The notes: generated by a model not told the origin, from the letters alone. Counted from the stretch's first letter, positions 1 through 64,000 are shown. The stretch: DNA of 64,000 nucleotides from Stratiformator vulcanicus (GCF_007744515.1 NZ_CP036268.1:347696-411695); one strand, 5' to 3'. Numbers and translations are program-made.

Positions 1-156
1 AAGCTCGCCCGCCAAAATGCGGGCACCAAGACGGTCGTGATGGGCTGCTACGCGACCCGCGATCCTGAAGCCGTCGCACAGCTCCCCGGCGTGTTCGAGG
101 TCGTCACCGACAAGCGCGAACTGCCCGACGTCTTCGAACGCCTCGGTATCGGCGAC
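1..156 (+). other. MtaB/MiaB-like N-terminal fragment fused in frame to the giant gene
   Basis: The translation from base 1 contains VVMGCYATRDPEAV followed by VFEVVTDKRELPDV. These match the N-terminal (UPF0004) domain of MtaB/MiaB-type tRNA methylthiotransferases, including the Cys in MGCYA that would ligate a cluster. After about residue 40, where such enzymes continue into the radical-SAM CxxxCxxC region, the sequence switches without a stop to Trp/Gly-rich repeat-protein sequence. The family assignment comes from remembered consensus. Whether the fusion is biological or an assembly join cannot be told from the sequence alone. Confidence 0.6.
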
Positions 157-3100
157 CTGCTCGCCACCTATGCCGAAGGTTCCAACAACGAAGTTCGCTA
201 TCGCACTTGGACTTCCGGAGGCGGATGGTCATCCGAGTCACTCGGCCCCAATCCGGGCAGCATGAGTTCGATGACCCTCAGCAGCGATCCGGGTGGCGAT
301 CAATTAATGCTCGCCGTCTTGGAGGACAACGGTGATGTCCACTTCGTCGAGTGGGACGGCGGCGCCTGGGGCGACCGAGAGGAATTAGAATCGAACGCCA
401 CATCGACTCAATTGCAGCCCTACCTGTTCGTCTATGACCAAGGGGTCGAATTAGACACTGCCGGCAGCAGTTTCTGGTTCTCAACCGATGGAGACGAGAA
501 CAATCCCGGTACGGACGGCGTCAATTCAATTTCCAAGGGCGGCGTGCTGCGGTTCGGTGATCCAGATTTAAATCTTGAACCGAATGGCGGCACCACCGAC
601 GGCACCTTCTCCCACGTCTTCGATCTTGACGACTTCGCCGACGATGGCGATGCCAATATTAACGGTCTGCACTACGTCTCACGCGATATCACGATCGGCA
701 GCGGCGGCAACACTTTTGATTTGCAGACCGGAGATATCCTCTTTAGTACGAAGGATGACGAAGACGTCACGGGTAACAACACCCTGGCGTTTACGAAAGA
801 CGAAATCATCCTCTTCCGGCCTGATACGGTCGGCGACTTTGGCAGCGGTACTTTTACCCTTTTGGTTGACGACCTTTCATTAATTACGGGTGAAAACGAA
901 ACCCGCGGCCTCTCGCTTGTCGAGACGGACACGGTCGTCGGTGATGCGACGTTGACAGCCGGAAGCTTCCTGGTCAGCACGAACGGCGGAGCGGCCGAGA
1001 AGGATGTCCGGCTCTTAACGCTGACCGGTGTCGGCGCGGGTTCGACCAGCGGGTCGATCGACACCTTAATTGAGGGTGACGATATCGACCAGGGTGAAAA
1101 AATTTATGGTATTGAGTTGATCGAGTCCGGTATAACACTGGGTGGGACGACGCTTTCGGGCGGTCAGATTCTTTTGACGATTGAGAAAAGCGATAGCAGT
1201 GTTGGCGATAATGCGATTTTAGTTGGTGACCATGATGTGTTCGCCCTCACTGTCTCGAATACAACTCTCGTTTCCGGTGTCGGAAATACCGCTGCTGATG
1301 CAACCTTAATTGTTGACGGCGACGACGTCGGTCTCGACAGCGGTTCCGAGAAGTTAGATGCGTTGGCGTTGGTCAGCACAAACCAGCCGCCCGTCATCGA
1401 TCTACCCGGAGGTTCGCTCGCCTTCTCAGAGGGCGACGGTCCAAGCATTATTGACGCCACTGCCACACTCTCCGACCCGGACAGTGTCGACTTCGACACC
1501 GGGACACTCACTGTCGATTTCGCAGCCAATGGCACCTCGAATGATCGGCTTTCGATTAATAATGAGGGCACGGGATTCGGGCAGATCGGCGTCAGTGGCA
1601 GCGATGTGACCTATAGTGGCACGGTGATCGGTACGTTTGCCGGCGGGACCGATGGGTCGACGCCGCTGGTGATCACGCTTGATTCCGACGCGGATCAGGC
1701 AGCCGCTCAGGCACTCGTCCGCAATATTACTTTCGACAACGTTTCGAACACTCCCGACACGACAGCACGCACCGTTCGCTTCCTGATGGCCGATGGCGAC
1801 GGCGCGGTCAGCCAGGCAGTCACCACAACGATTAACGTAACACCGGTCAACGATGCCCCGGTAAACACCGTCCCCGGGACGCAGACGGTTTCCGAAGAAT
1901 TTACCACGATCATCAGTGGCATCTCGGTCAGCGATGTCGATGCCGGTGGCGGGACATTGACGACGCGTCTTCAAGTCAGCAGCGGCGTATTGAACGTCAC
2001 GTTTTCCGGTTCAGCCACGATCTCTGCGGGAGCCGTTGGCACCGATGACCTGACGATTTCCGGCAGCCTAGCCGATCTTAATAACACGCTGTCAACTCTG
2101 ACTTACACAGGGAACACGGAAGTTACCGGCACCGCGGCTGACACTTTAACGGTCACCACCAACGACGGCGGCAACACCGGCTCGGGCGGTGCTCAAATCG
2201 ATGTCGATACCGTCCAGATCGATATTACCGCAGTCAACGACCCGCCGGTACTAACGATGCCGGGCACTCAGACGGTCAATGAAGAGACGTCGACGGCCAT
2301 CAACGGCATCTCGGTCAGCGATGCCGACGCCGGCAGCTCCGACATCACTGCCCGGCTGCAGGTCAGCAGCGGCGTCTTGAACGTCACCCTTTCCGGCGGG
2401 ACGACGATCGACTCTGGCGCCGACGGCACCGACGACGTCACGCTTCGCGGCAGCGTCACCGACATCAATGCCACCCTTGCATCGCTGACCTATACCGGCG
2501 GCACCGACGTGACGGGCACCGCGGCCGACACGCTGACCGTTACCGTCAACGATCAGGGCAACACCGGCTCGGGCGGTGCGCAGCTGGACATCGAAACCGT
2601 TCAGATCGATATCACCGCTAAGAGCTCGGATATCACGACCGGGCTCGTCGGGCATTACGAGTTCGATGAGGGCAGCGGCTCGAACGCCAGCGATTCGACG
2701 GGCAATCAGGACGGCACACTGTCGACGAACGATGCGCCTCAGTGGGAAGGGAGTGAAGCCGTCGGAACCGAAGCGATCGAATTCGACGGCGACAGCACGA
2801 ACCAGAACTCCTATGTCGAAATCGCCGACAACGCCGCCCAGGATTTCGGCAGCGGAGAGTTCAGTGTCGCCTTCTGGTATCAGGCCGATGCGAACCCGAC
2901 CGAGATCGGGCACGTCATCGGTGATTTCTACACGAGTGGCGATTCCGGATTCGCCGTCTGGGCCTACACCAGCGGCAGTTTTCAGGTGATCGTTTCGGAC
3001 GGCAGTGCCTTCGCGGGCCCCCTGGATGGTGAGTTCGATGGCGAATGGCACCACGTCGCGATCGTCCAGACCGCCAGCGAAATCGTGGCCTATCACGACG

Positions 3101-6100
3101 GCGTCGAGCAGAACCGCTGGAACCACTCTCCGGTCGCGGTCGATTCGAGCAACGACCTGCGGATCGGTGCCGTCAGCGAGACCGAACGGGACTTCGACGG
3201 CGCCGTCGACGACGTCCGGCTCTACAACCGCGTCCTGTGGGCCGAGGACGTCCAAGAGCTCTACCTGATGAACCCGTCCGAGACGACGGTCACGAACACG
3301 AACGATTCCGGGGCCGGGTCGCTGCGGCAGGCGATAATCAACGCGAACGCAAATCCCGGCGCGGACGTGATCGACTTTCACATCCCTGGGAGTGGCTCGC
3401 ATGTGATCTACCTCGATTCGGCGCTGCCGTTGATTACCGATGAGGTCACGATCGACGCCACGACGGAAGCCGATTTCCTCCCCGGCGGCGTCATCGTCAC
3501 GATCGACGGAACCTCGGCCGGGGGCTCCGCGGATGGCCTTAACTTCAATACGGGCAGCGACGGAAGCGCGCTCTACGGGCTCGGCATTCAGAATTTCGAC
3601 AACCCCGCGGTCCGCGTCGCGGACACCTCCGACATCACGATCGGCGGCGTCGACGCCGGCAACCAGATCATCAATAACGAGGACTGGGGCATCCTGATCG
3701 CCTGGGGGGCCAGCGACGTCGATGTCATCGGCAATGCCATCGGCACCGATTTCTCAGGCACCGCCGTCCTCGGCAACGGCGAAGGCATCACCGTCGGCAA
3801 CGCGAATGACATCACGGTCGGCGGGCTCAACGTCGGCGAAGGCAACTTCATCGCTCACAACGCAGACGCCGGCATCGACATCCTCAGCAGTGCCGGCAAC
3901 GACATTACGATCCTCGGCAACGCGATCTGGGGCAACGCCAACCTCGGGATCGACATCGGCTCGGACGGGGTCAGCTCCAACGATTCCGGAGACGGCGACG
4001 GCGGGCCGAACGGTACCCAAAACTTCCCCGTCCTATCGGCAGCGGTGACCAATGACGGTTCCACGATCGAAATCTCCGGTTCGCTGAACTCGAACGCTTC
4101 GACCGACTACCGCATCGAATTCTTCGCCAGCGCCGCCGGCGACGGGACGGGCCACGGCGAAGGGCGGACCTACCTCGGCTATACCGACGTGAGCACGGAC
4201 GGCTCCGGGGACGCGACCTTCAACGTCGGCCTCTCCGCAGACGTCAGCCCGGGCGAGGTGATCACCGCCACCGCGACCGTCGACAACGGCAGCGGCGATT
4301 ACGGCGACACCTCCGAGTTCGCCTCCAACGTCACGGCCACGATCGCGGGCGTGATCACCGTCACCACCACCAGCGATGTATCGGACGGCGATACATCCAG
4401 TATCGCGGCGCTCCTCGGCAACCGCGGGGCCGACGGCCTGATCTCCCTCCGCGAGGCGATTCTCGCGGCTAACAGCACGACCAACGGAGCCACGCCGGAC
4501 GAGATTCGCTTCGATATCGCCGGGAGCGGGCCGCACACCATCGCGATCGACAACGCCTCGGTCCTTCCCGTCATCACGGACGAGGTGATCATCGACGGTT
4601 GGTCCGAGCCCGACTTCGCCGGAACCCCCGTGATCGAGCTCGACGGCTCCGCGACGACGGGCGGCATTATCGGACTCCGCGTCGACGGAGCGGACTCGGT
4701 GATCCGCGGACTCGTGATTCACAGCTTCGCCTACACCGGGGTCCGCGTCGACGCCTCGGGGACCACGTGGCATGGTAACTTCATCGGGACCGACGTGACC
4801 GGCACGCTCGATCGCGGCAACGGTTATGAAGGGATGGAAGTCACCGCCGCCGCCGACAACACTCAGATCGGCGGGACCGGGGCCAATGAAGGCAACATCA
4901 TCTCCGGGAACAGCTACACCGGGCTGAGCATCGCCGCGGACAACGTCGTCGTCGAAGGCAACCGCATCGGCGTGAATCTGGCCGGCGATGCTGTCATCAG
5001 CAACGACTACAAGGGCATCGACGTCTACGGGAACAGCGTCACGATCGGCGGTGCCGTCGCGGCCGCCGCGAACGTCATCGGTGGCAGCAACCAGAACGCC
5101 ATCTCACTGGGCGGCGGCAGCGGCCACGTCGTCCAGGGGAACTTCATCGGCACCGATCCGACCGGCACGATCAATCTCGGAAACAACGGGCACGGGATCG
5201 GGGTCTCCAACAACACCACCGCGACTTTGATCGGGGGCACCGGGGCGGGCGAGGGCAACACGATCGCGTTCAACGACGACGACGGCATCTATGTCACGAG
5301 CAATTTGACGAGCGGCGTCTCGATCCTCGGTAACGCGATCTACGGCAACAACGAACTCGCGATCGACCTGTTTGCGAATGGCGTCAATCCGAACGACCTC
5401 GGCGACGGCGACACCGGCCCGAACGGACTGCAGAACTACCCCGTCCTCGCGACCGCGATGACCGATGGGGGATCGACCGTCGACCTCACGGGGTCCCTCA
5501 ATTCCACCGCCTCGACCGATTTCCGCATCGAGTTCTTCGCCAGCGCCGCCGGCGACGGATCCGGTCACGGCGAGGCCGAACGCTACCTCGGCTTCGTCAA
5601 CGTAACGACCGATGCTTCCGGGAACGCCAGCTTCAACACCAGCCTGGCGGCATCGGTCGCTGTGGGAGAAGTCCTCACCGCGTCCGCGACCGTCGACCTC
5701 GGCAGCGGCAACTACGGCGACACTTCTGAACTCGCCGCCAACGTCACCGCGACCTCGTCGTCCAACGTCGCCCCGACGATCACCGACCTCGCCGGCGACA
5801 CGCTCAACTTCGCCGAAGATGACGGGCCCTCGCCCGTCGATCAGGGCGGTGATGCCCAGATCACCGACGCCGACTCTTCCGACTTCGGTGGCGGACAATT
5901 GAGCGTCAGCATCGTTGCCGGGGCCGTCCCGGGCGAGGACGAACTCGGCATCCTCGATCTGGGGATGGGCGCCGGTCAGGTCGGTGTCTCGGGGTCTAAT
6001 GTCTACTACGGCGGCACGCTCGTGGGCACGCTCGCCGGCGGGACGGGCGGCACGCCCCTGACGGTCGCCTTCAACAGCATGGCGAGCCCCGCGGCCGCGA

Positions 6101-9100
6101 CCGCCATCCTGCAGAACGTCACCTACAACAATAATGACTCCGCGACGCCCACATCGGGGGCCCGCACCCTGCGGTTCGTCGTCGAAGATGGGGACGGAGG
6201 GACCAGCGCCGACTACGACGCCACCGTCAACGTCGCCGCCCACAACGATGCGCCCGTCCTCACGGTCCCGGGCACTCAGAGCGTCGCGGAAGAAACGGCC
6301 GCGGGCATCACCGGGATCTCGGTCAGCGATGTCGACGCCAGCGGCGGCCAGATCACGACGCGGCTGCAAGTCGGCTCGGGCGTCCTTAACGTCACGACGT
6401 GGGGTGGCGCAACGATTAGCGCCGGTTCGAACGGCACGAATGACCTGACGATCCTCGGAACCATCGCGGACGTGAATCAGACACTGGCCTCGCTCAGCTA
6501 CACGGGCGGGACCGATGTGACCGGAACCGACGCCGACACGCTGACGGTGACCGTGGACGATCAAGGAAACTTCGGGGCGGGCGGGGCACGGCAGGATGTC
6601 GAAACCGTTCAGATCGACATCGTCAATGTGAACGACGCTCCGTCCGGGAGCGATAGCACAGTCACGACCGATGAGGAGACCGACTACGTCTTCTCCGCCA
6701 GTGACTTCGGGTTCAGTGACACCGATGGGGATGCGTTGGCCGGTGTTGTCATCAGCACGCTGCCCGCGAACGGGACACTCTATCTGGATGCCGACGCAGA
6801 CGGGCAGGTCGACGCCGGGGAAGCGGTCGTGGCCACGGATGAGGTCTCGGTCGCCGATCTCACTGCCGGGCAACTGAAGTTCAAGCCGGCCGCCAATGGC
6901 AACGGCGTCGGCTATGACGCCTTTACATTTCGAGTCCGGGACGACGGTGGAACGGCTGGTGGGGGGGTCGATATCGCCCCGAGTGCCGCAACGATGACCA
7001 TCGACGTCAACCCGATCGACGACCCGCCGAACCTGGCGTTCGGTGAAGGGAACAAGACCTACGCCGAAAATGCCGCCCCCACGATCCTCGACGGTTCCCT
7101 CACGGTCGCCGATCCCGATGGCCTCGACTTCGACGGCGGAAGACTGGTCGTCTCCGTGAGCTCCGGCGGCTCCGGCGACGACCGCATCGGAATGGTCGCC
7201 GGAGGATCGGTCACGATCAATTCGGGCCTTCGAGAGATCTACCACGGTGGAACGCTGGTCGGCACCTGGACCGGCAGCGGTGCCCCGTTTGAGGTAACCT
7301 TCAATGCGAACGCGGACGTCGGCATTGTGCAGGACGTCGCCCGCCAAGTCGGTTTCTGGAACAACTCTGACGATCCGTCGACGGCTGTTCGCAACGTGCA
7401 GTTCCGCGTCTTCGATGCGGAAGGCAATTCCAGCAACGTCGTGTCGAAGACAGTCTCGGTCGCCGCGAGCAATGACGCTCCAGAGGTCGACCTGGACGCC
7501 AATGACAGCAACTCACCCGGACTCGACTACGCGGCCGACTTTACGCATGGGGCCGGGCCGGTCGCGATCACGGATGTCGACGCACTGATCGACGACGTCG
7601 ACGGGGTGATCCAAACGCTGACCGTGGAAATCTCTAACCTCCAGGACGGCGTCGACGAAGTGCTCGGCTGGACGCTGCCGGGAACGATCTCGTCGTCCTA
7701 CCAAGCCTCCCTTGGCCGAGTCGTCTTCACCAACGGAGGTTCGGCGACGAACGCCGACTTCGAGGACTTGCTCCGCTCATTGAGCTACGACAACGCCGCG
7801 TCGTTGCCGGACGTGACCGCGCGAACGATTACGATCGTTGCCAATGACGGAGTTGCGGATAGTCTCACGGCGACCGCCACCGTCACCTTCGCCGGCGACG
7901 CCACGCCACCGTCGGTGGTCGCGAACGGGGGACAGACCGTCACGGAAGGCCAAACTGTCGGCATCGGCTCAGCGGACCTGGAGTACGCCGATACGCAAGG
8001 TCCCGCGGCGACCCGCTATTCCGTCACGAGCACGCCGGCCGACGGACGGCTCGAATTCACGGACAACCCGGGCGTTGCGGTGACGTCATTCACCCAAGCC
8101 GATATCAATTCCGCCCGCTTGCAGTACGTGCATGACGGGAGCGAGTTCACGTCAGATAGCTTCGCGTTCCAGGTCGACGACGGCCTCGGGAACGTGACTG
8201 CTATCCAGGCCTTCAATCTGGTGGTCTCTCCCGTGAACGATGCTCCGGTACTAACGATGTCGGGCACTCAGACGGTCAACGAAGAGATGCCGACGAGTCT
8301 GAGCGGGATTTCGGTCAGCGATGCCGACGCCGGCGGCTCCGACATCACCGCCCGATTGCAGGTCAGCAGCGGCGTCTTGAACGTCACCCTCGCTGGCGGG
8401 ACGACGATCGACTCTGGCGCCGACGGCACCGACGACGTCACGCTTCGCGGCAGTGTCACCGACATCAACGCCACCCTTGCATCGCTGACCTACACCGGCG
8501 GCACCGACGTGACGGGCACCGCGGCCGACACGCTGACCGTTACCGTCAACGATCAGGGCAACACCGGCTCGGGCGGGGCACAGTCCGATGTTGACACCGT
8601 GCAAATTGACATTACAGCGGTCAATGACGCCCCTGTTAATACCGTGCCGGGCACGCAGTCCGTAGTCGAAGAGACAACCACGGCGATCAGCGGTATCTCC
8701 GTTAACGACGTTGATGCGGGGGGCGGATCTGCGAGCACGCGACTTCAAGTCGTCGACGGTGTGTTAAGCGTCACGCTGTCGGGATCAGCGACGATCTCGG
8801 CGGGTGGCAATGGATCAAATGATCTTACGATCACGGGCAATCTGACCGACCTTAACTCGACCCTGGCGACTCTGACTTACACCGGCAATACCGATGTCAC
8901 GGGCACCGCCGCCGATACCTTAACCGTCACCACTAACGACGGCGGCAATACCGGCTCGGGCGGGGCTCAAAGTGACATTGACACCGTGCAGATCGACATC
9001 ACGGCCGTCAACGACGCTCCGGTTAATGCAGTGCCCGGGACTCAGATCGTCGACGAGGAAACGACGACCGCCATCAGCGGCATCTCGGTCAGCGATGTCG

Positions 9101-12100
9101 ATGCGGGGACCGGGACGGTCTCGACGCGTCTTCAAGTCGGCAGCGGCGTATTAAACGTATCGCTCTCGGGTGGGGCGACGATCTCATCCGGCAGCAATGG
9201 TTCGGGCGACCTCACAATCTCCGGCAACCTGACGGACCTTAATGCGGTCCTCGCCAGCTTAACCTATACAGGCAACGCCGATGTCACCGGTACCGCCGCC
9301 GATACCTTAACAGTCACCACGAACGACGGCGGCAATACGGGCTCGGGCGGGGCGCTAAGTGACGTCGATGCCGTGCAAATTAATATCAGTGCCGTCAACG
9401 ATACGCCGGTAAATACGGTGCCGGGGACTCAGACGGTTGTCGAAGAAGCGACAACCCCAATTAGCGGCATCTCGATCGCCGACGTCGATGCCGGTAGCGG
9501 CACCCTCATGACGCGTCTTCAAGTCGGCAACGGCATCCTCAACGTAACACTTTCCGGCTCGGCGACAATCACGGCCGGGGCTGATGGGACGGGTGACCTC
9601 ACCATTTCAGGCAGCTTGACCGATCTTAATAATACCCTCTCCAGCCTGACCTATACCGGAAACGCCGATATCGTCGGCACCGCCGCCGATACGCTCACCG
9701 TCACCACGAACGATGGCGGCAACACCGGCTCCGGCGGTGCTCAGTCGGATGTCGACGCGGTCCAAATTAATATCACCGCGGTGAACGACGCTCCGGTGAA
9801 TACGGTGCCGGGAACGCAGGCCGTTGCCGAAGAGACGGCAACATCGATCAGCGGCATTTCGGTGGCCGATGTCGACGCTGCTTCCGGCACCCTCACGACT
9901 CAACTCCAAGTCAGCAACGGCACGTTAAACGTGTCCCTCTCGGGTTCAGCCACGATTTCTGCCGGCAGCAACGGCTCGAATGACCTGACGATTTCCGGCA
10001 GTCTAGCCGACCTAAACGCCACGCTCGCCAGTCTCATTTATACCGGCAACGTTGATGTCGTCGGAACAGCGGCGGACACGCTCACGGTGACCACCAATGA
10101 CGGGGGCAACTCGGGCAGCGGTGGCGCACTCTCCGATGTCGACACCGTGCAAATCGATGTGACCACGGTCAATGATGCCCCGGTCAACACGGTGCCCGGC
10201 ACACAATCGGTCGCCGAAGAAACGACAACGGCCATCAGCGGAATTTCCGTTAGTGATGTCGACGCCGGAGGGGGCGCTTTATCAACAAGACTTCAAGTCG
10301 GCAGCGGTATCTTAAACATTACGCTCTCGGGCGGAGCTACGATCTCGTCCGGCAGCAACGGTTCGAACGATCTGACGATCTCCGGCAACCTGACCGATCT
10401 TAATAATACGCTCGCCAGCCTGACCTACACGGGAAATACCGACGTCACCGGCACGGCTGCCGATACGCTGACCGTCACGACCAATGACGGAGGCAACACC
10501 GGCTCAGGCGGTGCTCAAAGCGATGTCGATAGCGTCCAGATTAATATTAATGCGATAAATGATGCCCCGGTGAACACAGTTCCGGGCACGCAGGCTGTCG
10601 CAGAAGAGACCACAACGACGATCAGCGGAATTTCCGTTAGTGACGTCGATGCGGGAGGCGGGACCCTTAACACACGATTGCAGGTCTCAAATGGTATCTT
10701 AAACGTCACGCTCTCTGGCTCAGCGACGATAACGGCAGGGGCTGATGGAACGGGTGATCTGACCATTGCGGGGAACCTGGCCGACCTGAACGCAACCTTG
10801 GGGAGTCTGACCTACACCGGCGATATCAATGTCGTGGGAGCAGCGGCTGATTCCCTGACCGTCACTACGACCGACGGGGGAAATACAGGAACGGGCGGCG
10901 TACTCAGTGACGCCGACACAGTCCAGATCGATATTACCGCTGTGAACGATGCGCCCGACAACACGGTGCCGGGCACGCAGACGATTGCGGAAGAGACATC
11001 GACCGCGATCAGCGGTATTTCCGTCACCGACGTGGATGCGGGCAGCGGCTCTTTGACAACTCGTCTTCAGGTTTCCAGCGGCGTCCTAAATATAACGCTC
11101 TCGGGTTCAGCCACGATCTCTGCGGGAGCCAATGGCAGCGGCGACTTGACGATCTCCGGCAGCCTTGCCGATCTCAACGCGACATTGGCGAGCTTGACTT
11201 ACACCGGCAACACCGATGTCACCGGCACGGCGGCCGATACACTGACCGTTACCACAAATGACGGCGGCAACACCGGCTCGGGAGTCGCTCAGTCCGACGT
11301 CGATGCGGTTCAGATTGACATCACGGCCGTGAACGATGCTCCGGTGAACACCGTACCGGGGACGCAGACCGTTACGGAGGAGACAAGCACGGCGATCAGC
11401 GGTATCTCTGTCAACGATATTGATGCAGGTAGTGGGACATTAACGACGCGTCTTCAAGTCAGTAATGGCGTCTTAAACGTCACACTCTCAGGTTCCGCGA
11501 CGATCTCAGCGGGATCCGATGGAAGTGGTGATCTGACGATCTCCGGCGGCTTGGTTGACCTTAATAATACATTGGCGACGCTGACTTACACCGGCAACAC
11601 CGATGTGGTGGGCACCGCGGCAGACACGCTGACCGTGACCACGAACGACGGCGGCAACACGGGCTCGGGCGGTGCCTTAAGCGACGTCGACACGGTCCAG
11701 GTCGATATCACGGCGATTAATGACGCACCAGTGAATACCGTGCCGGGCACACAAACGGTTGCCGAAGAAACGGCAACGGCCATCAGCGGCATCTCGGTCA
11801 GCGACGTCGATGCCGGGAGCGGGGCGTTAACGACACGCCTTCAAGTCAGCAGCGGCGTCTTAAACGTGACGCTGTCGGGATCAGCCACGATCTCCGCGGG
11901 AGCCGATGGGACCGGTGACCTCACGATATCAGGCAGCTTGGCCGATCTTAATAACACGCTGGCAGCGCTCACATACACCGGCAGCACCGATGTCTATGGG
12001 ACCGCGGCAGACACGCTGACCATGACCACCAACGATGGCGGCAACACCGGCTCGGGTGGTGCTCAGTCCGATGTCGATACGGTTCAGATCGATATTACGG

Positions 12101-14901
12101 CGGTGAACGATACGCCGGTCGTCTCCGGGCCGGGTGGCGCATTAAACGCTACCGAGCAGGTCGGGCGGAGCATTCACGGGACTGGCTTTGGCGTTAGCGA
12201 TGTTGATGCGGCCTCCGGCACGGCGACGGCAACCTTTACGGTCGGTGAAGGCATTTTCTCGATCACCGCGGGAGACTCCGGTGTTTCCGTCGGCGGTGAC
12301 AACGGGACGGGGACGGTGACTTTCACCGGATCGGTCGCGCAATTAGATGCCCTCTTAACGGGGGCCTCAACCGGTACGATTACCTACACAAACACCAGCG
12401 ACACGCCGAGCGCCTCCACAACACTTGTCCTAACCGTAAATGACGGCGGCAACACCGGAGCCGATCCCGGCCTAACCGCCGATGCGGCGAGTGAAGAAGA
12501 TTCCGCAAGCGTCACCTTGAATATCACTGCCGTCAATGACAATCCGATGAATGCCGGTTCTCTTCCGGCAAGCATTGCGGTGACCGAAGATATCTCCAGC
12601 GATGTGGACCTATCGCTGATCGACCTATCGGATGTCGATGCCGCCGGTGGCAGTCTCACGTTGACGCTCGGCACATCAACGGGCGGGTTGCTCTCAGCAA
12701 CTTCGGCTGGCGGCGTTCTTGTTGGTGGAAGCGGGAGTGATTCGCTGACCCTCACCGGAACGCAAGCAAATCTTAATAGCTTTCTAAATGTCGCAAGCAA
12801 CGTGCGATACCTGCACGGCACGCCCGGCACCAACGGGGTTAATGCGGACACGATTGAAGTCGAGGTGTCCGATAACGGCAATACGGGCGGCGGCGGGGGA
12901 GGCACTCTGCTGTTCGGCACCGTTAATGTCAATATCGGTGCTGTGAATGATGCCCCGGTCAACACAATTCCCGGAACTCAGGTCGTCGGAGAGGAGACTC
13001 CGACGGCGATCAGCGGCGTTTCCGTTGCGGACGTCGACGCCGGAAGCGGGGCCCTATCAACAAGGCTTCAAGTCAGCAGCGGCGTCTTAAACATCTCACT
13101 CTCAGGAAGCGCCACGATCTCGTCCGGCAGCAATGGTTCGAGTGATTTGACGGTCTCCGGAAATCTCACGGATATTAACAATACTCTTTCAAGCCTTACT
13201 TATACAGGAAATGCCGACATCACTGGAGCCGCCGCCGATATGCTTACCGTTTCAACCAACGACGGGGGTAACACTGGTAGCGGCGGAGTTATGAGTGACG
13301 TCGATTCCGTGCAAATCAACATCACACCCGTCAATGACACGCCGGTCGTGACGGGCCCCGGAAGTGCTCTGAATGCGATCGAACAGGTGGGGCTGTCGCT
13401 CGAAGGCAAAGGCTTCGGCGTCAGCGACGTCGACGCTGCTTCCGGTGAGGCGATCGCAACATTCGCCGTGGGTGAAGGGGTAATCTCAATTGAAACGGGC
13501 AACTCCGGTGTCGCGGTCATCGGGGGCAACGGGACCGGATCGGTGCTGTTCTCCGGCACGGTTTCGCAATTAAATGCGTTATTGACCGGCGGAACGACGG
13601 GCACGATCATCTATACAAACCCGAGCGATACGCCGGGCATTTCGACAACGGTGACTCTAACGGTTAATGATCGCGGCAATACAGGCAGCGACCCCGGACT
13701 CACGGGCGGCGCTTCCAGCGAACAGGACTCTGCTTCGGCCGAAATCAATATTACAGCCGTCAATGACGAACCGACGATCACCGGGCCTCTTAGCGTCAGT
13801 GTCGGCGAGAGCGAAGCGTTCATGTTCTCGAAGGCACAAGGGAATCAGATCGTCATTTTCGATCCTGATGTTGGAGCGGGAACCCTTAGCGTTACGCTAA
13901 GAGCGGTAGATGGGACGCTCACACTGGCAAGCACCTCCGGTCTAACTCTCTTCATCGGTGATGGGGCACAGGATTCGATGATTCGGATGACCGGATCGCT
14001 GGCCGCAATCAACAATGCCTTGAACGGGTTGACTTATTATCCATCGAACCTCCTCGGGGGGAGTGACCTTCTCACGATTTCAGTGAGCGATGGTGCGGGA
14101 GAAGGGCCGGCAATCAATTCGGCTCAGCTTTCTATTGAAGTTCAAATTCCGAATACGACTGATCCGCTTCTATTTGAAGAGCGTACTCCCGTCGAACTTG
14201 AAGACGAGAATATCGCGGAGGATGAAGAAGAACTCGACTTTGAAGCGGTGCCGCAGACTTCGGACGCAAATCAGGACAGCTTAAGTGCGCTGGAAGACCG
14301 AGTGCGGGCACGCAATGAGGTCGAGAAGCGGTTCGAAGACCAACGCCGGGACGAACCGAACAATACCCGAGTTCGTGGTCCGGTCTTCACCGAAGTTGAA
14401 GTCAATTTGACGTTGGAAGACGGGGTGGCTCCCGAGAAGTTCGATCGCTCTCAAGACGAAGTCCTCAACGAGATCGGTCAGGCTATTCAGCAGCGTCAGA
14501 CCGCCGAGTTAGACCTCGAAAGCGATCTTCGCGAGTTAGGCCAACAATTGGATCACGTCCATGAGAACCTGCTCACCGAAATTACGTTTCAGTCTCTCAT
14601 TGTCGGCTCCGTGACGACGGCCAGCATCAGTCTGACCGTCGGTTATGCGATCTGGGCGACCCGGGCCGGAGTTCTCTTCGCGTCGATGCTTTCATCCCTT
14701 CCGGCGTGGCAGTCATTTGATCCGTTGCCGGTCCTCGGCGGCGCCGCTGATCCTGGCCGCCGAGAAGGTTCTGAATCTTTGTTGAACATGGTGAATTCTG
14801 GTACTTCGGCTCCGCGAGAGATAAAGGCTGACCTGACACCTCCGAATGCTGATCGGGCCGGAAACAGTCCGACCGGACCAGTGACGGGAGGCAACGGATG
14901 A
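1..14901 (+). CDS. Giant cadherin-like repeat surface protein, 5' end open
   Basis: The frame is open from base 1, so the true start lies outside; the first internal starts are GTG 37 and ATG 40. Numbering from GTG 37, residues 1-40 resemble an MtaB/MiaB N-terminus, not a surface protein. Residues about 45-135 look like Trp-rich propeller-type sequence. About 450-865 are cadherin-like repeats, 868-1078 a LamG/concanavalin-like domain, and 1083-1435 and 1438-1906 two parallel beta-helix regions that open with SLRQAI and SLREAI signatures. More Ig/cadherin modules follow, then a long repeat array at about 2735-4025 and further modules to about 4700. The tail has an acidic, coiled-coil-prone stretch and a hydrophobic segment near 4850-4880, suggesting C-terminal membrane anchoring. 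No signal peptide is visible, as expected if the real N-terminus is missing. An adhesive or structural cell-surface role is inferred from the domains only. The 3' end overlaps the next gene by 4 bp. Confidence 0.85.
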   Translation, partial: KLARQNAGTKTVVMGCYATRDPEAVAQLPGVFEVVTDKRELPDVFERLGIGDLLATYAEGSNNEVRYRTWTSGGGWSSESLGPNPGSMSSMTLSSDPGGDQLMLAVLEDNGDVHFVEWDGGAWGDREELESNATSTQLQPYLFVYDQGVELDTAGSSFWFSTDGDENNPGTDGVNSISKGGVLRFGDPDLNLEPNGGTTDGTFSHVFDLDDFADDGDANINGLHYVSRDITIGSGGNTFDLQTGDILFSTKDDEDVTGNNTLAFTKDEIILFRPDTVGDFGSGTFTLLVDDLSLITGENETRGLSLVETDTVVGDATLTAGSFLVSTNGGAAEKDVRLLTLTGVGAGSTSGSIDTLIEGDDIDQGEKIYGIELIESGITLGGTTLSGGQILLTIEKSDSSVGDNAILVGDHDVFALTVSNTTLVSGVGNTAADATLIVDGDDVGLDSGSEKLDALALVSTNQPPVIDLPGGSLAFSEGDGPSIIDATATLSDPDSVDFDTGTLTVDFAANGTSNDRLSINNEGTGFGQIGVSGSDVTYSGTVIGTFAGGTDGSTPLVITLDSDADQAAAQALVRNITFDNVSNTPDTTARTVRFLMADGDGAVSQAVTTTINVTPVNDAPVNTVPGTQTVSEEFTTIISGISVSDVDAGGGTLTTRLQVSSGVLNVTFSGSATISAGAVGTDDLTISGSLADLNNTLSTLTYTGNTEVTGTAADTLTVTTNDGGNTGSGGAQIDVDTVQIDITAVNDPPVLTMPGTQTVNEETSTAINGISVSDADAGSSDITARLQVSSGVLNVTLSGGTTIDSGADGTDDVTLRGSVTDINATLASLTYTGGTDVTGTAADTLTVTVNDQGNTGSGGAQLDIETVQIDITAKSSDITTGLVGHYEFDEGSGSNASDSTGNQDGTLSTNDAPQWEGSEAVGTEAIEFDGDSTNQNSYVEIADNAAQDFGSGEFSVAFWYQADANPTEIGHVIGDFYTSGDSGFAVWAYTSGSFQVIVSDGSAFAGPLDGEFDGEWHHVAIVQTASEIVAYHDGVEQNRWNHSPVAVDSSNDLRIGAVSETERDFDGAVDDVRLYNRVLWAEDVQELYLMNPSETTVTNTNDSGAGSLRQAIINANANPGADVIDFHIPGSGSHVIYLDSALPLITDEVTIDATTEADFLPGGVIVTIDGTSAGGSADGLNFNTGSDGSALYGLGIQNFDNPAVRVADTSDITIGGVDAGNQIINNEDWGILIAWGASDVDVIGNAIGTDFSGTAVLGNGEGITVGNANDITVGGLNVGEGNFIAHNADAGIDILSSAGNDITILGNAIWGNANLGIDIGSDGVSSNDSGDGDGGPNGTQNFPVLSAAVTNDGSTIEISGSLNSNASTDYRIEFFASAAGDGTGHGEGRTYLGYTDVSTDGSGDATFNVGLSADVSPGEVITATATVDNGSGDYGDTSEFASNVTATIAGVITVTTTSDVSDGDTSSIAALLGNRGADGLISLREAILAANSTTNGATPDEIRFDIAGSGPHTIAIDNASVLPVITDEVIIDGWSEPDFAGTPVIELDGSATTGGIIGLRVDGADSVIRGLVIHSFAYTGVRVDASGTTWHGNFIGTDVTGTLDRGNGYEGMEVTAAADNTQIGGTGANEGNIISGNSYTGLSIAADNVVVEGNRIGVNLAGDAVISNDYKGIDVYGNSVTIGGAVAAAANVIGGSNQNAISLGGGSGHVVQGNFIGTDPTGTINLGNNGHGIGVSNNTTATLIGGTGAGEGNTIAFNDDDGIYVTSNLTSGVSILGNAIYGNNELAIDLFANGVNPNDLGDGDTGPNGLQNYPVLATAMTDGGSTVDLTGSLNSTASTDFRIEFFASAAGDGSGHGEAERYLGFVNVTTDASGNASFNTSLAASVAVGEVLTASATVDLGSGNYGDTSELAANVTATSSSNVAPTITDLAGDTLNFAEDDGPSPVDQGGDAQITDADSSDFGGGQLSVSIVAGAVPGEDELGILDLGMGAGQVGVSGSNVYYGGTLVGTLAGGTGGTPLTVAFNSMASPAAATAILQNVTYNNNDSATPTSGARTLRFVVEDGDGGTSADYDATVNVAAHNDAPVLTVPGTQSVAEETAAGITGISVSDVDASGGQITTRLQVGSGVLNVTTWGGATISAGSNGTNDLTILGTIADVNQTLASLSYTGGTDVTGTDADTLTVTVDDQGNFGAGGARQDVETVQIDIVNVNDAPSGSDSTVTTDEETDYVFSASDFGFSDTDGDALAGVVISTLPANGTLYLDADADGQVDAGEAVVATDEVSVADLTAGQLKFKPAANGNGVGYDAFTFRVRDDGGTAGGGVDIAPSAATMTIDVNPIDDPPNLAFGEGNKTYAENAAPTILDGSLTVADPDGLDFDGGRLVVSVSSGGSGDDRIGMVAGGSVTINSGLREIYHGGTLVGTWTGSGAPFEVTFNANADVGIVQDVARQVGFWNNSDDPSTAVRNVQFRVFDAEGNSSNVVSKTVSVAASNDAPEVDLDANDSNSPGLDYAADFTHGAGPVAITDVDALIDDVDGVIQTLTVEISNLQDGVDEVLGWTLPGTISSSYQASLGRVVFTNGGSATNADFEDLLRSLSYDNAASLPDVTARTITIVANDGVADSLTATATVTFAGDATPPSVVANGGQTVTEGQTVGIGSADLEYADTQGPAATRYSVTSTPADGRLEFTDNPGVAVTSFTQADINSARLQYVHDGSEFTSDSFAFQVDDGLGNVTAIQAFNLVVSPVNDAPVLTMSGTQTVNEEMPTSLSGISVSDADAGGSDITARLQVSSGVLNVTLAGGTTIDSGADGTDDVTLRGSVTDINATLASLTYTGGTDVTGTAADTLTVTVNDQGNTGSGGAQSDVDTVQIDITAVNDAPVNTVPGTQSVVEETTTAISGISVNDVDAGGGSASTRLQVVDGVLSVTLSGSATISAGGNGSNDLTITGNLTDLNSTLATLTYTGNTDVTGTAADTLTVTTNDGGNTGSGGAQSDIDTVQIDITAVNDAPVNAVPGTQIVDEETTTAISGISVSDVDAGTGTVSTRLQVGSGVLNVSLSGGATISSGSNGSGDLTISGNLTDLNAVLASLTYTGNADVTGTAADTLTVTTNDGGNTGSGGALSDVDAVQINISAVNDTPVNTVPGTQTVVEEATTPISGISIADVDAGSGTLMTRLQVGNGILNVTLSGSATITAGADGTGDLTISGSLTDLNNTLSSLTYTGNADIVGTAADTLTVTTNDGGNTGSGGAQSDVDAVQINITAVNDAPVNTVPGTQAVAEETATSISGISVADVDAASGTLTTQLQVSNGTLNVSLSGSATISAGSNGSNDLTISGSLADLNATLASLIYTGNVDVVGTAADTLTVTTNDGGNSGSGGALSDVDTVQIDVTTVNDAPVNTVPGTQSVAEETTTAISGISVSDVDAGGGALSTRLQVGSGILNITLSGGATISSGSNGSNDLTISGNLTDLNNTLASLTYTGNTDVTGTAADTLTVTTNDGGNTGSGGAQSDVDSVQININAINDAPVNTVPGTQAVAEETTTTISGISVSDVDAGGGTLNTRLQVSNGILNVTLSGSATITAGADGTGDLTIAGNLADLNATLGSLTYTGDINVVGAAADSLTVTTTDGGNTGTGGVLSDADTVQIDITAVNDAPDNTVPGTQTIAEETSTAISGISVTDVDAGSGSLTTRLQVSSGVLNITLSGSATISAGANGSGDLTISGSLADLNATLASLTYTGNTDVTGTAADTLTVTTNDGGNTGSGVAQSDVDAVQIDITAVNDAPVNTVPGTQTVTEETSTAISGISVNDIDAGSGTLTTRLQVSNGVLNVTLSGSATISAGSDGSGDLTISGGLVDLNNTLATLTYTGNTDVVGTAADTLTVTTNDGGNTGSGGALSDVDTVQVDITAINDAPVNTVPGTQTVAEETATAISGISVSDVDAGSGALTTRLQVSSGVLNVTLSGSATISAGADGTGDLTISGSLADLNNTLAALTYTGSTDVYGTAADTLTMTTNDGGNTGSGGAQSDVDTVQIDITAVNDTPVVSGPGGALNATEQVGRSIHGTGFGVSDVDAASGTATATFTVGEGIFSITAGDSGVSVGGDNGTGTVTFTGSVAQLDALLTGASTGTITYTNTSDTPSASTTLVLTVNDGGNTGADPGLTADAASEEDSASVTLNITAVNDNPMNAGSLPASIAVTEDISSDVDLSLIDLSDVDAAGGSLTLTLGTSTGGLLSATSAGGVLVGGSGSDSLTLTGTQANLNSFLNVASNVRYLHGTPGTNGVNADTIEVEVSDNGNTGGGGGGTLLFGTVNVNIGAVNDAPVNTIPGTQVVGEETPTAISGVSVADVDAGSGALSTRLQVSSGVLNISLSGSATISSGSNGSSDLTVSGNLTDINNTLSSLTYTGNADITGAAADMLTVSTNDGGNTGSGGVMSDVDSVQINITPVNDTPVVTGPGSALNAIEQVGLSLEGKGFGVSDVDAASGEAIATFAVGEGVISIETGNSGVAVIGGNGTGSVLFSGTVSQLNALLTGGTTGTIIYTNPSDTPGISTTVTLTVNDRGNTGSDPGLTGGASSEQDSASAEINITAVNDEPTITGPLSVSVGESEAFMFSKAQGNQIVIFDPDVGAGTLSVTLRAVDGTLTLASTSGLTLFIGDGAQDSMIRMTGSLAAINNALNGLTYYPSNLLGGSDLLTISVSDGAGEGPAINSAQLSIEVQIPNTTDPLLFEERTPVELEDENIAEDEEELDFEAVPQTSDANQDSLSALEDRVRARNEVEKRFEDQRRDEPNNTRVRGPVFTEVEVNLTLEDGVAPEKFDRSQDEVLNEIGQAIQQRQTAELDLESDLRELGQQLDHVHENLLTEITFQSLIVGSVTTASISLTVGYAIWATRAGVLFASMLSSLPAWQSFDPLPVLGGAADPGRREGSESLLNMVNSGTSAPREIKADLTPPNADRAGNSPTGPVTGGNG
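2236..2610 (+). repeat. Cadherin-like repeat nearly identical to the copy at 8236-8580
   Basis: This repeat and the one at 8236-8580 share long, almost identical DNA: about 200 bases from the codons for VLNVTL to those for GNTGSGGA differ at only a few positions. Other repeats in the gene are clearly more diverged at DNA level. The pair brackets the LamG and beta-helix part of the gene, consistent with recent duplication or gene conversion. Confidence 0.8.
8236..12110 (+). repeat. Tandem array of ten cadherin-like repeats, period about 387 bp
   Basis: Ten consecutive units begin near 8236, 8626, 9010, 9400, 9785, 10170, 10560, 10945, 11335 and 11720. Each starts with a variant of NDAPVNTVPGTQ, continues with ISGISVSDVDAG, and ends with TLTVTTNDGGNTGSGGA followed by DTVQIDITAVN. 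The Asp/Asn-rich DxDAG and NDxP motifs fit Ca-binding cadherin-like folds. Related single copies sit at about 1849, 2236, 6244 and 12945. Units differ mostly by synonymous changes. Confidence 0.9.
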
Positions 14902-17312
14902 AACGCAGTTCAGCAACAATTCGAATTTGCCTCGGCTTAACCGCCATGACAGTGAGCATCGTGATGCTGGCTGTTATCATCGGGCTGGTTCCTGACGGCA
15001 CGCAGGAGATTTTGCATCGGCGAGCTACTCTCTGCGAGACCATTGCCATTAAGAGCACAATTCTTGTCCGGCACGATGATACGGAAGGCATTAAGGCTGG
15101 ATTAAAAGCGATTCTCGCCCGCAACCCCGATATGCTGTCGGCCGGTATTCGTCATGCGGACGGGACCCTGCTGGTCGAAGCGGGGCCGCACTCCGCTTAC
15201 TGGATGGATGCCAAAGCAGATCCGACATCGGGCACCCACATGTCGGTGCCGATTCACTCGGGAGGAGCAGAGTGGGGTGATCTCGAAGCCCGATTCGCCC
15301 CCGTCACGAAATCAGGAGGAATCCTCGGCCACGGAGGACGACTCGGTCTGTTCGTTGGTGCGTTGTGCTTTGTGGCGAACTTCTTTTACTTGCGACGCGT
15401 GCTGAAACACCTCGACCCGTCAAGGGCAGTCCCTGACCGGGTTCGAGATGCGTTAAATACATTGGCTGAAGGCGTCGTTGTTATCGATTCTGAAGAACGT
15501 ATCATGTTGGCGAATGAATCATTCAGTCGGGCGTTCGGACTCGGCATTGACAATCTCGTGGGCTGCACGTTGTCAATGCTTTCTTGGACGAAAAAAAACG
15601 ACCGCCAACCTTTGACGAAATCACCCTGGAGTGATTCCCTTAAGAACGGTACGAAGACCACCGGAGATGTTCTGGAGATGACTTCTCAGGAGGGAGAGGT
15701 CCGTACCCTCTTGGTAAATTGCGCGCCGATCTTTAGTGGCAATGGAACAACTCAAGGGGTCTTGGCAAGTTTTGACGACATTACGCCCCTTGAAAAGAAG
15801 AAGGCGGAGCTTCGTCAAATGCTCCTGCTTCTGCAGAAATCCAGCGATGAGATTAAGGTGCAGAATGAAGAGTTGGAACGGCTGGCCAATGTCGATCCGT
15901 TGACATCATGCCTTAACAGGCGATCTTTCTTTGAGCGATTCGCGAAGCTGTGGAAAATAGCAGAAACGTCCGACGGCTGCATCGCCTGCATTATGCTCGA
16001 TATCGATCACTTTAAATCGGTGAACGATAACCACGGTCATGCCGTGGGCGACGAGGTCATTAAATCACTCGCAGGGATCGTACATTCAACGATTGGAAAG
16101 CACGATCTCGCCTGTCGTTACGGCGGTGAGGAATTCTGTATTGTGATGCCGAATGCGGGAACGGCGGCGGCTGCTGATCTGGCGGAGCGAATCCGCTTTC
16201 AGGTGGAGAACACGTCAGTCGAAGGATTAACGATCACATCCAGTTTCGGCGTCGCCTCGCTGGAAATGTCGGTTCCCGATCCCGAGGCACTGGTCGACCT
16301 GGCTGATCAAGCTCTATATGCCGCAAAGAAGAGCGGGCGGAATCGAGTTGTCACCGCAGACAATATTGCGACGGTTTCCGTTCAAAGTGAAGATGCTGAT
16401 CCGCGGTCGGAGGCTGGCGATCAAGCCTCCGCGTCCATTCCATTCGATGCCGTGACCGCGCTATTCTCCGCCCTTGCCTATCGTGATCACGGCACCGCCG
16501 AACACAGCCGACGAGTTGCCGATCTCGCTGTCGCTTTAAGTGACGGCCTGATGTCAAGCCGCGAGCGTTATATCCTTGAAGTGGCTGCACTTCTGCATGA
16601 TATCGGAAAGATCGGGGTTCCCGACGCGATTCTGTTGAAGCCGGGGCCGCTCACGTCTGACGAATGGGAATTAATGCGTGCCCACGATCGGATTGGAACG
16701 CAAATTATCGCCACTTCGTTCAAATGTGAGCCGCTCAAAGAGATCGTTCGCACGCACCACGCGTTTTATGGAGATGTCGATCGACAGCCCGGGCTTCCGG
16801 TTGGAACAGACATCCCGCTTGGAGCGAGGATCCTTACAATCTGTGATTCCTATGATGCGATCGTTTCCGACCGTGTCTATCGCAAGGCACGCAGCCGCGA
16901 AGAGGCGTTTCAAGAGCTTCGGCGTTGTGCCGGGTCTCAATTTGACCCTGTGCTTGTGGAGCGCTTAATTGAAGTGCTGACAGCGGCGTCACCGTCCGGA
17001 GAATGTGACGCGCGCACGGCAGCTTCCAGCGAAGCGATTGGCATGGCCAGGCAGGTGGCTCCGTTAATGACCGCCGTGAAAGACAGCGATCTGGAAGGAG
17101 TAAGAACGTTTGCCGAGCAGGTCGGATCGTTCGCCAATAAAGAGGGCATGACTGCACTGGCAGATCGAGCGGTGAAGTTGGAGGCGAGCCTCGGGGCCGA
17201 CTCAGACCTTCTTGAGATGCTCGGCACCGCTCACGAACTTCTGGACCTGTGTAAGACAACCCAACGCAATTGTCTCGACGCGACACGTGAAACGGCGGAT
17301 GTCGTAGAGTAA
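14898..17312 (+). CDS. Membrane PAS-GGDEF-HD signalling protein (diguanylate cyclase)
   Basis: 804 aa. The start ATG overlaps the stop of the giant gene (ATGA), so the two are probably translationally coupled. An N-terminal TM helix (about residues 10-32) and a second near 150-168 flank an extracytoplasmic sensing segment. A PAS-like domain spans about 185-300. A GGDEF domain at about 330-490 has an intact RYGGEEF motif near residue 408 and the DIDHFKSVND metal-site motif, so cyclic-di-GMP synthesis is expected. An HD domain follows at about 515-690 with LLHDIGKIGVPD, but the usual GYP segment after HH reads QPGLP, so phosphodiesterase activity is uncertain. The last 90 residues resemble an HPt helical bundle without the phosphorylatable His. 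Inference: it couples cyclic-di-GMP signalling to the surface protein upstream. Confidence 0.9.
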   Translation: MKRSSATIRICLGLTAMTVSIVMLAVIIGLVPDGTQEILHRRATLCETIAIKSTILVRHDDTEGIKAGLKAILARNPDMLSAGIRHADGTLLVEAGPHSAYWMDAKADPTSGTHMSVPIHSGGAEWGDLEARFAPVTKSGGILGHGGRLGLFVGALCFVANFFYLRRVLKHLDPSRAVPDRVRDALNTLAEGVVVIDSEERIMLANESFSRAFGLGIDNLVGCTLSMLSWTKKNDRQPLTKSPWSDSLKNGTKTTGDVLEMTSQEGEVRTLLVNCAPIFSGNGTTQGVLASFDDITPLEKKKAELRQMLLLLQKSSDEIKVQNEELERLANVDPLTSCLNRRSFFERFAKLWKIAETSDGCIACIMLDIDHFKSVNDNHGHAVGDEVIKSLAGIVHSTIGKHDLACRYGGEEFCIVMPNAGTAAAADLAERIRFQVENTSVEGLTITSSFGVASLEMSVPDPEALVDLADQALYAAKKSGRNRVVTADNIATVSVQSEDADPRSEAGDQASASIPFDAVTALFSALAYRDHGTAEHSRRVADLAVALSDGLMSSRERYILEVAALLHDIGKIGVPDAILLKPGPLTSDEWELMRAHDRIGTQIIATSFKCEPLKEIVRTHHAFYGDVDRQPGLPVGTDIPLGARILTICDSYDAIVSDRVYRKARSREEAFQELRRCAGSQFDPVLVERLIEVLTAASPSGECDARTAASSEAIGMARQVAPLMTAVKDSDLEGVRTFAEQVGSFANKEGMTALADRAVKLEASLGADSDLLEMLGTAHELLDLCKTTQRNCLDATRETADVVE

Positions 17313-17515
17313 GCCGAGAAATTGGTTCCTTAGGAGCAGTTGCCTTAGCCTCGGCGTCATGTTTGTTGGGCGTGTCGTCCGTCCTATCAACGGGAGAACC
17401 GTTGTAATTGATACTCTCGCGCCTCCGGCGCTCGCTGCGGCGGAAACGTCTCCGACAGGCCTGTCGATTTCTGTCAACATCCACGCCGTCAGCTATTAAT
17501 TAACTACAGAACTTC

Positions 17516-17539
17516 AATTGTCGTCTTTAGGCGACAATT
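17516..17539. promoter_or_regulatory. Inverted repeat upstream of the acyl-AMP ligase
   Basis: AATTGTCG (17516-17523) and CGACAATT (17532-17539) form a perfect 8-bp stem around an 8-base spacer, followed by one T after the stem. It lies 33 bp before the ligase start. It could be an operator, a leader hairpin or a weak terminator for the signalling gene upstream. Confidence 0.4.
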
Positions 17540-17571
17540 TCCAGCCGGTTTAGACCTCCGCGGAGCAACCT

Positions 17572-19191
17572 ATGGATTTCCTCGTCCATCACATGCTGCG
17601 GGCAAGCGCTGCGCGTCACGCGGAGAAGGAAGCGCTGGTCCACGAGTCGCAGCGGCTCTCGTTTGCCGAGTTGAAGACGCGTGTGGACCGCCTTGCCTCA
17701 TTGCTCGCGGCTGCGTCGCTTCAACCGGGCGATCGAGTCGCGATCGCCTTAGAGCCGTCGGTCGAACAGGTTGTCGCTATTTTTGCGGTTTCTCAGGCAC
17801 AAGGGGTCTTCGTTCCGATTCACCACAGCCTGAAGGCGGAACAGGTTTCCCATATCATTAATGACTGCGGTGCAACGGCACTCATCACATGTGCAGAGCG
17901 CCTTGTCGACCTTGAAGACGTCATCCGCGATGCTTCGTCCTTAAAGTTTGTGGTGAGCGACGATCCGGTTGCGGCTACCGATCTGCCGTGCCCGGTCGTT
18001 GATGGTTCGGCGAGTCAGGCATGCTCTGCTCTTGACGTCCCAACGGACCGGGTTAATGAGCGAGACTTGGCAGCCATTCTTTATACTTCCGGATCGACCG
18101 GCAAACCCAAGGGGGTCATGCTGAGTCACGCCAACGTCATGGCCGGTGCGAGCATTGTCTCAGAATACCTTTCCATCGAGGCACAAGATCGAATCCTCGC
18201 AGTCCTGCCGTTCAGCTTTGATGCCGGACTCAATCAATTGACGACTGCCGTTCAGCAAGGCGCGACGCTCGTATTAAAGTCGTTCCGATTTGCACGCGAG
18301 ATTGTCAAGACGCTCGAGAGCGAGCAGATCACCGGACTAGCGGGAGTGCCGCCCGTTTGGAATCTGTTAGTTCAACGAAGTTCGCGGCTCGCCGAGACGA
18401 GCCTGCCGCGGCTTCGCTATATCACGAATACCGGCGGAGCTCTTTCGCAAACCACTTTGGCTGAACTGCGTCAATCGCTTCCTGACTTGGACATCTTTTT
18501 AATGTACGGTCTGACGGAAGCCTTTCGATCCACCTATTTGCCTCCTTCAGAGCTCGACCGGCGTCCCTCTTCAATGGGGCGTGCGATCCCGAACACAACG
18601 ATCTATGTCCTTCGAGACGACGGTCGCGAGTGCGGTCCCGGCGAGACCGGGGAACTGGTCCATCACGGTCCCACCGTTTCACTCGGCTATTGGGGCCATC
18701 CCGAATTGACGGCCCAAGTTCTTCGCCCGCACCCCTTTGCACACCCCGGAATGAGTGACGGAACGAAGGTCTGCTATTCGGGGGACCTTGTGAAGAAAGA
18801 CGAAGAGGGATTTCTTTACTTTGTCAGCCGACGTGACAATCAAATTAAGACCTCTGGCTTCCGTGTCAGTCCCAGTGAGGTTGAGGAAGCGATCTTTCAA
18901 TCGGGGTTCGTGACGGAAGCTGCCGTCGTGGGACTTCCGGACGAGATGCTCGGGCAACGGATTGCGGCCTTCGTCGTTCTTAACGGTCAAGACGGATCGG
19001 CTGCCGATCAGATTAGATCTTTCTGCGCAGACCGCCTACCCCGGCACATGGTGCCCGCCTCCGTTGAGGTGATGCCGTCGTTACCAAAAACAGCGTCCGG
19101 CAAAATTAATTATCCCGCCATCCGGCAAATCGGTCTTGGTTCTGAGGCGACTGATCTTGACCGTTCCAAAAACGCGAAGGCAGGTGTGTGA
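17572..19191 (+). CDS. AMP-dependent acyl/aminoacyl ligase (exosortase-associated type)
   Basis: 539 aa member of the adenylate-forming superfamily. It activates a carboxylate with ATP and passes it to CoA or a carrier-protein thiol. Visible core motifs are the P-loop YTSGSTGKPKG (from about residue 171), YGLTE, YSGDL with the following RRDNQIKTSGFRVSP, and PKTASGKI with catalytic Lys511. Its stop overlaps the start of the PLP decarboxylase, and a free-standing ACP is encoded on the opposite strand at 21742-22002. The layout matches the ligase/decarboxylase pair described next to exosortase A systems, so an ACP-loaded amino acid or acyl group is a plausible product. The substrate cannot be read from the sequence. 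The start has no strong Shine-Dalgarno. Confidence 0.88.
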   Translation: MDFLVHHMLRASAARHAEKEALVHESQRLSFAELKTRVDRLASLLAAASLQPGDRVAIALEPSVEQVVAIFAVSQAQGVFVPIHHSLKAEQVSHIINDCGATALITCAERLVDLEDVIRDASSLKFVVSDDPVAATDLPCPVVDGSASQACSALDVPTDRVNERDLAAILYTSGSTGKPKGVMLSHANVMAGASIVSEYLSIEAQDRILAVLPFSFDAGLNQLTTAVQQGATLVLKSFRFAREIVKTLESEQITGLAGVPPVWNLLVQRSSRLAETSLPRLRYITNTGGALSQTTLAELRQSLPDLDIFLMYGLTEAFRSTYLPPSELDRRPSSMGRAIPNTTIYVLRDDGRECGPGETGELVHHGPTVSLGYWGHPELTAQVLRPHPFAHPGMSDGTKVCYSGDLVKKDEEGFLYFVSRRDNQIKTSGFRVSPSEVEEAIFQSGFVTEAAVVGLPDEMLGQRIAAFVVLNGQDGSAADQIRSFCADRLPRHMVPASVEVMPSLPKTASGKINYPAIRQIGLGSEATDLDRSKNAKAGV

Positions 19192-20549
19192 TGAGTTCGA
19201 TCGCCGAAACGGAATCAGCCGCGACGACATTGCAACCTTCCTTATCTCGAAGATTGATCGCTCGCCACTTCGGTAGTTCTGACGATGCGTTATGCTTGGG
19301 CGGTGTGTCCGTTGATAAACTTGCGTCGAAGTACGGCACGCCGCTATTCATCTATGACGAATCGGTGATGCTCGAAGCGCTGCAATCGTTAAGGGCGGCG
19401 ACGGGCGATTCCGTTGATATCTATTACTCAATGAAAGCGAATCCCACGCAGCGGATTCTTAAGCTTTACTGTTCGCATGGGTGCGGCATTGAGATTGCTT
19501 CGATCGGAGAACTGGAACAGGCTTTGGCTGCCGGTGTTGATCCGAAGCGAATTCTGTTCGCAGGGCCCGGCAAGCAGTCGCATGAGCTTCGTCGAGCGGC
19601 CGAAGTCGGGATTGGGGAAATTCATCTCGAATCACTTCGGGAGGCGGAAGAACTTAATCGCCTTGCGGCTGAGCAAAATCGGACGATTCGAGTCTCATTA
19701 AGGATTAATCCCACCGAGTCGGTGCAAGGCGGAGCCATGCGGATGGGCGGGAAGCCGTCTCCGTTCGGGATTCCGGAGGAGGAGTTGGAGGCAGCGGTGC
19801 TGCGGATCGAAGCGCTTCCTCACCTGCTGCTGGACGGACTTCACCTCTTTACAGGAACGCAAATTCTGCAGGCTGAGATACTGCTCAAGCAGTACGCTCG
19901 GGCTATTGAACTCGCCGGTCGGATTGTTGAACTGACCGGCCGCGCCTTGGGATCGATCGATTTTGGTGGGGGCCTTGGCATTCCCTATTTCGAGCACGAA
20001 GGACATCTCGATCTCGAAGTCTTAAGGGAGGGCTTTAAAGACGTTGCTTCGCAGTTGGCCGATCATCCCCTGCTCTACCGGACGCGGATGATTATCGAGC
20101 CCGGTCGATTTCTGGTCGGCCCGGCCGGCATCTATTTAAGTCGCGTCATCGATGTAAAGATCTCACGGGGCAAAGAGTTCGTGATTACCGACGGCGGAAT
20201 GCATCACCACTTAGCCGCGTCCGGCAATCTGGGTCAAACCATTAAGCGTAATTATCCCATCGTGCTCGCGAATCGACTCGGTGAAGCCGAGTCGCAGCGG
20301 TACGATGTCGTCGGGCCGCTATGTACTCCGCTCGATACGCTCGGGCGAAATGTCGCACTTCCTGGTGTCCAGCCCGGAGATTTGATTGCGGTTCTGCAAT
20401 CGGGGGCTTACGGGCGGTCTTCAAGCCCGATGCAGTTTTTAAGTCACCCGTCGCCTGCTGAGGCCTTGGTGTCAGACGGGACAAGTTCGCTAATTCGACA
20501 TGCTGGCGGTTGGCAGGATCTGATCGGAGAGCAGGTAGTCGATCGCTAG
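19191..20549 (+). CDS. PLP-dependent fold-III decarboxylase (exosortase-associated type)
   Basis: About 452 aa of the ornithine/diaminopimelate decarboxylase fold-III family, which decarboxylates basic amino acids. PLP Lys82 lies in YYSMKAN. Other family motifs seen are GGGLGIPY, the phosphate-binding EPGRF, GPLCTPLDT with the catalytic Cys, and GAYGRSSSP. ATG 19191 overlaps the ligase stop (TGATG); an in-frame GTG lies one codon earlier. Coupling with the ligase suggests the substrate may be carried or processed by the adjacent ACP system, as proposed for exosortase A-associated homologues. It is not a plain lysA by context, since no lysine genes adjoin. Confidence 0.88.
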   Translation: MSSIAETESAATTLQPSLSRRLIARHFGSSDDALCLGGVSVDKLASKYGTPLFIYDESVMLEALQSLRAATGDSVDIYYSMKANPTQRILKLYCSHGCGIEIASIGELEQALAAGVDPKRILFAGPGKQSHELRRAAEVGIGEIHLESLREAEELNRLAAEQNRTIRVSLRINPTESVQGGAMRMGGKPSPFGIPEEELEAAVLRIEALPHLLLDGLHLFTGTQILQAEILLKQYARAIELAGRIVELTGRALGSIDFGGGLGIPYFEHEGHLDLEVLREGFKDVASQLADHPLLYRTRMIIEPGRFLVGPAGIYLSRVIDVKISRGKEFVITDGGMHHHLAASGNLGQTIKRNYPIVLANRLGEAESQRYDVVGPLCTPLDTLGRNVALPGVQPGDLIAVLQSGAYGRSSSPMQFLSHPSPAEALVSDGTSSLIRHAGGWQDLIGEQVVDR

Positions 20550-20713
20550 AAGCGATTTCAATACCAGCCGGAGGCGGAAGCCGATGGTTGATCAACCAGC
20601 GATTGTCCCGACGGCTTGCGCCTCGGGCTTGTATGCCGGGCGATTCGAAATCGCTTCCAGGGCAGATTCCTGTGATCCGTGGCGGCTTTCGGATGCGCAA
20701 CGCCCGTTTTGAA

Positions 20714-20734
20714 AGCCCGCTCGTTATGCGGGCT
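20714..20734 (-). terminator. Rho-independent terminator for the GNAT gene
   Basis: On the minus strand a perfect 7-bp stem, AGCCCGC/GCGGGCT with a 7-base loop, is followed by TTTCAAAA. The GNAT stop codon sits in the loop. The facing decarboxylase ends 165 bp away. Confidence 0.65.
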
Positions 20735-21683
20735 GGCCCACCGGTCGGGCAGTCTGCGATGTTTTGGTCGGAAGGAAACGTCGCCCGATCTTCAATAACT
20801 CGTGCTTCATTGTCGGAAGCGTTGTCAGCTTCAAGAAGACAATGTCTGAATAAAGATTGTCGATCTGTCCGGGAGACAGGTTGTCGGATTTATAGAGCCC
20901 GGCCACAGGCGCCCAGAAGTCGAACCCGCTGCGGAAATTGTGCGCTTCCGCGAGCCTCGTATCGACGGCTACGAAGCGCACACCGTGTCGCCGGATGAGA
21001 TGCCGGCGAACCTCGGTTTCCCTGGCTTTAAACACGTCCCAGTTGCTGCAATGGTGAATATGGCAGTACGTGACGCGATGGCGAACGACCTGCGTATAGA
21101 GGAGGTAGCAATCGATGCCGGAATCGCTGAATAGAAGGTGTTCGCAGTTGTAAGGTTGGTGATCCGTTAATATGCGTCGGTCCATCTCATTAACACGGCC
21201 CGCAATCGCATCGGGATCGTGGAGGAAATCTGTCGGACCGATTTTTGATTGATGCCAGAACGAATTGAGTGCGGGGAGTATTCGAAGCTGCGTGCTGATT
21301 TCTTCAAACCCGAGGCGTTTCGAGATCGCCCGCACTTTGTCGCAAGGCGTGAAATGCGTGATGGTATAGCCCTGCATCGAGAGCACCGGCCGCAACAGCG
21401 ACAGGCTGCGACCGCGATAGTCTTCTCGCACCCACCAAGTGTGGAGATTGCAGAACTTGTGGGTGACGCCGTCGATTTCGCGGTCGATAAAGACCATTCC
21501 GATCATGCCAACGACGTCGTCCCCCTCCAGCATGGCGTAGCCGCAATGGCCTTCTTCGGTTGGCCAGGCATAGTCAAAGATGTTTCGCCAATCGCGTTCC
21601 GTGGAGAGCGGGTCGTCCGATGCGAGAAACGAGCGATAGAGGTTCGGAAAAATATCGGCTGTAATTTTTCTAATGACGGGCAT
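20724..21683 (-). CDS. GNAT-family acyltransferase
   Basis: 319 aa. The N-terminal ~150 residues have a GNAT pattern: strand-rich sequence with VVGMIGMVF, then WWVREDYRGRSLSLL at the acetyl-CoA pyrophosphate loop. The C-terminal half has no motif I can name. It lies 58 bp downstream of the ACP gene on the same strand, so the two are likely one unit. It faces the ligase/decarboxylase operon, and GNAT proteins are known members of exosortase A-associated clusters. Acyl transfer from or to the ACP-bound intermediate is inferred. The ATG has no clear Shine-Dalgarno. Confidence 0.75.
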   Translation of the reverse strand: MPVIRKITADIFPNLYRSFLASDDPLSTERDWRNIFDYAWPTEEGHCGYAMLEGDDVVGMIGMVFIDREIDGVTHKFCNLHTWWVREDYRGRSLSLLRPVLSMQGYTITHFTPCDKVRAISKRLGFEEISTQLRILPALNSFWHQSKIGPTDFLHDPDAIAGRVNEMDRRILTDHQPYNCEHLLFSDSGIDCYLLYTQVVRHRVTYCHIHHCSNWDVFKARETEVRRHLIRRHGVRFVAVDTRLAEAHNFRSGFDFWAPVAGLYKSDNLSPGQIDNLYSDIVFLKLTTLPTMKHELLKIGRRFLPTKTSQTARPVGQPA

Positions 21684-21741
21684 TGCTATGAGTGCTGTAA
21701 GGAGGCCGCGAAAATGAAATTCGGGGGCAATCCGGCCTCAA

Positions 21742-22002
21742 TTAGACTCGCTTGGAAATCACGAACTCGACGAGCTTGTCGATCGATTCGAAATTGTCGG
21801 AGACGAGGTCCTCATCGTCCAAAATGAGGTCGAATTCGGTCTCGATATAGGCGACGACATCAAGCGTGCCGAGGGAATCGATCAGCCCGTTTTGCAGTAA
21901 CGATGCATCGTCGGACAACTGCTGCTGCCGCGCGAGCGGAAACTGCTCGTAGACAAAGGCGCGGATCGATTCGCGAACGGTCAGGTCGTCGATGGTTTGC
22001 AT
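21742..22002 (-). CDS. Acyl carrier protein
   Basis: 86 aa from ATG 22002; an upstream in-frame ATG at 22047 would add 15 residues without family support. Ser43 in NGLIDSLGTLDVV is the expected 4'-phosphopantetheine attachment site. The acidic helix TEFDLILDDEDLVSDNF follows, typical of ACPs. It is not a fatty-acid acpP by context, because no fab genes are near. Its partners are probably the AMP ligase at 17572, the decarboxylase and the GNAT protein. Confidence 0.85.
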   Translation of the reverse strand: MQTIDDLTVRESIRAFVYEQFPLARQQQLSDDASLLQNGLIDSLGTLDVVAYIETEFDLILDDEDLVSDNFESIDKLVEFVISKRV

Positions 22003-22240
22003 TGGCCCATTCCGGATATTTCGAGTGAATGACGGGCACGCCGACATGCAGCCGCAAGCCGCCCGTTCTTCGAAACCCTACCGCACGGTTTCCAATGGTG
22101 CGGGACGTCTTGCCGCACATCGACCGATTGGGCTTTCGCGGCTACCGAAATCAAGGAATGACACGAGATGTTGCGTTTTCGAAACTTGCGGCCTGAGCCG
22201 TGTTCCCTTGATCGCAACAGCGATCAGAGACGCATCGTCG

Positions 22241-23647
22241 CTATTCCTGCCAGTCTTTCGGCCAGCGCGGGGCGTACCAGTCTTCGATGCGCTCGCGGAG
22301 GGCTGCGGCCTTCTCCGGGTGATCGCCAATGAGGTTGGTCGTTTCGTCGGGGTCTTCGGCGAGGTTGTAGAGTTCGGTCTCGCCGGTGAGGGTGGTGCCG
22401 GAGGCGGTTTGCTTGTCCCCGGTCGACACGGAGTCTTCGGTCGCGGGGATGATCAGTTTCCAATCGCCCATCCGGCACCATCGGGTGAGCAGGCCCTGCG
22501 TCGGGTCTCGGAGCGATCTGAGATCGTGGGTGTAGACGGCTCCGAAGACGGCATCGCGATCGGTCTTGCCCTTATCGTCAATAATCTCGAGCAGGTTTTC
22601 GCCCGACATCTCTTCGGGGACGCCAAGGCCGGCGGCGTTCAGCGCGGTGACCGGCAGATCGAGTGAGCTGATCAGGCTGTCGTAGCGGGCCGGCGCGACG
22701 TGGCCGGGCCATTTGACCATGATCGGTGTGCGGAGCCCGGCATCGTAGGGGCTGCGTTTCGACTTGGGGGCGAAGTGGTGCCGCCAGTTGGCCGTTTTTT
22801 TGTCGGGGGTGGGTTGAATCCAGCCGTTGTCGCAAACGTAAAGAACGATGGTGTTATCGGTCAGGCCGCGTTCATCGAGGGCATCGAGGACTTGGCCGCA
22901 AGATTCATCGAACCACTCGCACATCGCGTAGTACTTCGCGACGCCGAGTTCACGGCCGGGCGTCCGATACTTCCTGAGAAGTCGCCCCGGCGGATTGTGA
23001 GGCGTGTGGGGAAGAAAGGGCGCATACCAAAGGAAGAACGGTTCACCGGCGGTTTCGTCGAGGAAGTTTTCAATCGGCTCAATGCCCTCGCGGCCAATCT
23101 TGAGGCCCTGATCGCCGTGCCGGCCGCCACGCTCGGGATCGCCTTGCGTCATGCCGTGGGTGAAGCCGCCTTCGGAGTGATGACCTTCCCACCACTTTCC
23201 CGACTGATGGCAGACATAGCCGGCGTCGGAGAGTAGCTCCGGCAGGCGGGGGCAGTGGCGGACGAAGTCAACCATTTCACCCCGCGAAGTGCCCTTGGGC
23301 GGGTCGTTGCCGGTGACGCCGTGCTGGTGCGGGTACTGACCGGTGATCAGCGTGGCGAGGCTCGGTCGGCAGAGACTCGTGGGGACGTACCCGTTCGGGA
23401 AGACGGCCGATTCCGAAGCGAGTCGATCGAGCCGAGGAGTTTGGATGACGGTGTGGCCCATGAAGCCGTAGTCGGTCCAGGCTTGGTCATCGGAGAGGAT
23501 CAAAAGGATGTTGGGCTTTTCTGCCCGCGATTCAGCCCGTGCTTCGCCTGACCCAACGGCGAAGGTTACGCCGAGTGTGAGAATAACGGTCAGGCAGGCT
23601 GGGGTATTTCGGAACATGGCGATCGGCAGAGCTTTGAGGAATTTCAT
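22241..23647 (-). CDS. Secreted sulfatase
   Basis: 468 aa from ATG 23647, which directly begins a signal peptide ending near GEARA. This start is preferred over the upstream ATG 23686. The N-terminal metal-site motif NILLILSDDQAW and the cysteine motif SLCRPSLATLITGQYP are present; Cys93 would be converted to formylglycine. The fifth position of the canonical CxPxR is Leu rather than Arg, a variant I believe is common in planctomycete enzymes. It is expected to hydrolyse sulfate esters of polysaccharides in the periplasm. No anaerobic maturase gene is adjacent. Confidence 0.92.
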   Translation of the reverse strand: MKFLKALPIAMFRNTPACLTVILTLGVTFAVGSGEARAESRAEKPNILLILSDDQAWTDYGFMGHTVIQTPRLDRLASESAVFPNGYVPTSLCRPSLATLITGQYPHQHGVTGNDPPKGTSRGEMVDFVRHCPRLPELLSDAGYVCHQSGKWWEGHHSEGGFTHGMTQGDPERGGRHGDQGLKIGREGIEPIENFLDETAGEPFFLWYAPFLPHTPHNPPGRLLRKYRTPGRELGVAKYYAMCEWFDESCGQVLDALDERGLTDNTIVLYVCDNGWIQPTPDKKTANWRHHFAPKSKRSPYDAGLRTPIMVKWPGHVAPARYDSLISSLDLPVTALNAAGLGVPEEMSGENLLEIIDDKGKTDRDAVFGAVYTHDLRSLRDPTQGLLTRWCRMGDWKLIIPATEDSVSTGDKQTASGTTLTGETELYNLAEDPDETTNLIGDHPEKAAALRERIEDWYAPRWPKDWQE

Positions 23648-23843
23648 CGTGGTCTCAGCAGACCGTTGACACTGGTTGAGCGGCAACCTCTAATAAGGGC
23701 CCCGACAGGTGCAGCGATTTTGATGTGACGCTCGCACCGAACACAAGCGACCCCGGAGACTGGTCGGACAAACCTTCTGTCCGCCTCCCCTCCTTGCCGC
23801 GGGTCCCCAACTCGTTACAAGCACGGAAACTGGAGAATTTGGG

Positions 23844-24206
23844 ATGAACACGCTGCGTAACATTCTGGCCGGGGGCGTCGCGCTCGCCGCTCTCGTCCTT
23901 CTGGCTGCCCCGCAGGCGGAAGCCCGCCCGCAGTACATGAAGCAATTTCCGAAGCAATACCCGGCTCTGCAAGCCGAAGCCAAGATGAACAAGTGCGGCG
24001 TTTGCCACTACGGCAAGTCGAAGAAAAATCTGGACGACTACGGCTCGGCCCTGAAGGGGAAGCTGGGCAAAAAGAACGAGAAAGATGTCGAGAAGATCAC
24101 CGAAGCTCTCGAAGCGATCGAGTCGATGGACAGCTCGGTTGAAGGCAAGACCTTCGGTGACCTGATCGAAGAAGGCAAGCTGCCGGGAACCGATCCGGAA
24201 GAGTAA
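23844..24206 (+). CDS. Small secreted monohaem c-type cytochrome-like protein
   Basis: 120 aa with a clear signal peptide (cleavage near AEARP). A single haem motif CGVCH (Cys51, Cys54, His55) is followed by a Lys-rich stretch and an acidic C-terminus. Methionine or histidine candidates for the sixth ligand are few, so the haem environment is unclear. The gene stands alone between divergent neighbours and is followed by a strong terminator. A periplasmic electron-carrier role is inferred from the motif only. Confidence 0.75.
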   Translation: MNTLRNILAGGVALAALVLLAAPQAEARPQYMKQFPKQYPALQAEAKMNKCGVCHYGKSKKNLDDYGSALKGKLGKKNEKDVEKITEALEAIESMDSSVEGKTFGDLIEEGKLPGTDPEE

Positions 24207-24251
24207 GGCGACTTTCCTGCCGACTCTCGCCGTCACTTTCAGAACTGACTC

Positions 24252-24288
24252 ACAGAGCGGGCACCCAGGCGGTGTCCGCTCTGTTTAT
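24252..24288 (+). terminator. Strong hairpin terminator after the cytochrome-like gene
   Basis: Bases 24252-24265 pair with 24271-24284 in a 14-bp stem (ACAGAGCGG/CCGCTCTGT core, one G-T pair) with loop CAGGC, followed by TTATT. It lies 46 bp after the stop at 24206. Confidence 0.8.
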
Positions 24289-24332
24289 TGATAGGCCGTT
24301 CGTTGCGCCCCGGTCCCGAAATCGCGAGAGCC

Positions 24333-24349
24333 GAGAGCTGACAGCTCTC
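24333..24349 (-). terminator. Hairpin at the 3' end of odhB
   Basis: GAGAGCT and AGCTCTC (24333-24339 and 24343-24349) form a perfect 7-bp stem with a 3-base loop directly after the odhB stop. There is no T-run, so termination is only a possibility. Confidence 0.35.
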
Positions 24350-25630
24350 TCACGCTTCAATCAGCATCCGCGTGGGATGCTCGATCGTCTCTTTGATGCG
24401 TTTCAGGAAGGTTACCGCTTCCCGGCCGTCGACGACGCGGTGATCGTAAGTCAGCGCGATATACATCATCGGTCGGGCGACGACCTGCCCGTCGACGACC
24501 ACCGGCCGCTCGACGATGTTGTGCATCCCCAAGACGCCCGATTGGGGCGGATTGACGATCGGCGTCGACAGCAAAGAGCCGTAGATGCCACCGTTCGTGA
24601 TGGTGAAGGTGCCGCCGGACAGCTCTTCGAGATCGATTTTGTTCTCTTTGGCGCGTCGGCCGAAATCGGAAATTTTCATTTCGATTTCGGCGAAGCCCAT
24701 CTGTTCGGCATTTCTCAGGACCGGCACGACCAATCCCTTTCCGCCGCCGACCGCGATTCCGATGTCGCAGTAATTCTGATAAACGAGTTCGTTGCCGTCG
24801 ATCTGAGCACCAACCTGGGGGATCTCACGCAATGCGTCGACGGCTGCTTTCACGAAGAACGACATGAAGCCGAGCTTCACGCCATATCGATTGACGAAGT
24901 CGTCCTGAAACTGCTTCCGCAGCGACATCACGAGGGACATGTCGATTTCGTTGAATGTCGTCAGTAATGCCGCGTTCGTTTGGGCTTCGACCAATCGCTC
25001 CGCGATTCGGCGGCGGATCGGACTGATTGCTTTTCGACGCTCGGTGCGTTCGCCCGTCGGCTTCGACAACGCGGCGGACGACTGGGCTTGATCCGATTTC
25101 GTCGAAGACGGCAGGGTCGGAGTGGTCGACCGCGACGGTGCGTCGGATGTCCGCGCCGGACCCCGTCCGTGTCGCAGCACGTCTTCTTTCAAGAGGCGTC
25201 CGCCCGGCCCGGTTGCGGGGACTTCCTCCGCCGACAGGCCGCGCTCGGCGAGTTCGCGCTTCGCCCCCGGCATGACGATCCGTTCTGATTCGCGGGGCGG
25301 CGTCGATGCGCCGCTGCCTTTTGAATCGGACGAGGAAGCGGCTTGCGGTGCCGGATCGGACGAACCGCCGCTGTCTGATTCGGCCGGCGCTTCGGCTTCT
25401 TCGATCAGCGCGATCACCTCGTCGATCTCGGCCATCTCCCCGGCCTGCTTCAGAAGTTTGACCACATTCCCGCTGATTGGCGAAGGCACCTCGACCGTCG
25501 CTTTGTCGGTCTCAAGCTCGGCGACATCGTCATCAACTTCGACGTAGTCCCCCTCGCCGACGTGCCAAGCGCTGATTTGGACTTCCGTAATCGACTCCCC
25601 GACTTGCGGGATCTTCACTTCGACGGGCAT
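24350..25630 (-). CDS. odhB: 2-oxoglutarate dehydrogenase E2 (dihydrolipoamide succinyltransferase)
   Basis: 426 aa from ATG 25630, where the lipoyl domain begins; the longer frame upstream has no family match. The lipoyl domain spans residues 1-78 with lipoyl-Lys43 in [11 protein letters not shown]. An Ala/Pro/Ser-rich linker and peripheral subunit-binding domain ([25 protein letters not shown]) follow. The C-terminal catalytic domain has His397 and Asp401 in DHRVVDG. It transfers succinyl from E1-bound intermediate to CoA in the TCA cycle. The E1 and E3 genes are not in the window, so this E2 is separated from its usual operon partners, at least locally. Confidence 0.93.
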
Positions 25631-25744
25631 CACTGACTTTCGGATTTTGCGGACAGAACGCGAAGACCCCCCGATTGTGCCCGAACCGCCCGCGCAACTC
25701 CACCGCAGCGGGTGAAGGGCAACCACGTTTTGCAGGTGGTGGGC

Positions 25745-27565
25745 TTACGGATGGTCGGCGGCGAGGGCGGCTCTGAGATCGGCCGCGGCGAGATAGTAGA
25801 GCAGCAACGCATCGACGGCTTTTTCGGCGATTTCGAAGGCGTACTGCTCGCGGAGCGTCACTTTCAACAGGTCGGACAGGCCGAGTTCAAAATTGCGGCG
25901 CTCGATTTGGGCGAGCCGTTCCGCGTATTCGACCGCGTCCTGCGCCTGCTCGACCTGTTCGTAGGCCGAGATCAGTCCCGCGTAAGCCGCCCGCACATCG
26001 GCGACGACTTTATCGGCGACAAGCTGCTGTTTCGCGGAGAGCTGCGCCATCTTACCTTCGATGGCCGCCATCTTTCCGCGAGCCTTACGGCGCTGCAGCG
26101 GCAGATCGAAAAACAGGCCGGCTTCAAGTTCAAAATCTCCCTTGTCATCGATCGACCGGGACGCCTGCAGTCCGACATCCTGCGAACCGACAACCATCGT
26201 ATCGAGATTCGGCTGGAAATCGTTTTGAGCCTGAGCCATGTCGACATTTAACTGCCGACGGGTCAGCCGCAATATTTCCAGTTCCGGACGTTGCCGCAGC
26301 GCGACCTCCTGATCGAGGATCACGTTCTCAGCATCGATCGGCTTCGGCTCGGGAAAGATTGGCGCCGCTTCCGGGCCAAGGACGATCGGCATGCCGATTT
26401 CGTCTCTTAAAAAGATCGACAGCTTCACAGCGGCTTGTTGAAGTTTCCGTTCGGCATCGGCCCGCTTGACCTCGCGCTCGGAAACAAGTCTTAAATTGTC
26501 AATTAATACAGGGGGGTCGAGTAGGCCTTCTTCAACCTGTCGGCGAAGTTGATCGGTCCGGTCGTCCGCCAACTTAAGGACGTTGACCGCGATTTTATAC
26601 TTCTCTCCGGTGGCGACCCAGTACCAATATGCGTACGAGGCTTCCTGTACGGACCCGACTAGCTCGGCGTGAATTTCGGGCTCCACGATGAGTTGATCGT
26701 ATTGCGTTCGCCACAGTTCGGCTCTGCGATCGTCGATCTCTCTGTTTCTTAACAGCGGGGCGGCCAGGCCGGCTTTGAATTCACCGCCGTCGTCTGTCTG
26801 TCGCTCTTTATACCAAGGCTGGAAGAACCCTCGTCCGGTTCGATAGCCGGCGAACGCCTCGCCCCCCGTGAAGAGCGGTTGGACCAAACCGATATGCTGC
26901 CGGTAGTTTTTATAAAAGCCGAGCGGCATGTTCTCGCTCGCCGCTTTAAGTTTTAGATCGAACTCGCCGGCCGCGGCCAGGTTTGCTCCCGCCGCCACGT
27001 TCCGGCCAAACCGGGCCGCCCGTATCATCGGGTACGTGTGATAAACCGAAGCCACGACCTCTTCCAGGTTCAGTGTCGACTCCGATTGCTCTCCGTAAAA
27101 TTGATCGAGCGCAGCGCCGTCGGTCTTGCCGTCCGATGTATCCGATTGATCCGCGTCGTCTTGCGTTGCAGGATCGCGATCCGAATCATTTTCGGGACTC
27201 GGACTCGGCAGCGGCGGAACAGGTTGCAGGGTGAATTGAGCCTGCCGAATTTCTTCACCCGATTCCGATTCGTCCGATTTTTTCATCGCACGGTCGACGA
27301 TGGCGTCGACATTAAAATCTGATCGCGCCGCCGAATCGGCGGTCTCCGCCGAAGTGATGGTCCTTGAAGCGACTGTCTCAGAAACGCCCGTATTCGAAGC
27401 GCCGGTCTTCGAAGCGCCCGTCTTCGAAGCGTCCGGCTCCAAAGCAACTACCGTGGGAGCTTCGGTGACGCGCTGAGACGTTTCGACGCAATGCGATTGC
27501 GTCCAGGCACATCCTCCGGCCGAAAGGAGTACCGCGATCGCGCAAAGTCCTTTCATTCGGAACAT
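25745..27565 (-). CDS. TolC-family outer-membrane efflux lipoprotein
   Basis: About 606 aa from ATG 27565 (GTG 27577 and ATG 27556 are alternatives). The N-terminus has a lipoprotein signal with a SAGGC box. A low-complexity Thr/Ser/Ala linker includes a short pentapeptide repeat. Two outer-membrane-efflux domains follow, with coiled-coil regions such as LVADKVVADVRAAYAGLISA and LAQIERRNFELGLSDLL. It would form the outer-membrane and periplasmic channel of the exporter encoded upstream by the HlyD and ABC genes on the same strand. The N-terminal linker of about 150 residues is unusual compared with E. coli TolC. Confidence 0.88.
   Translation of the reverse strand: MFRMKGLCAIAVLLSAGGCAWTQSHCVETSQRVTEAPTVVALEPDASKTGASKTGASNTGVSETVASRTITSAETADSAARSDFNVDAIVDRAMKKSDESESGEEIRQAQFTLQPVPPLPSPSPENDSDRDPATQDDADQSDTSDGKTDGAALDQFYGEQSESTLNLEEVVASVYHTYPMIRAARFGRNVAAGANLAAAGEFDLKLKAASENMPLGFYKNYRQHIGLVQPLFTGGEAFAGYRTGRGFFQPWYKERQTDDGGEFKAGLAAPLLRNREIDDRRAELWRTQYDQLIVEPEIHAELVGSVQEASYAYWYWVATGEKYKIAVNVLKLADDRTDQLRRQVEEGLLDPPVLIDNLRLVSEREVKRADAERKLQQAAVKLSIFLRDEIGMPIVLGPEAAPIFPEPKPIDAENVILDQEVALRQRPELEILRLTRRQLNVDMAQAQNDFQPNLDTMVVGSQDVGLQASRSIDDKGDFELEAGLFFDLPLQRRKARGKMAAIEGKMAQLSAKQQLVADKVVADVRAAYAGLISAYEQVEQAQDAVEYAERLAQIERRNFELGLSDLLKVTLREQYAFEIAEKAVDALLLYYLAAADLRAALAADHP
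27382..27436. repeat. Short tandem 15-bp repeat inside the TolC-like gene
   Basis: About three to four imperfect copies of a unit containing TTCGAAGCGCCCGTC encode the (S/T)-K-T-G-A type pentapeptides in the linker after the lipobox. Such repeats are prone to length variation. Confidence 0.7.
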
Positions 27566-27742
27566 CCACGATCTCACAGGTTTCAGGCGGGAAGTCGTAC
27601 GGCGGCGTCTGTATCAATATTGTCGACGCTCCAGCTTGTACGACTCAAACCGCCTTTCACCGGTAGGGGCTTCCCCGCGGACGTGTATCTGTCGGAGCGT
27701 ATTGCCGACGCGATGCGTAAAGTCTTCCCAAAGTCCGCTTGG

Positions 27743-29227
27743 CTATTTGGGGATTTTGGGAGGCTTGCTCGGTTTTTCGGTCTTCATGTCCGCGTCATAC
27801 ACGGGCGGGAATCCGTTGAGGCGGCGCCAGACTTCGAACCACAGCGGAACACGGTCGAGTAGCACCCAGGCATTCGCTCGTACGCCCTGCCGCAGGAACC
27901 GCTCGTCCGGCCACGGTACATCATCCGGATCGGGTAGGATCAACACGCGGAACTGCCCCCGACCGTTGTCGACGGCGTCGATCGAGATCACTTCGCCGCC
28001 GAAGGTTCCAACTGCAACGGAGGGCCAACCAGAGAACTGAACGGCGGGCCAACCTTCGAATTGCAGCCGCGCGTGTCGCCCCGGTTCAACGAGCGGAGCG
28101 TCGTTGCCGTCGAGCCAGATTTGGACGGCCCGGTCGGTCGTCTCCGGCACGATGGTGCAGATGGGATCGCCTTGTTTCAGTACGGCGGTCCCCATATTCG
28201 GGATGATCTTCACCACAAATCCGTCGAACGGGGCTAACACTTTTCCGTTATCTTGACGCGACACGTCGGTCTGCATCTTAAGAAGCTCTTGCTCCGCCTT
28301 ATTGACTTCCTGCTCCGCTTTGGCGACGGCGCCCTCCGCTTTGGAGACATCACCCTTGGCTTTTCGCAGTGTCGCGGTTGCGTAGTCGATATCAACTTGG
28401 GCTTTTTCAATCTTCGCCGTCCGTTCCCGTTGCTTGCCGATCAATTCCGACTCGGCGGCCCCCACGTAGTTTTCGGCCCGGCTGACTTTGGCCTTGGCTT
28501 CACCGACTTTTCGTTTCACCTCTTCGTACTTCAGCACCGAAACGTTGCCCTCTTCCTTAAGGGTCTTGATCCGATCGAGCTGGGCTTCTAATTGCGGGAT
28601 CGCCGCCTTGTATTCGGCGAGCTGCTGCTCTTCGGCAGACACTTTGCGCTGCGCCATAATGACGTAGGCGTCTTGGGCGGCGATCGTTTGCTCTTTGACG
28701 GAGCGATAGGCTCGAATCTGAGCGTCACTCGATTCCACCACCGTCTTCGCGGCTTCGAGCGCGGCCGTGTTGGCCCGCAATTGTGTCTTCGCCGATTCAA
28801 GCGAGAGCTTGCTCTGATCAAGCTGGCTCTGCAGCCGATCGGCATACGACTCGTCGAGATCGCGGATTTCGGCGATCAACTGCCCCTTCTTCACTCTCGC
28901 ATTTTCAAAGATTCCCTCACCTAACCGGGCGATCCGGCCTTTGATTGGCGACTGAATGACCTGCTGACGTTGCCCCGGGGCATAGGCGAAGACGTTGCCG
29001 CTGCCATAGACCGATTGCTGCCACGGTGCGACGGCCATGCAAATGATGGCGGCGCTCAACAGAGCGAACAGAACCTTGGCGATCCGGCGAATTCTTGCCG
29101 AGGTTTTCGTCAGGCGGAGCGAAGGCATGAGCGCATCGCTATAGGCGACCGGAAGGAGCATCCCGGACCGCGGGGGCGCTTCCCCGTTCACTTCAGTTTC
29201 GGTCGAAGGAATTGTGGTCGTGGCCAT
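27743..29227 (-). CDS. HlyD-type membrane fusion protein
   Basis: 494 aa. One TM helix near residues 48-68 (AKVLFALLSAAIICMAVAPW) is followed by the split biotinyl-lipoyl-like domain (VIQSPIKGRIARLGEGIFE and APFDGFVVKI). These are separated by a long alpha-helical coiled-coil hairpin of about 200 residues. A beta-barrel follows. It should bridge the inner-membrane ABC protein and the TolC-like channel. Its start lies 35 bp inside the 3' end of the ABC gene, so the two are tightly coupled. ATG 29227 was taken; Met23 is an alternative. Confidence 0.88.
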   Translation of the reverse strand: MATTTIPSTETEVNGEAPPRSGMLLPVAYSDALMPSLRLTKTSARIRRIAKVLFALLSAAIICMAVAPWQQSVYGSGNVFAYAPGQRQQVIQSPIKGRIARLGEGIFENARVKKGQLIAEIRDLDESYADRLQSQLDQSKLSLESAKTQLRANTAALEAAKTVVESSDAQIRAYRSVKEQTIAAQDAYVIMAQRKVSAEEQQLAEYKAAIPQLEAQLDRIKTLKEEGNVSVLKYEEVKRKVGEAKAKVSRAENYVGAAESELIGKQRERTAKIEKAQVDIDYATATLRKAKGDVSKAEGAVAKAEQEVNKAEQELLKMQTDVSRQDNGKVLAPFDGFVVKIIPNMGTAVLKQGDPICTIVPETTDRAVQIWLDGNDAPLVEPGRHARLQFEGWPAVQFSGWPSVAVGTFGGEVISIDAVDNGRGQFRVLILPDPDDVPWPDERFLRQGVRANAWVLLDRVPLWFEVWRRLNGFPPVYDADMKTEKPSKPPKIPK

Positions 29228-31388
29228 CGTGTTGTTCCAACTGGAAACGTGATTCGGCTTCGCCGATGGTCAGGCGTCGGGTGCCCTGTGCGGCGATCTG
29301 TTCGCGACCGGTCACAACGATCGCCGTCCAAGGATGGTCAGAGTCGAGGATTGCTCCGATGGCCGATTCGATACCGGCGTCGGAGAGCGCGTCCAGAGTT
29401 CTGTCGATCAATAATAGGCGCGGATGCCCCGCAATGGCACGGGCCAGCGCGATTAGCGTGACCTGCCGGTTACTCAAAGGAGCGCCTTCTTCGTGCAAAT
29501 CGGTCTTTAGTCCGTCCGGCAGGCTCAGTACCTCATCGAGCATTCCGACGGCGTGCAAGGCTGCTTTGACGTCGCCGACCGAGACATCAGGTCGACCGAT
29601 CCGGACATTTTCTTCGATGGAGCCGTGGAAGATTTCTGGTTTGCGGACCAGTGCCACGCTGCGGCGCAGAACGTCGGGTCGAATGTCGCGCGGGTCCATG
29701 CCGTCGATCGAGACGTGCCCCTTCGAGGGCGTCCTCATGCCGTAGATCAGGTCGAGCAGGATGCTGTGGCCATGGGCATCCGCCCCTTCGATCATCAGTC
29801 GCTCCCCGGCTTCAATCGCCTGCGAGAACGAAGTCAGCCCCGTTTTCGTATGTGAATCGGTGCAAGTGACCCCGTGAAACTCGATTTCAGCCGCCAATTC
29901 CGAAGGCATGCTCTGAGCACCGTCGAGCCGTTCCATCGGCAGGTCGAACAGCACGCCGAGCTTATCGACCGAGGCGAGCAGGTCGTAATAGCTCTCCATA
30001 TGTTTGCCGAGCTTGGCGAACGCGCCCACGATCACCGTCACGATCAATTCGGCGGCGACCAATTGCCCGAGCGTCAATTGGCCGGTCATGACCAACCACC
30101 CTCCCAGGCCGAGCAGCACGGTACTTGCGACGGCCTGCATCCCGAGTGCGAACAGAATCTGCCGCATCAGCACGCGAAAGTGCTTCTTCCGGGCCGTCAG
30201 GTATTTGTTGACGAGCTGGTCGGCTCGATCGAGCGCGAAGTCGGCGGCGCCGGCGTATCGAAATGAGACCCCGCAACCGGCCAACTCTTCCAGCCATGCG
30301 GCGGTCTTATATTTCGTCTTCGACTCGGCAATGCTGCTTTGAACCGCGCCGCGGCCCAAGACGAAAATAACAAAGGCGATCAACGCCAACAGCATGACGT
30401 CGAAGCCCAGCAGCCACGGGTGGTAAAATGCCAGGACCGACATCCCGATCAGCGCTCCAAAGACGAGCGAGATGCCGTCGAGCAGCAGACTCGCCGCGAC
30501 CTTCTGCACGGTCACGATATCGAAGAACCGGTTGACCAGTTCTTTGGTGACGGCTCCGTTGTTTTCTTCGAAATCCGTGCGGGGCAGCCGAAATGCGAAA
30601 TCGGCTGTAACCCGCGCGAACAACCGCCGCTGAATCACTTCCACCACAAAGGTCTGCAGGGCGCGCAGGGCCGCAGAAAACGCCAAAAAGGCGAACAGCA
30701 TCAACGAGAGGATCACGATCGGCTGGACCAACCGACCGAACGCGACCGTGCTCACGAGCGTCTCGACCGCCAGCGGTGTCGCCAAAGCCAGCAGGCCCGT
30801 CATCGCGGCAAAGACCGCGATGATCGCGATGTCCGAGGCCTCCGGCGACAGGATTGCCCACAAACGTCCGAACGGCGTTCGGGCTCTTGAAGGGTCCGCA
30901 AAAGGGTTCGACATGTGTGGGTGGCTGACCAGACAGCAGCGAACCTCGGCCGTCGCAGCACTTCTCAACTGAGACTTCAAGACCGACGGGCTGGCCTTCG
31001 ACTCTTCGTGCCCCTCACTGATGTCGACAAGCACGAACTTCGACTTCTTCATGCCTTTGATGAGAGTCCACTGCCCGTGCGGCCCGGTCGGTACGATCAG
31101 ATTCCCGCCCTTCGCCGCAATGTCTTTCATCTCAGCGAACGTGCAATCGACGATCTGACATCGAAAGCCCAGGCTGCGGCCGGCTTCGACAATCGCCTGA
31201 AACGTGTCTGAATCACTCTGCGTTCCCCACCGCTCGATCGCTTCTTTGACCGCCAGCCGCGTCTTTGAACGGTCGAGTGCCTCGTGCTGTTCGAGCGCGA
31301 GATCGTCAAACAAGCCGGCAATTTCTTCCGAACCGAGCGACTTGCTGCCGTTGATCGGCCCCGAGGAGAATCGAGAATTGCTGCTCAT
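29193..31388 (-). CDS. Type I secretion ABC protein with degenerate ATPase
   Basis: 731 aa, arranged like bacteriocin/T1SS exporters. A degenerate C39-like domain occupies about residues 20-150 (GQWTLIKGMKKSKFVLVDI; no catalytic Cys/His pair evident). A six-helix ABC membrane domain spans about 180-470 and a C-terminal nucleotide-binding domain about 500-720. The ATPase motifs are eroded: Walker A reads EGADAHGHS (no Lys), the signature LSNRQ replaces LSGGQ, Walker B is LLLIDRT (Arg for catalytic Glu), and the switch His is Gly in VVTGREQ. ATP hydrolysis is therefore doubtful, although the frame is intact and the HlyD/TolC partners are complete. First gene of a three-gene minus-strand operon. 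Confidence 0.85.
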   Translation of the reverse strand: MSSNSRFSSGPINGSKSLGSEEIAGLFDDLALEQHEALDRSKTRLAVKEAIERWGTQSDSDTFQAIVEAGRSLGFRCQIVDCTFAEMKDIAAKGGNLIVPTGPHGQWTLIKGMKKSKFVLVDISEGHEESKASPSVLKSQLRSAATAEVRCCLVSHPHMSNPFADPSRARTPFGRLWAILSPEASDIAIIAVFAAMTGLLALATPLAVETLVSTVAFGRLVQPIVILSLMLFAFLAFSAALRALQTFVVEVIQRRLFARVTADFAFRLPRTDFEENNGAVTKELVNRFFDIVTVQKVAASLLLDGISLVFGALIGMSVLAFYHPWLLGFDVMLLALIAFVIFVLGRGAVQSSIAESKTKYKTAAWLEELAGCGVSFRYAGAADFALDRADQLVNKYLTARKKHFRVLMRQILFALGMQAVASTVLLGLGGWLVMTGQLTLGQLVAAELIVTVIVGAFAKLGKHMESYYDLLASVDKLGVLFDLPMERLDGAQSMPSELAAEIEFHGVTCTDSHTKTGLTSFSQAIEAGERLMIEGADAHGHSILLDLIYGMRTPSKGHVSIDGMDPRDIRPDVLRRSVALVRKPEIFHGSIEENVRIGRPDVSVGDVKAALHAVGMLDEVLSLPDGLKTDLHEEGAPLSNRQVTLIALARAIAGHPRLLLIDRTLDALSDAGIESAIGAILDSDHPWTAIVVTGREQIAAQGTRRLTIGEAESRFQLEQHDGHDHNSFDRN

Positions 31389-31825
31389 GTCGACCGGGAT
31401 CGGTTAGGGGTCTGTCTCCGACACGATAAGGAGGGAGGTTGCCGTGCCGGCAAGTGCGGATCGTGGCCGTGGAACTACCGATTTCTACACGGAGCGCGCG
31501 TCAAAGAAATCGGCAGAGGGTGATTGGGCTCCCAAGGAGTCAATTCGGAGGGCGATAATTTCAAGTTCGGCATCGCCGTTTCACGGCCCTCACCATAATG
31601 GGGAAATTTACCAATACCTCAATCGATCGACGACCTGCGAAGCATAATATGCGAACTGCGTGTCGTCAATCCTCTGTCGTATAAGCATCGTCACACCTGG
31701 CAGTTCACTTCAGGGCAATCGACCCAGCGATCGGTTTGCACACGCGGGAGTACTTCGTATTCGCAGTGCCTGTCGGCGGCAAAGATTATGGCGACGCGTG
31801 AGCGGACTTCCTTCAAGCAAGTCGC
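31389..31825. other. Intergenic region between gadB and the secretion operon
   Basis: No convincing gene or RNA is visible. It contains the upstream region of the minus-strand ABC operon. Short frames across it lack family signatures and start signals. Confidence 0.5.
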
Positions 31826-33217
31826 CTAGCAGTTCTTATGAACTTTTCCCTGCCGATCCTGATACGGCGAACGGTACCCCGGCTGGCTTTCAAAATGAGC
31901 GACGGCGGACTTCAAATCGGCTAGCAGCATGTCGGCGAGGTCGCGACTGAAACCTTCGCGAACGCAAATCCGCAGCACGGCCAGGTCGTCCACCTTCGGC
32001 GGCATCGTGTAGGCCGGGACCTGCCAGCCGTGCTCGCGCAATTTGTCCGACAGGTCGAACACCGTATAGGTCTGCGAGTTCTTCAGCATAAAGGCGAACA
32101 CCGGAATTGTGTCGCCACGGCTAAGCAATTCGAACGGCCCCAGTTTTTCAATTTCGCCGGACAGATAGACCGCCGTCTCCCGCATCGACTCCATGATCTT
32201 CGTGTAACCGTCCCGGCCGAGTCGCAGGAAGTTGTAGTATTGGCCGATGACCTGATTGCCCGGGCGGGAAAAGTTCAGCGTGAATGTGGGCATGTCGCCG
32301 CCGAGATAATTCACGTGAAAGATCAGGTCTTCCGGCAACTCTTCCTTCGAGCGCCACACCACCCAGCCGACGCCCGGGTAAACGAGACCGTATTTGTGGC
32401 CGGAGACGTTGATGGACTTCACCAGCGGCAGTCGGAAGTCCCACATCAGGTCCGGCTGCAGAAACGGCGCGACGAAACCACCGCTGGCCGCATCGACGTG
32501 CATCGGGATTTCCAAACCGGTCTTCGCATGATGTTCGACGAGCGCCGCGTGAATGTCTTCGATCGGCTCGAACGCGCCGGTGTAGGTCACACCGAGGATC
32601 GCGACGACGCAAATCGTGTTTTCATCGATCGCGTCAAGGACCGCTTCCGGCGTGATCTCATATTGTCCCGGCTCCATCTCGATGTAGCGCGGCTCGACCT
32701 CCCAGTAGCGGGCGAACTTCTCCCACACGACCTGCACGTTGTTGCCCATCACGATATTGGGGCGGTCGGTCGGTTTCCCCGCCGCCGCTTGCCGCTCGCG
32801 CCACCTCCACTTGAAGGCCATCCCGGCGAGCATCACGGCTTCGGACGACCCGATCGCCGAAGCACCGACGCCGGTGGTCGGGGCATGAAACAGCCGTGAC
32901 ACGATATTGACGCAGCGTTCTTCGATCTTCGCCGTGAACGGATATTCGTCCTTGTCGATCATGTTCTTATCGAACGTTTCGGCCATCAGCTTTTCGGCCT
33001 GCGGCTCCATCCAGGTCGTCACGAACGTCGCCAGGTTGAGCCGCGCATTGCCGTCGAGCATCAGCTCATCGTGAATCAGATCGTAGGCGGTCTCGGGATC
33101 AAGCTCCCCTTGCGGCAGTTCATATTTGGGGATCGCCGAGTCCATCGCCCGCCGACCGTAAACGGGGGTCAGCTCCGTATCTCCGGCCGCGTCGTTTGCT
33201 TTGTTTTCGTGCAGCAT
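31826..33217 (-). CDS. gadB: Glutamate decarboxylase
   Basis: 463 aa from ATG 33217, very close to the 466 aa of E. coli GadB; upstream in-frame codons lack family similarity. PLP Lys275 lies in SINVSGHKYG, with HVDAASGGFVAPF upstream (cofactor Asp). The sequence aligns throughout, from ELDPETAYDLIHDEL to the C-terminal SRDLADMLL. It converts glutamate to GABA and CO2, consuming a proton. No glutamate/GABA antiporter is adjacent, so a role in acid resistance is not supported by context; GABA-shunt metabolism is equally possible. Confidence 0.93.
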   Translation of the reverse strand: MLHENKANDAAGDTELTPVYGRRAMDSAIPKYELPQGELDPETAYDLIHDELMLDGNARLNLATFVTTWMEPQAEKLMAETFDKNMIDKDEYPFTAKIEERCVNIVSRLFHAPTTGVGASAIGSSEAVMLAGMAFKWRWRERQAAAGKPTDRPNIVMGNNVQVVWEKFARYWEVEPRYIEMEPGQYEITPEAVLDAIDENTICVVAILGVTYTGAFEPIEDIHAALVEHHAKTGLEIPMHVDAASGGFVAPFLQPDLMWDFRLPLVKSINVSGHKYGLVYPGVGWVVWRSKEELPEDLIFHVNYLGGDMPTFTLNFSRPGNQVIGQYYNFLRLGRDGYTKIMESMRETAVYLSGEIEKLGPFELLSRGDTIPVFAFMLKNSQTYTVFDLSDKLREHGWQVPAYTMPPKVDDLAVLRICVREGFSRDLADMLLADLKSAVAHFESQPGYRSPYQDRQGKVHKNC

Positions 33218-33694
33218 TGTCGACAAACCCGATCGTGATCTCCGCGTGATTCCGTCGCGATTGTTGCGCGGAACACGGCGGGAATACCAGCGCCGCCGGG
33301 TCGAATGGGATTCGCCGGTCAACGTCGTCACGCGCGGTCGTCACACGCGACAATGACGCTTGCCGCCGGATGATCGCAGTTGTGTCGTTGTCGTTGCGTT
33401 GCCAGAGGTTGAGAGGACGGAATTAAGAAAGAAAAATCGGACGCGCCCGACAGTTTGCCGCGGCAACATCCGCCGCATGAGCGGAGCCCGAAGGCCCCAC
33501 CCACCGGCGGGGTGAAAAGAGGCGGTGCACCAAATCCTCTACCACAACCAGGGTGGTTGCGCTCCTCATCAGGCCGGACCTGCCAAATACGAAGCCGCCG
33601 CGCTCGTGGAGCGGTGCGTTGCAACGCCCGGACGATCGCGAATGATAAATCGCGATGAACGACCGCAACGAGTCAGCAACGTGAGCGAGCCGGC
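33218..33694. other. Intergenic region between gadB and an unknown gene
   Basis: A GC-rich stretch at about 33440-33620 includes CCCACCCACCGGCGGGGTG, which can fold into a short hairpin. I can assign no gene. Frames crossing it on both strands are short and unsupported. It must hold the promoters of the divergent flanking genes. Confidence 0.4.
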
Positions 33695-34375
33695 ATGAAT
33701 TACGATGTCAGCCTTTGGTATTCCGATCGACTACTCACCGCGGCTGAGGCCGAAGACGTCTTCGGGCGACTCATCGAGGGCGACCCGACCGCTGCGCCAG
33801 GGTTTCCCGGCGTAGCGGCATTCTTTCGCGAACTCACCTCCCGCTACCCGCCGCTGGAAGACTGCCCCGCCGAGGCGATCGGCGACTACCCCTGGGCCGC
33901 CGGGCCGACGGCGAATGCCCGCCTCGTTTCGGTCTCGATCCGATTCGCCCACCTCGAAGAGATCTACCCGGCCTTGATTGAATTGGCCGCGAAGCACGAC
34001 CTCGTCATGTTCGATCCGCAAATTCCCGATGTGATCGACCCGCCGCGATTGGCTGCGATGCCGCGATCACGACTCATCATTAATGATGAGCGGGCCATTA
34101 GTAATGCGACCGATGAGCAAATCGCCGAGGCACTCGGCTCGATGAAGAACGATCCCGACTCATTCGTGATCTACGAACTCCGCGACGGAACCTATTTTCA
34201 AGCCGCCATCGTCAAGTCGAATCAATACGTCGTCGAATACCAGGTCGACAACCTCGACAATCACTTCCAAGCCTTCACAACCGACCTCGCGACCCTCACG
34301 ACCGCGTTCCAGGAATACGCACGCGATGACCCCGCATGGCGGGAACGTTACGATTGGCAGAAGCTGGAATTGTGA
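33695..34375 (+). CDS. Conserved protein of unknown function
   Basis: 226 aa, soluble, no signal peptide or TM segment. The N-terminal half (MNYDVSLWYSDRLLTAAEA, then a stretch ending KHDLVMFDPQ) resembles a bacterial family of small uncharacterised proteins that start with a similar YDLSVWYSD motif. The second half (FVIYELRDGTYFQAAIVKSNQYVVEYQ, then W-rich ending) resembles immunity-protein-like beta-rich sequence. No nearby toxin gene was seen. It is convergent with the DUF1559-like gene 18 bp away. Confidence 0.7.
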   Translation: MNYDVSLWYSDRLLTAAEAEDVFGRLIEGDPTAAPGFPGVAAFFRELTSRYPPLEDCPAEAIGDYPWAAGPTANARLVSVSIRFAHLEEIYPALIELAAKHDLVMFDPQIPDVIDPPRLAAMPRSRLIINDERAISNATDEQIAEALGSMKNDPDSFVIYELRDGTYFQAAIVKSNQYVVEYQVDNLDNHFQAFTTDLATLTTAFQEYARDDPAWRERYDWQKLEL

Positions 34376-34393
34376 AAGGGCCGCTTGGTCACT

Positions 34394-35440
34394 TTAGGGT
34401 TGCCACCTTTTACCAAAGACCGACAGTTGCCGAAGTACGTCCGGATCGATGTCCTCACTAATAAAGCGGACCGAGCCGTCGGTCATTAGGAATTGACAAC
34501 CGGGCGAGCTGTCAAAATCCTGCCAGGGGCTGCCGAAGCCCCATGTGTGACTATTAATGCCGAGCAGCGGGTCGCGAAAGTTTCGCTGGGAGTGCCACGG
34601 CTGAAAGTTCGACCGAACCTCGCCGACCAGCAACTTATTCGCACTGCGAGCATCTTCTGGCCGGAGCGAAACGGAGCGATCAGCTCCCATGAAGTGGGCA
34701 TTCGCGGCAAAGTGCATCACAGACGGCTCGGCGGCACCCGTGGGTTCGTAATTGTCGATGCGATAAACCGGCAGCGATTGTTCCTGGAATTTGTCGCTCA
34801 ACTTATGAAAGTTATCCCGGCGCGTCGCGTTTAATAAGTCTTCACTGATTTGCCGCGCGCGTCTAGAAACCGGGGGGGCGGCCAAATCGTGGAGAACGTG
34901 CACCGTCCACGGTCGCGGATCGCGGGCCTGTGAGTCGAAGACGCCCCCGGGCGGCAATTGGCGGTTGCTTCGAGTAATCGCTTTCCCGATGGCCGTTAAT
35001 TTGTCTTGCGAGTACATCCGCTGTCGATATAGCTCAAAACGATTCTCCAGGGAGTCTTCGGAGGAAAATGCGAGCAGCGCAGTGCGTTCGGCAATTCCCG
35101 TTACCGCCCAGCCCGCAATCAAAAAACAGACCGCACCCCCGAGAACAGGAACGAATAACGTTCGCAACCGGCCATCTTTTGCAACCCGCAATCGCATTAT
35201 TATCGCGACCACTAAGGAAAATAAGATTGGAGGAATTAATGCAAAGACAGTTGATCCAAGCTCGATACTTTTCGTTCCGCCTGAAAGCTCGCGACGTAAA
35301 TGCGACACCCAGCCGAACGGCAGGTAATAACATAACTCGACGAGAAACTTCAGGCCCGCACAATTAAGAACGAAAAGTAATCCCGTAAACGCGACGAGAC
35401 TAAGAACGATGCGGCGAAGAGACATGAAACCGGGCCTCAT
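34394..35440 (-). CDS. Membrane-anchored DUF1559-like protein, copy 2
   Basis: 348 aa. In place of the usual pilin-like N-terminus it has three predicted TM helices (about residues 8-28, 60-85 and 95-118). A DUF1559 C-terminal region follows: the LPPGGVF turn, a stretch with NKLLVGEVRSNFQPW, and the C-terminal FLMTDGSVRFISEDIDP. It is paralogous to the 352-aa gene immediately upstream (35441-36499), whose stop is directly followed by this ATG (TAAATG); ATG 35425 is an alternative start. Function unknown; presumed cell envelope. Confidence 0.8.
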   Translation of the reverse strand: MRPGFMSLRRIVLSLVAFTGLLFVLNCAGLKFLVELCYYLPFGWVSHLRRELSGGTKSIELGSTVFALIPPILFSLVVAIIMRLRVAKDGRLRTLFVPVLGGAVCFLIAGWAVTGIAERTALLAFSSEDSLENRFELYRQRMYSQDKLTAIGKAITRSNRQLPPGGVFDSQARDPRPWTVHVLHDLAAPPVSRRARQISEDLLNATRRDNFHKLSDKFQEQSLPVYRIDNYEPTGAAEPSVMHFAANAHFMGADRSVSLRPEDARSANKLLVGEVRSNFQPWHSQRNFRDPLLGINSHTWGFGSPWQDFDSSPGCQFLMTDGSVRFISEDIDPDVLRQLSVFGKRWQP

Positions 35441-36499
35441 TTAATAATCGCCGACTTCTTCGCCGTCGTTCGGGAGAGCCAGCCGCCGGAGGACTTCCGG
35501 GTCGATGTCCTCGTTAATTTCCCGCGCCGAACCGTCGGCCATGGCGAATTGGCAGATGTCTCGCTCCCACGGCCCGTCAAAACCCCACGGATGCGTGCCG
35601 AGACCGAGTGTCGGATCGCGAAAATTATGGGGTGACGCCCATGGTTGCAGATTCTGCGTGACTTCCCCGATGAGCAACGTGTTACTTGTGCCATCGGTGA
35701 TTTCTTGAAGTCTTAATTGCCGGTCGGCCCCCATCACGCGCGCGTTGGCCGCGTAATGGCTGAAGTAGTCTGCGACGTCAGCCGGGCCGAATGTCAGTGG
35801 AGTTCGATATGTCCCTATCGATTCTTGCAGAAGTCTTCGATTTTCGCCGGAGTCCCAGTCTTTCGAGAGGTCCAGTTGGTCATAGAGAATCGGCTCATCA
35901 ATATACGGAAGAATCAGTGTCGCCCAACCGTGTCGCCCACGTCCGTCGGAGTGATAAAGTCCGCCCGGCGGAAGCTGTTGATCGTGCGTGTCGGCGTAAT
36001 TATAGATTCCTAGCACGATGTTCTTTAGGTTGTTTTTTGATTGGGATATGTATGAGCTTTCACGGATTGAGTTGTAACCGAGCAGCGGCTCCGGTGCTGA
36101 TATCAGCCAGCCGGTTTGATGCACCACGCCCGTCGCCGCGGTCCCGGAGGCGAACATGATTACGACCAGACCGACAACGGCGAGAGATCGGCCGAGCGGC
36201 CAAGCCGTACGCCGCCGCCCGTTCTGATCAGGCGTTGCTTTGGAAAGCCAACGTGCTGTGAGATGCACACCGACCACGATCCCGGCCAAGGCGATGACAG
36301 CGATGATTCCGCCAACGAGGTCGAAGTCGACTTCAGGAAGCGTCCTGCGAAGAAAGAGAATCCAGCCGAACGACAAAATTAAGGCCATCTGAAGCGGGAA
36401 TGCAAATCCGGCGCAGGCGAGCAGGCCGAGCACAATTAGACCGACCGCGATCCACCACCTATGTCGCGGGCGAATTTGCGGGGCTTCTGCGTCGGTCAC
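35441..36499 (-). CDS. Membrane-anchored DUF1559-like protein, copy 1
   Basis: 352 aa with three TM helices in the first 125 residues, then DUF1559-type sequence: SKNNLKNIVLGIYNYADTH, LPPGGLYH, ITDGTSNTLLIGEV and FAMADGSAREINEDIDP. The pilin-style N-terminus is absent. Its ATG overlaps the stop of the 218-aa gene upstream (ATGA) and its stop abuts the next paralogue, giving a compact three-gene operon. The arrangement suggests one membrane complex of unknown role. Confidence 0.82.
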   Translation of the reverse strand: MTDAEAPQIRPRHRWWIAVGLIVLGLLACAGFAFPLQMALILSFGWILFLRRTLPEVDFDLVGGIIAVIALAGIVVGVHLTARWLSKATPDQNGRRRTAWPLGRSLAVVGLVVIMFASGTAATGVVHQTGWLISAPEPLLGYNSIRESSYISQSKNNLKNIVLGIYNYADTHDQQLPPGGLYHSDGRGRHGWATLILPYIDEPILYDQLDLSKDWDSGENRRLLQESIGTYRTPLTFGPADVADYFSHYAANARVMGADRQLRLQEITDGTSNTLLIGEVTQNLQPWASPHNFRDPTLGLGTHPWGFDGPWERDICQFAMADGSAREINEDIDPEVLRRLALPNDGEEVGDY

Positions 36500-37152
36500 G
36501 GCGAAGTCCCCTTGAAGATCGGCTCGTCGCTGACCTCTCGAATGTTCCCGTCGACGGAAATTCCGAACCTTTCGTCATAGATTTCCGGTTCGACAACCAA
36601 GAGCCGCGTCGGCTCATCGGCGGCGAGTTCCGCGCCAATCACAATCAGCCGGCTCAACCCCGCCCCCGGCATCGTCCAGTCGACATCGTCCATGGCGTCG
36701 ATGTCTTCATCGGTCGGCAGCCGGCCGTCGTTGGTCGCGGCGAATTCGCGGACGGCGGAGCGCACGCGATGCAGCGCATCGCGACGTTCCTGAGCGAACG
36801 GCGTTTTCATAGCCTCCGCTTCATCGGGCGTCGCCAGCTTGTGCGTCCAGCCGTCACGCTTCCAGGCACCGGGGGTCATTAATTCCCGCGCTCCGCTGAT
36901 CATTGTCAGCACGAGTAGAAACAGCATGCCCCAAATTGTCGTGAGGCCGACGGCTTTGAAATAACTCAGCCGCGGCAGCGTCGGGATTTCTTTTCGGAAG
37001 CCGTTCCAGATCGCCATCACCACGCCCGCGCAGGCGAGAAAGACCACGAGAAAGAACGAAATCGCTTCAAGTCGCAGCCGCGCGATTTCGGTGAACGTGA
37101 TCGACGGCATCCCCGCGAATATCGGGGCCAAAGACGGATACTCGACAATCAT
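36496..37152 (-). CDS. Two-TM membrane protein in the DUF1559-like operon
   Basis: 218 aa. TM helices lie near residues 30-50 and 68-88, followed by a soluble region with AVREFAATNDGRLPTDEDID (pseudopilin-like) and a C-terminal region with IVIGAELAADEPTRLLVVE. First gene of the operon with the two DUF1559-like membrane proteins, overlapping the next by 4 bp. I do not recognise a named family. Confidence 0.75.
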   Translation of the reverse strand: MIVEYPSLAPIFAGMPSITFTEIARLRLEAISFFLVVFLACAGVVMAIWNGFRKEIPTLPRLSYFKAVGLTTIWGMLFLLVLTMISGARELMTPGAWKRDGWTHKLATPDEAEAMKTPFAQERRDALHRVRSAVREFAATNDGRLPTDEDIDAMDDVDWTMPGAGLSRLIVIGAELAADEPTRLLVVEPEIYDERFGISVDGNIREVSDEPIFKGTSP

Positions 37153-37212
37153 GATTCACAGCCGATGGAAGCAACTGTTCGCGGTGACGTGCCGCTCGAT
37201 TGAAGTGAATAA

Positions 37213-38313
37213 TTATACCGTCAACTCGGGCGCACAGGCACCTAATTCCTCGTTGAGCACATCGACCATTTGCCGGAGGCGTCCGATGTATTTGCGATTG
37301 AAGCGGAACTGCAGCCGGGGGAGATCGGCAAGGTGAGCATCATCGGCTTCGAGCGGGTGCGTCCCGACTTTTTCAATCCGGCCACGTTCGACGATGTCGG
37401 CGAATTCGACATTAAGACGTTCCACCAACTCGTCAGACGGCTCGAGATGCAGTCTTAAGACTAATTTTCCCTTCACGTACCTCATGCTGTTGTAGACGCA
37501 GTAGAAGCTCAGGATTTCGCCGCAGGCTTCGTCAATATCGTCGGTGACTTTAAACAGGTCCATGTCTTCCGGCGAAATCATGCCGGTGTTTAAGAGCTCC
37601 TCTTCGATGAACTTCTTCCAGTTCTTCCAGTACGAGCCGCCCGGCTCATCGATTAAGACCAGCGGCATCAGGTCGCGCTTGCCGGTTTGCACCAACGTTA
37701 AGACTTCGAACGCTTCGTCGAGGGTTCCGAACCCGCCGGGAAAGAGCGCGGCGGCGTGTACCTCTTTGACGAACAGCAATTTTCGCGTGAAGAAATATTT
37801 CAGGTGGACCAGCTTGTCATCGTTGCGCAGCACCTGATTGGCTTCCTGCTCGAAGGGCAACAGGATGTTGACGCCCATCGACATCCCGCGACCCGCCCCC
37901 ACGTTGGCGGCCTCCATCACACCGGGCCCGGCCCCCGTCAGCACCATCCAGCCGAGGCCACCCATCTTTTGGCCGAACTCAACGACGTGCTCATACAGCG
38001 GAGTATCTTCGGGCGTCCGGGCGGAGCCGAAGACCGTCACTTTGCGGCGCCGGCGATAAGGCGTAAAGACCTTAAACGCGTATCGCAGCTCGCGCATCGC
38101 CCGGCTGAGGATCTTCAGGTCGCCACGTGTTGCTCCGTCGCGGTCGAGTTTATCGGCCGTCTCTTTGAGCTCTTCGACCAATCCGTCGCGCTCGTCGAGC
38201 ACTTCGGCGTGCTCGGTCGGCATCACGTCCGTTTCAGAGACGTCGGGACGCGAAGTCGACTGAGAGGTCCGTTTTGGATCGCTGCCGGGCTGCTTGGATT
38301 TGTCGACGGCCAT
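37213..38313 (-). CDS. LOG-family Rossmann-fold protein (cytokinin-riboside-phosphorylase-like)
   Basis: 366 aa from ATG 38313. The LOG/YgdH-type core carries [29 protein letters not shown] and the diagnostic PGGFGTLDE nucleotide-binding/catalytic motif. The N-terminal ~90 residues are Lys/Asp/Ser-rich and probably disordered or helical, and the C-terminal ~90 residues are extra to the core. LOG proteins cleave nucleoside 5'-monophosphates to base and ribose phosphate. These longer forms (TIGR00730-like) are often misannotated as lysine decarboxylases. Physiological substrate unknown. Confidence 0.88.
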
Positions 38314-38331
38314 GTCGATGGAGAGGTTCGA

Positions 38332-38390
38332 GTTGAGCGTTGAGAGGTTTCCTAAGCGAGACTCTCGCCACTCATCTCTCAACTCTCAAC
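38332..38390. repeat. Inverted repeat between LOG and STAS genes
   Basis: GTTGAGCGTTGAGAG (38332-38346) and CTCTCAACTCTCAAC (38376-38390) are complementary at 14 of 15 positions, with a 29-base spacer. Each arm is itself an imperfect direct repeat of GTTGAG. It lies just upstream of the LOG start and just after the STAS stop on the minus strand. Confidence 0.65.
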
Positions 38391-38411
38391 CCTGCGCCCA
38401 AAACAGGGTGC

Positions 38412-38777
38412 TCAACCTCCGACGGCTTCGAGGGCTTCTTCGCGGGTGTCGTAGATCGCCCAAATCGTGTCCAGGGCGGTGACGTGCAGCAGTTCGCGGG
38501 CTTTGGGCGTCGCTCCACACAGCACCATTTCGCCGCCTTTGCTGCGGACGAATTTGTGGCAGCGGATCATCAGCGCGAGGAACACGCTGCCGAAGTAGTC
38601 GATCTCGCTCAAATCGAACACGACCATCGGCACCGCGTGATCGGCGAGCGGCTCCATCACGACGTCGGCGGCCTGTTCGATCAAATCCCACCGCATCGAT
38701 TCGACGTCGCCGGTCGGAATGATGACCACGGCGTTACCGTGCCATTCGAGGCGAAAGTCTTCCTGACCGTCCGGCAT
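38412..38777 (-). CDS. STAS-domain anti-sigma factor antagonist-like protein
   Basis: 121 aa from ATG 38777. The compact STAS fold pattern includes [31 protein letters not shown] and [13 protein letters not shown]. Ser64 in DYFGS matches the position phosphorylated by anti-sigma kinases in SpoIIAA-type proteins. No anti-sigma kinase or PP2C gene is adjacent. It probably acts in the cytosol in a partner-switching pathway encoded elsewhere. Confidence 0.85.
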
Positions 38778-39051
38778 AAGGCGATCCTGTCTGCTGAAGC
38801 CCGACTGACATTGCTGTTGGCGATGCTGTCGGCTTTTCACTGAGGCGACATCCGGCCCTGGCTCTCTTCCGCTGCCGACGCCGCCCGGTTTTATTCGATG
38901 ACCAAACAGTGTAGCCGGTTGCCACGCAATTCGTAGTCTGCGGGGAATCGAAGCGTCGGCATTGAGCGGCCGAACGGCGATTCCTCTGAGACGCCCGAGC
39001 AACAACGTCGAGCGTCCTGCCCCGCGAGTCGCTCGATGGTGGCGGCCTTCT

Positions 39052-41673
39052 CTAGGCTCGCGACTGCAACCAGTCCGACCATGCGGCCTGGCGTTCGTGA
39101 TCGCTGCGGGCGGCCCGCGCGGCGGTCGGGTGTTCCGCTTTCGGTACGAGCGATTCGACGGTATCGAGCAGATGGCTCAACACCTGGCGGTCGCGTTCGG
39201 TCCAGCAAATTCGGATCAGTTCCGGAACAACGCCAACTGATTCGGCTTCCGCAATCACCGAAATGGCTTCGATGCGTGCCGTACTCGTTCCGGTCCGCGC
39301 AGCCCGCAGCAGCCCGGCTGTGCCCCGCGGGTCGTCGAACCGCGCGAGCGCGGCAGCGGCTTGAAGTCGGACCTGGCTGTCGGGATCGGAGAGCAGATCG
39401 ACGCAACCGGCCGCCCCGGCCGTGCCTTCGATCAAGATCGGATTTCCGCACATGCCGGACGCGCGGGCCGCCGAGCTTCGGACGGTTGCATCCGAATCCG
39501 CCAGCAACGGCATCAGCCATCGTGCGAAATGAGGGCGGCGATGGCGGACGGCATAGTCGCAGCTCATCCGTCGGACATCGTGCCAGCGATGCCCGGCTGC
39601 AATCAGCACAATCTGTTCGGCCTCGGGGGACGCCTCCTGTGAGATCGCCAGCATCGCTGCGCGCCAAACTTCGGCATCCGGTTCGGACTGCAGATGCTCA
39701 GAGAGTAGTCCCGCGGCGGTCGGCGTGAGTGATCTCCCGGCGGCCGATCGCGCGAGACGAATCATGGCCGCTCGGCGGATTAGAACGTCCGAAGAACCCA
39801 ATGCTTGCAACGCAGCGTAGACCGGATCGACTTCGGCAAGAATCTCAATTGCGTCGGTCCGGTTGATGTCCGAGTCGCCGGTCGTGAGGAGGTGCTCGAC
39901 CGCCACTGTCGCGGTCGGACCGATGGCGAGCAGATCCTGCCTCGCCGTTCGCTTCGCGACCAGATCGCCGTCAAGATCACAAGCAATGCGGGCGAGCTGC
40001 AACGCCGCCGGATCGACATCGGGTCTGTTCGCCGCTGATGCGTTCGGCCTCGAAAGGACTGCTAATTCGAAGGCCGAGGTGACCCACCCGTGTGACCTCG
40101 CGAGTCGTTCGACCGCCTCTTCCCGCTCTTCGAGCGTGCCTTCGAGCGGAAAGCCATCGCGGCAGCCCGTTTTTTCGCGGAGCGTCGCCAGGCACTGCCG
40201 ACGTGTTTTGAGCAGCGGTGAGGAGAGTCCTCGAAGGAGCACCGGGACGGCGGCCTCGGCGGGCCACTCCGAGAGTGCATGGGCCGTCGCCGACTGCACG
40301 CGGTGATCCCGATCGAGGATCAATTCGGTCGCCAGCCGAGCCGCGACGGGATCATCAGAGAGCGTACTCAGAGCTTCAGCGACCGAACGTCGGATTCGCA
40401 TTTTCGAAGAGCCGGCAAATGGGACCAATTCGGTGGCGCCGAAATGGGCCAGCGCTCTCACCGCTGCGTCTTGCTGCGGCTCGGTGTCATCGCCCGCGAG
40501 CGAATTCAACCGCCGACGCGCTTGTGGTGTGTTGAGCTTCGCCAGCAGTCCGATCGCTCGCGATCGAACTTCGTGGGTCCGGTCGCGCAACTGGCCGTTT
40601 AGAATGTCAGCCGTCTCGGGCGACCCGGCGGCTACGGCCCATTCCGCCAGCAACATGCGGACCTTCGGATCGGGGTCGAAGCGGGCGTGCTCCAACCCGA
40701 CCGGCCAATCATGAGGTTCAAAGATGTCTGCACTCGGTTGATCGGTCTGCGAGCGACGGGCCCGCGTGCGGACCGCATCGATCCAACAGGCTTCCACCGC
40801 AGCGCGGCGAAGCTCGACGGCGACCTCTTCGGCCTCGAGCGTCAGGAATTGATCGATGGCGCGGATGCGTTCGGGTCGAATCTCGTGACTCAGCATTCGC
40901 AGTAACGCGGCCCGCACCTCTGCAGGCAATGAATCGTCGGTTAGCGCCCGAGCCGCCGGTTGCAGAGTTTGACGCGGTGAACCCGACGCGGCGAGCAGCA
41001 CGCACCACGACTCAGCCGCCGCGGCCCGCAGCGGAATTTGATCCAGCGAGTCATCAGGATTATTGAAAGGCGGCCTCGGACTGAGGTCTTCGGGCGGGCC
41101 GGGGAGTATTCCTTTTGAGTCGATCGGCTGGGCCTCGAACACAATTCGTTTAAGTGCGGCCACCAGTTCTTCCGTACGATCTCCATCAAACGTCGGGTCC
41201 GATTTCGAATCTGATTCCAGAGCCGAAAATCGGCGGGCCAGTCGCACCGCCGCGGCTGCTTGAGCCGGTCCTGAGTGCGATGCCAGTGAGAACAGATCGT
41301 GATCCGACGGACGCGCGACACCCGCGCCGCGTGGCGATGGGTCGCTCACGATCCACACATAGTTGGGGCCGTCGTCGATCGGGGGGTGATCCAGGAGCGA
41401 TCGGTTTCGCCACTCTGACTTCGAGATTGCGTCGACGAGTTCGGAATCAACGGCTTCGAGCGAGTCTGAATGATCGCCCGGCTTGGCCGTCGATTCGGCC
41501 TGTTCTGTCGTTGGGTCGTCCTGCTCTGGCAACGTTTCAGCCGGGCGGAATGCCTGATGGAACGACTTCGGCGGAAACGTTGTCACGTTCTGACAGCCGG
41601 CACAGACGGATAGCAGCGCAGGCAATATTGCCGCGAGCAGACGCGATACTAAATTCTTCGCAGGATCACGCAC
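39052..41673 (-). CDS. HEAT-repeat lipoprotein
   Basis: About 873 aa from GTG 41673, chosen because it places a lipoprotein-type signal ending in LLSVCAGC at the N-terminus; an upstream GTG at 41757 would bury this signal. After an acidic linker, the rest is made of HEAT/PBS-lyase-type repeats of about 30 residues, e.g. [36 protein letters not shown] and [18 protein letters not shown]. Such repeats form protein-binding solenoids. No catalytic motif is visible. Probably membrane-anchored scaffold facing the periplasm; partners unknown. It precedes the STAS gene by 274 bp on the same strand. Confidence 0.82.
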
Positions 41674-41838
41674 GGAGTAACCGTGTCGGCCAATGGCAGT
41701 GGGAAGGGAGACTTGCAGACAGGTCGAAACCGTCCGATGTAAGGACGCTGTCGTCACGCCGAAAGGCGATAGGAATGAGTGGAGAGGGGGTCGGTAACAG
41801 AATCGGCCGCCGACGCCAAGTCGAACTTCGGACGCGAC

Positions 41839-43185
41839 TTACGGCTGCGAGGTGACCGGATTGCCTGATCCGCCGAGCACATCTTCGTTTACGGCATCCA
41901 CAAGATTTTGCGGGAGCCGTTGGCCATTGTTTCCATCCGTCAGAACAAAGACAAAGACGGGTTCGAATACTTTGCCGAGCGTCGCGATCGCGGCATCACG
42001 CGAAGCGAGCAGCGAATCAACCGGCAGGTCGTCGGACTCGATTTCATCGACCGCGTGGAACACTTGGTCCATCTTGACGATCAGCGGCTTCCAGAGGGGA
42101 TTGTTCGGATTCGCCTGATAAGCGTTCACGAGTTCTTTCATTAAATCATGAATCAGGCGAGCGATGGCCTGCGGGTCGGCCTCCGCGGGGAGCGGGATGC
42201 GCGTCAGGGCTTTGGCCGCCTCGGTGCGAACCGCGAAGTATCGTTTATTGTCGCCCACGACCTTGACCAATGCGTCATGCACGACCGGTTTGCGATCGCG
42301 GTTGTACTTCAGGTCGAGCGAAGCGAGGGCATCCGCCAATACCATCTGATACCAGAAGTAAGTGTTCGGCTTGGCCAGTTCTGCCGTAAGTGCATCAGCC
42401 GCCGCAAGTTTTTCGGCGGCCGGTAACGTGGCCGCGTGGGTGAAGAGCCGATCGATCATTCGCGTCGCCACGACTTTGACGGGTTCAAGCTGCTTTGGGT
42501 CCTCAATCACGTCGATCAGCGGTAGCGCCGCCTTCGAGTACGTGATCGGCGGGGTGACCGGTAGGCCGGTCCCGGGCCTCTTGAGGTCCATCTGGCCGAG
42601 CGTCAGCGCCGCTTGCAGCCTGACGGCCATAGAATTGTCCATGACAGCGGCGAGTTCGGGGATGAGCAGATCGAACAAACCCTGGCGAAATTTCTGTTGG
42701 CCTGGTCCTGCGGGTAAGGTCGACCCGGCCCGCTTGAGTTCGTTTCTGAGGTCGTCGGCCTGATCGCGAATCTCTTCGGGCTCTTTCTGGGCCGTGAGTG
42801 AGGCGGCCCGCCAGATCGCCCACAGCTTGAGTATCTCGCGATCTGCCGCGTTGTTGAGATTCGTATTGTTGATCTTGAGGCTGTAGCCCTTGCGTCGCAG
42901 CCACTTGTACATCTGGTCGACCTGTTCGACCGGAGTTTTGCCCCGCAATTGGTCGGCCAGGTCGTTGGGCAGTTCTTCTCTGCGGGAGAGATCGATCGGT
43001 TTGTACAAGCCGATCGCTTCGGGGGCCGGTTTTTCAGGGCGGAATTTGGGATTGTTCTGCAACGACTGCTGCGCAGCAGCGGACCCGACCAGACAGGCCG
43101 AAAAGAGGATTCCCGACAGAATCGTCCGAAGTTGTGGACGATACCTGCAGGTTTGCTGCAGTCGCTGAAAAATCACCGGGTGCAC
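41839..43185 (-). CDS. Exported HEAT-like protein of unknown function
   Basis: 448 aa. A signal peptide (TILSGILFSACLVGSAAAQ) is followed by a helical protein. It has armadillo/HEAT-like segments such as MAVRLQAALTLGQMDLK and FAVRTEAAKALTRIPLP, and an N-terminal Arg/Lys-rich helix region with YKWLRRKGYSLKINNT. Located 165 bp upstream of the HEAT lipoprotein on the same strand, so the two could act together. No family name can be given. Confidence 0.75.
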   Translation of the reverse strand: MHPVIFQRLQQTCRYRPQLRTILSGILFSACLVGSAAAQQSLQNNPKFRPEKPAPEAIGLYKPIDLSRREELPNDLADQLRGKTPVEQVDQMYKWLRRKGYSLKINNTNLNNAADREILKLWAIWRAASLTAQKEPEEIRDQADDLRNELKRAGSTLPAGPGQQKFRQGLFDLLIPELAAVMDNSMAVRLQAALTLGQMDLKRPGTGLPVTPPITYSKAALPLIDVIEDPKQLEPVKVVATRMIDRLFTHAATLPAAEKLAAADALTAELAKPNTYFWYQMVLADALASLDLKYNRDRKPVVHDALVKVVGDNKRYFAVRTEAAKALTRIPLPAEADPQAIARLIHDLMKELVNAYQANPNNPLWKPLIVKMDQVFHAVDEIESDDLPVDSLLASRDAAIATLGKVFEPVFVFVLTDGNNGQRLPQNLVDAVNEDVLGGSGNPVTSQP

Positions 43186-43609
43186 GTCCTGAGAAATTGA
43201 TCCGAGACCGGCAACGCAGCCGAACGACCGCCCCCCGACGCCCGATTCGCCCCGCGACTAAAATGCAACAGCGACATCACCGCCCAAATCCGCCAGAGTC
43301 ATTACGAATTTCAACGCAACGCCCCAACATTCGAACGGCGGCGCAGAACCACTTGGTGTTAGGACACAAGATGTATGATGGATGAGGCTATCGTCGAGTA
43401 AAACAGGCTGTCAACCGACGACTTTCGCTTGCCCGGCCAGATCACCGAACCCGATGGGGGGCGGTCCGATCAAAAGAGTCGTGCCAGTTCCTTCGGCAAT
43501 GCCGCCAGTGACCCGCCGACTTACGGCGACGACCGGCGAGCAATCGCGACCAATATCGACTTGAACCAATCACATTGTCACTAATTTCAATCTGATCAGT
43601 GAGCACCCG
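43186..43609. other. Intergenic region between divergent genes
   Basis: It separates the exported HEAT-like gene (minus) from the deacetylase-family gene (plus). No gene or RNA is supported. Promoters of both neighbours must lie here, but I cannot place them. Confidence 0.4.
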
Positions 43610-44626
43610 ATGCCGCAGTCGATGAGGCAGCCCCCGCCCGCCCGCCGCCGCATCGCCTACTTCGGCGGGGACGATTTCCGCCGACATCGCACCGAACCTC
43701 ACGTCGAACAGCCTGACCGTATCGCCGCGATCGAACAGGCGATCGCAGCGGCCGGATTGATCCGGACGCCAAGCGACGAGACACGCTCCGTCAGCGATCC
43801 GGCGACTGACATCACGCTCGTCCCAGAGCCCCTTCGCCACGCGACGGTCGACGAACTCAGCGCCGTGCACGATCGAGATTACGTTGAAGCCATCCGGACG
43901 GTCGCAGCCGAAGGCGGGGGCCGGCTCGATCCCGACACCGTCATGAGCGGCGATTCGTTCGACGTGGCCTGTCTCGCCGCCGGTTCCGCCATCGCCGCGG
44001 TCGATTGTGTCCTTGATGGCCCGATGCGCCGCGCCGCTTGCGCCGTCCGGCCCCCCGGGCATCACGCCAGGCCTGCGGCTGCAATGGGTTTCTGCCTGTT
44101 CAACACGGCCGCCGTCGCCGCGCGGCATGCGGTTCGAACCCGAGGCTGCCAACGAGTGCTGATCGTCGATTGGGATGTCCATCACGGCAACGGGACGCAA
44201 GAGATTTTCTATGCAGACCCCGGCGTCGTGTTCACCTCGCTGCACCGCTCGCCGTTCTATCCCGGTACCGGAGACTTCGACGAAACAGGCACCGGCCGCG
44301 GATTGGGGACCACACTAAACGTTCCGCTCCCCTTCGGCATCTCGCGGGAGAGATATCGGTCCGAGTTTGAGCAGGTCATCGAAAGAGCGATCGACGCGGG
44401 CCAACCCGATCTCATTTTGATCAGCGCGGGCTTCGATGCGCACCGGGACGATCCGATCGGTTCGCTCGGCCTGACGACAGAGGACTTCGCGGAACTGACT
44501 AGAATCGTTGCCGATGCAGCCGGCGGGCATTGCAACGGACGCATCGTCAGTCTGCTCGAAGGCGGCTATCACTTGCAGCGGCTTGGCGAGAGTTACATCG
44601 CGCATCTCCGCGCTCTCGTGGGCTGA
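43610..44626 (+). CDS. Histone-deacetylase-family Zn hydrolase
   Basis: 338 aa. Class II HDAC/acetoin-utilisation family motifs are intact: RPPGHHARP (catalytic His pair), VLIVDWDVHHGNGTQEIFY (Zn-ligand Asp/His), SAGFDAHRDDP (Zn-ligand Asp) and LEGGYHL. Bacterial members deacetylate acetyl-lysine or acetylpolyamines. The substrate cannot be predicted. ATG 43622 is an alternative start. The gene is followed by a hairpin terminator. Confidence 0.9.
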   Translation: MPQSMRQPPPARRRIAYFGGDDFRRHRTEPHVEQPDRIAAIEQAIAAAGLIRTPSDETRSVSDPATDITLVPEPLRHATVDELSAVHDRDYVEAIRTVAAEGGGRLDPDTVMSGDSFDVACLAAGSAIAAVDCVLDGPMRRAACAVRPPGHHARPAAAMGFCLFNTAAVAARHAVRTRGCQRVLIVDWDVHHGNGTQEIFYADPGVVFTSLHRSPFYPGTGDFDETGTGRGLGTTLNVPLPFGISRERYRSEFEQVIERAIDAGQPDLILISAGFDAHRDDPIGSLGLTTEDFAELTRIVADAAGGHCNGRIVSLLEGGYHLQRLGESYIAHLRALVG

Positions 44627-44653
44627 GCCGAAGGCATTCGCTTGGCTGAAACG

Positions 44654-44680
44654 AATCGCCTCAAAATGAGGCGATTTTCT
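44654..44680 (+). terminator. Terminator after the deacetylase-family gene
   Basis: AATCGCCTC (44654-44662) and GAGGCGATT (44668-44676) form a perfect 9-bp stem with loop AAAAT, followed by TTCT. Confidence 0.7.
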
Positions 44681-44754
44681 GTTGACCTTTGCCGTAGTTG
44701 AGGGTAAACCAAACAAAGGTTTTGATCCATCAAAACGTATTAAAGGGGTCTCCC

Positions 44755-45885
44755 GTGCGTCGGGCATTCACACTGATCGAGCTTCTGGTTGTGATCGCAA
44801 TCATTGCGATTCTGATCGCCCTTCTACTGCCCGCCGTGCAGCAGGCTCGCGAAGCCGCGCGGCGAAGCCAGTGCAAGAATAATCTGAAGCAATTGGGGCT
44901 CGCCCTACACAATTACCACGGGGCGCACTCCGTATTCCCCTCCGGCTACGTGACTTGGGACGATTACGCGTCAATCGGCGGCGGGTCGGCTCCGGGCTTC
45001 CTCGCCGGCGACACCTCGACCTTCAACACCGGCCCCGGATGGGGTTGGGGGGCGATGCTGCTTCCCTACCTCGAGCAATCGACGGTCACGGCCAATCTCG
45101 ACTTCGATCGGAACATGTGGGATCCGGCGAACGCCGCTGCAATCCGAACGCGGCTCCCCGTGTTCCTTTGCCCCAGTTCCTCCGGCGGCGATGCGTCCTT
45201 CCGGATCGAAGAGCTTCGGGCTTCCGAAGGCGATCCGCGGGTCGACCTGTCGATCGGTGGATCGACCATCGAAGTCGGTCGCAGCCATTACGTCGCCAGT
45301 CACGGTCAGGAATCATGTTGGGGCGGCTGCGGAGCCGCGGCTTCCACGAATGTTTTCAGGCCGGGGGCGATCGCCTTTGACCCCGGTGCCTCACTCAATC
45401 CCGGCGATCCTGGGGCGCGGGTCGAGTCGATCAATTCGGCGGGCGACGTCTCACGCGTCGCCGACGGCCCGTTTTATCGGAACTCCAAAACGCGGATGCG
45501 AGATGTGACCGACGGCACGTCAAACACCATTTTCCTCGGCGAGCACTCATCAAAGCTCAGTGACAAGACGTGGGTCGGCGTGCCGCCGGGCGCCGGGACG
45601 ACGCCCTTCGTCGATGCCACGGAAAACGATTCCGACGGAGCCGCAACATTGGTCCTCGTGCACGCCGGTCCTTCCGGGGCTGAGGTCGACTCCTTCGGCA
45701 ATCCGATCATTCACCCGATTAATTTCCCGACGCTACATGTCGGTCAGATGTTTTCCGAACATACCGGTGGCGGCCAAGTCTGCATGGGTGACGGATCGGT
45801 GCAGTTCATCAGCGAGAATATTAGCCTGCGATTGTTTGCCGAATTATCGAGCATCGGCGAAGGCGAGGTCGGAGGCGTCTTTTAA
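44755..45885 (+). CDS. DUF1559 pseudopilin-like protein
   Basis: 376 aa from GTG 44755, which has an AAAGGGG Shine-Dalgarno 8 bases upstream; starting at 44698 would put 19 residues before the pilin motif. The N-terminus RRAFTLIELLVVIAIIAIL is a type-IV-pilin-like methylation helix, with Ala rather than Gly before Phe. The DUF1559 body includes AARRSQCKNNLKQLGLALHNYH, FVDATEN and the C-terminal VCMGDGSVQFISENI (H-x-DG-type motif region). These proteins are expanded in planctomycetes and likely assemble in the envelope. Its stop overlaps the next start. Confidence 0.9.
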   Translation: MRRAFTLIELLVVIAIIAILIALLLPAVQQAREAARRSQCKNNLKQLGLALHNYHGAHSVFPSGYVTWDDYASIGGGSAPGFLAGDTSTFNTGPGWGWGAMLLPYLEQSTVTANLDFDRNMWDPANAAAIRTRLPVFLCPSSSGGDASFRIEELRASEGDPRVDLSIGGSTIEVGRSHYVASHGQESCWGGCGAAASTNVFRPGAIAFDPGASLNPGDPGARVESINSAGDVSRVADGPFYRNSKTRMRDVTDGTSNTIFLGEHSSKLSDKTWVGVPPGAGTTPFVDATENDSDGAATLVLVHAGPSGAEVDSFGNPIIHPINFPTLHVGQMFSEHTGGGQVCMGDGSVQFISENISLRLFAELSSIGEGEVGGVF

Positions 45886-46205
45886 TGACAAACGGTCACC
45901 CTCGCTCGGCGGCTTTCCTCTGCGCCGCCGTGTTCGCAACGTCGGCGATTGCCGGCTGCGGCTATCCCGAATTCGGTCCCCGGGCTTATGAGATCGCGCG
46001 GGGACTGCACACGATTTGTGACCTCAAGGCGGAGAACCAACTCGAGACCGTACAGGGCACCATTGAGTCCGACTTGAACGAAGGCTCGATTACAAAGAGG
46101 GAAGCCGCTTGGCTGAATTCGATCGTTGAGACGGCAGAGGCGGGCGACTGGCAAGCCGCGATGGCGGAGTCTCGAAGAATGCTCGACGCGCAGAACGAGC
46201 TTTGA
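45885..46205 (+). CDS. Small lipoprotein coupled to the DUF1559 gene
   Basis: 106 aa. The ATG overlaps the DUF1559 stop by one base (TAATG), indicating translational coupling. A lipoprotein signal with SAIAGC places the lipidated Cys near residue 25. The remainder is a short helical domain (LKAENQLETVQGTIESDL, EAGDWQAAMAESRRML). A similar DUF1559-lipoprotein pairing is common in planctomycetes as far as I recall. Function unknown. Confidence 0.8.
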   Translation: MTNGHPRSAAFLCAAVFATSAIAGCGYPEFGPRAYEIARGLHTICDLKAENQLETVQGTIESDLNEGSITKREAAWLNSIVETAEAGDWQAAMAESRRMLDAQNEL

Positions 46206-46290
46206 TCGCAACCGATGATGCCCGCCCGGTACCGGGATCACACGCGACGGCTCGTTGCATCCGGCGTGCTTTGGAGCATCGACCATAAAA

Positions 46291-46319
46291 GAGAAACCCG
46301 GCTTCTCGCCGGGTTTCTC
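46291..46319. terminator. Bidirectional terminator between convergent genes
   Basis: GAGAAACCCGGC and GCCGGGTTTCTC form a perfect 12-bp stem with loop TTCTC. AAAA precedes the stem and CGTTT follows it, so it can act on both the small lipoprotein gene (+) and the protease gene (-). Confidence 0.85.
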
Positions 46320-46344
46320 CGTTTAATTCCACACACTCAGCGGA

Positions 46345-47718
46345 TCAGTTCGCCGAAGCGACCTTATCTTCTCCGCGATTGAGCTTGAGGTGGCCGTACA
46401 GCGTTTCGCGGCCACGGACGATGTAGAATTTCAAGGGATTGAAATTCGTAATCCGCGGGTGGGTTAGCACGTAGGACACGTTTTCGGCGTTGATCGTCTC
46501 CCACACGTGCAGTCCGACGAGGACGTCGCCCGGTCGAATGCCGTTCTTCGCGGCGGGGCTGCCCGCACGGACTTCGGCGACTTTCAACCCGCCGCGGTAA
46601 CGGGTCCCGGTGACGACCTCGGGGTCGACCGAAGCCAGTTTCAGTCCGAGTACCGACCAGCTTCGGCCGTCTTTGTCGGCAGCAGTCTTTTCGACGACCG
46701 CGGTGGCGAGTTGACCCGCGTAGCTGCGACGCCTCAGGGCGAGTTTGAGGCGTTCGTCTTTGCCGTCGCGTTCGACCAGAATTTCGATCGGCTCGACATC
46801 GTCGCGTCCGATCAGTGCTCTTTCAAAGTCGACGCCGTCGACCACAGTGACTTCGCCGGCCCGCTTGACGATATCGCCCTTCTTAAAACCGGCTTTGGCC
46901 GCCGGTGAACCCGGCTCGGGGCGTGTCACGATCAGCTTGCGGTCGCCGCCACGTTTGTAGTCTTTGGCGAGCAGTCCGTGCATCGTGCCTTCGAGTCGTT
47001 CGGTGCTCATCAAATCTCGGATCACCATGCGGGCGTCGTCGATCGGAATCGCGAAGCCGATCCGCTGAGCCCCGGCCCTGATGGCGACGTTGATACCCAC
47101 GACCTCACCGGCGAGGTTGAGCAGCGGGCCGCCGCTGTTACCGGGGTTGATGCTGGCGTCGGTCTGGATCAGGTTGCGGTACGACTGGGTCTCATTGACC
47201 TCGACGTCGCGATGCAACTGGCTGACAATGCCGGCCGTCACGGTGTGTTCGTAGCCGAAGGCATTTCCGACGGCAATCACCGTTTCGCCGAGCATGATGT
47301 CGCTGCTGGTGCCCATTGGCATCACCGGCAGCGGCGTCTTCGACTCGATTTTGATGATCGCCAGATCGTGCTCGGCATCGACCGAGACGGTGGTGGCGTC
47401 AAAGGTGCTGGCGTCTTCGAGCGTCGCCGTCAGCACGTCGACACCGCTGACGACGTGATGATTCGTCACGATATAGCCACGGGGATCGATGATGATCCCG
47501 GTGCCCATGCCGTTGACCTTCCGCCCTTTGCGGGGGGCGAACACCGAGCCGTCGTCGTAGGTCGTCTTTTCACTATGAATGTTGACGACCGCCGACTTGA
47601 CGCGCTTCACAGCGCGAACGAGCGGGGTTTCGCGAGGGTCATCGGCCCGGACATCACCGCATTGCACTGCGGCTGCGACGAGGGCGACGAGGAATAGTTT
47701 GTAGATAGGTTGCGTCAT
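46345..47718 (-). CDS. HtrA/DegP-type periplasmic serine protease
   Basis: 457 aa from ATG 47718. A signal peptide ends near VRA. The trypsin-like domain has His88 in TNHHVV, Asp118 in AEHDLAII and Ser195 in NPGNSGGPL, an intact catalytic triad. Two PDZ-like domains follow (about residues 255-340 and 365-440), each with a GSPAAKAGFKKGD or GSPAAKNGIRPGD carboxylate-binding turn. It is expected to degrade misfolded envelope proteins. The upstream in-frame extension to 47811 lacks signal-peptide character. Confidence 0.92.
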   Translation of the reverse strand: MTQPIYKLFLVALVAAAVQCGDVRADDPRETPLVRAVKRVKSAVVNIHSEKTTYDDGSVFAPRKGRKVNGMGTGIIIDPRGYIVTNHHVVSGVDVLTATLEDASTFDATTVSVDAEHDLAIIKIESKTPLPVMPMGTSSDIMLGETVIAVGNAFGYEHTVTAGIVSQLHRDVEVNETQSYRNLIQTDASINPGNSGGPLLNLAGEVVGINVAIRAGAQRIGFAIPIDDARMVIRDLMSTERLEGTMHGLLAKDYKRGGDRKLIVTRPEPGSPAAKAGFKKGDIVKRAGEVTVVDGVDFERALIGRDDVEPIEILVERDGKDERLKLALRRRSYAGQLATAVVEKTAADKDGRSWSVLGLKLASVDPEVVTGTRYRGGLKVAEVRAGSPAAKNGIRPGDVLVGLHVWETINAENVSYVLTHPRITNFNPLKFYIVRGRETLYGHLKLNRGEDKVASAN

Positions 47719-47963
47719 GCGTTGGAAGCTTCCGGATAAGACTCGATCCGTCCTCACGGAATGGCACACTCCCTGCTGCCGAACGGAGAGCGATCCTTCA
47801 CTTCTCCACAAAGGCTAGCATCGGCCCTTCGTCAATCGGCCCTTGAAAAGGTCGAGGCCTGCACGCATAAATTGCCCAGCCTGTGATCGGTCGCCCTGAA
47901 GGCGGGTTATTCCCGGTTTCTGACGGGCGGACCGATCAATTCTTCGAGACCCAAGGGACTACC

Positions 47964-48269
47964 ATGTCACGCCGCGTTCAACTGGAACAGATGATTGCCG
48001 AAGACCCGACCGATCCGTTTGCGAAGTATGCGTATGCCAAGGAATGCGAGTCGGAAGGAGACCTGCCCGCGGCCCTGGCGGGCTTTGACCGTGTCATCAA
48101 GGAGCACCCCGATTACGTCCCGGCCTACTTCCAAAAAGGGCAGGCCTTGGCCGGCGACGGGGAAGTCGATGACGCCGCCGAAATACTTCGCGCCGGTATC
48201 GAAGTCGCCCGCCGCACCGGCGATGCCCACGCGCTCGGCGAAATGACCGAGTTCCTCGAATCGCTCTGA
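47964..48269 (+). CDS. Small TPR protein
   Basis: 101 aa from ATG 47964, preceded by AAGGGA at good spacing. About two tetratricopeptide repeats are seen (DPFAKYAYAKECESEGDLPAALAGFDRV; YVPAYFQKGQALAGDGEVDDAAEIL). Cytosolic, no other domain. Probably a protein-interaction adaptor; partner unknown. Confidence 0.82.
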   Translation: MSRRVQLEQMIAEDPTDPFAKYAYAKECESEGDLPAALAGFDRVIKEHPDYVPAYFQKGQALAGDGEVDDAAEILRAGIEVARRTGDAHALGEMTEFLESL

Positions 48270-48362
48270 ACTGGCTAGCCGCGACCGACAGGGAGCGCGC
48301 CCCCCCCGTCGCAATCACTCCCTACAATTTCGACGCCCGAAGAACTCGAATGCGAGGCCGTC

Positions 48363-49466
48363 ATGCCTGTCGATCCAGAAGTCCCCGAACTCTTTCGTAA
48401 CGCGGCCGGTTTTGACCGCCTCATCAGCGCGATGCGTCGCCAGAGCTCGCAGGGAGAATCGGGGGAGCCGAACGTCACAGCCCAGCTTGCGCTGATGCAC
48501 GAATACGCCGTCACCGGCTGGGGCATCCCGAGCGAGTACGGCGGAAGCGGAATCGAAGGTGCCGAGATCATTGGCGGTTATCGCCAGCTCGCCTCGGCGT
48601 GCCTGACGTCAACGTTCGTCTTCACACAGCGGCAAGCGGCGATCAGCCGGATTGCTGCCAGCGAGAACGCCGACCTGAAAGCTGGCATCCTGCCAAGACT
48701 GGCGGCGAACGATGTTTTCGCGACGGTCGGAATATCTCACCTCACGACTTCGCGGCAGCATCTCAAGCAGCCGGCGGTTGAGGCGGTCGAGGACGGCGAG
48801 GGCTATCGCCTCGGCGGCACCCTGCCCTGGGTGACCGCGGCGGCCCATGCCGACGTGATCCTGTGCGGCGGCACGCTTGCGGACGGACGACAGCTACTAA
48901 CACTGGTTGACACATCGGACGCCGGCGTGTCGCTCAAAGAACCGCCGCCGATGCTCGCGCTGAATGAGTCGAAGACCGGTGCGGTCGAACTCGACAACGT
49001 CGTCACTCCGCGAGATCACTTGGTCGCAGGCCCCATTGAAGCCGTCATGAAATCGGTCGGCTCCGGCGGGACCGGGTCGCTAACGACCTCTGCCCTCGCG
49101 CTCGGTGCGGCGGCCGGTTCCATCGACTTTTTGGAAGCAGAGGCGGCCAAGCGGAACGATCTGCACGAAGTCCTCAGGCCCCTGCGAAAGGAGTTGTCGC
49201 AGCGTGATGCCGAGCTAGAGGCGCTCGCGACCGGCATAACGGAATTCGAGGGACGCGAACTCTCGTCCGAATCGATTCGCAAACAGGCGAACTCGCTCGC
49301 ACTGCGGTCCTCACAGGCATTGCTGGCGGCCTCGAAAGGGGCGGGCTTTGTGAAAGGCCATCCGGCTGAGCGCGCGGTCCGCGAGGCGATGTTCTTTCTC
49401 GTCTGGTCCTGCCCGCAGCCGGTCGTCACGGCCAACTTACGAGAATTCGCCTGCGCCATCGGGTGA
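48363..49466 (+). CDS. Acyl-CoA-dehydrogenase-like protein
   Basis: 367 aa with acyl-CoA dehydrogenase fold signatures. These are N-terminal helices, the GWGIPSEYGGSGIEG motif, a TVGISHLTTSRQH segment in the middle beta domain (FAD-binding region), and a helical C-terminal domain with SGGTGSLTTSALALGAAAG. It is shorter than typical 380-400 aa enzymes and I could not place the catalytic Glu, so activity is uncertain. The preceding TPR gene is 93 bp upstream on the same strand. Confidence 0.75.
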   Translation: MPVDPEVPELFRNAAGFDRLISAMRRQSSQGESGEPNVTAQLALMHEYAVTGWGIPSEYGGSGIEGAEIIGGYRQLASACLTSTFVFTQRQAAISRIAASENADLKAGILPRLAANDVFATVGISHLTTSRQHLKQPAVEAVEDGEGYRLGGTLPWVTAAAHADVILCGGTLADGRQLLTLVDTSDAGVSLKEPPPMLALNESKTGAVELDNVVTPRDHLVAGPIEAVMKSVGSGGTGSLTTSALALGAAAGSIDFLEAEAAKRNDLHEVLRPLRKELSQRDAELEALATGITEFEGRELSSESIRKQANSLALRSSQALLAASKGAGFVKGHPAERAVREAMFFLVWSCPQPVVTANLREFACAIG

Positions 49467-49479
49467 ATCCCCCCCCAAG

Positions 49480-49501
49480 CCCACGGGTCACACCCCGTGG
49501 G
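49480..49501. repeat. Perfect GC-rich hairpin after the dehydrogenase-like gene
   Basis: CCCACGGG and CCCGTGGG (49480-49487 and 49494-49501) form an 8-bp stem with loop TCACAC. There is no T-run, so termination is doubtful. Confidence 0.55.
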
Positions 49502-49663
49502 TCCGCGAAGATTGCGCTAATAACCTTCGCTGATGTACGAATAGCCCAACGAACCGCCGCGAAACGGCGTTCCTATCAAGGGAGATGTTCTCCCGCGGGC
49601 CATGTTCATTCTGCCGTCGCCGAGTCATTCGCCCGGCGCGGTCGTTTCATCAGGAGGGGTAAT

Positions 49664-50359
49664 ATGTTGTTGAAGCAGAGCATGGCGGCGCTTCCCGCGC
49701 TCGCCTTCGGAATCGCGGCGTCTTCATTGACGGCTACGATCGGATTGGCCGACACGATTCGACTGGAGAACGGCGACACGCTGTCAGGCCACGTCAAGTC
49801 GCTGGATGACCAGAACCTAGTCCTCGCGAGTGATGTGCTCGGCGACGTGACGCTCAAACGCACCAAGGTGGCGGAGATTTATCTCGGCGACAATAGACCG
49901 CAGGAACCCGTCGCGACGGTCGTTCCCGCTCCGCCGAAGCAAGATGCGACCGCCAACAAAGCTGGTGGAGTCGCTGGCGCTCTCGGATTGGGCCAAGGCA
50001 CGTTGCCCGCGCAGCAGAATCTGAACGACATTCTGGGGCAGCTACAAAGCGGCGGTGTCTCGGCTGACACAATGGAGGGACTGCAACAGCAGTTCCCGCT
50101 GCTCGCCGATCCGAAAGTCAGTTCGATGTTTCGCGATCGCGTCGGCGGATTGATGTCGGGCCGGCTCGACGTGCAGGACATTCGCAAGGATGCCGTTCAA
50201 GCCCTCGACATGATCGAAGAACTCGAAGCGGACCTCGGTCCGCAGGCTGCCCAGGCCCTGCAAGGCTATAAGGGCATCCTGCAGAACTTCGTCCAACGCT
50301 CGGCTCCGGTAGAACCAATCAAGCCCGAAGACGAGTCTAAAAACGACGAGACCGAGTAA
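49664..50359 (+). CDS. Secreted protein with an N-terminal small beta domain
   Basis: 231 aa from ATG 49664, preceded by a strong AGGAGGGG Shine-Dalgarno; the longer frame from 49463 has no signal peptide at its start. The signal peptide ends near IGLAD. A short beta-rich motif (IRLENGDTLSGHVKSLDDQ, LGDVTLKRTKVAEI) resembles the start of several planctomycete exported proteins. A Gly/Ala/Gln linker and a helical C-terminal half follow. Function unknown. Followed by a perfect hairpin. Confidence 0.75.
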   Translation: MLLKQSMAALPALAFGIAASSLTATIGLADTIRLENGDTLSGHVKSLDDQNLVLASDVLGDVTLKRTKVAEIYLGDNRPQEPVATVVPAPPKQDATANKAGGVAGALGLGQGTLPAQQNLNDILGQLQSGGVSADTMEGLQQQFPLLADPKVSSMFRDRVGGLMSGRLDVQDIRKDAVQALDMIEELEADLGPQAAQALQGYKGILQNFVQRSAPVEPIKPEDESKNDETE

Positions 50360-50388
50360 CGTCATCGTTTATGAGTCTCTAGCAATAA

Positions 50389-50426
50389 AGAAGCAGCCAT
50401 GACGCCCCAGCGTCATGGCTGCTTCT
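50389..50426 (+). terminator. Long perfect hairpin terminator
   Basis: AGAAGCAGCCATGACG (50389-50404) pairs perfectly with CGTCATGGCTGCTTCT (50411-50426) around loop CCCCAG. It lies 29 bp after the stop of the secreted-protein gene. Its right arm merges directly into the heptamer repeat. Confidence 0.75.
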
Positions 50427-50576
50427 CGCTTCTCGCTTCTCGCTTCTCGCTTCTCGCTTCTCGCTTCTCGCTTCTCTCTTCTCGCTTCTCGCTTCTCGCT
50501 TCTCGCTTCTCGCTTCTCGCTTCTCGCTTCTCGCTTCTCGCTTCTCGCTTCTCGCTTCTCGCTTCTCGCTTCTCGC
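50422..50576. repeat. About 22 tandem copies of a 7-bp repeat
   Basis: The unit CTTCTCG is repeated head-to-tail for about 155 bp; one unit reads CTTCTCT. The strand is pyrimidine-rich (on the other strand CGAGAAG). It lies between two hairpins in the gap between convergent genes. Any frame through it is an artefact of the repeat (LLASRFS reiterated). Confidence 0.95.
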
Positions 50577-50584
50577 TAAATAAA

Positions 50585-50622
50585 AAACCGAGCCGCGACT
50601 ATCCGTTGTCGCGACTCGGTTT
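50585..50622. terminator. Terminator of the ammonium-transporter gene
   Basis: AAACCGAG..CGCGAC (50585-50599) pairs with GTCGCG..CTCGGTTT (50608-50622), with one internal mismatch and an 8-base loop. Runs of A before and T after it make it usable on both strands, chiefly for the minus-strand amt gene ending at 50677. Confidence 0.8.
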
Positions 50623-50676
50623 CGTTCGTGCTGCTCTAAGCCGACTTCCGTGCCGAGAGCAGTGTTCGTCGTTCGA

Positions 50677-52098
50677 TCAGCTGGCGTAGGCGGTCATGCC
50701 GTGCTCGCTGATGTCGAGGCCCTTCTCTTCTTCTTCCGCGGTGACGCGGAGGAATCCGATGGCTTTCAAGATACTGAACAGGATCAGCATCGTGACGAAG
50801 GCCCAGCCGCAATAGGCAACGATACCGGTGAGCTGAGCGCCAATCGTTCCGACCCCTTCATCGTAGGTGGTCGGGAAGATGCCGATCGCGAGGCAACCCC
50901 AGATGCCGCACAGCCCGTGGACCGGCCACGCACCGACGGGATCGTCGATCTTCAGCTTGTCGAGCATCAGCACACCGGCGACAACCAGAGCACCAGCAAC
51001 GGCTCCGATGATGATCGCAACGAGATTGCTCACGCCGTCACAGTTCGCCGTGACGCCAACCAGACCACCGAGGATACCGTTAAGAGCCATCGAGAGGTCC
51101 GGCTTGCCGAACAGTCCCCAGGCGATGAACGTCGAAACGACACCACCGGCTGCGGCTCCGAGGAGCGTATTGACGGCGACTAGCATGACAAGTTCCGTCG
51201 ATGACTTGCCATACATGGCAAGGACCGAGCCGGGGTTAAAGCCGAACCAACCGATCAGCAGAATGAACACACCGAGAGTCGCCAGCGGAAGACTGTGACC
51301 CGGAATGGCGATCGGCTTGCCGTCGGCGCTGTAACGCCCGAGACGGGGGCCGAGCACAATCGCACCGGCCAAGCCGGCGAAGCCGCCGACCGCGTGAACG
51401 ATGCAGGAACCGGCGAAGTCATAAAAGCCCATGGCATCGAGCCAGCCCAGGCCCCACTTCCAGCTACCGCTGATCGGATAGATCAGGCCGGTCAGCAAAG
51501 CACTGTAGATCAAGTACGAACCGAATTTCATCCGGCCGGCGACGGCACCGGAAACGATCGTGGCGGCTGTCGCGGCGAAAGCAACCTGGAACAGCCAGTC
51601 GACTGATCCGGTTGGGAGGTAGTCCGCAGCACCTTCGGTCGTAATCGACGTCGCGATGGAAGGCACGGCAATGTAGCCGTTCCAGTCTTCGCCCATCGTT
51701 CCCGGATACATCAGATTGTATCCAACGAAGAAGTACAGCAGCACGCCGACGCAGATGTCGAGGGCGTTCTTAAACAGAATGTTCACCGTGTGCTTGGCCG
51801 GGCTGAACCCGGCTTCGACCATCGCAAAGCCCGCCTGCATGAACAGGACCAGGACCGCACAGATAAACATCGTCAAGTTGTCGATCGCGTAGGCCGCGAT
51901 CTCTTCGCCTTCAGGTATGAAGCCCTCTTCCTCTTCGGGTGCGGCCAAGGCCGACTCCACAGCCGAGCCAGCTTCTTCCACGGCTTCGGCGACCGAACCG
52001 GCCTCTTCTTCCTGTGCATAAGCCGGGTGGGTCGCAAACCCGCCCACGATGACTAGTCCCACTAACAGCGGGACGAGCGCTGTCCAACGCAAACTCAT
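50677..52098 (-). CDS. amt: Ammonium transporter Amt
   Basis: 473 aa from ATG 52098, preceded by a GAGGGGA Shine-Dalgarno; the longer frame to 52257 has no signal. A signal peptide ends near PAYAQ and is followed by an acidic segment (rich in E, residues 28-60). Eleven-helix Amt/Rh sequence follows: DNLTMFICAVLVLFMQAGFAMVE, the twin-His region in CIVHAVGG and WPVHGLCGIWG, and FGFNPGS. It conducts ammonium across the inner membrane. No glnK/PII gene is adjacent, unlike many amt operons. The acidic extracytoplasmic N-terminal extension is longer than in E. coli AmtB. Confidence 0.93.
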   Translation of the reverse strand: MSLRWTALVPLLVGLVIVGGFATHPAYAQEEEAGSVAEAVEEAGSAVESALAAPEEEEGFIPEGEEIAAYAIDNLTMFICAVLVLFMQAGFAMVEAGFSPAKHTVNILFKNALDICVGVLLYFFVGYNLMYPGTMGEDWNGYIAVPSIATSITTEGAADYLPTGSVDWLFQVAFAATAATIVSGAVAGRMKFGSYLIYSALLTGLIYPISGSWKWGLGWLDAMGFYDFAGSCIVHAVGGFAGLAGAIVLGPRLGRYSADGKPIAIPGHSLPLATLGVFILLIGWFGFNPGSVLAMYGKSSTELVMLVAVNTLLGAAAGGVVSTFIAWGLFGKPDLSMALNGILGGLVGVTANCDGVSNLVAIIIGAVAGALVVAGVLMLDKLKIDDPVGAWPVHGLCGIWGCLAIGIFPTTYDEGVGTIGAQLTGIVAYCGWAFVTMLILFSILKAIGFLRVTAEEEEKGLDISEHGMTAYAS

Positions 52099-52562
52099 TC
52101 CAGTTCCCCTCAAGTGTAAAGTTGTATTCCCAGTTGCCAGACTCATCAGTTCCCACTCTGCATTCGGAGAATGACGGACCGCCCCCGCATTGAGGCCCGC
52201 CGCAGCCGAGCGAATCCGCAAGGCGCAATACGCCTTGGGGGCCAGCCCGCACCGCAACCGGGGCGATCAAGCGAATCGGTGTTTCCAGTTCGCCCGAAAA
52301 CGCAACTTGTGTGCCCGAATCGAAGGCAGCGTCGGCGAGGCAACGTTCGATTTTGCCTCGCATTTCGCAAAACGTTGTAAAATATGCACGAAATCGCCCT
52401 GCGAGTTTGCTGGTAATCTTTGAAATCGGCGAGTTGCGATCGACCGGGCGAAATGCGGCGACCAGCACTTTGTCGCTCTGCTGCCTACGTTGCGCGCGAA
52501 GGACTGCCAATCAATTAAGCAGGCGGCTCTTGATCGGTGCTTCGAGGCAGCGCATAAAAAAA
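52099..52562. other. Intergenic region upstream of amt
   Basis: No supported gene. It should contain the amt promoter on the minus strand. I looked for a -24/-12 sigma-54 pattern and found none convincing. Confidence 0.4.
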
Positions 52563-52589
52563 CCGCCGCCCGACAACGCCGGGCGGCGG
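52563..52589 (-). terminator. Terminator of the outer-membrane barrel gene
   Basis: On the plus strand AAAAAAA precedes CCGCCGCCCG, loop ACAACGC, then CGGGCGGCGG. On the minus strand this is a perfect 10-bp GC stem followed by seven T, a textbook rho-independent terminator 32 bp after the stop at 52621. Confidence 0.9.
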
Positions 52590-52620
52590 GAATCATTTCT
52601 CGGTTGTCAGTCAGCTTGAC

Positions 52621-53898
52621 CTAGAAGGTCAGGATGACGTCGGTACCGAAGATGAAGCTGTCGAAATCGCCGCCGAGGAAGGCTTCTGCTTCGTTGATGT
52701 CAGAAGCGTTCTGGTAGCGAATTTCCGGACGAACAACCACGTTAGCCTGCGGGCGAATGTTCGCACCGAAGGTGTAGTTGTAGGCATCGAAGGCGCCACC
52801 ATTGTCGGTGTGCCACCACTCTGCACGACCACCGACTGCCAGGCAGTCATTGATCGTGTAGAAGAGATACTGGTTGACGCCGTATTCTTCGCCGTCGTCG
52901 CCGTCAAGAGAGACGAAGTCCGACTGGAAGACGTAGTTCAGGTTATCAGTCAGAGCAACGTCGGCCACGATGCTGTGGTTGTAACCCGCACCCCGGAAGC
53001 CGCTGTCGCCAGCGAACAGGATGTAGGTGACCGTAGCGTCGTCGGTGACCGAAACGCTGGCTCCACCGAGGAAGCCGTTACCGTCGTCGAACTGGTCGAA
53101 ACCGGTGTCCCAACCCAGGACCCAACCACCGTACAGTTCCACGTCATCCATGCCGCTGTACGTACCGAGGACACCCGTGTGGGTGAAAGGCTCGCTGTTG
53201 TACTGCGTGAAGGCGTGGCTGTAGAAGAAGTTGTCCGGGGCGGTCACGACTTCGTAACCGACGAGGGTGTAGAAGTGACCGCCGATGACCGAGAAGTCAC
53301 CGTAAGCCGCTTCGGCGTAGAGCTGCGGGAAGGCCCAGCCGTAGGCTTCGCCGAACTGCAGGCTCGCCGTGTTGTCGAAGACGCCCGGGTTGTTACCGAA
53401 GGCCTGGGTGTCCGGGGCATCGGTACCGTAAACGATGTCGGCACGACCACCGATATCGAGTCCGCAAGAACCATCAGCCACTCGTTCGACGACGAGGTAA
53501 GACTGGTTGTTCTGGAAGCGATCCGTGTAATCGTTGAAGTTACCCGTGCTGTTGCTCGTGTAACCCCACTGAGTCCAGCCGTAGACCTGGAACGGAGCCT
53601 GGTCCGGGCAGTCGCAGAGCGCGTCCATCAGGGTGTAGGGCTCGCCGAGGTCGCACCAATCGCAATCCCCGCACTCAGCGCCACATCCGATGTCTTCGCA
53701 ACAGAGGTCTTCGCTGCAGAGCGAGTCTTCGCAGACCGACTCACAGCAAATGTCTTCGCCGCAGCCTTTATCGCAGGCGCCGAAGATGTCCATCAAGCCG
53801 GCATTGGCCGAACCAGCGAAAGCCAGTCCAAGACCGCCGACGCAGAGCATCCGAATGCCGGTGCCCCAAATCGTGCTTTTCCGTAGCATCGTCCGCAT
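52621..53898 (-). CDS. BBP2-type outer-membrane beta-barrel with Cys-rich N-terminal segment
   Basis: 425 aa from ATG 53898, preceded by CAGGAG. A signal peptide ends near SANAG. Residues about 40-95 hold roughly 14 cysteines in a repeating pattern (CEDSLCSEDLCCEDIGC). From about residue 100 the sequence alternates aromatic-rich amphipathic strands (PFQVYGWTQWGYTSNS, LQFGEAYGWAFPQ, AYNYTFGANIRPQ) and ends in the terminal Phe typical of outer-membrane barrels (VILTF). It matches the planctomycete-expanded BBP2/DUF1597 family. Porin-like function is presumed; the Cys-rich part may cross-link or bind metal. Confidence 0.85.
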   Translation of the reverse strand: MRTMLRKSTIWGTGIRMLCVGGLGLAFAGSANAGLMDIFGACDKGCGEDICCESVCEDSLCSEDLCCEDIGCGAECGDCDWCDLGEPYTLMDALCDCPDQAPFQVYGWTQWGYTSNSTGNFNDYTDRFQNNQSYLVVERVADGSCGLDIGGRADIVYGTDAPDTQAFGNNPGVFDNTASLQFGEAYGWAFPQLYAEAAYGDFSVIGGHFYTLVGYEVVTAPDNFFYSHAFTQYNSEPFTHTGVLGTYSGMDDVELYGGWVLGWDTGFDQFDDGNGFLGGASVSVTDDATVTYILFAGDSGFRGAGYNHSIVADVALTDNLNYVFQSDFVSLDGDDGEEYGVNQYLFYTINDCLAVGGRAEWWHTDNGGAFDAYNYTFGANIRPQANVVVRPEIRYQNASDINEAEAFLGGDFDSFIFGTDVILTF

Positions 53899-54535
53899 TG
53901 TTAACTCCTGAACAACGCACCAATTGGTTGGGTGTCCTTACCGCCATTCGTGCGAGCACACGTCCGGCGGTCCCCCCGCGTCCTCTGCGGTTACAGCTCC
54001 GACTAGCGGCGACTGCTGGGGTAACTGCAGACCGCAACGCAGGGTGAAAGGCTGCACAAAGCGGTCTACCTCGAAGGATCGGACGACAGCGCTACCCGTT
54101 ATCACCGAACCGACCGTTGCAAACATCTTCTGCCTAACAGACAGACCTCACCTGACCAGATAGGTCGCCGCAAATTGCCCAGAGTCTCAACCACGGCGTC
54201 TGATTAGCCAAAAACGTAGGGTTTTGACCTGTAGATTGGTCAAATCAATTGTCGGAAATACCCATCCCAGCCGTCCGCGGCGCGCGAATTCCGTTTGCGA
54301 TTGCGACTTTCAGCTCGGATTTCAGCCTGCGATCCCGCGAAAAAACTGAAAAATTTCCCGACATTCGTCCTCGATCAGGGCTCCGCTTCGCGAGGGAAGG
54401 TCGTCTCAGCGGGAATCAAGTATCGATCTGCCGGTGCTCAAGGCTTCAGGAACGCTTTACAGCCGTCGATCTCGGCGGGCAAACTGGATGACCCGGCGTG
54501 GACGAGCTGTCGACGCCTGTTCTTGCACTGAAGCG
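53899..54535. other. Intergenic region between divergent barrel and DUF1080 genes
   Basis: About 640 bp without a supported gene. It must contain divergent promoters. It includes an AT-richer stretch near 54200-54350. I found no RNA gene or clear motif. Confidence 0.4.
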
Positions 54536-55174
54536 ATGAGGGTTCCGATGCGCCGCGCGATGCCACTATTCGCTGTCGTTCTCATGACAGCCGCCGTTCC
54601 TTCGTTGGCCGACGAAGGTTTCCGAGAACTATTCAACGGCGAAGACCTCGAAGGCTGGTCTAACCCTTACGAGCATGGCGAGGCATGGGTGGAAGACGGT
54701 GTGATCGCGCTGCGAGCCGCGAAGAAGTTCTTCCTGATCACTGACGAACGCTTTAGCGATTTCGAACTCCACGCCGAAATCCTGCTGCCGGAGAATGGCA
54801 AGAGCAATTCGGGCATCATGTTCCGCGCCCAGAAGAAGCCGGGGAAGGTTTACGGCTATCAGGCGGAATGCGATCCGAAGCCCCGAGCGTGGACCGGCGG
54901 CTTCTACGATGAGGGACGTCGGGGCTGGATTTATCCCGACAAGAAGAAAAATCCGGGCAAGAAACTGGTTCAGGCTCCGCTCGGCGAGTGGATCAAATAC
55001 AAGATTGTTGCCGAGGGAGATCACCTGCAGATCTTCATCAATGGAGAACAAACGTCAGACGTGCGGGACGCGATGGACTCCGAAGGGCACATCGGACTGC
55101 AGCACCACGGCGAAACCGGCCAGGTCTACCGATTCCGCAACATTCGCATTAAAGAGCTGTCAAAGGAGCAGTAG
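54536..55174 (+). CDS. Secreted DUF1080 (3-keto-disaccharide hydrolase-like) protein
   Basis: 212 aa from ATG 54536 (54548 is an alternative), beginning a signal peptide that ends near SLADE. The concanavalin-like DUF1080 fold is recognised by FRELFNGEDLEGWSNP, NSGIMFRAQK, YGYQAECDPK, GGFYDEGRRGWIY and the closing VYRFRNIRIKEL. Family members act on keto-sugars or are glycan-binding; the substrate is not predictable. The 3' end overlaps the 3' end of opgH by 26 bp, tail to tail. Confidence 0.88.
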   Translation: MRVPMRRAMPLFAVVLMTAAVPSLADEGFRELFNGEDLEGWSNPYEHGEAWVEDGVIALRAAKKFFLITDERFSDFELHAEILLPENGKSNSGIMFRAQKKPGKVYGYQAECDPKPRAWTGGFYDEGRRGWIYPDKKKNPGKKLVQAPLGEWIKYKIVAEGDHLQIFINGEQTSDVRDAMDSEGHIGLQHHGETGQVYRFRNIRIKELSKEQ

Positions 55175-57281
55175 CGGGCTGCTCTGATTCGACCGATGAC
55201 GGCTGGCGGCTCATCTCCGCGATCTGCTTCTGCGCGAAGTGCTTTCGCCATGAGCTGTCGGCCCAATGGGCGATGTGAAGTTCTCTGAGTAAGTCGACGT
55301 CACAGATAATGTCGCGCCGGTCGACAGGATCGAGACTCTCCGGCCCGACCTCCATCGCGCGTGCCCTTAATTCCTCGCGACGATCGGAGGAGACTGTCAT
55401 CCCTCCGCGAGTCGCTTCGAGGACGCTGCAGTGCAGCCGGTGGAAGTTCGGGTCGGTCAACAGCAGTCGGAAAATCTCCGCCCGGTCGACGCCCCTTTGA
55501 TTTTTGAGCGAATGCTCGATGCGAGCCTGCTGGTCTCGCAGGATCGCTTGCGGCTGCTGCTCTTCGGGAATCGTCAGTAAGCCTCGATTCCGAAGCCACA
55601 CGCCGAATCCGACATGACTGACAATCATGGAAAGCGGAATCGATAGGGCGAGCGGACTGAGAACCGGCAGGGTCCAAAATAATGAGTTCGGGACAAACAG
55701 GGTGACGAACCAAAGCCCGGCGATCCCCAGCACGGTGTGCCAACGGTGCAGAAAGAACGCATCGCGAATCGACAAGCTGTGATCGCCGCGCTGTTGGGCG
55801 TTCCATTGGACGCGTTTGCCGAGCAGGGTGAGCGCCACGAACGAACTGTGAAACGCCATCATGATCGGAGCCACGAAGATCGAGTGGAGCGTCTCGATCA
55901 TCACGCCCGCCCATAATCGGGTCGCCCCGCCGAACTGCTGCGCCCGACCCGAACGGATGACGTCCAGCCCACCCAGAAACTTCGGAACGATCAGCATCGC
56001 GAAGATCGACAGGAACAACAGCAAAGCTTGCACTGCCCCGGGGATGCCCAGCACCGGCGTCGACAATTCCTGACCGGCGTCCGTCGAAAGCCACACCGAA
56101 GCGGCCATCCCCGCAACTAAAAAGCAAAGCCACATCGGTGACGTCAGAAACGCGACCGCGCCCGAGAACAGATGCCATCGGCTGATCGGCGTCAACGGGC
56201 ACCGCAGGAGGAAATTCAGGTGCTGCAGATTCCCCTGACACCACCGCTGGTCACGCTGAGCGTAGCTGAGCGTTGTGTTGGGAAGTTCTTCAAAGCTGTT
56301 GACGAGGTCGTCGGCGAGAACGACCTTCCACCCGGCCCGTCGTAACAGGGCCGCTTCGACAAAGTCGTGGCTGAGAATCTGACCGCCCAGCGGGGCTTCG
56401 CCCGGGAGTTCGGGCAGTCCGGCATGTTGAATGAAGGGCGCGATACGAATGATCGCGTTATGCCCCCAGTAGTTGCCGTCGTCGCCGCAGAAGAGTCGAT
56501 ATCCCCGCGTGAAGATCGGTCCGTAGACGGCCGCCGAAAACTGCTGAGCCCGCGCAAACAGCGAAGTCCCACCGATCGGTCGCGGCGGAGTTTGCAGCAG
56601 CCCGATCGTCGGATCATCCTCCATCCGGCCGACCATTTCGATCAAAGTCGACGCCGGCACGATGCTGTCGGCGTCGAGCACGATCATGTACCGATAACCG
56701 AGCCCCCAACGCTCGCAGAAGTCGTGCAGATTCCCGGCCTTGCGGGCAAAATTACGCGGGCGGTGGCGGTAAAAGACTTGGGATTGCTCCAGATCGTTTC
56801 CTCCGCTCAGGCGAGACCACGCGAGTTCTTCTTCGAGCCAGACATCGGGGTCGGTTGAATCGCTGAGGATAAAGAAGTCAAAGTTTGGTCCGGCACCCGC
56901 GTTGGCCAAGTCATCTTTCATTGCCTGCAGACCGGCAAGCACACGCGCCGAGTCTTCGTTATAAACGGGCATGATGATCGCCGTTCGCGCCAGCTTCGAT
57001 GCGTCGCGCGAATGGTCGATAGGGGCCGCGTTATACTCGCCGTGGTGAACTTCACGATCGATGAATCCGACGATAGCCGTCGCAAAGCCGTACAGAACCC
57101 AACCCGTTAGTGCGGCGAACAACGCGGTGAGCAGAATGTCCGTTCCGCCGAGCCCGTCCGTCGCGACGACGTCAATGAACACGAAGGCGAACAGAATGGT
57201 TCCGATCACCGCCGTGCCGATGATCCAGTCGCGCGGCTGACTAACGATCGATCGGGTGAGTTTATTGAGAATTTGGTGCAT
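55149..57281 (-). CDS. opgH: Periplasmic-glucan glucosyltransferase OpgH
   Basis: 710 aa inner-membrane family-2 glycosyltransferase, synthesising linear beta-glucan backbone from UDP-glucose. After two N-terminal TM helices comes the catalytic domain: ARTAIIMPVYNED, FFILSDSTDP, MIVLDADSIVP, SHDFVEAALLRRAGW and the QRDQRWCQGN substrate motif. Further TM helices and a C-terminal cytosolic region with LPVLSPLALSIPLS and the SLDPVDR stretch follow. It lacks the long cytosolic N-terminal region of E. coli OpgH (847 aa). The AAAGG Shine-Dalgarno supports ATG 57281. Last gene of the opgG - unknown - opgH operon. Confidence 0.93.
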   Translation of the reverse strand: MHQILNKLTRSIVSQPRDWIIGTAVIGTILFAFVFIDVVATDGLGGTDILLTALFAALTGWVLYGFATAIVGFIDREVHHGEYNAAPIDHSRDASKLARTAIIMPVYNEDSARVLAGLQAMKDDLANAGAGPNFDFFILSDSTDPDVWLEEELAWSRLSGGNDLEQSQVFYRHRPRNFARKAGNLHDFCERWGLGYRYMIVLDADSIVPASTLIEMVGRMEDDPTIGLLQTPPRPIGGTSLFARAQQFSAAVYGPIFTRGYRLFCGDDGNYWGHNAIIRIAPFIQHAGLPELPGEAPLGGQILSHDFVEAALLRRAGWKVVLADDLVNSFEELPNTTLSYAQRDQRWCQGNLQHLNFLLRCPLTPISRWHLFSGAVAFLTSPMWLCFLVAGMAASVWLSTDAGQELSTPVLGIPGAVQALLLFLSIFAMLIVPKFLGGLDVIRSGRAQQFGGATRLWAGVMIETLHSIFVAPIMMAFHSSFVALTLLGKRVQWNAQQRGDHSLSIRDAFFLHRWHTVLGIAGLWFVTLFVPNSLFWTLPVLSPLALSIPLSMIVSHVGFGVWLRNRGLLTIPEEQQPQAILRDQQARIEHSLKNQRGVDRAEIFRLLLTDPNFHRLHCSVLEATRGGMTVSSDRREELRARAMEVGPESLDPVDRRDIICDVDLLRELHIAHWADSSWRKHFAQKQIAEMSRQPSSVESEQPATAPLTAL

Positions 57282-57410
57282 GAAAGCCTTTGAGTCTTTA
57301 TGCAGTCAGGGAGACGTTTCCAAATGCCGTCAATCAACCGACATCACCCGCTTGTTGGAGCGATTCGCTACGATTGTGTGATTTGGCGACGTTCTTAGGT
57401 GGCGAAGTTT

Positions 57411-58010
57411 TCAGATCCCAAACGCACGCTTGATCGATCGGAGTCGGGGCGTCCAAGCCGAGCGCGCCAGCCGCCAATAGGCTTTGCGAAGCAGGACCGG
57501 CGGGCGGTCGATCGGTTGCGGATGCATCTTTGTCGGCACTTCGACGGGAACGATATCTCGGGCGATCGTCTGCAGAATGCGATCGGCAGCATGGGTCGCC
57601 TGGGGCGAGCCTTCCCAGGCGCCGGGAAATTCGTCGAAGACTTTTCGCAGGATCATCGCGACGTCGGTCGGCACGGTCATCGGCTCTGATTGAAGGCCGG
57701 TCCGTCGGCGATAAAACCGCCGCGTCACCTCATCAAATTCGTCGATCGCCTGTTCGACGCATTGATGCACCAGGGCGTAACCCTCGAGCATTTCGCCATC
57801 GGCGGTCTTCTCACAGCATTGATCGACGATCCGCTTTGTGACCGTCGCGATCTCATCAGGTTCACGCATTCCACACGAAGTCAGATACGCAGCAACGACG
57901 CGACGCGCACATCGCGAGTCCCACTCGTTGAGGCGATTTGCTTCGTCACAAACCGACGGCTGCTGCGATTGTGCAGCAGTGTTGGTTTCGTTGACGATTA
58001 CGGCTGACAT
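57411..58010 (-). CDS. Unknown protein encoded between opgG and opgH
   Basis: 199 aa from ATG 58010, chosen for the GGAG five bases before it; ATG 58022 and 58058 are alternatives. Its start overlaps the end of opgG by 13 bp, so it belongs to the glucan operon. No signal peptide or TM helix. It is Arg/Cys-containing and mostly helical (RVVAAYLTSCGMREPDEIA, CVEQAIDEFDEVTRRFYRRR), ending in a basic tail. I do not recognise the family. By position it could regulate OpgH or replace the cytosolic N-terminal part missing from this OpgH; that is inference. Confidence 0.75.
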   Translation of the reverse strand: MSAVIVNETNTAAQSQQPSVCDEANRLNEWDSRCARRVVAAYLTSCGMREPDEIATVTKRIVDQCCEKTADGEMLEGYALVHQCVEQAIDEFDEVTRRFYRRRTGLQSEPMTVPTDVAMILRKVFDEFPGAWEGSPQATHAADRILQTIARDIVPVEVPTKMHPQPIDRPPVLLRKAYWRLARSAWTPRLRSIKRAFGI

Positions 58011-59683
58011 CGGTAGCTCCATGTTTCTGAAAGAAAGTCTTTGCCGGAGACGAGGCACGCCCGTGCTTCGCCTGACAGTTCCGTTCCGGCTTGCAGGTCA
58101 AAGACTGCAACGATCGTTCCATCTTCAGCGCGCCGGACCAGCGGTCCGGCGATTAAGCGGTCTTTCGGCGTGACGAGAACGTCAAAGTCGCGATCTCTCG
58201 CCGAGTCATCTAATCCTCCGCCACCGAAGGTCAGCATGACCTTCGCCACATCCTGCTTCGCGTTGTAAGTCACGGAAGAGCTCAGTACGCGTCCTCCGGA
58301 AAAGGCCGGAGGATTCCCAGAGCAAAACAGCAGGTCGTATTTCAGGTCGATGACGTCGTCTGCGAGGATCGGCCGCTCCGGTACCCAGAACGCCGCGATG
58401 TTATCGATCCACTCACCGGGTGATTCGATTTCGAGCAGTTCGACGCGTCCGCGACCAAGCGATTGCTTCGGTTCGACCCATATCGAATATCTCCGATGAT
58501 AAAGGGCCTCATCATCTCGGTAGTTGTCATAAGACTGATCGCGTTGCAGCAGTCCGAAACCCCGCAGTCCGTCAAATTCGAAGACTGAGCGTGTGGTCGT
58601 CGACGGGCACCGCAGCGGACGCCACAACCACTCTCCGCTCTCGGACCAACAAAGCAAGCCGTCGGCATCATGGACTTCAGGGCGGCTATCGCCCGAAGGC
58701 GGCGGCGTTCCATCCCCCCACATGAACATGCTGGTGATGGGGGCGATGCACAACTTGCCGATCTGATGCCGGGCTTTCAGCCGAGCGGTGACATCGAGCC
58801 GGGTGGTGTCTCCCGGGTAGATGTCGAACCGATACGCACCGGTGATCCCGGCACTGTCGAGCAATGCCCACGCTCGGACGCGCTCGGCGTCGGGCTTCGG
58901 ACGTTCGACCCAATACTCTCGAAAACTCGGAAACTGCTCCGGCATATTCGAGGCGGTGTCGATGGCCAATCCGCGGGCGGAGGAACCATAGATATGATCC
59001 GATCCGAGGGCGCGAAAATAGGTCGCACCTAAGAAGCTGGCCACCTCTCGATAGCTCTCTTCTCCTTGAAAAATGGAGTTCAAGCGGATGCCCGCGTAGC
59101 CGAACTGTTCGGGGATTTGATCGCGTTTGACGACGTCATCAAGATACCAGAACAGGTCGGGATCAAACGCGATTGGCTTGATCTCCGGCTGTCGCTCGGC
59201 ATTAGCTTCAACGGTCGGATCGCCGGAGCCGATCGCAGGGGCCGCGGCTGAGTCCGCAACAGAGTCGGACAGCACCTGCCACACCCGCACCGGCTCTTTG
59301 AAGATATACCCGGCGTGGAATAGGTCGAGAATCCAGCCGAGGTCATCCCCCTTCCAGAACTGCTTGTCCGGATCGAAGATGATCTTTCGGTAGCCGTCGT
59401 AATCGATGTCGGCCAGCGGGCCGGAGACGATCGGGATGGCCCCTTCACGCGGGCCACGGGCGATCGCGGTTTGCCAGACTTTCTCAAAGACCGGGTCGAC
59501 GTCAGGCGGCGGAGAATTCCCGCCATAAATGTGCGGCCCGGTCGGGACGGCTACCGTCTGCTCTACGTCCGAGGAGCGCGAAGCGACGAACACAATGATG
59601 ATGACCGCAGCGCAGAATAAACCGATCGCCGCCGACTTCCATGGCGGGGCTGAACGTCGTTCTGTCTTCGAAACCGTAGCCAC
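57998..59683 (-). CDS. opgG: Periplasmic glucan biosynthesis protein OpgG
   Basis: 561 aa from GTG 59683, with AGGAAGAA upstream. A single N-terminal hydrophobic helix (SAAIGLFCAAVIIIVFVASR) may be a signal anchor rather than a cleaved Sec signal. The OpgG/MdoG-type beta-sandwich sequence is recognised by YDGYRKIIFDPDKQFW, FGYAGIRLNSIF, ASFLGATYFRALGSDHIYG, SARGLAIDTA, ITSMFMWGDG, GFGLLQRDQSYDNYRD and ERPILADDVIDLKY. It acts with OpgH in osmoregulated periplasmic glucan synthesis or branching. First gene of the operon. Confidence 0.93.
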   Translation of the reverse strand: MATVSKTERRSAPPWKSAAIGLFCAAVIIIVFVASRSSDVEQTVAVPTGPHIYGGNSPPPDVDPVFEKVWQTAIARGPREGAIPIVSGPLADIDYDGYRKIIFDPDKQFWKGDDLGWILDLFHAGYIFKEPVRVWQVLSDSVADSAAAPAIGSGDPTVEANAERQPEIKPIAFDPDLFWYLDDVVKRDQIPEQFGYAGIRLNSIFQGEESYREVASFLGATYFRALGSDHIYGSSARGLAIDTASNMPEQFPSFREYWVERPKPDAERVRAWALLDSAGITGAYRFDIYPGDTTRLDVTARLKARHQIGKLCIAPITSMFMWGDGTPPPSGDSRPEVHDADGLLCWSESGEWLWRPLRCPSTTTRSVFEFDGLRGFGLLQRDQSYDNYRDDEALYHRRYSIWVEPKQSLGRGRVELLEIESPGEWIDNIAAFWVPERPILADDVIDLKYDLLFCSGNPPAFSGGRVLSSSVTYNAKQDVAKVMLTFGGGGLDDSARDRDFDVLVTPKDRLIAGPLVRRAEDGTIVAVFDLQAGTELSGEARACLVSGKDFLSETWSYRCQP

Positions 59684-60691
59684 TTCTTCCTACTGCAACT
59701 TTCCGCCGACCCGTGAGGCCGGCCATCGGCTTAAAAAGCGAGAGTCGATTTCGACGGGACGCCATTGAAGCCATTGTTCCTGAGTTTTGTCGCAGCGCTC
59801 GCATCATCAGATCCTCATCCGATCGTGAGCGCGACCTGACCGATCGAATATGCGCAGCATCGTCGAACGGCGCGCACTCTCAAGAGTGAAAACATTAAAT
59901 TTTGATCGAGTCGACGCATCCATAACTGTTGAGGTGGACGCCTTGCATTTTCAACGTGGCAAAATCGCGCGAAGACGTTGGAAAACGCTGGGAAATTGCG
60001 CGTTTCTGCGTCAGTGACGCAAAATAGATCGCAAGATCGGTTCGACTCCGGGCAAGAGTCTCCCGACCGGGTACGTCCGGGTTTCCCCGATGTCTTGGAG
60101 GGCAAATACCCTGTTACGTCCAAGCGGAGTTGCGAACGGCCGACCTGCGCCGCCTTTTCAACTGGTCGTTTTCGAAGGTTTTCAGGCATCAGCAACGCGC
60201 TTTTACGCTGCATTCGACACATTCAACGAGACCAAACTCGAATGCTTGCTAAGCGGCTTACTGATGATGGATTTAAAAACGCACAGGCGACATAAAGTTG
60301 AATCATAAGGTTGAATCAAATCGTCCTTCTGGCGATCGATCTGTCATCGATTGATGCCCTCTGCCCGCCTCCGCCGCAGAGGCGAATGTCGCAATGACAT
60401 CGACGCTTCACCCACAGGTCATTTTTTCAATGAGATCGTCGGTCGGTGTGTCGGAACCGTCTAGCCACAACGGAAATGCCCGTAATCTTGTGGGGGAAGC
60501 AATCACGTCAGCACGGGTGACGAGTCGTGATGCCGTCGCGACGCTCAACCGTTCCAGGCCAGTCGAGCCGTACTGCGGATCGTCAGCAATTCGGCAAATT
60601 TCAACGAAATTGTGCGTCGATGCGATTCGCTCGCGAACCTCCGGAAGTACCCTTGCGGTCTCTCGGTAAGATTCAGAAGATATTGCTCTCC
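59684..60691. other. One-kilobase intergenic region before tRNA-Ser
   Basis: No supported gene on either strand; the frames present lack start signals and family motifs. It contains a 15-bp palindrome TGCGTCAGTGACGCA (60007-60021) and two direct copies of GTTGAATCA (60297-60305, 60310-60318). It holds the opgG promoter on the minus strand and the tRNA promoter on the plus strand. Confidence 0.5.
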
Positions 60692-60777
<86 letters not shown>

Positions 60778-60855
60778 TTTTGTTTTCACCGCTACGCGTA
60801 ACACGTTTCGCTGAGGCATGTTACGTAAGACAATAGCCATCGTCGATGCTTCCCG

Positions 60856-60883
60856 GTGCACGATTGGTGCACAACTTGTGCAC
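60856..60883. promoter_or_regulatory. Three GTGCAC palindromes at 11-bp spacing
   Basis: GTGCAC occurs at 60856-60861, 60867-60872 and 60878-60883, exactly one helical turn apart, ending 13 bp before the recombinase start. This phasing suggests a cooperative protein-binding site (operator or recombinase arm site). Confidence 0.55.
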
Positions 60884-60896
60884 GGGAGTGTATCCG

Positions 60897-62210
60897 ATGG
60901 CGCCGAAGAAGATCGCCCGCCGACAGAAAGTCGGCCGCGTGAGTGTCTATCTCCACCACGCTAGTTGGTGGCTCTATTATCGGGAGCTTGGTACCCCGGT
61001 CAGGCGGCGGTGTTCGAGCGACCGTGATGTCGCGCTTGAAACAGCCGCACGTGTCAATGCGCAGCTCGCAAGGGGTTGTCCCCAAGAAGCGACGTTCGTT
61101 CCCATTTCTATCGGAGAACTGAGGCGACGCTTTCTCGAATACCACGAAGACGTCGCCCGCTCATCAGTGGCGACGGTACGTCGCTACGAGGCAGCGACCG
61201 ATCACCTCAGCAAATTCGCGGGATCATCACCAGCTCACTTGCTCGACGTGGAGGCGTTCGCGAAGCACCTACGGTCGATCGAGGTGCCGCCCAATGGCCA
61301 TCCGCATACAGCCTGTCGCCCACTGCGAGAGAAGGGGGTTCGGTACATTCTCGAAGTTTGTCGAGGAATGTATTCCTATGCGAAGCGGTCGCGAAACTTG
61401 CCCGCATACGAGGAGAATCCTTTCAGCAGGATTCGGATCGATCGCCTCCCGGCTACGGACTCAAAACCGATTTTCGTATTTGACGAAGTTGAAGAGGAGA
61501 AGTTCCTCCGGGTAGCCGACGCATTCGACTTCGCCATCCACTTCGTTCTGGCGAAAACAGGCCTGCGACCCGGCGAATTGGTTCATTTGATGGTCGATGA
61601 CGTCCACCCCGATGACGCGCTGCTGACAGTACGGAATCGACCGCAACTGGGGTGGAGAACCAAGACCGGACAAGAGCGGATCGTCCCACTGGTCAAACCG
61701 GTCTGCGTGCTGCTTCGCTGCGTTGTCGGCCATCGACACGGTGGCCCTTTATTTCTGCGACGACGATTCCATCTCGGCGAAACCGCTGAATTGCAATCGG
61801 AATCGGAAATGTCGGCCGCACTCCTTGAGCAAGGTCGCGGCAAAAACCGGCTGACGCGACGGGAACTCGCTACCGAAGCCCGCCGCGTCTGGCGGGACGC
61901 AGGGGCGTTGAAAACCGACGATATCCGAAAGTCGATGATCCGGACCGCTCGTCGTGCGGGACTCATCGGCGTGACCTGCCCAAAGTCTTGGCGTCACACG
62001 TTTGCCACACTGCTGCAGGAAGCTGAAGTCGATCCCGTCGTGCGGCAATTGCTACTCGGGCACAAGGTGACCGACTCGACCGAATTGGGCATGACAGCGC
62101 GCTACACACACACCCGCCTTCGGACGCTGCGGCTTCAGCTCGAACGAGCGATTTCGCTTCGCCCGCAAACCTTGAACCTCGCACGCAATCACACAGAGGA
62201 CCACAAATAA
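60897..62210 (+). CDS. Tyrosine recombinase/integrase
   Basis: 437 aa from ATG 60897 (GGGAG upstream); a start at 60846 would read through the GTGCAC sites. An N-terminal core-binding SAM-like domain spans about residues 60-170. The catalytic domain has Arg224 (TGLRPGELV), Arg366 ([10 protein letters not shown]), His389 (LLGHK) and Tyr403 (ARYTHT). The His of the HxxR box is Lys363, a substitution I associate with planctomycete integrases. It should catalyse integration/excision at the adjacent tRNA-Ser. The stop overlaps the next start (TAATG). Confidence 0.92.
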
Positions 62211-62794
62211 TGCACACTTTTATTAACGCCTCGCGGCCCGACGGCATTCTACGAGTGCTTAAACCCGGCAGAATCTCTACGCCAAACCAACGCGATGAAG
62301 CTATTCAAGCCAAGAACGACACTGTCGAACAATGGCTTAGACAGCGATTTGACGGCGAGATCGAGTTCAAATACGTGTCACAGCAGGTCAGCGGCTATTC
62401 CTGTCAAAACGAGGTCTATAGTCAATCGCTTGCCTTTGTGTGTGACCAGTGGCCCGATTTGGTGGTCGTAACCGAAATCCGGGAAATCGTGAGGGAGCCA
62501 TCTCGCCAGCACACTTTTATCAACACATGTGTTGATAACGATGTTCGACTTATCTCTATCCGAGGAGCACTCGATACGGCAGATCCCAATTGGCGGCAGA
62601 GCGCCTGCGTCGGTGCACTACTTGAAAGCATGGCGCCGGCCGAAGCCTCTGAACGGGTCAAGGAAATGGCGGCATATAGTTTTAAGCGGGGAGGAATGAC
62701 TCTCAAGGTCAGATTCGGCTACGAGAAAATCCCCGTAAACGAACGAGTCGTCGAGAAGAACGGCGATTGCGTCGCCATTCGGAAACTGACCTAA
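62210..62794 (+). CDS. Large serine recombinase, catalytic N-terminal part ending at an in-frame TAA
   Basis: 194 aa. The ATG overlaps the integrase stop. The resolvase-type catalytic domain has Ser23 in GRISTPNQ, then YVSQQVSGYS, a segment with EIREIVREPSRQHTF and VRLISIRGALDTAD. The domain is complete, but the frame stops at TAA 62792-62794, exactly where the recombinase domain should begin. The next 395 codons in the same frame are open and continue the family pattern. So this is either a disrupted gene, a sequencing error, or a product completed by readthrough or reinitiation. Confidence 0.75.
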   Translation: MHTFINASRPDGILRVLKPGRISTPNQRDEAIQAKNDTVEQWLRQRFDGEIEFKYVSQQVSGYSCQNEVYSQSLAFVCDQWPDLVVVTEIREIVREPSRQHTFINTCVDNDVRLISIRGALDTADPNWRQSACVGALLESMAPAEASERVKEMAAYSFKRGGMTLKVRFGYEKIPVNERVVEKNGDCVAIRKLT

Positions 62795-62815
62795 TGTACC
62801 CCTGTCATCCAAAAA

Positions 62816-64000
62816 ATGTACCAAATGGCGATCGTCGGAAAAAGTGCTGTGCAAATAGCGGAATGGCTCAACGAATCGGGTGTGAAACCGGGACGATACA
62901 CTCAATTGCAGCAATGGTCATCGAAGACTGTTGGTAACCTTCTTCGAGATCGACTTCTTTATGGACTCCGGCGGTTTGGCAAGCAGAAGTCACGTTGGCT
63001 GCTCAATGCCGGAAAATACAGGATCGAAAAGAATCCGAACCCTGATGAAGATTACCGGCCCGAACTCGCCCACATAACAGAGGAGCAGTTCGATAAGCTC
63101 CAAGACGCCCTTGATCGCCGCAAGCGGGGTGGTCAAAAAACCGGAAAAGAAAATCCACTTTATGGAAAGCCGCGGAGCCGAACGAAGTGGCCGGGACAAA
63201 CCGCTAGCTGCAGTGTCTGCGGCGAACGAATGCACTCGGACGGTCGTCACCTCCGATGCAAAGACTCAGCAGTTCAATACGGGTCGAAGTGCTGGAATCA
63301 TGTGAAGGCCAAGAACGAAGTGGTAGTCAATGAGGTAATACCGTGGTTGACCTCCTTAATAAGAGAAAACCCTGAATTTCTACAGGAGGCTATCTCGGCC
63401 TGTTGGGTCGAATATCAACGCGAAATCGACGGTCTCGGCGCGGAGGCAAAAAAGATCAGCAAGCAAATGGCGAGTCTTGAACGAGAGCTAAAGAATTTGA
63501 CACAGGCGATCCGTCTTGCCGATACTTCGGGCAAGTCGTTGCCGACTTTGCTTGATGCAGTTGAAGTGACTCAGAATCAGCTTTCTGACCTTAAAACCTG
63601 GAAAGAGGAGAACACACTTGTCGTGTCGCAGCGACGGTATGCTTCCATCGGGGCGGTTTCGGCACACTTTGACAACGCCTTTCTCGAACTCGCGCGAACG
63701 TCGCTAGATTTTGCGGAGGTTCTCCGTGATCTCATGCCGACGTTCGAAATTTTTCCCGTAAAAGCTCTGGACTCCAATCAGGTTCGACCTATGGGGGAAG
63801 TGGTTGCTTCAATACCCTGCGGCCCAGACTTGTCGGACCGTCAAGAGTTTCGGAAGCGCTTTTATCTATTTCAGCCCTCCAAACCGATTCAGCTGCTGGA
63901 CTCGATAAAAGAAATGCGAATGGAACATCCCGACTGGTCACGGTGCCAAATTATGAAAGCGGTTGGCGAACGCAAATCGACAGTCGAGCGGAGTATTTTT
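62816..64000 (+). CDS. Large serine recombinase, C-terminal part (runs off the edge)
   Basis: 395 codons open to the window end, in the same frame as 62210-62794. ATG 62816 is the first start after the TAA. The sequence begins MYQMAIVGKSAVQIAEWLNE (recombinase domain) and includes ELAHITEEQFDKLQDAL. A zinc-ribbon follows with C-x2-C (CSVCGER) and two later Cys (LRCKDS and SKCWNH), then a long coiled coil (about residues 190-260). These are the DNA-binding parts of large serine recombinases. It has no catalytic Ser of its own. Confidence 0.75.
   Translation, partial: MYQMAIVGKSAVQIAEWLNESGVKPGRYTQLQQWSSKTVGNLLRDRLLYGLRRFGKQKSRWLLNAGKYRIEKNPNPDEDYRPELAHITEEQFDKLQDALDRRKRGGQKTGKENPLYGKPRSRTKWPGQTASCSVCGERMHSDGRHLRCKDSAVQYGSKCWNHVKAKNEVVVNEVIPWLTSLIRENPEFLQEAISACWVEYQREIDGLGAEAKKISKQMASLERELKNLTQAIRLADTSGKSLPTLLDAVEVTQNQLSDLKTWKEENTLVVSQRRYASIGAVSAHFDNAFLELARTSLDFAEVLRDLMPTFEIFPVKALDSNQVRPMGEVVASIPCGPDLSDRQEFRKRFYLFQPSKPIQLLDSIKEMRMEHPDWSRCQIMKAVGERKSTVERSIF

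Follow-up and report, generated by a model that had tools for sequence, protein, structure and literature searches.

The ABC exporter encoded at a three-gene export locus of Stratiformator vulcanicus belongs, we propose, to an old lineage of pseudo-ATPases that form, with HlyD- and TolC-type partners, a type I-like conduit not powered by the exporter's own ATP hydrolysis; we put the probability of this reading at roughly 0.6. More than 100 relatives share the dead nucleotide-binding domain (NBD) together with an intact, conserved transmembrane domain (TMD), and therefore the machine probably works without hydrolysing ATP itself. Against this stands the absence of any transport, ATPase or binding measurement and of an identified cargo, so that function is inferred throughout. 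We found no description of this group, referred to here as the dead-ABC family, in the literature searched.

The locus occupies positions 25745-31388 (minus strand) of the window, the 64,000-nucleotide stretch of DNA that was analysed, and is transcribed in the order ABC exporter, HlyD-type adaptor, TolC-type factor, with all frames open. Its features are as follows.

29193-31388, minus strand: HlyB-like ABC exporter with a degenerate NBD, 731 aa (single open frame, Pfam, Foldseek)
30894-31388, minus strand: degenerate C39-like N-terminal domain, about residues 1-165 (weak Pfam C39; Foldseek to HlyB/PCAT1)
29937-30875, minus strand: transmembrane domain, six long helices, residues 172-484 (PF00664, structure model)
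30048-30050, minus strand: E447 in TM6, 97% conserved in the dead-ABC family, with no acidic residue seen here in the canonical set
29289-29891, minus strand: nucleotide-binding domain, predicted fold kept and motifs lost, residues 500-700 (PF00005, model)
29763-29786, minus strand: Walker A remnant GADAHGHS, Lys to His (sequence read directly)
29643-29645, minus strand: Q-loop position R582 (ALVR), Gln to Arg (sequence read directly)
29463-29477, minus strand: signature remnant LSNRQ (sequence read directly)
29400-29417, minus strand: Walker B LLLIDR, Asp kept, catalytic Glu to Arg (sequence read directly)
29307-29309, minus strand: switch position G694 (VVTG), His to Gly (sequence read directly)
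27743-29227, minus strand: HlyD-type periplasmic adaptor, 494 aa (PF13437 above cut-off; TIGR01843 E 7.9e-21)
25745-27577, minus strand: TolC-type outer-membrane factor (TolC/OEP), 610 aa (PF02321 80.5 bits)

An earlier, sequence-only reading of this DNA held that the HlyD and TolC partners look intact and are coupled by a 35-bp overlap. The partners are indeed intact, with both frames open and their Pfam domains recognised, and the two genes are separated from each other by 165 bp. The overlap, which joins the exporter and HlyD genes, exists only if HlyD starts at 29227; translation from another in-frame ATG, at 29161 (MLLPVAYSD), removes it, and the position of this start is matched by MLxPVAYSES in many relatives. 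The true HlyD start may therefore be 29161 rather than 29227.

The same reading listed Walker A, the signature, the Walker B Glu and the switch His as all changed within one open frame, which direct reading of the sequence bears out; the change of the Q-loop Gln to Arg is a further loss missing from that list. The principal residues responsible for holding or polarising the gamma-phosphate are altered while the Walker B Asp stays, and, as far as sequence can tell, both composite ATP sites of a homodimer are without the residues for hydrolysis. The protein is still recognised by the Pfam models ABC_tran (47.1 bits) and ABC_membrane (35.1 bits), both above cut-off. Peptidase_C39 reaches only 13.1 bits, under its 22-bit cut-off, and the match covers profile positions 36-110 alone, the N-terminal part being absent. 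The N-terminal domain had been called degenerate before and is so, although a C39-like domain without catalytic site or protease activity is ordinary for HlyB-type exporters (PMC8277102).

In an AlphaFold2 model of the exporter (ten sequences), mean pLDDT was 70.7, with most of the NBD at 80-90 and the TMD moderate. The best Foldseek match was HlyB (8dck, E 8.5e-25; 7sgr), followed by PCAT1, with an alignment spanning the whole length, and VIA-align gave Z scores of about 20 to many ABC exporters and 21.4 to the NBD of TAP1. The modelled fold is that of an ordinary exporter, and the NBD was modelled confidently even in the most degenerate member. No side-chain claims were drawn from the structure.

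The search for relatives covered 294 genomes from the phylum and 160 from the same bacterial family, together with named contigs from a GTDB collection. The dead-ABC family comprises 113 distinct members, the window protein counted in, and is present in 93 of the 160 genomes of the same bacterial family, nearly always as one copy; named member records come from Planctomycetaceae, Planctomycetales, a Rhodopirellula bin and Myxococcales/Deltaproteobacteria bins. Motifs were counted in the 111 members with a complete NBD, or in the 112 with Walker A and Q-loop columns, and compared with 23 canonical exporters, nearly all from the same bacterial family as the window. Whereas Lys, Glu, His, Gln and LSGG[QE] are each present in 23/23 canonical exporters, no member of the dead-ABC family has the full catalytic set. 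The catalytic Glu is absent in 97/111 (kept in 14) and the switch His in 109/111 (kept in 2). The Q-loop Gln survives in 3/112, all three without the Walker A Lys, and is replaced by Arg in 87/112. By comparison, the Walker B Asp is kept in 111/111, the Walker A Lys in 94/112 and GK[ST] in 84/112. Replacements are non-random, with Glu changed to Gly in 74, His to Gly in 63 and Gln to Arg in those same 87.

Since the same losses run across the whole family, a recent strain lesion or a sequencing error is ruled out, as is misalignment of the motifs, because alignment-free regular expressions find LSGG[QE] in 0/111 members vs 23/23 canonical exporters. Close homologues with intact motifs, which would have refuted the proposal, do not appear: the nearest relatives, at 55-57% identity, also lack the signature, Glu and His. 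What the collected homologues share is motif loss conserved alongside HlyD and TolC neighbours.

The path by which the motifs were lost is less certain. Only two distant members, L157 and L163, keep both Glu and His; they also have Walker A, yet both lack LSGGQ (reading LSQGQ/LSLGQ) and carry Lys in place of the Q-loop Gln. FastTree places these near-canonical proteins near the base, whereas in the IQ-TREE phylogeny the deeper positions go to L069, L072 and L070, which lack both Glu and His. With so long an outgroup branch, neither the root nor the count of Glu and His losses is settled. Glu is also present in a nested subgroup (L128, L129, L134 and others), where it was possibly regained. The Walker A Lys changed at least 11 times on the tree; among the proteins affected are the one from the window and its close relatives L044, L054 and L083.

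Constraint on the two domains is the reverse of that in ordinary exporters. TMD identity exceeds NBD identity in 6089/6089 pairs of the dead-ABC family (means 0.60 vs 0.41); among canonical exporters of the same bacterial family, NBD identity is the higher in 67/67 pairs. Of 312 TMD positions the dead-ABC family conserves 66 at the 95% level, and of 195 NBD positions it conserves 9; canonical group A conserves 79 and 98, a rough comparison given the small canonical groups. In close pairs, dN/dS is well below 1 in both domains, mostly 0.01-0.1 for the TMD and 0.05-0.2 for the NBD, the NBD value usually being 2-4 times that of the TMD, with the L071/L073 pair reversed (simple Nei-Gojobori script; saturated pairs excluded from the reading). 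Because of these low values the NBD is not a dead remnant; judged by its sequences, it is under purifying selection that keeps the fold, with catalytic constraint released. The earlier suggestion that selection maintains the membrane part without the protein's own ATP hydrolysis thus gains support from family-wide motif loss, a conserved triad, a tightly held TMD and collapsed catalytic constraint on the NBD.

The TMD itself has a distinctive signature. In the dead-ABC family, twenty of its charged residues reach a conservation of 95% or more, and on alignment evidence the family has a fixed charged set that is absent from canonical exporters. Within hydrophobic stretches E447 stands out, its canonical counterparts being non-acidic among the residues listed; R346 (TM4) is 90% conserved, D304 (TM3) is 92% conserved and common in canonical exporters too, and H323 and K459, located at helix ends, are invariant. 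Almost the same charged set is found in L157 and L163 despite their near-canonical NBDs, and therefore the change in the TMD is no by-product of catalytic loss; the simplest reading is that it came before that loss. Coupling cannot rest on E447 alone in every member, since this position is Trp in L068, L076 and L077, and the two of these with a complete NBD are also catalytically dead.

HlyD lies directly downstream of the ABC gene in 106/106 loci with enough flank. The script tallied 102, and the four misses were counted as present because their matches sit in long open frames overlapping the ABC gene. In 60/69 testable relatives a TolC gene lies no more than 5 kb away in the same orientation, and pairwise identities of ABC and HlyD are correlated at 0.87. 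When flanking genes were clustered (not all are annotated), no further neighbour was conserved across planctomycetes, and a fourth conserved gene (DUF2891) was confined to Myxococcales, in the three loci there whose flanks were long enough. Given that gene neighbourhoods otherwise differ, the triad is a self-contained unit. Neither a conserved cargo gene nor an RTX-type cargo gene linked to the triad was found in these neighbourhoods. The giant cadherin-like VCBS protein encoded in the window (37-14901) is unsupported as cargo, there being no linkage in relatives: of the 160 genomes of the bacterial family, 39 encode its C-terminal domain, and 27 of these 39 have a dead ABC vs a background of 93/160 (Fisher p 0.14).

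Our proposed mechanism is inferential. A HlyB-like homodimer would assemble with HlyD and TolC into a type I secretion-like conduit spanning both membranes. The TMD, we infer, took over gating and energy coupling, which would have made hydrolysis dispensable and let the NBD decay into a scaffold. An energy source other than ATP is possible for the triad and has not been shown; the likeliest candidate is a gradient of ions across the inner membrane, an inference we offer only tentatively. Equally conjectural is the broader idea of a widespread type I-like machine in which a hydrolysis-free ABC protein acts as an ion-gradient-driven secondary transporter or channel with a pseudo-ATPase NBD as scaffold. 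Precedents exist, by analogy and not as proof. The HlyB H662A mutant, altered at the same switch His, can neither hydrolyse ATP nor secrete HlyA, although its complex still forms, and the proton motive force has a role early in HlyA secretion (PMC5018854). Ions are conducted by an NBD-less form of LmrA, whose proton coupling requires a Glu in TM6 (PMC6155054). Most relatives, though not the window protein, keep the Walker A Lys and the Walker B Asp and therefore may still bind nucleotide. With Walker A retained in about three quarters of members, such binding probably still matters in those, where it would be a regulator at most.

Two alternatives for the energy supply, a trans-acting ATPase and gating by ATP binding, remain open. 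The dead ABC could be one half of a heterodimer or mixed complex in which an intact ABC exporter or other ATPase encoded elsewhere hydrolyses ATP. Heterodimeric exporters with one degenerate site are common (PMC7756269), and canonical TMD-NBD exporters occur in every genome of the bacterial family examined. We nevertheless regard such an arrangement as unlikely. The sequence-only reading had raised pairing with another NBD, and no second ABC gene of the same kind was found in the operon or flanks of any family member, which does not exclude a partner elsewhere in the genome. The window genome has just two intact TMD-NBD half exporters (L002 and L004, a tally resting on frame lengths and motifs), both distant from the dead-ABC family. 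Known degenerate partners also keep some motifs; here signature, Glu, His and Q-loop are lost together, so that both composite sites of any heterodimer would be compromised. It is more doubtful that the conduit is gated by an NBD that binds nucleotide but does not hydrolyse it, acting as a switch or regulator and selected for that role. The retained GK[ST] and universal Walker B Asp fit this idea, as do purifying selection on the NBD and the finding that a slowly hydrolysed ATP analogue can start LmrA ion conduction (PMC6155054). The recurrent change of the Walker A Lys, which affects the window protein along with several of its closest relatives, and the loss in all members of the signature that would complete the site mean that the idea cannot be general, and in the window species gating by ATP is unlikely because the P-loop Lys is gone.

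The relaxed constraint on the NBD relative to the TMD might instead indicate that the ABC gene is decaying and only HlyD and TolC matter, or that the protein is a non-transporting anchor. This is very improbable: frames are intact in most of the 113 genomes, the low dN/dS of both domains and the 66 highly conserved TMD positions do not fit decay, and a protein serving purely as an anchor would not be expected to hold charged residues constant across the coupling regions and the TM helices. That slow hydrolysis persists through unconventional residues is scarcely credible; some members do keep Walker A, the Walker B Asp and Glu, but the switch His and the signature are absent, the window protein is also without the P-loop Lys, and in HlyB the H662A change alone already inactivates (PMC5018854). 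A conduit that does not depend on the exporter's own hydrolysis remains our preferred reading.

How the locus should be classified follows from the features it meets. A TMD-NBD exporter of HlyB fold (PF00664, PF00005) stands with HlyD and TolC at the same locus, as in type I secretion; the ATPase-competent NBD (Walker A, Glu, signature, His, Q-loop) is missing, and the curated NCBIfam models for type I ABC proteins are not met (TIGR01846, 168 vs a cut-off of 725; TIGR03375, 166 vs 693 bits). It is thus better described as type I-like with a pseudo-ATPase than as a type I secretion ABC transporter, and an annotation of the latter kind in planctomycetes need not mean an ATP-driven pump. ABC exporters are defined by ATP hydrolysis, yet this lineage, judged by sequence, dropped it while holding the TMD tightly. 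Its relatives, at different stages of loss, offer a natural series on what the NBD is for and on whether anything else can drive an ABC TMD, a question so far argued from the biochemistry of LmrA and MsbA.

Several known systems resemble the triad in part. In the same phylum, SecA_DEAD-associated type I-like loci have HlyD/OEP without an ordinary ABC motor (PMC4452313), but they encode M50/HlyD and SecA_DEAD proteins in the absence of any ABC; among the clustered, partly annotated genes flanking the triad, a conserved neighbour of M50 or SecA_DEAD type was not seen. The peptidase-containing exporters PCAT1/AMS share domain order and fold with the window protein, which differs in having HlyD/TolC partners and neither ATPase motifs nor an active C39 protease domain. 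TAP1/2, TM287/288, TmrAB, CFTR and MsRv1273c/72c likewise retain degenerate motifs under selection, yet these heterodimers retain at least one competent composite site, whereas a dead-ABC homodimer would have none and has no adjacent partner gene. LmrA and MsbA provide precedent for ion conduction or proton coupling by an ABC TMD, with a TM6 Glu important; both are functional ATPases, however, and the equivalence of E447 to LmrA E314 is not established. The likeness to HlyB/HlyD/TolC extends from the C39-like domain without an active site, through TMD and NBD, to HlyD and TolC in the same operon, but HlyB has all catalytic motifs and secretes only with ATP hydrolysis, whereas the dead-ABC family has kept the assembly without them.

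In a nested subgroup of the ATP-dead family (members L128, L129, L131, L134, L142, L143, L146-L148, L151 and L177), the residue that follows the Walker B Asp is Glu, although the subgroup's relatives carry Gly at that position; Glu may possibly have been regained there without the switch His. In three of the loci compared (L045, L046 and L048), a DUF2891 gene lies 3' of the triad of exporter, HlyD and TolC genes, an adjacency whose conservation is limited to Myxococcales bins.

Elsewhere in the window are:

37-14901, +, giant cadherin/VCBS-repeat protein, 4954 aa
17572-20549, +, AMP-binding enzyme gene and Orn/DAP/Arg-type decarboxylase gene, side by side
21742-22047, -, small acyl-carrier-like ORF

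The giant protein is acidic and almost devoid of Cys, with a hydrophobic segment at its C-terminal end, and its gene, followed by that of a PAS-GGDEF-HD protein, contains a 387-bp tandem repeat (8485-12110). Its start is doubtful, because the open frame starts within sequence that resembles the MiaB/MtaB type. The AMP-binding enzyme gene, the decarboxylase gene and the acyl-carrier-like ORF could form a small biosynthetic locus.

The same genome encodes a second TMD-NBD half exporter with degenerate motifs:

L081:5680-7683 (G000:C1, about 4605680-4607683), -, half exporter

It reads ATEPMAGRA at Walker A, LNVGQ, EE at Walker B and Gln for the switch His. It belongs to another lineage than the ATP-dead family, and its gene surroundings also differ, with HD-domain and ABC2-membrane genes as neighbours.
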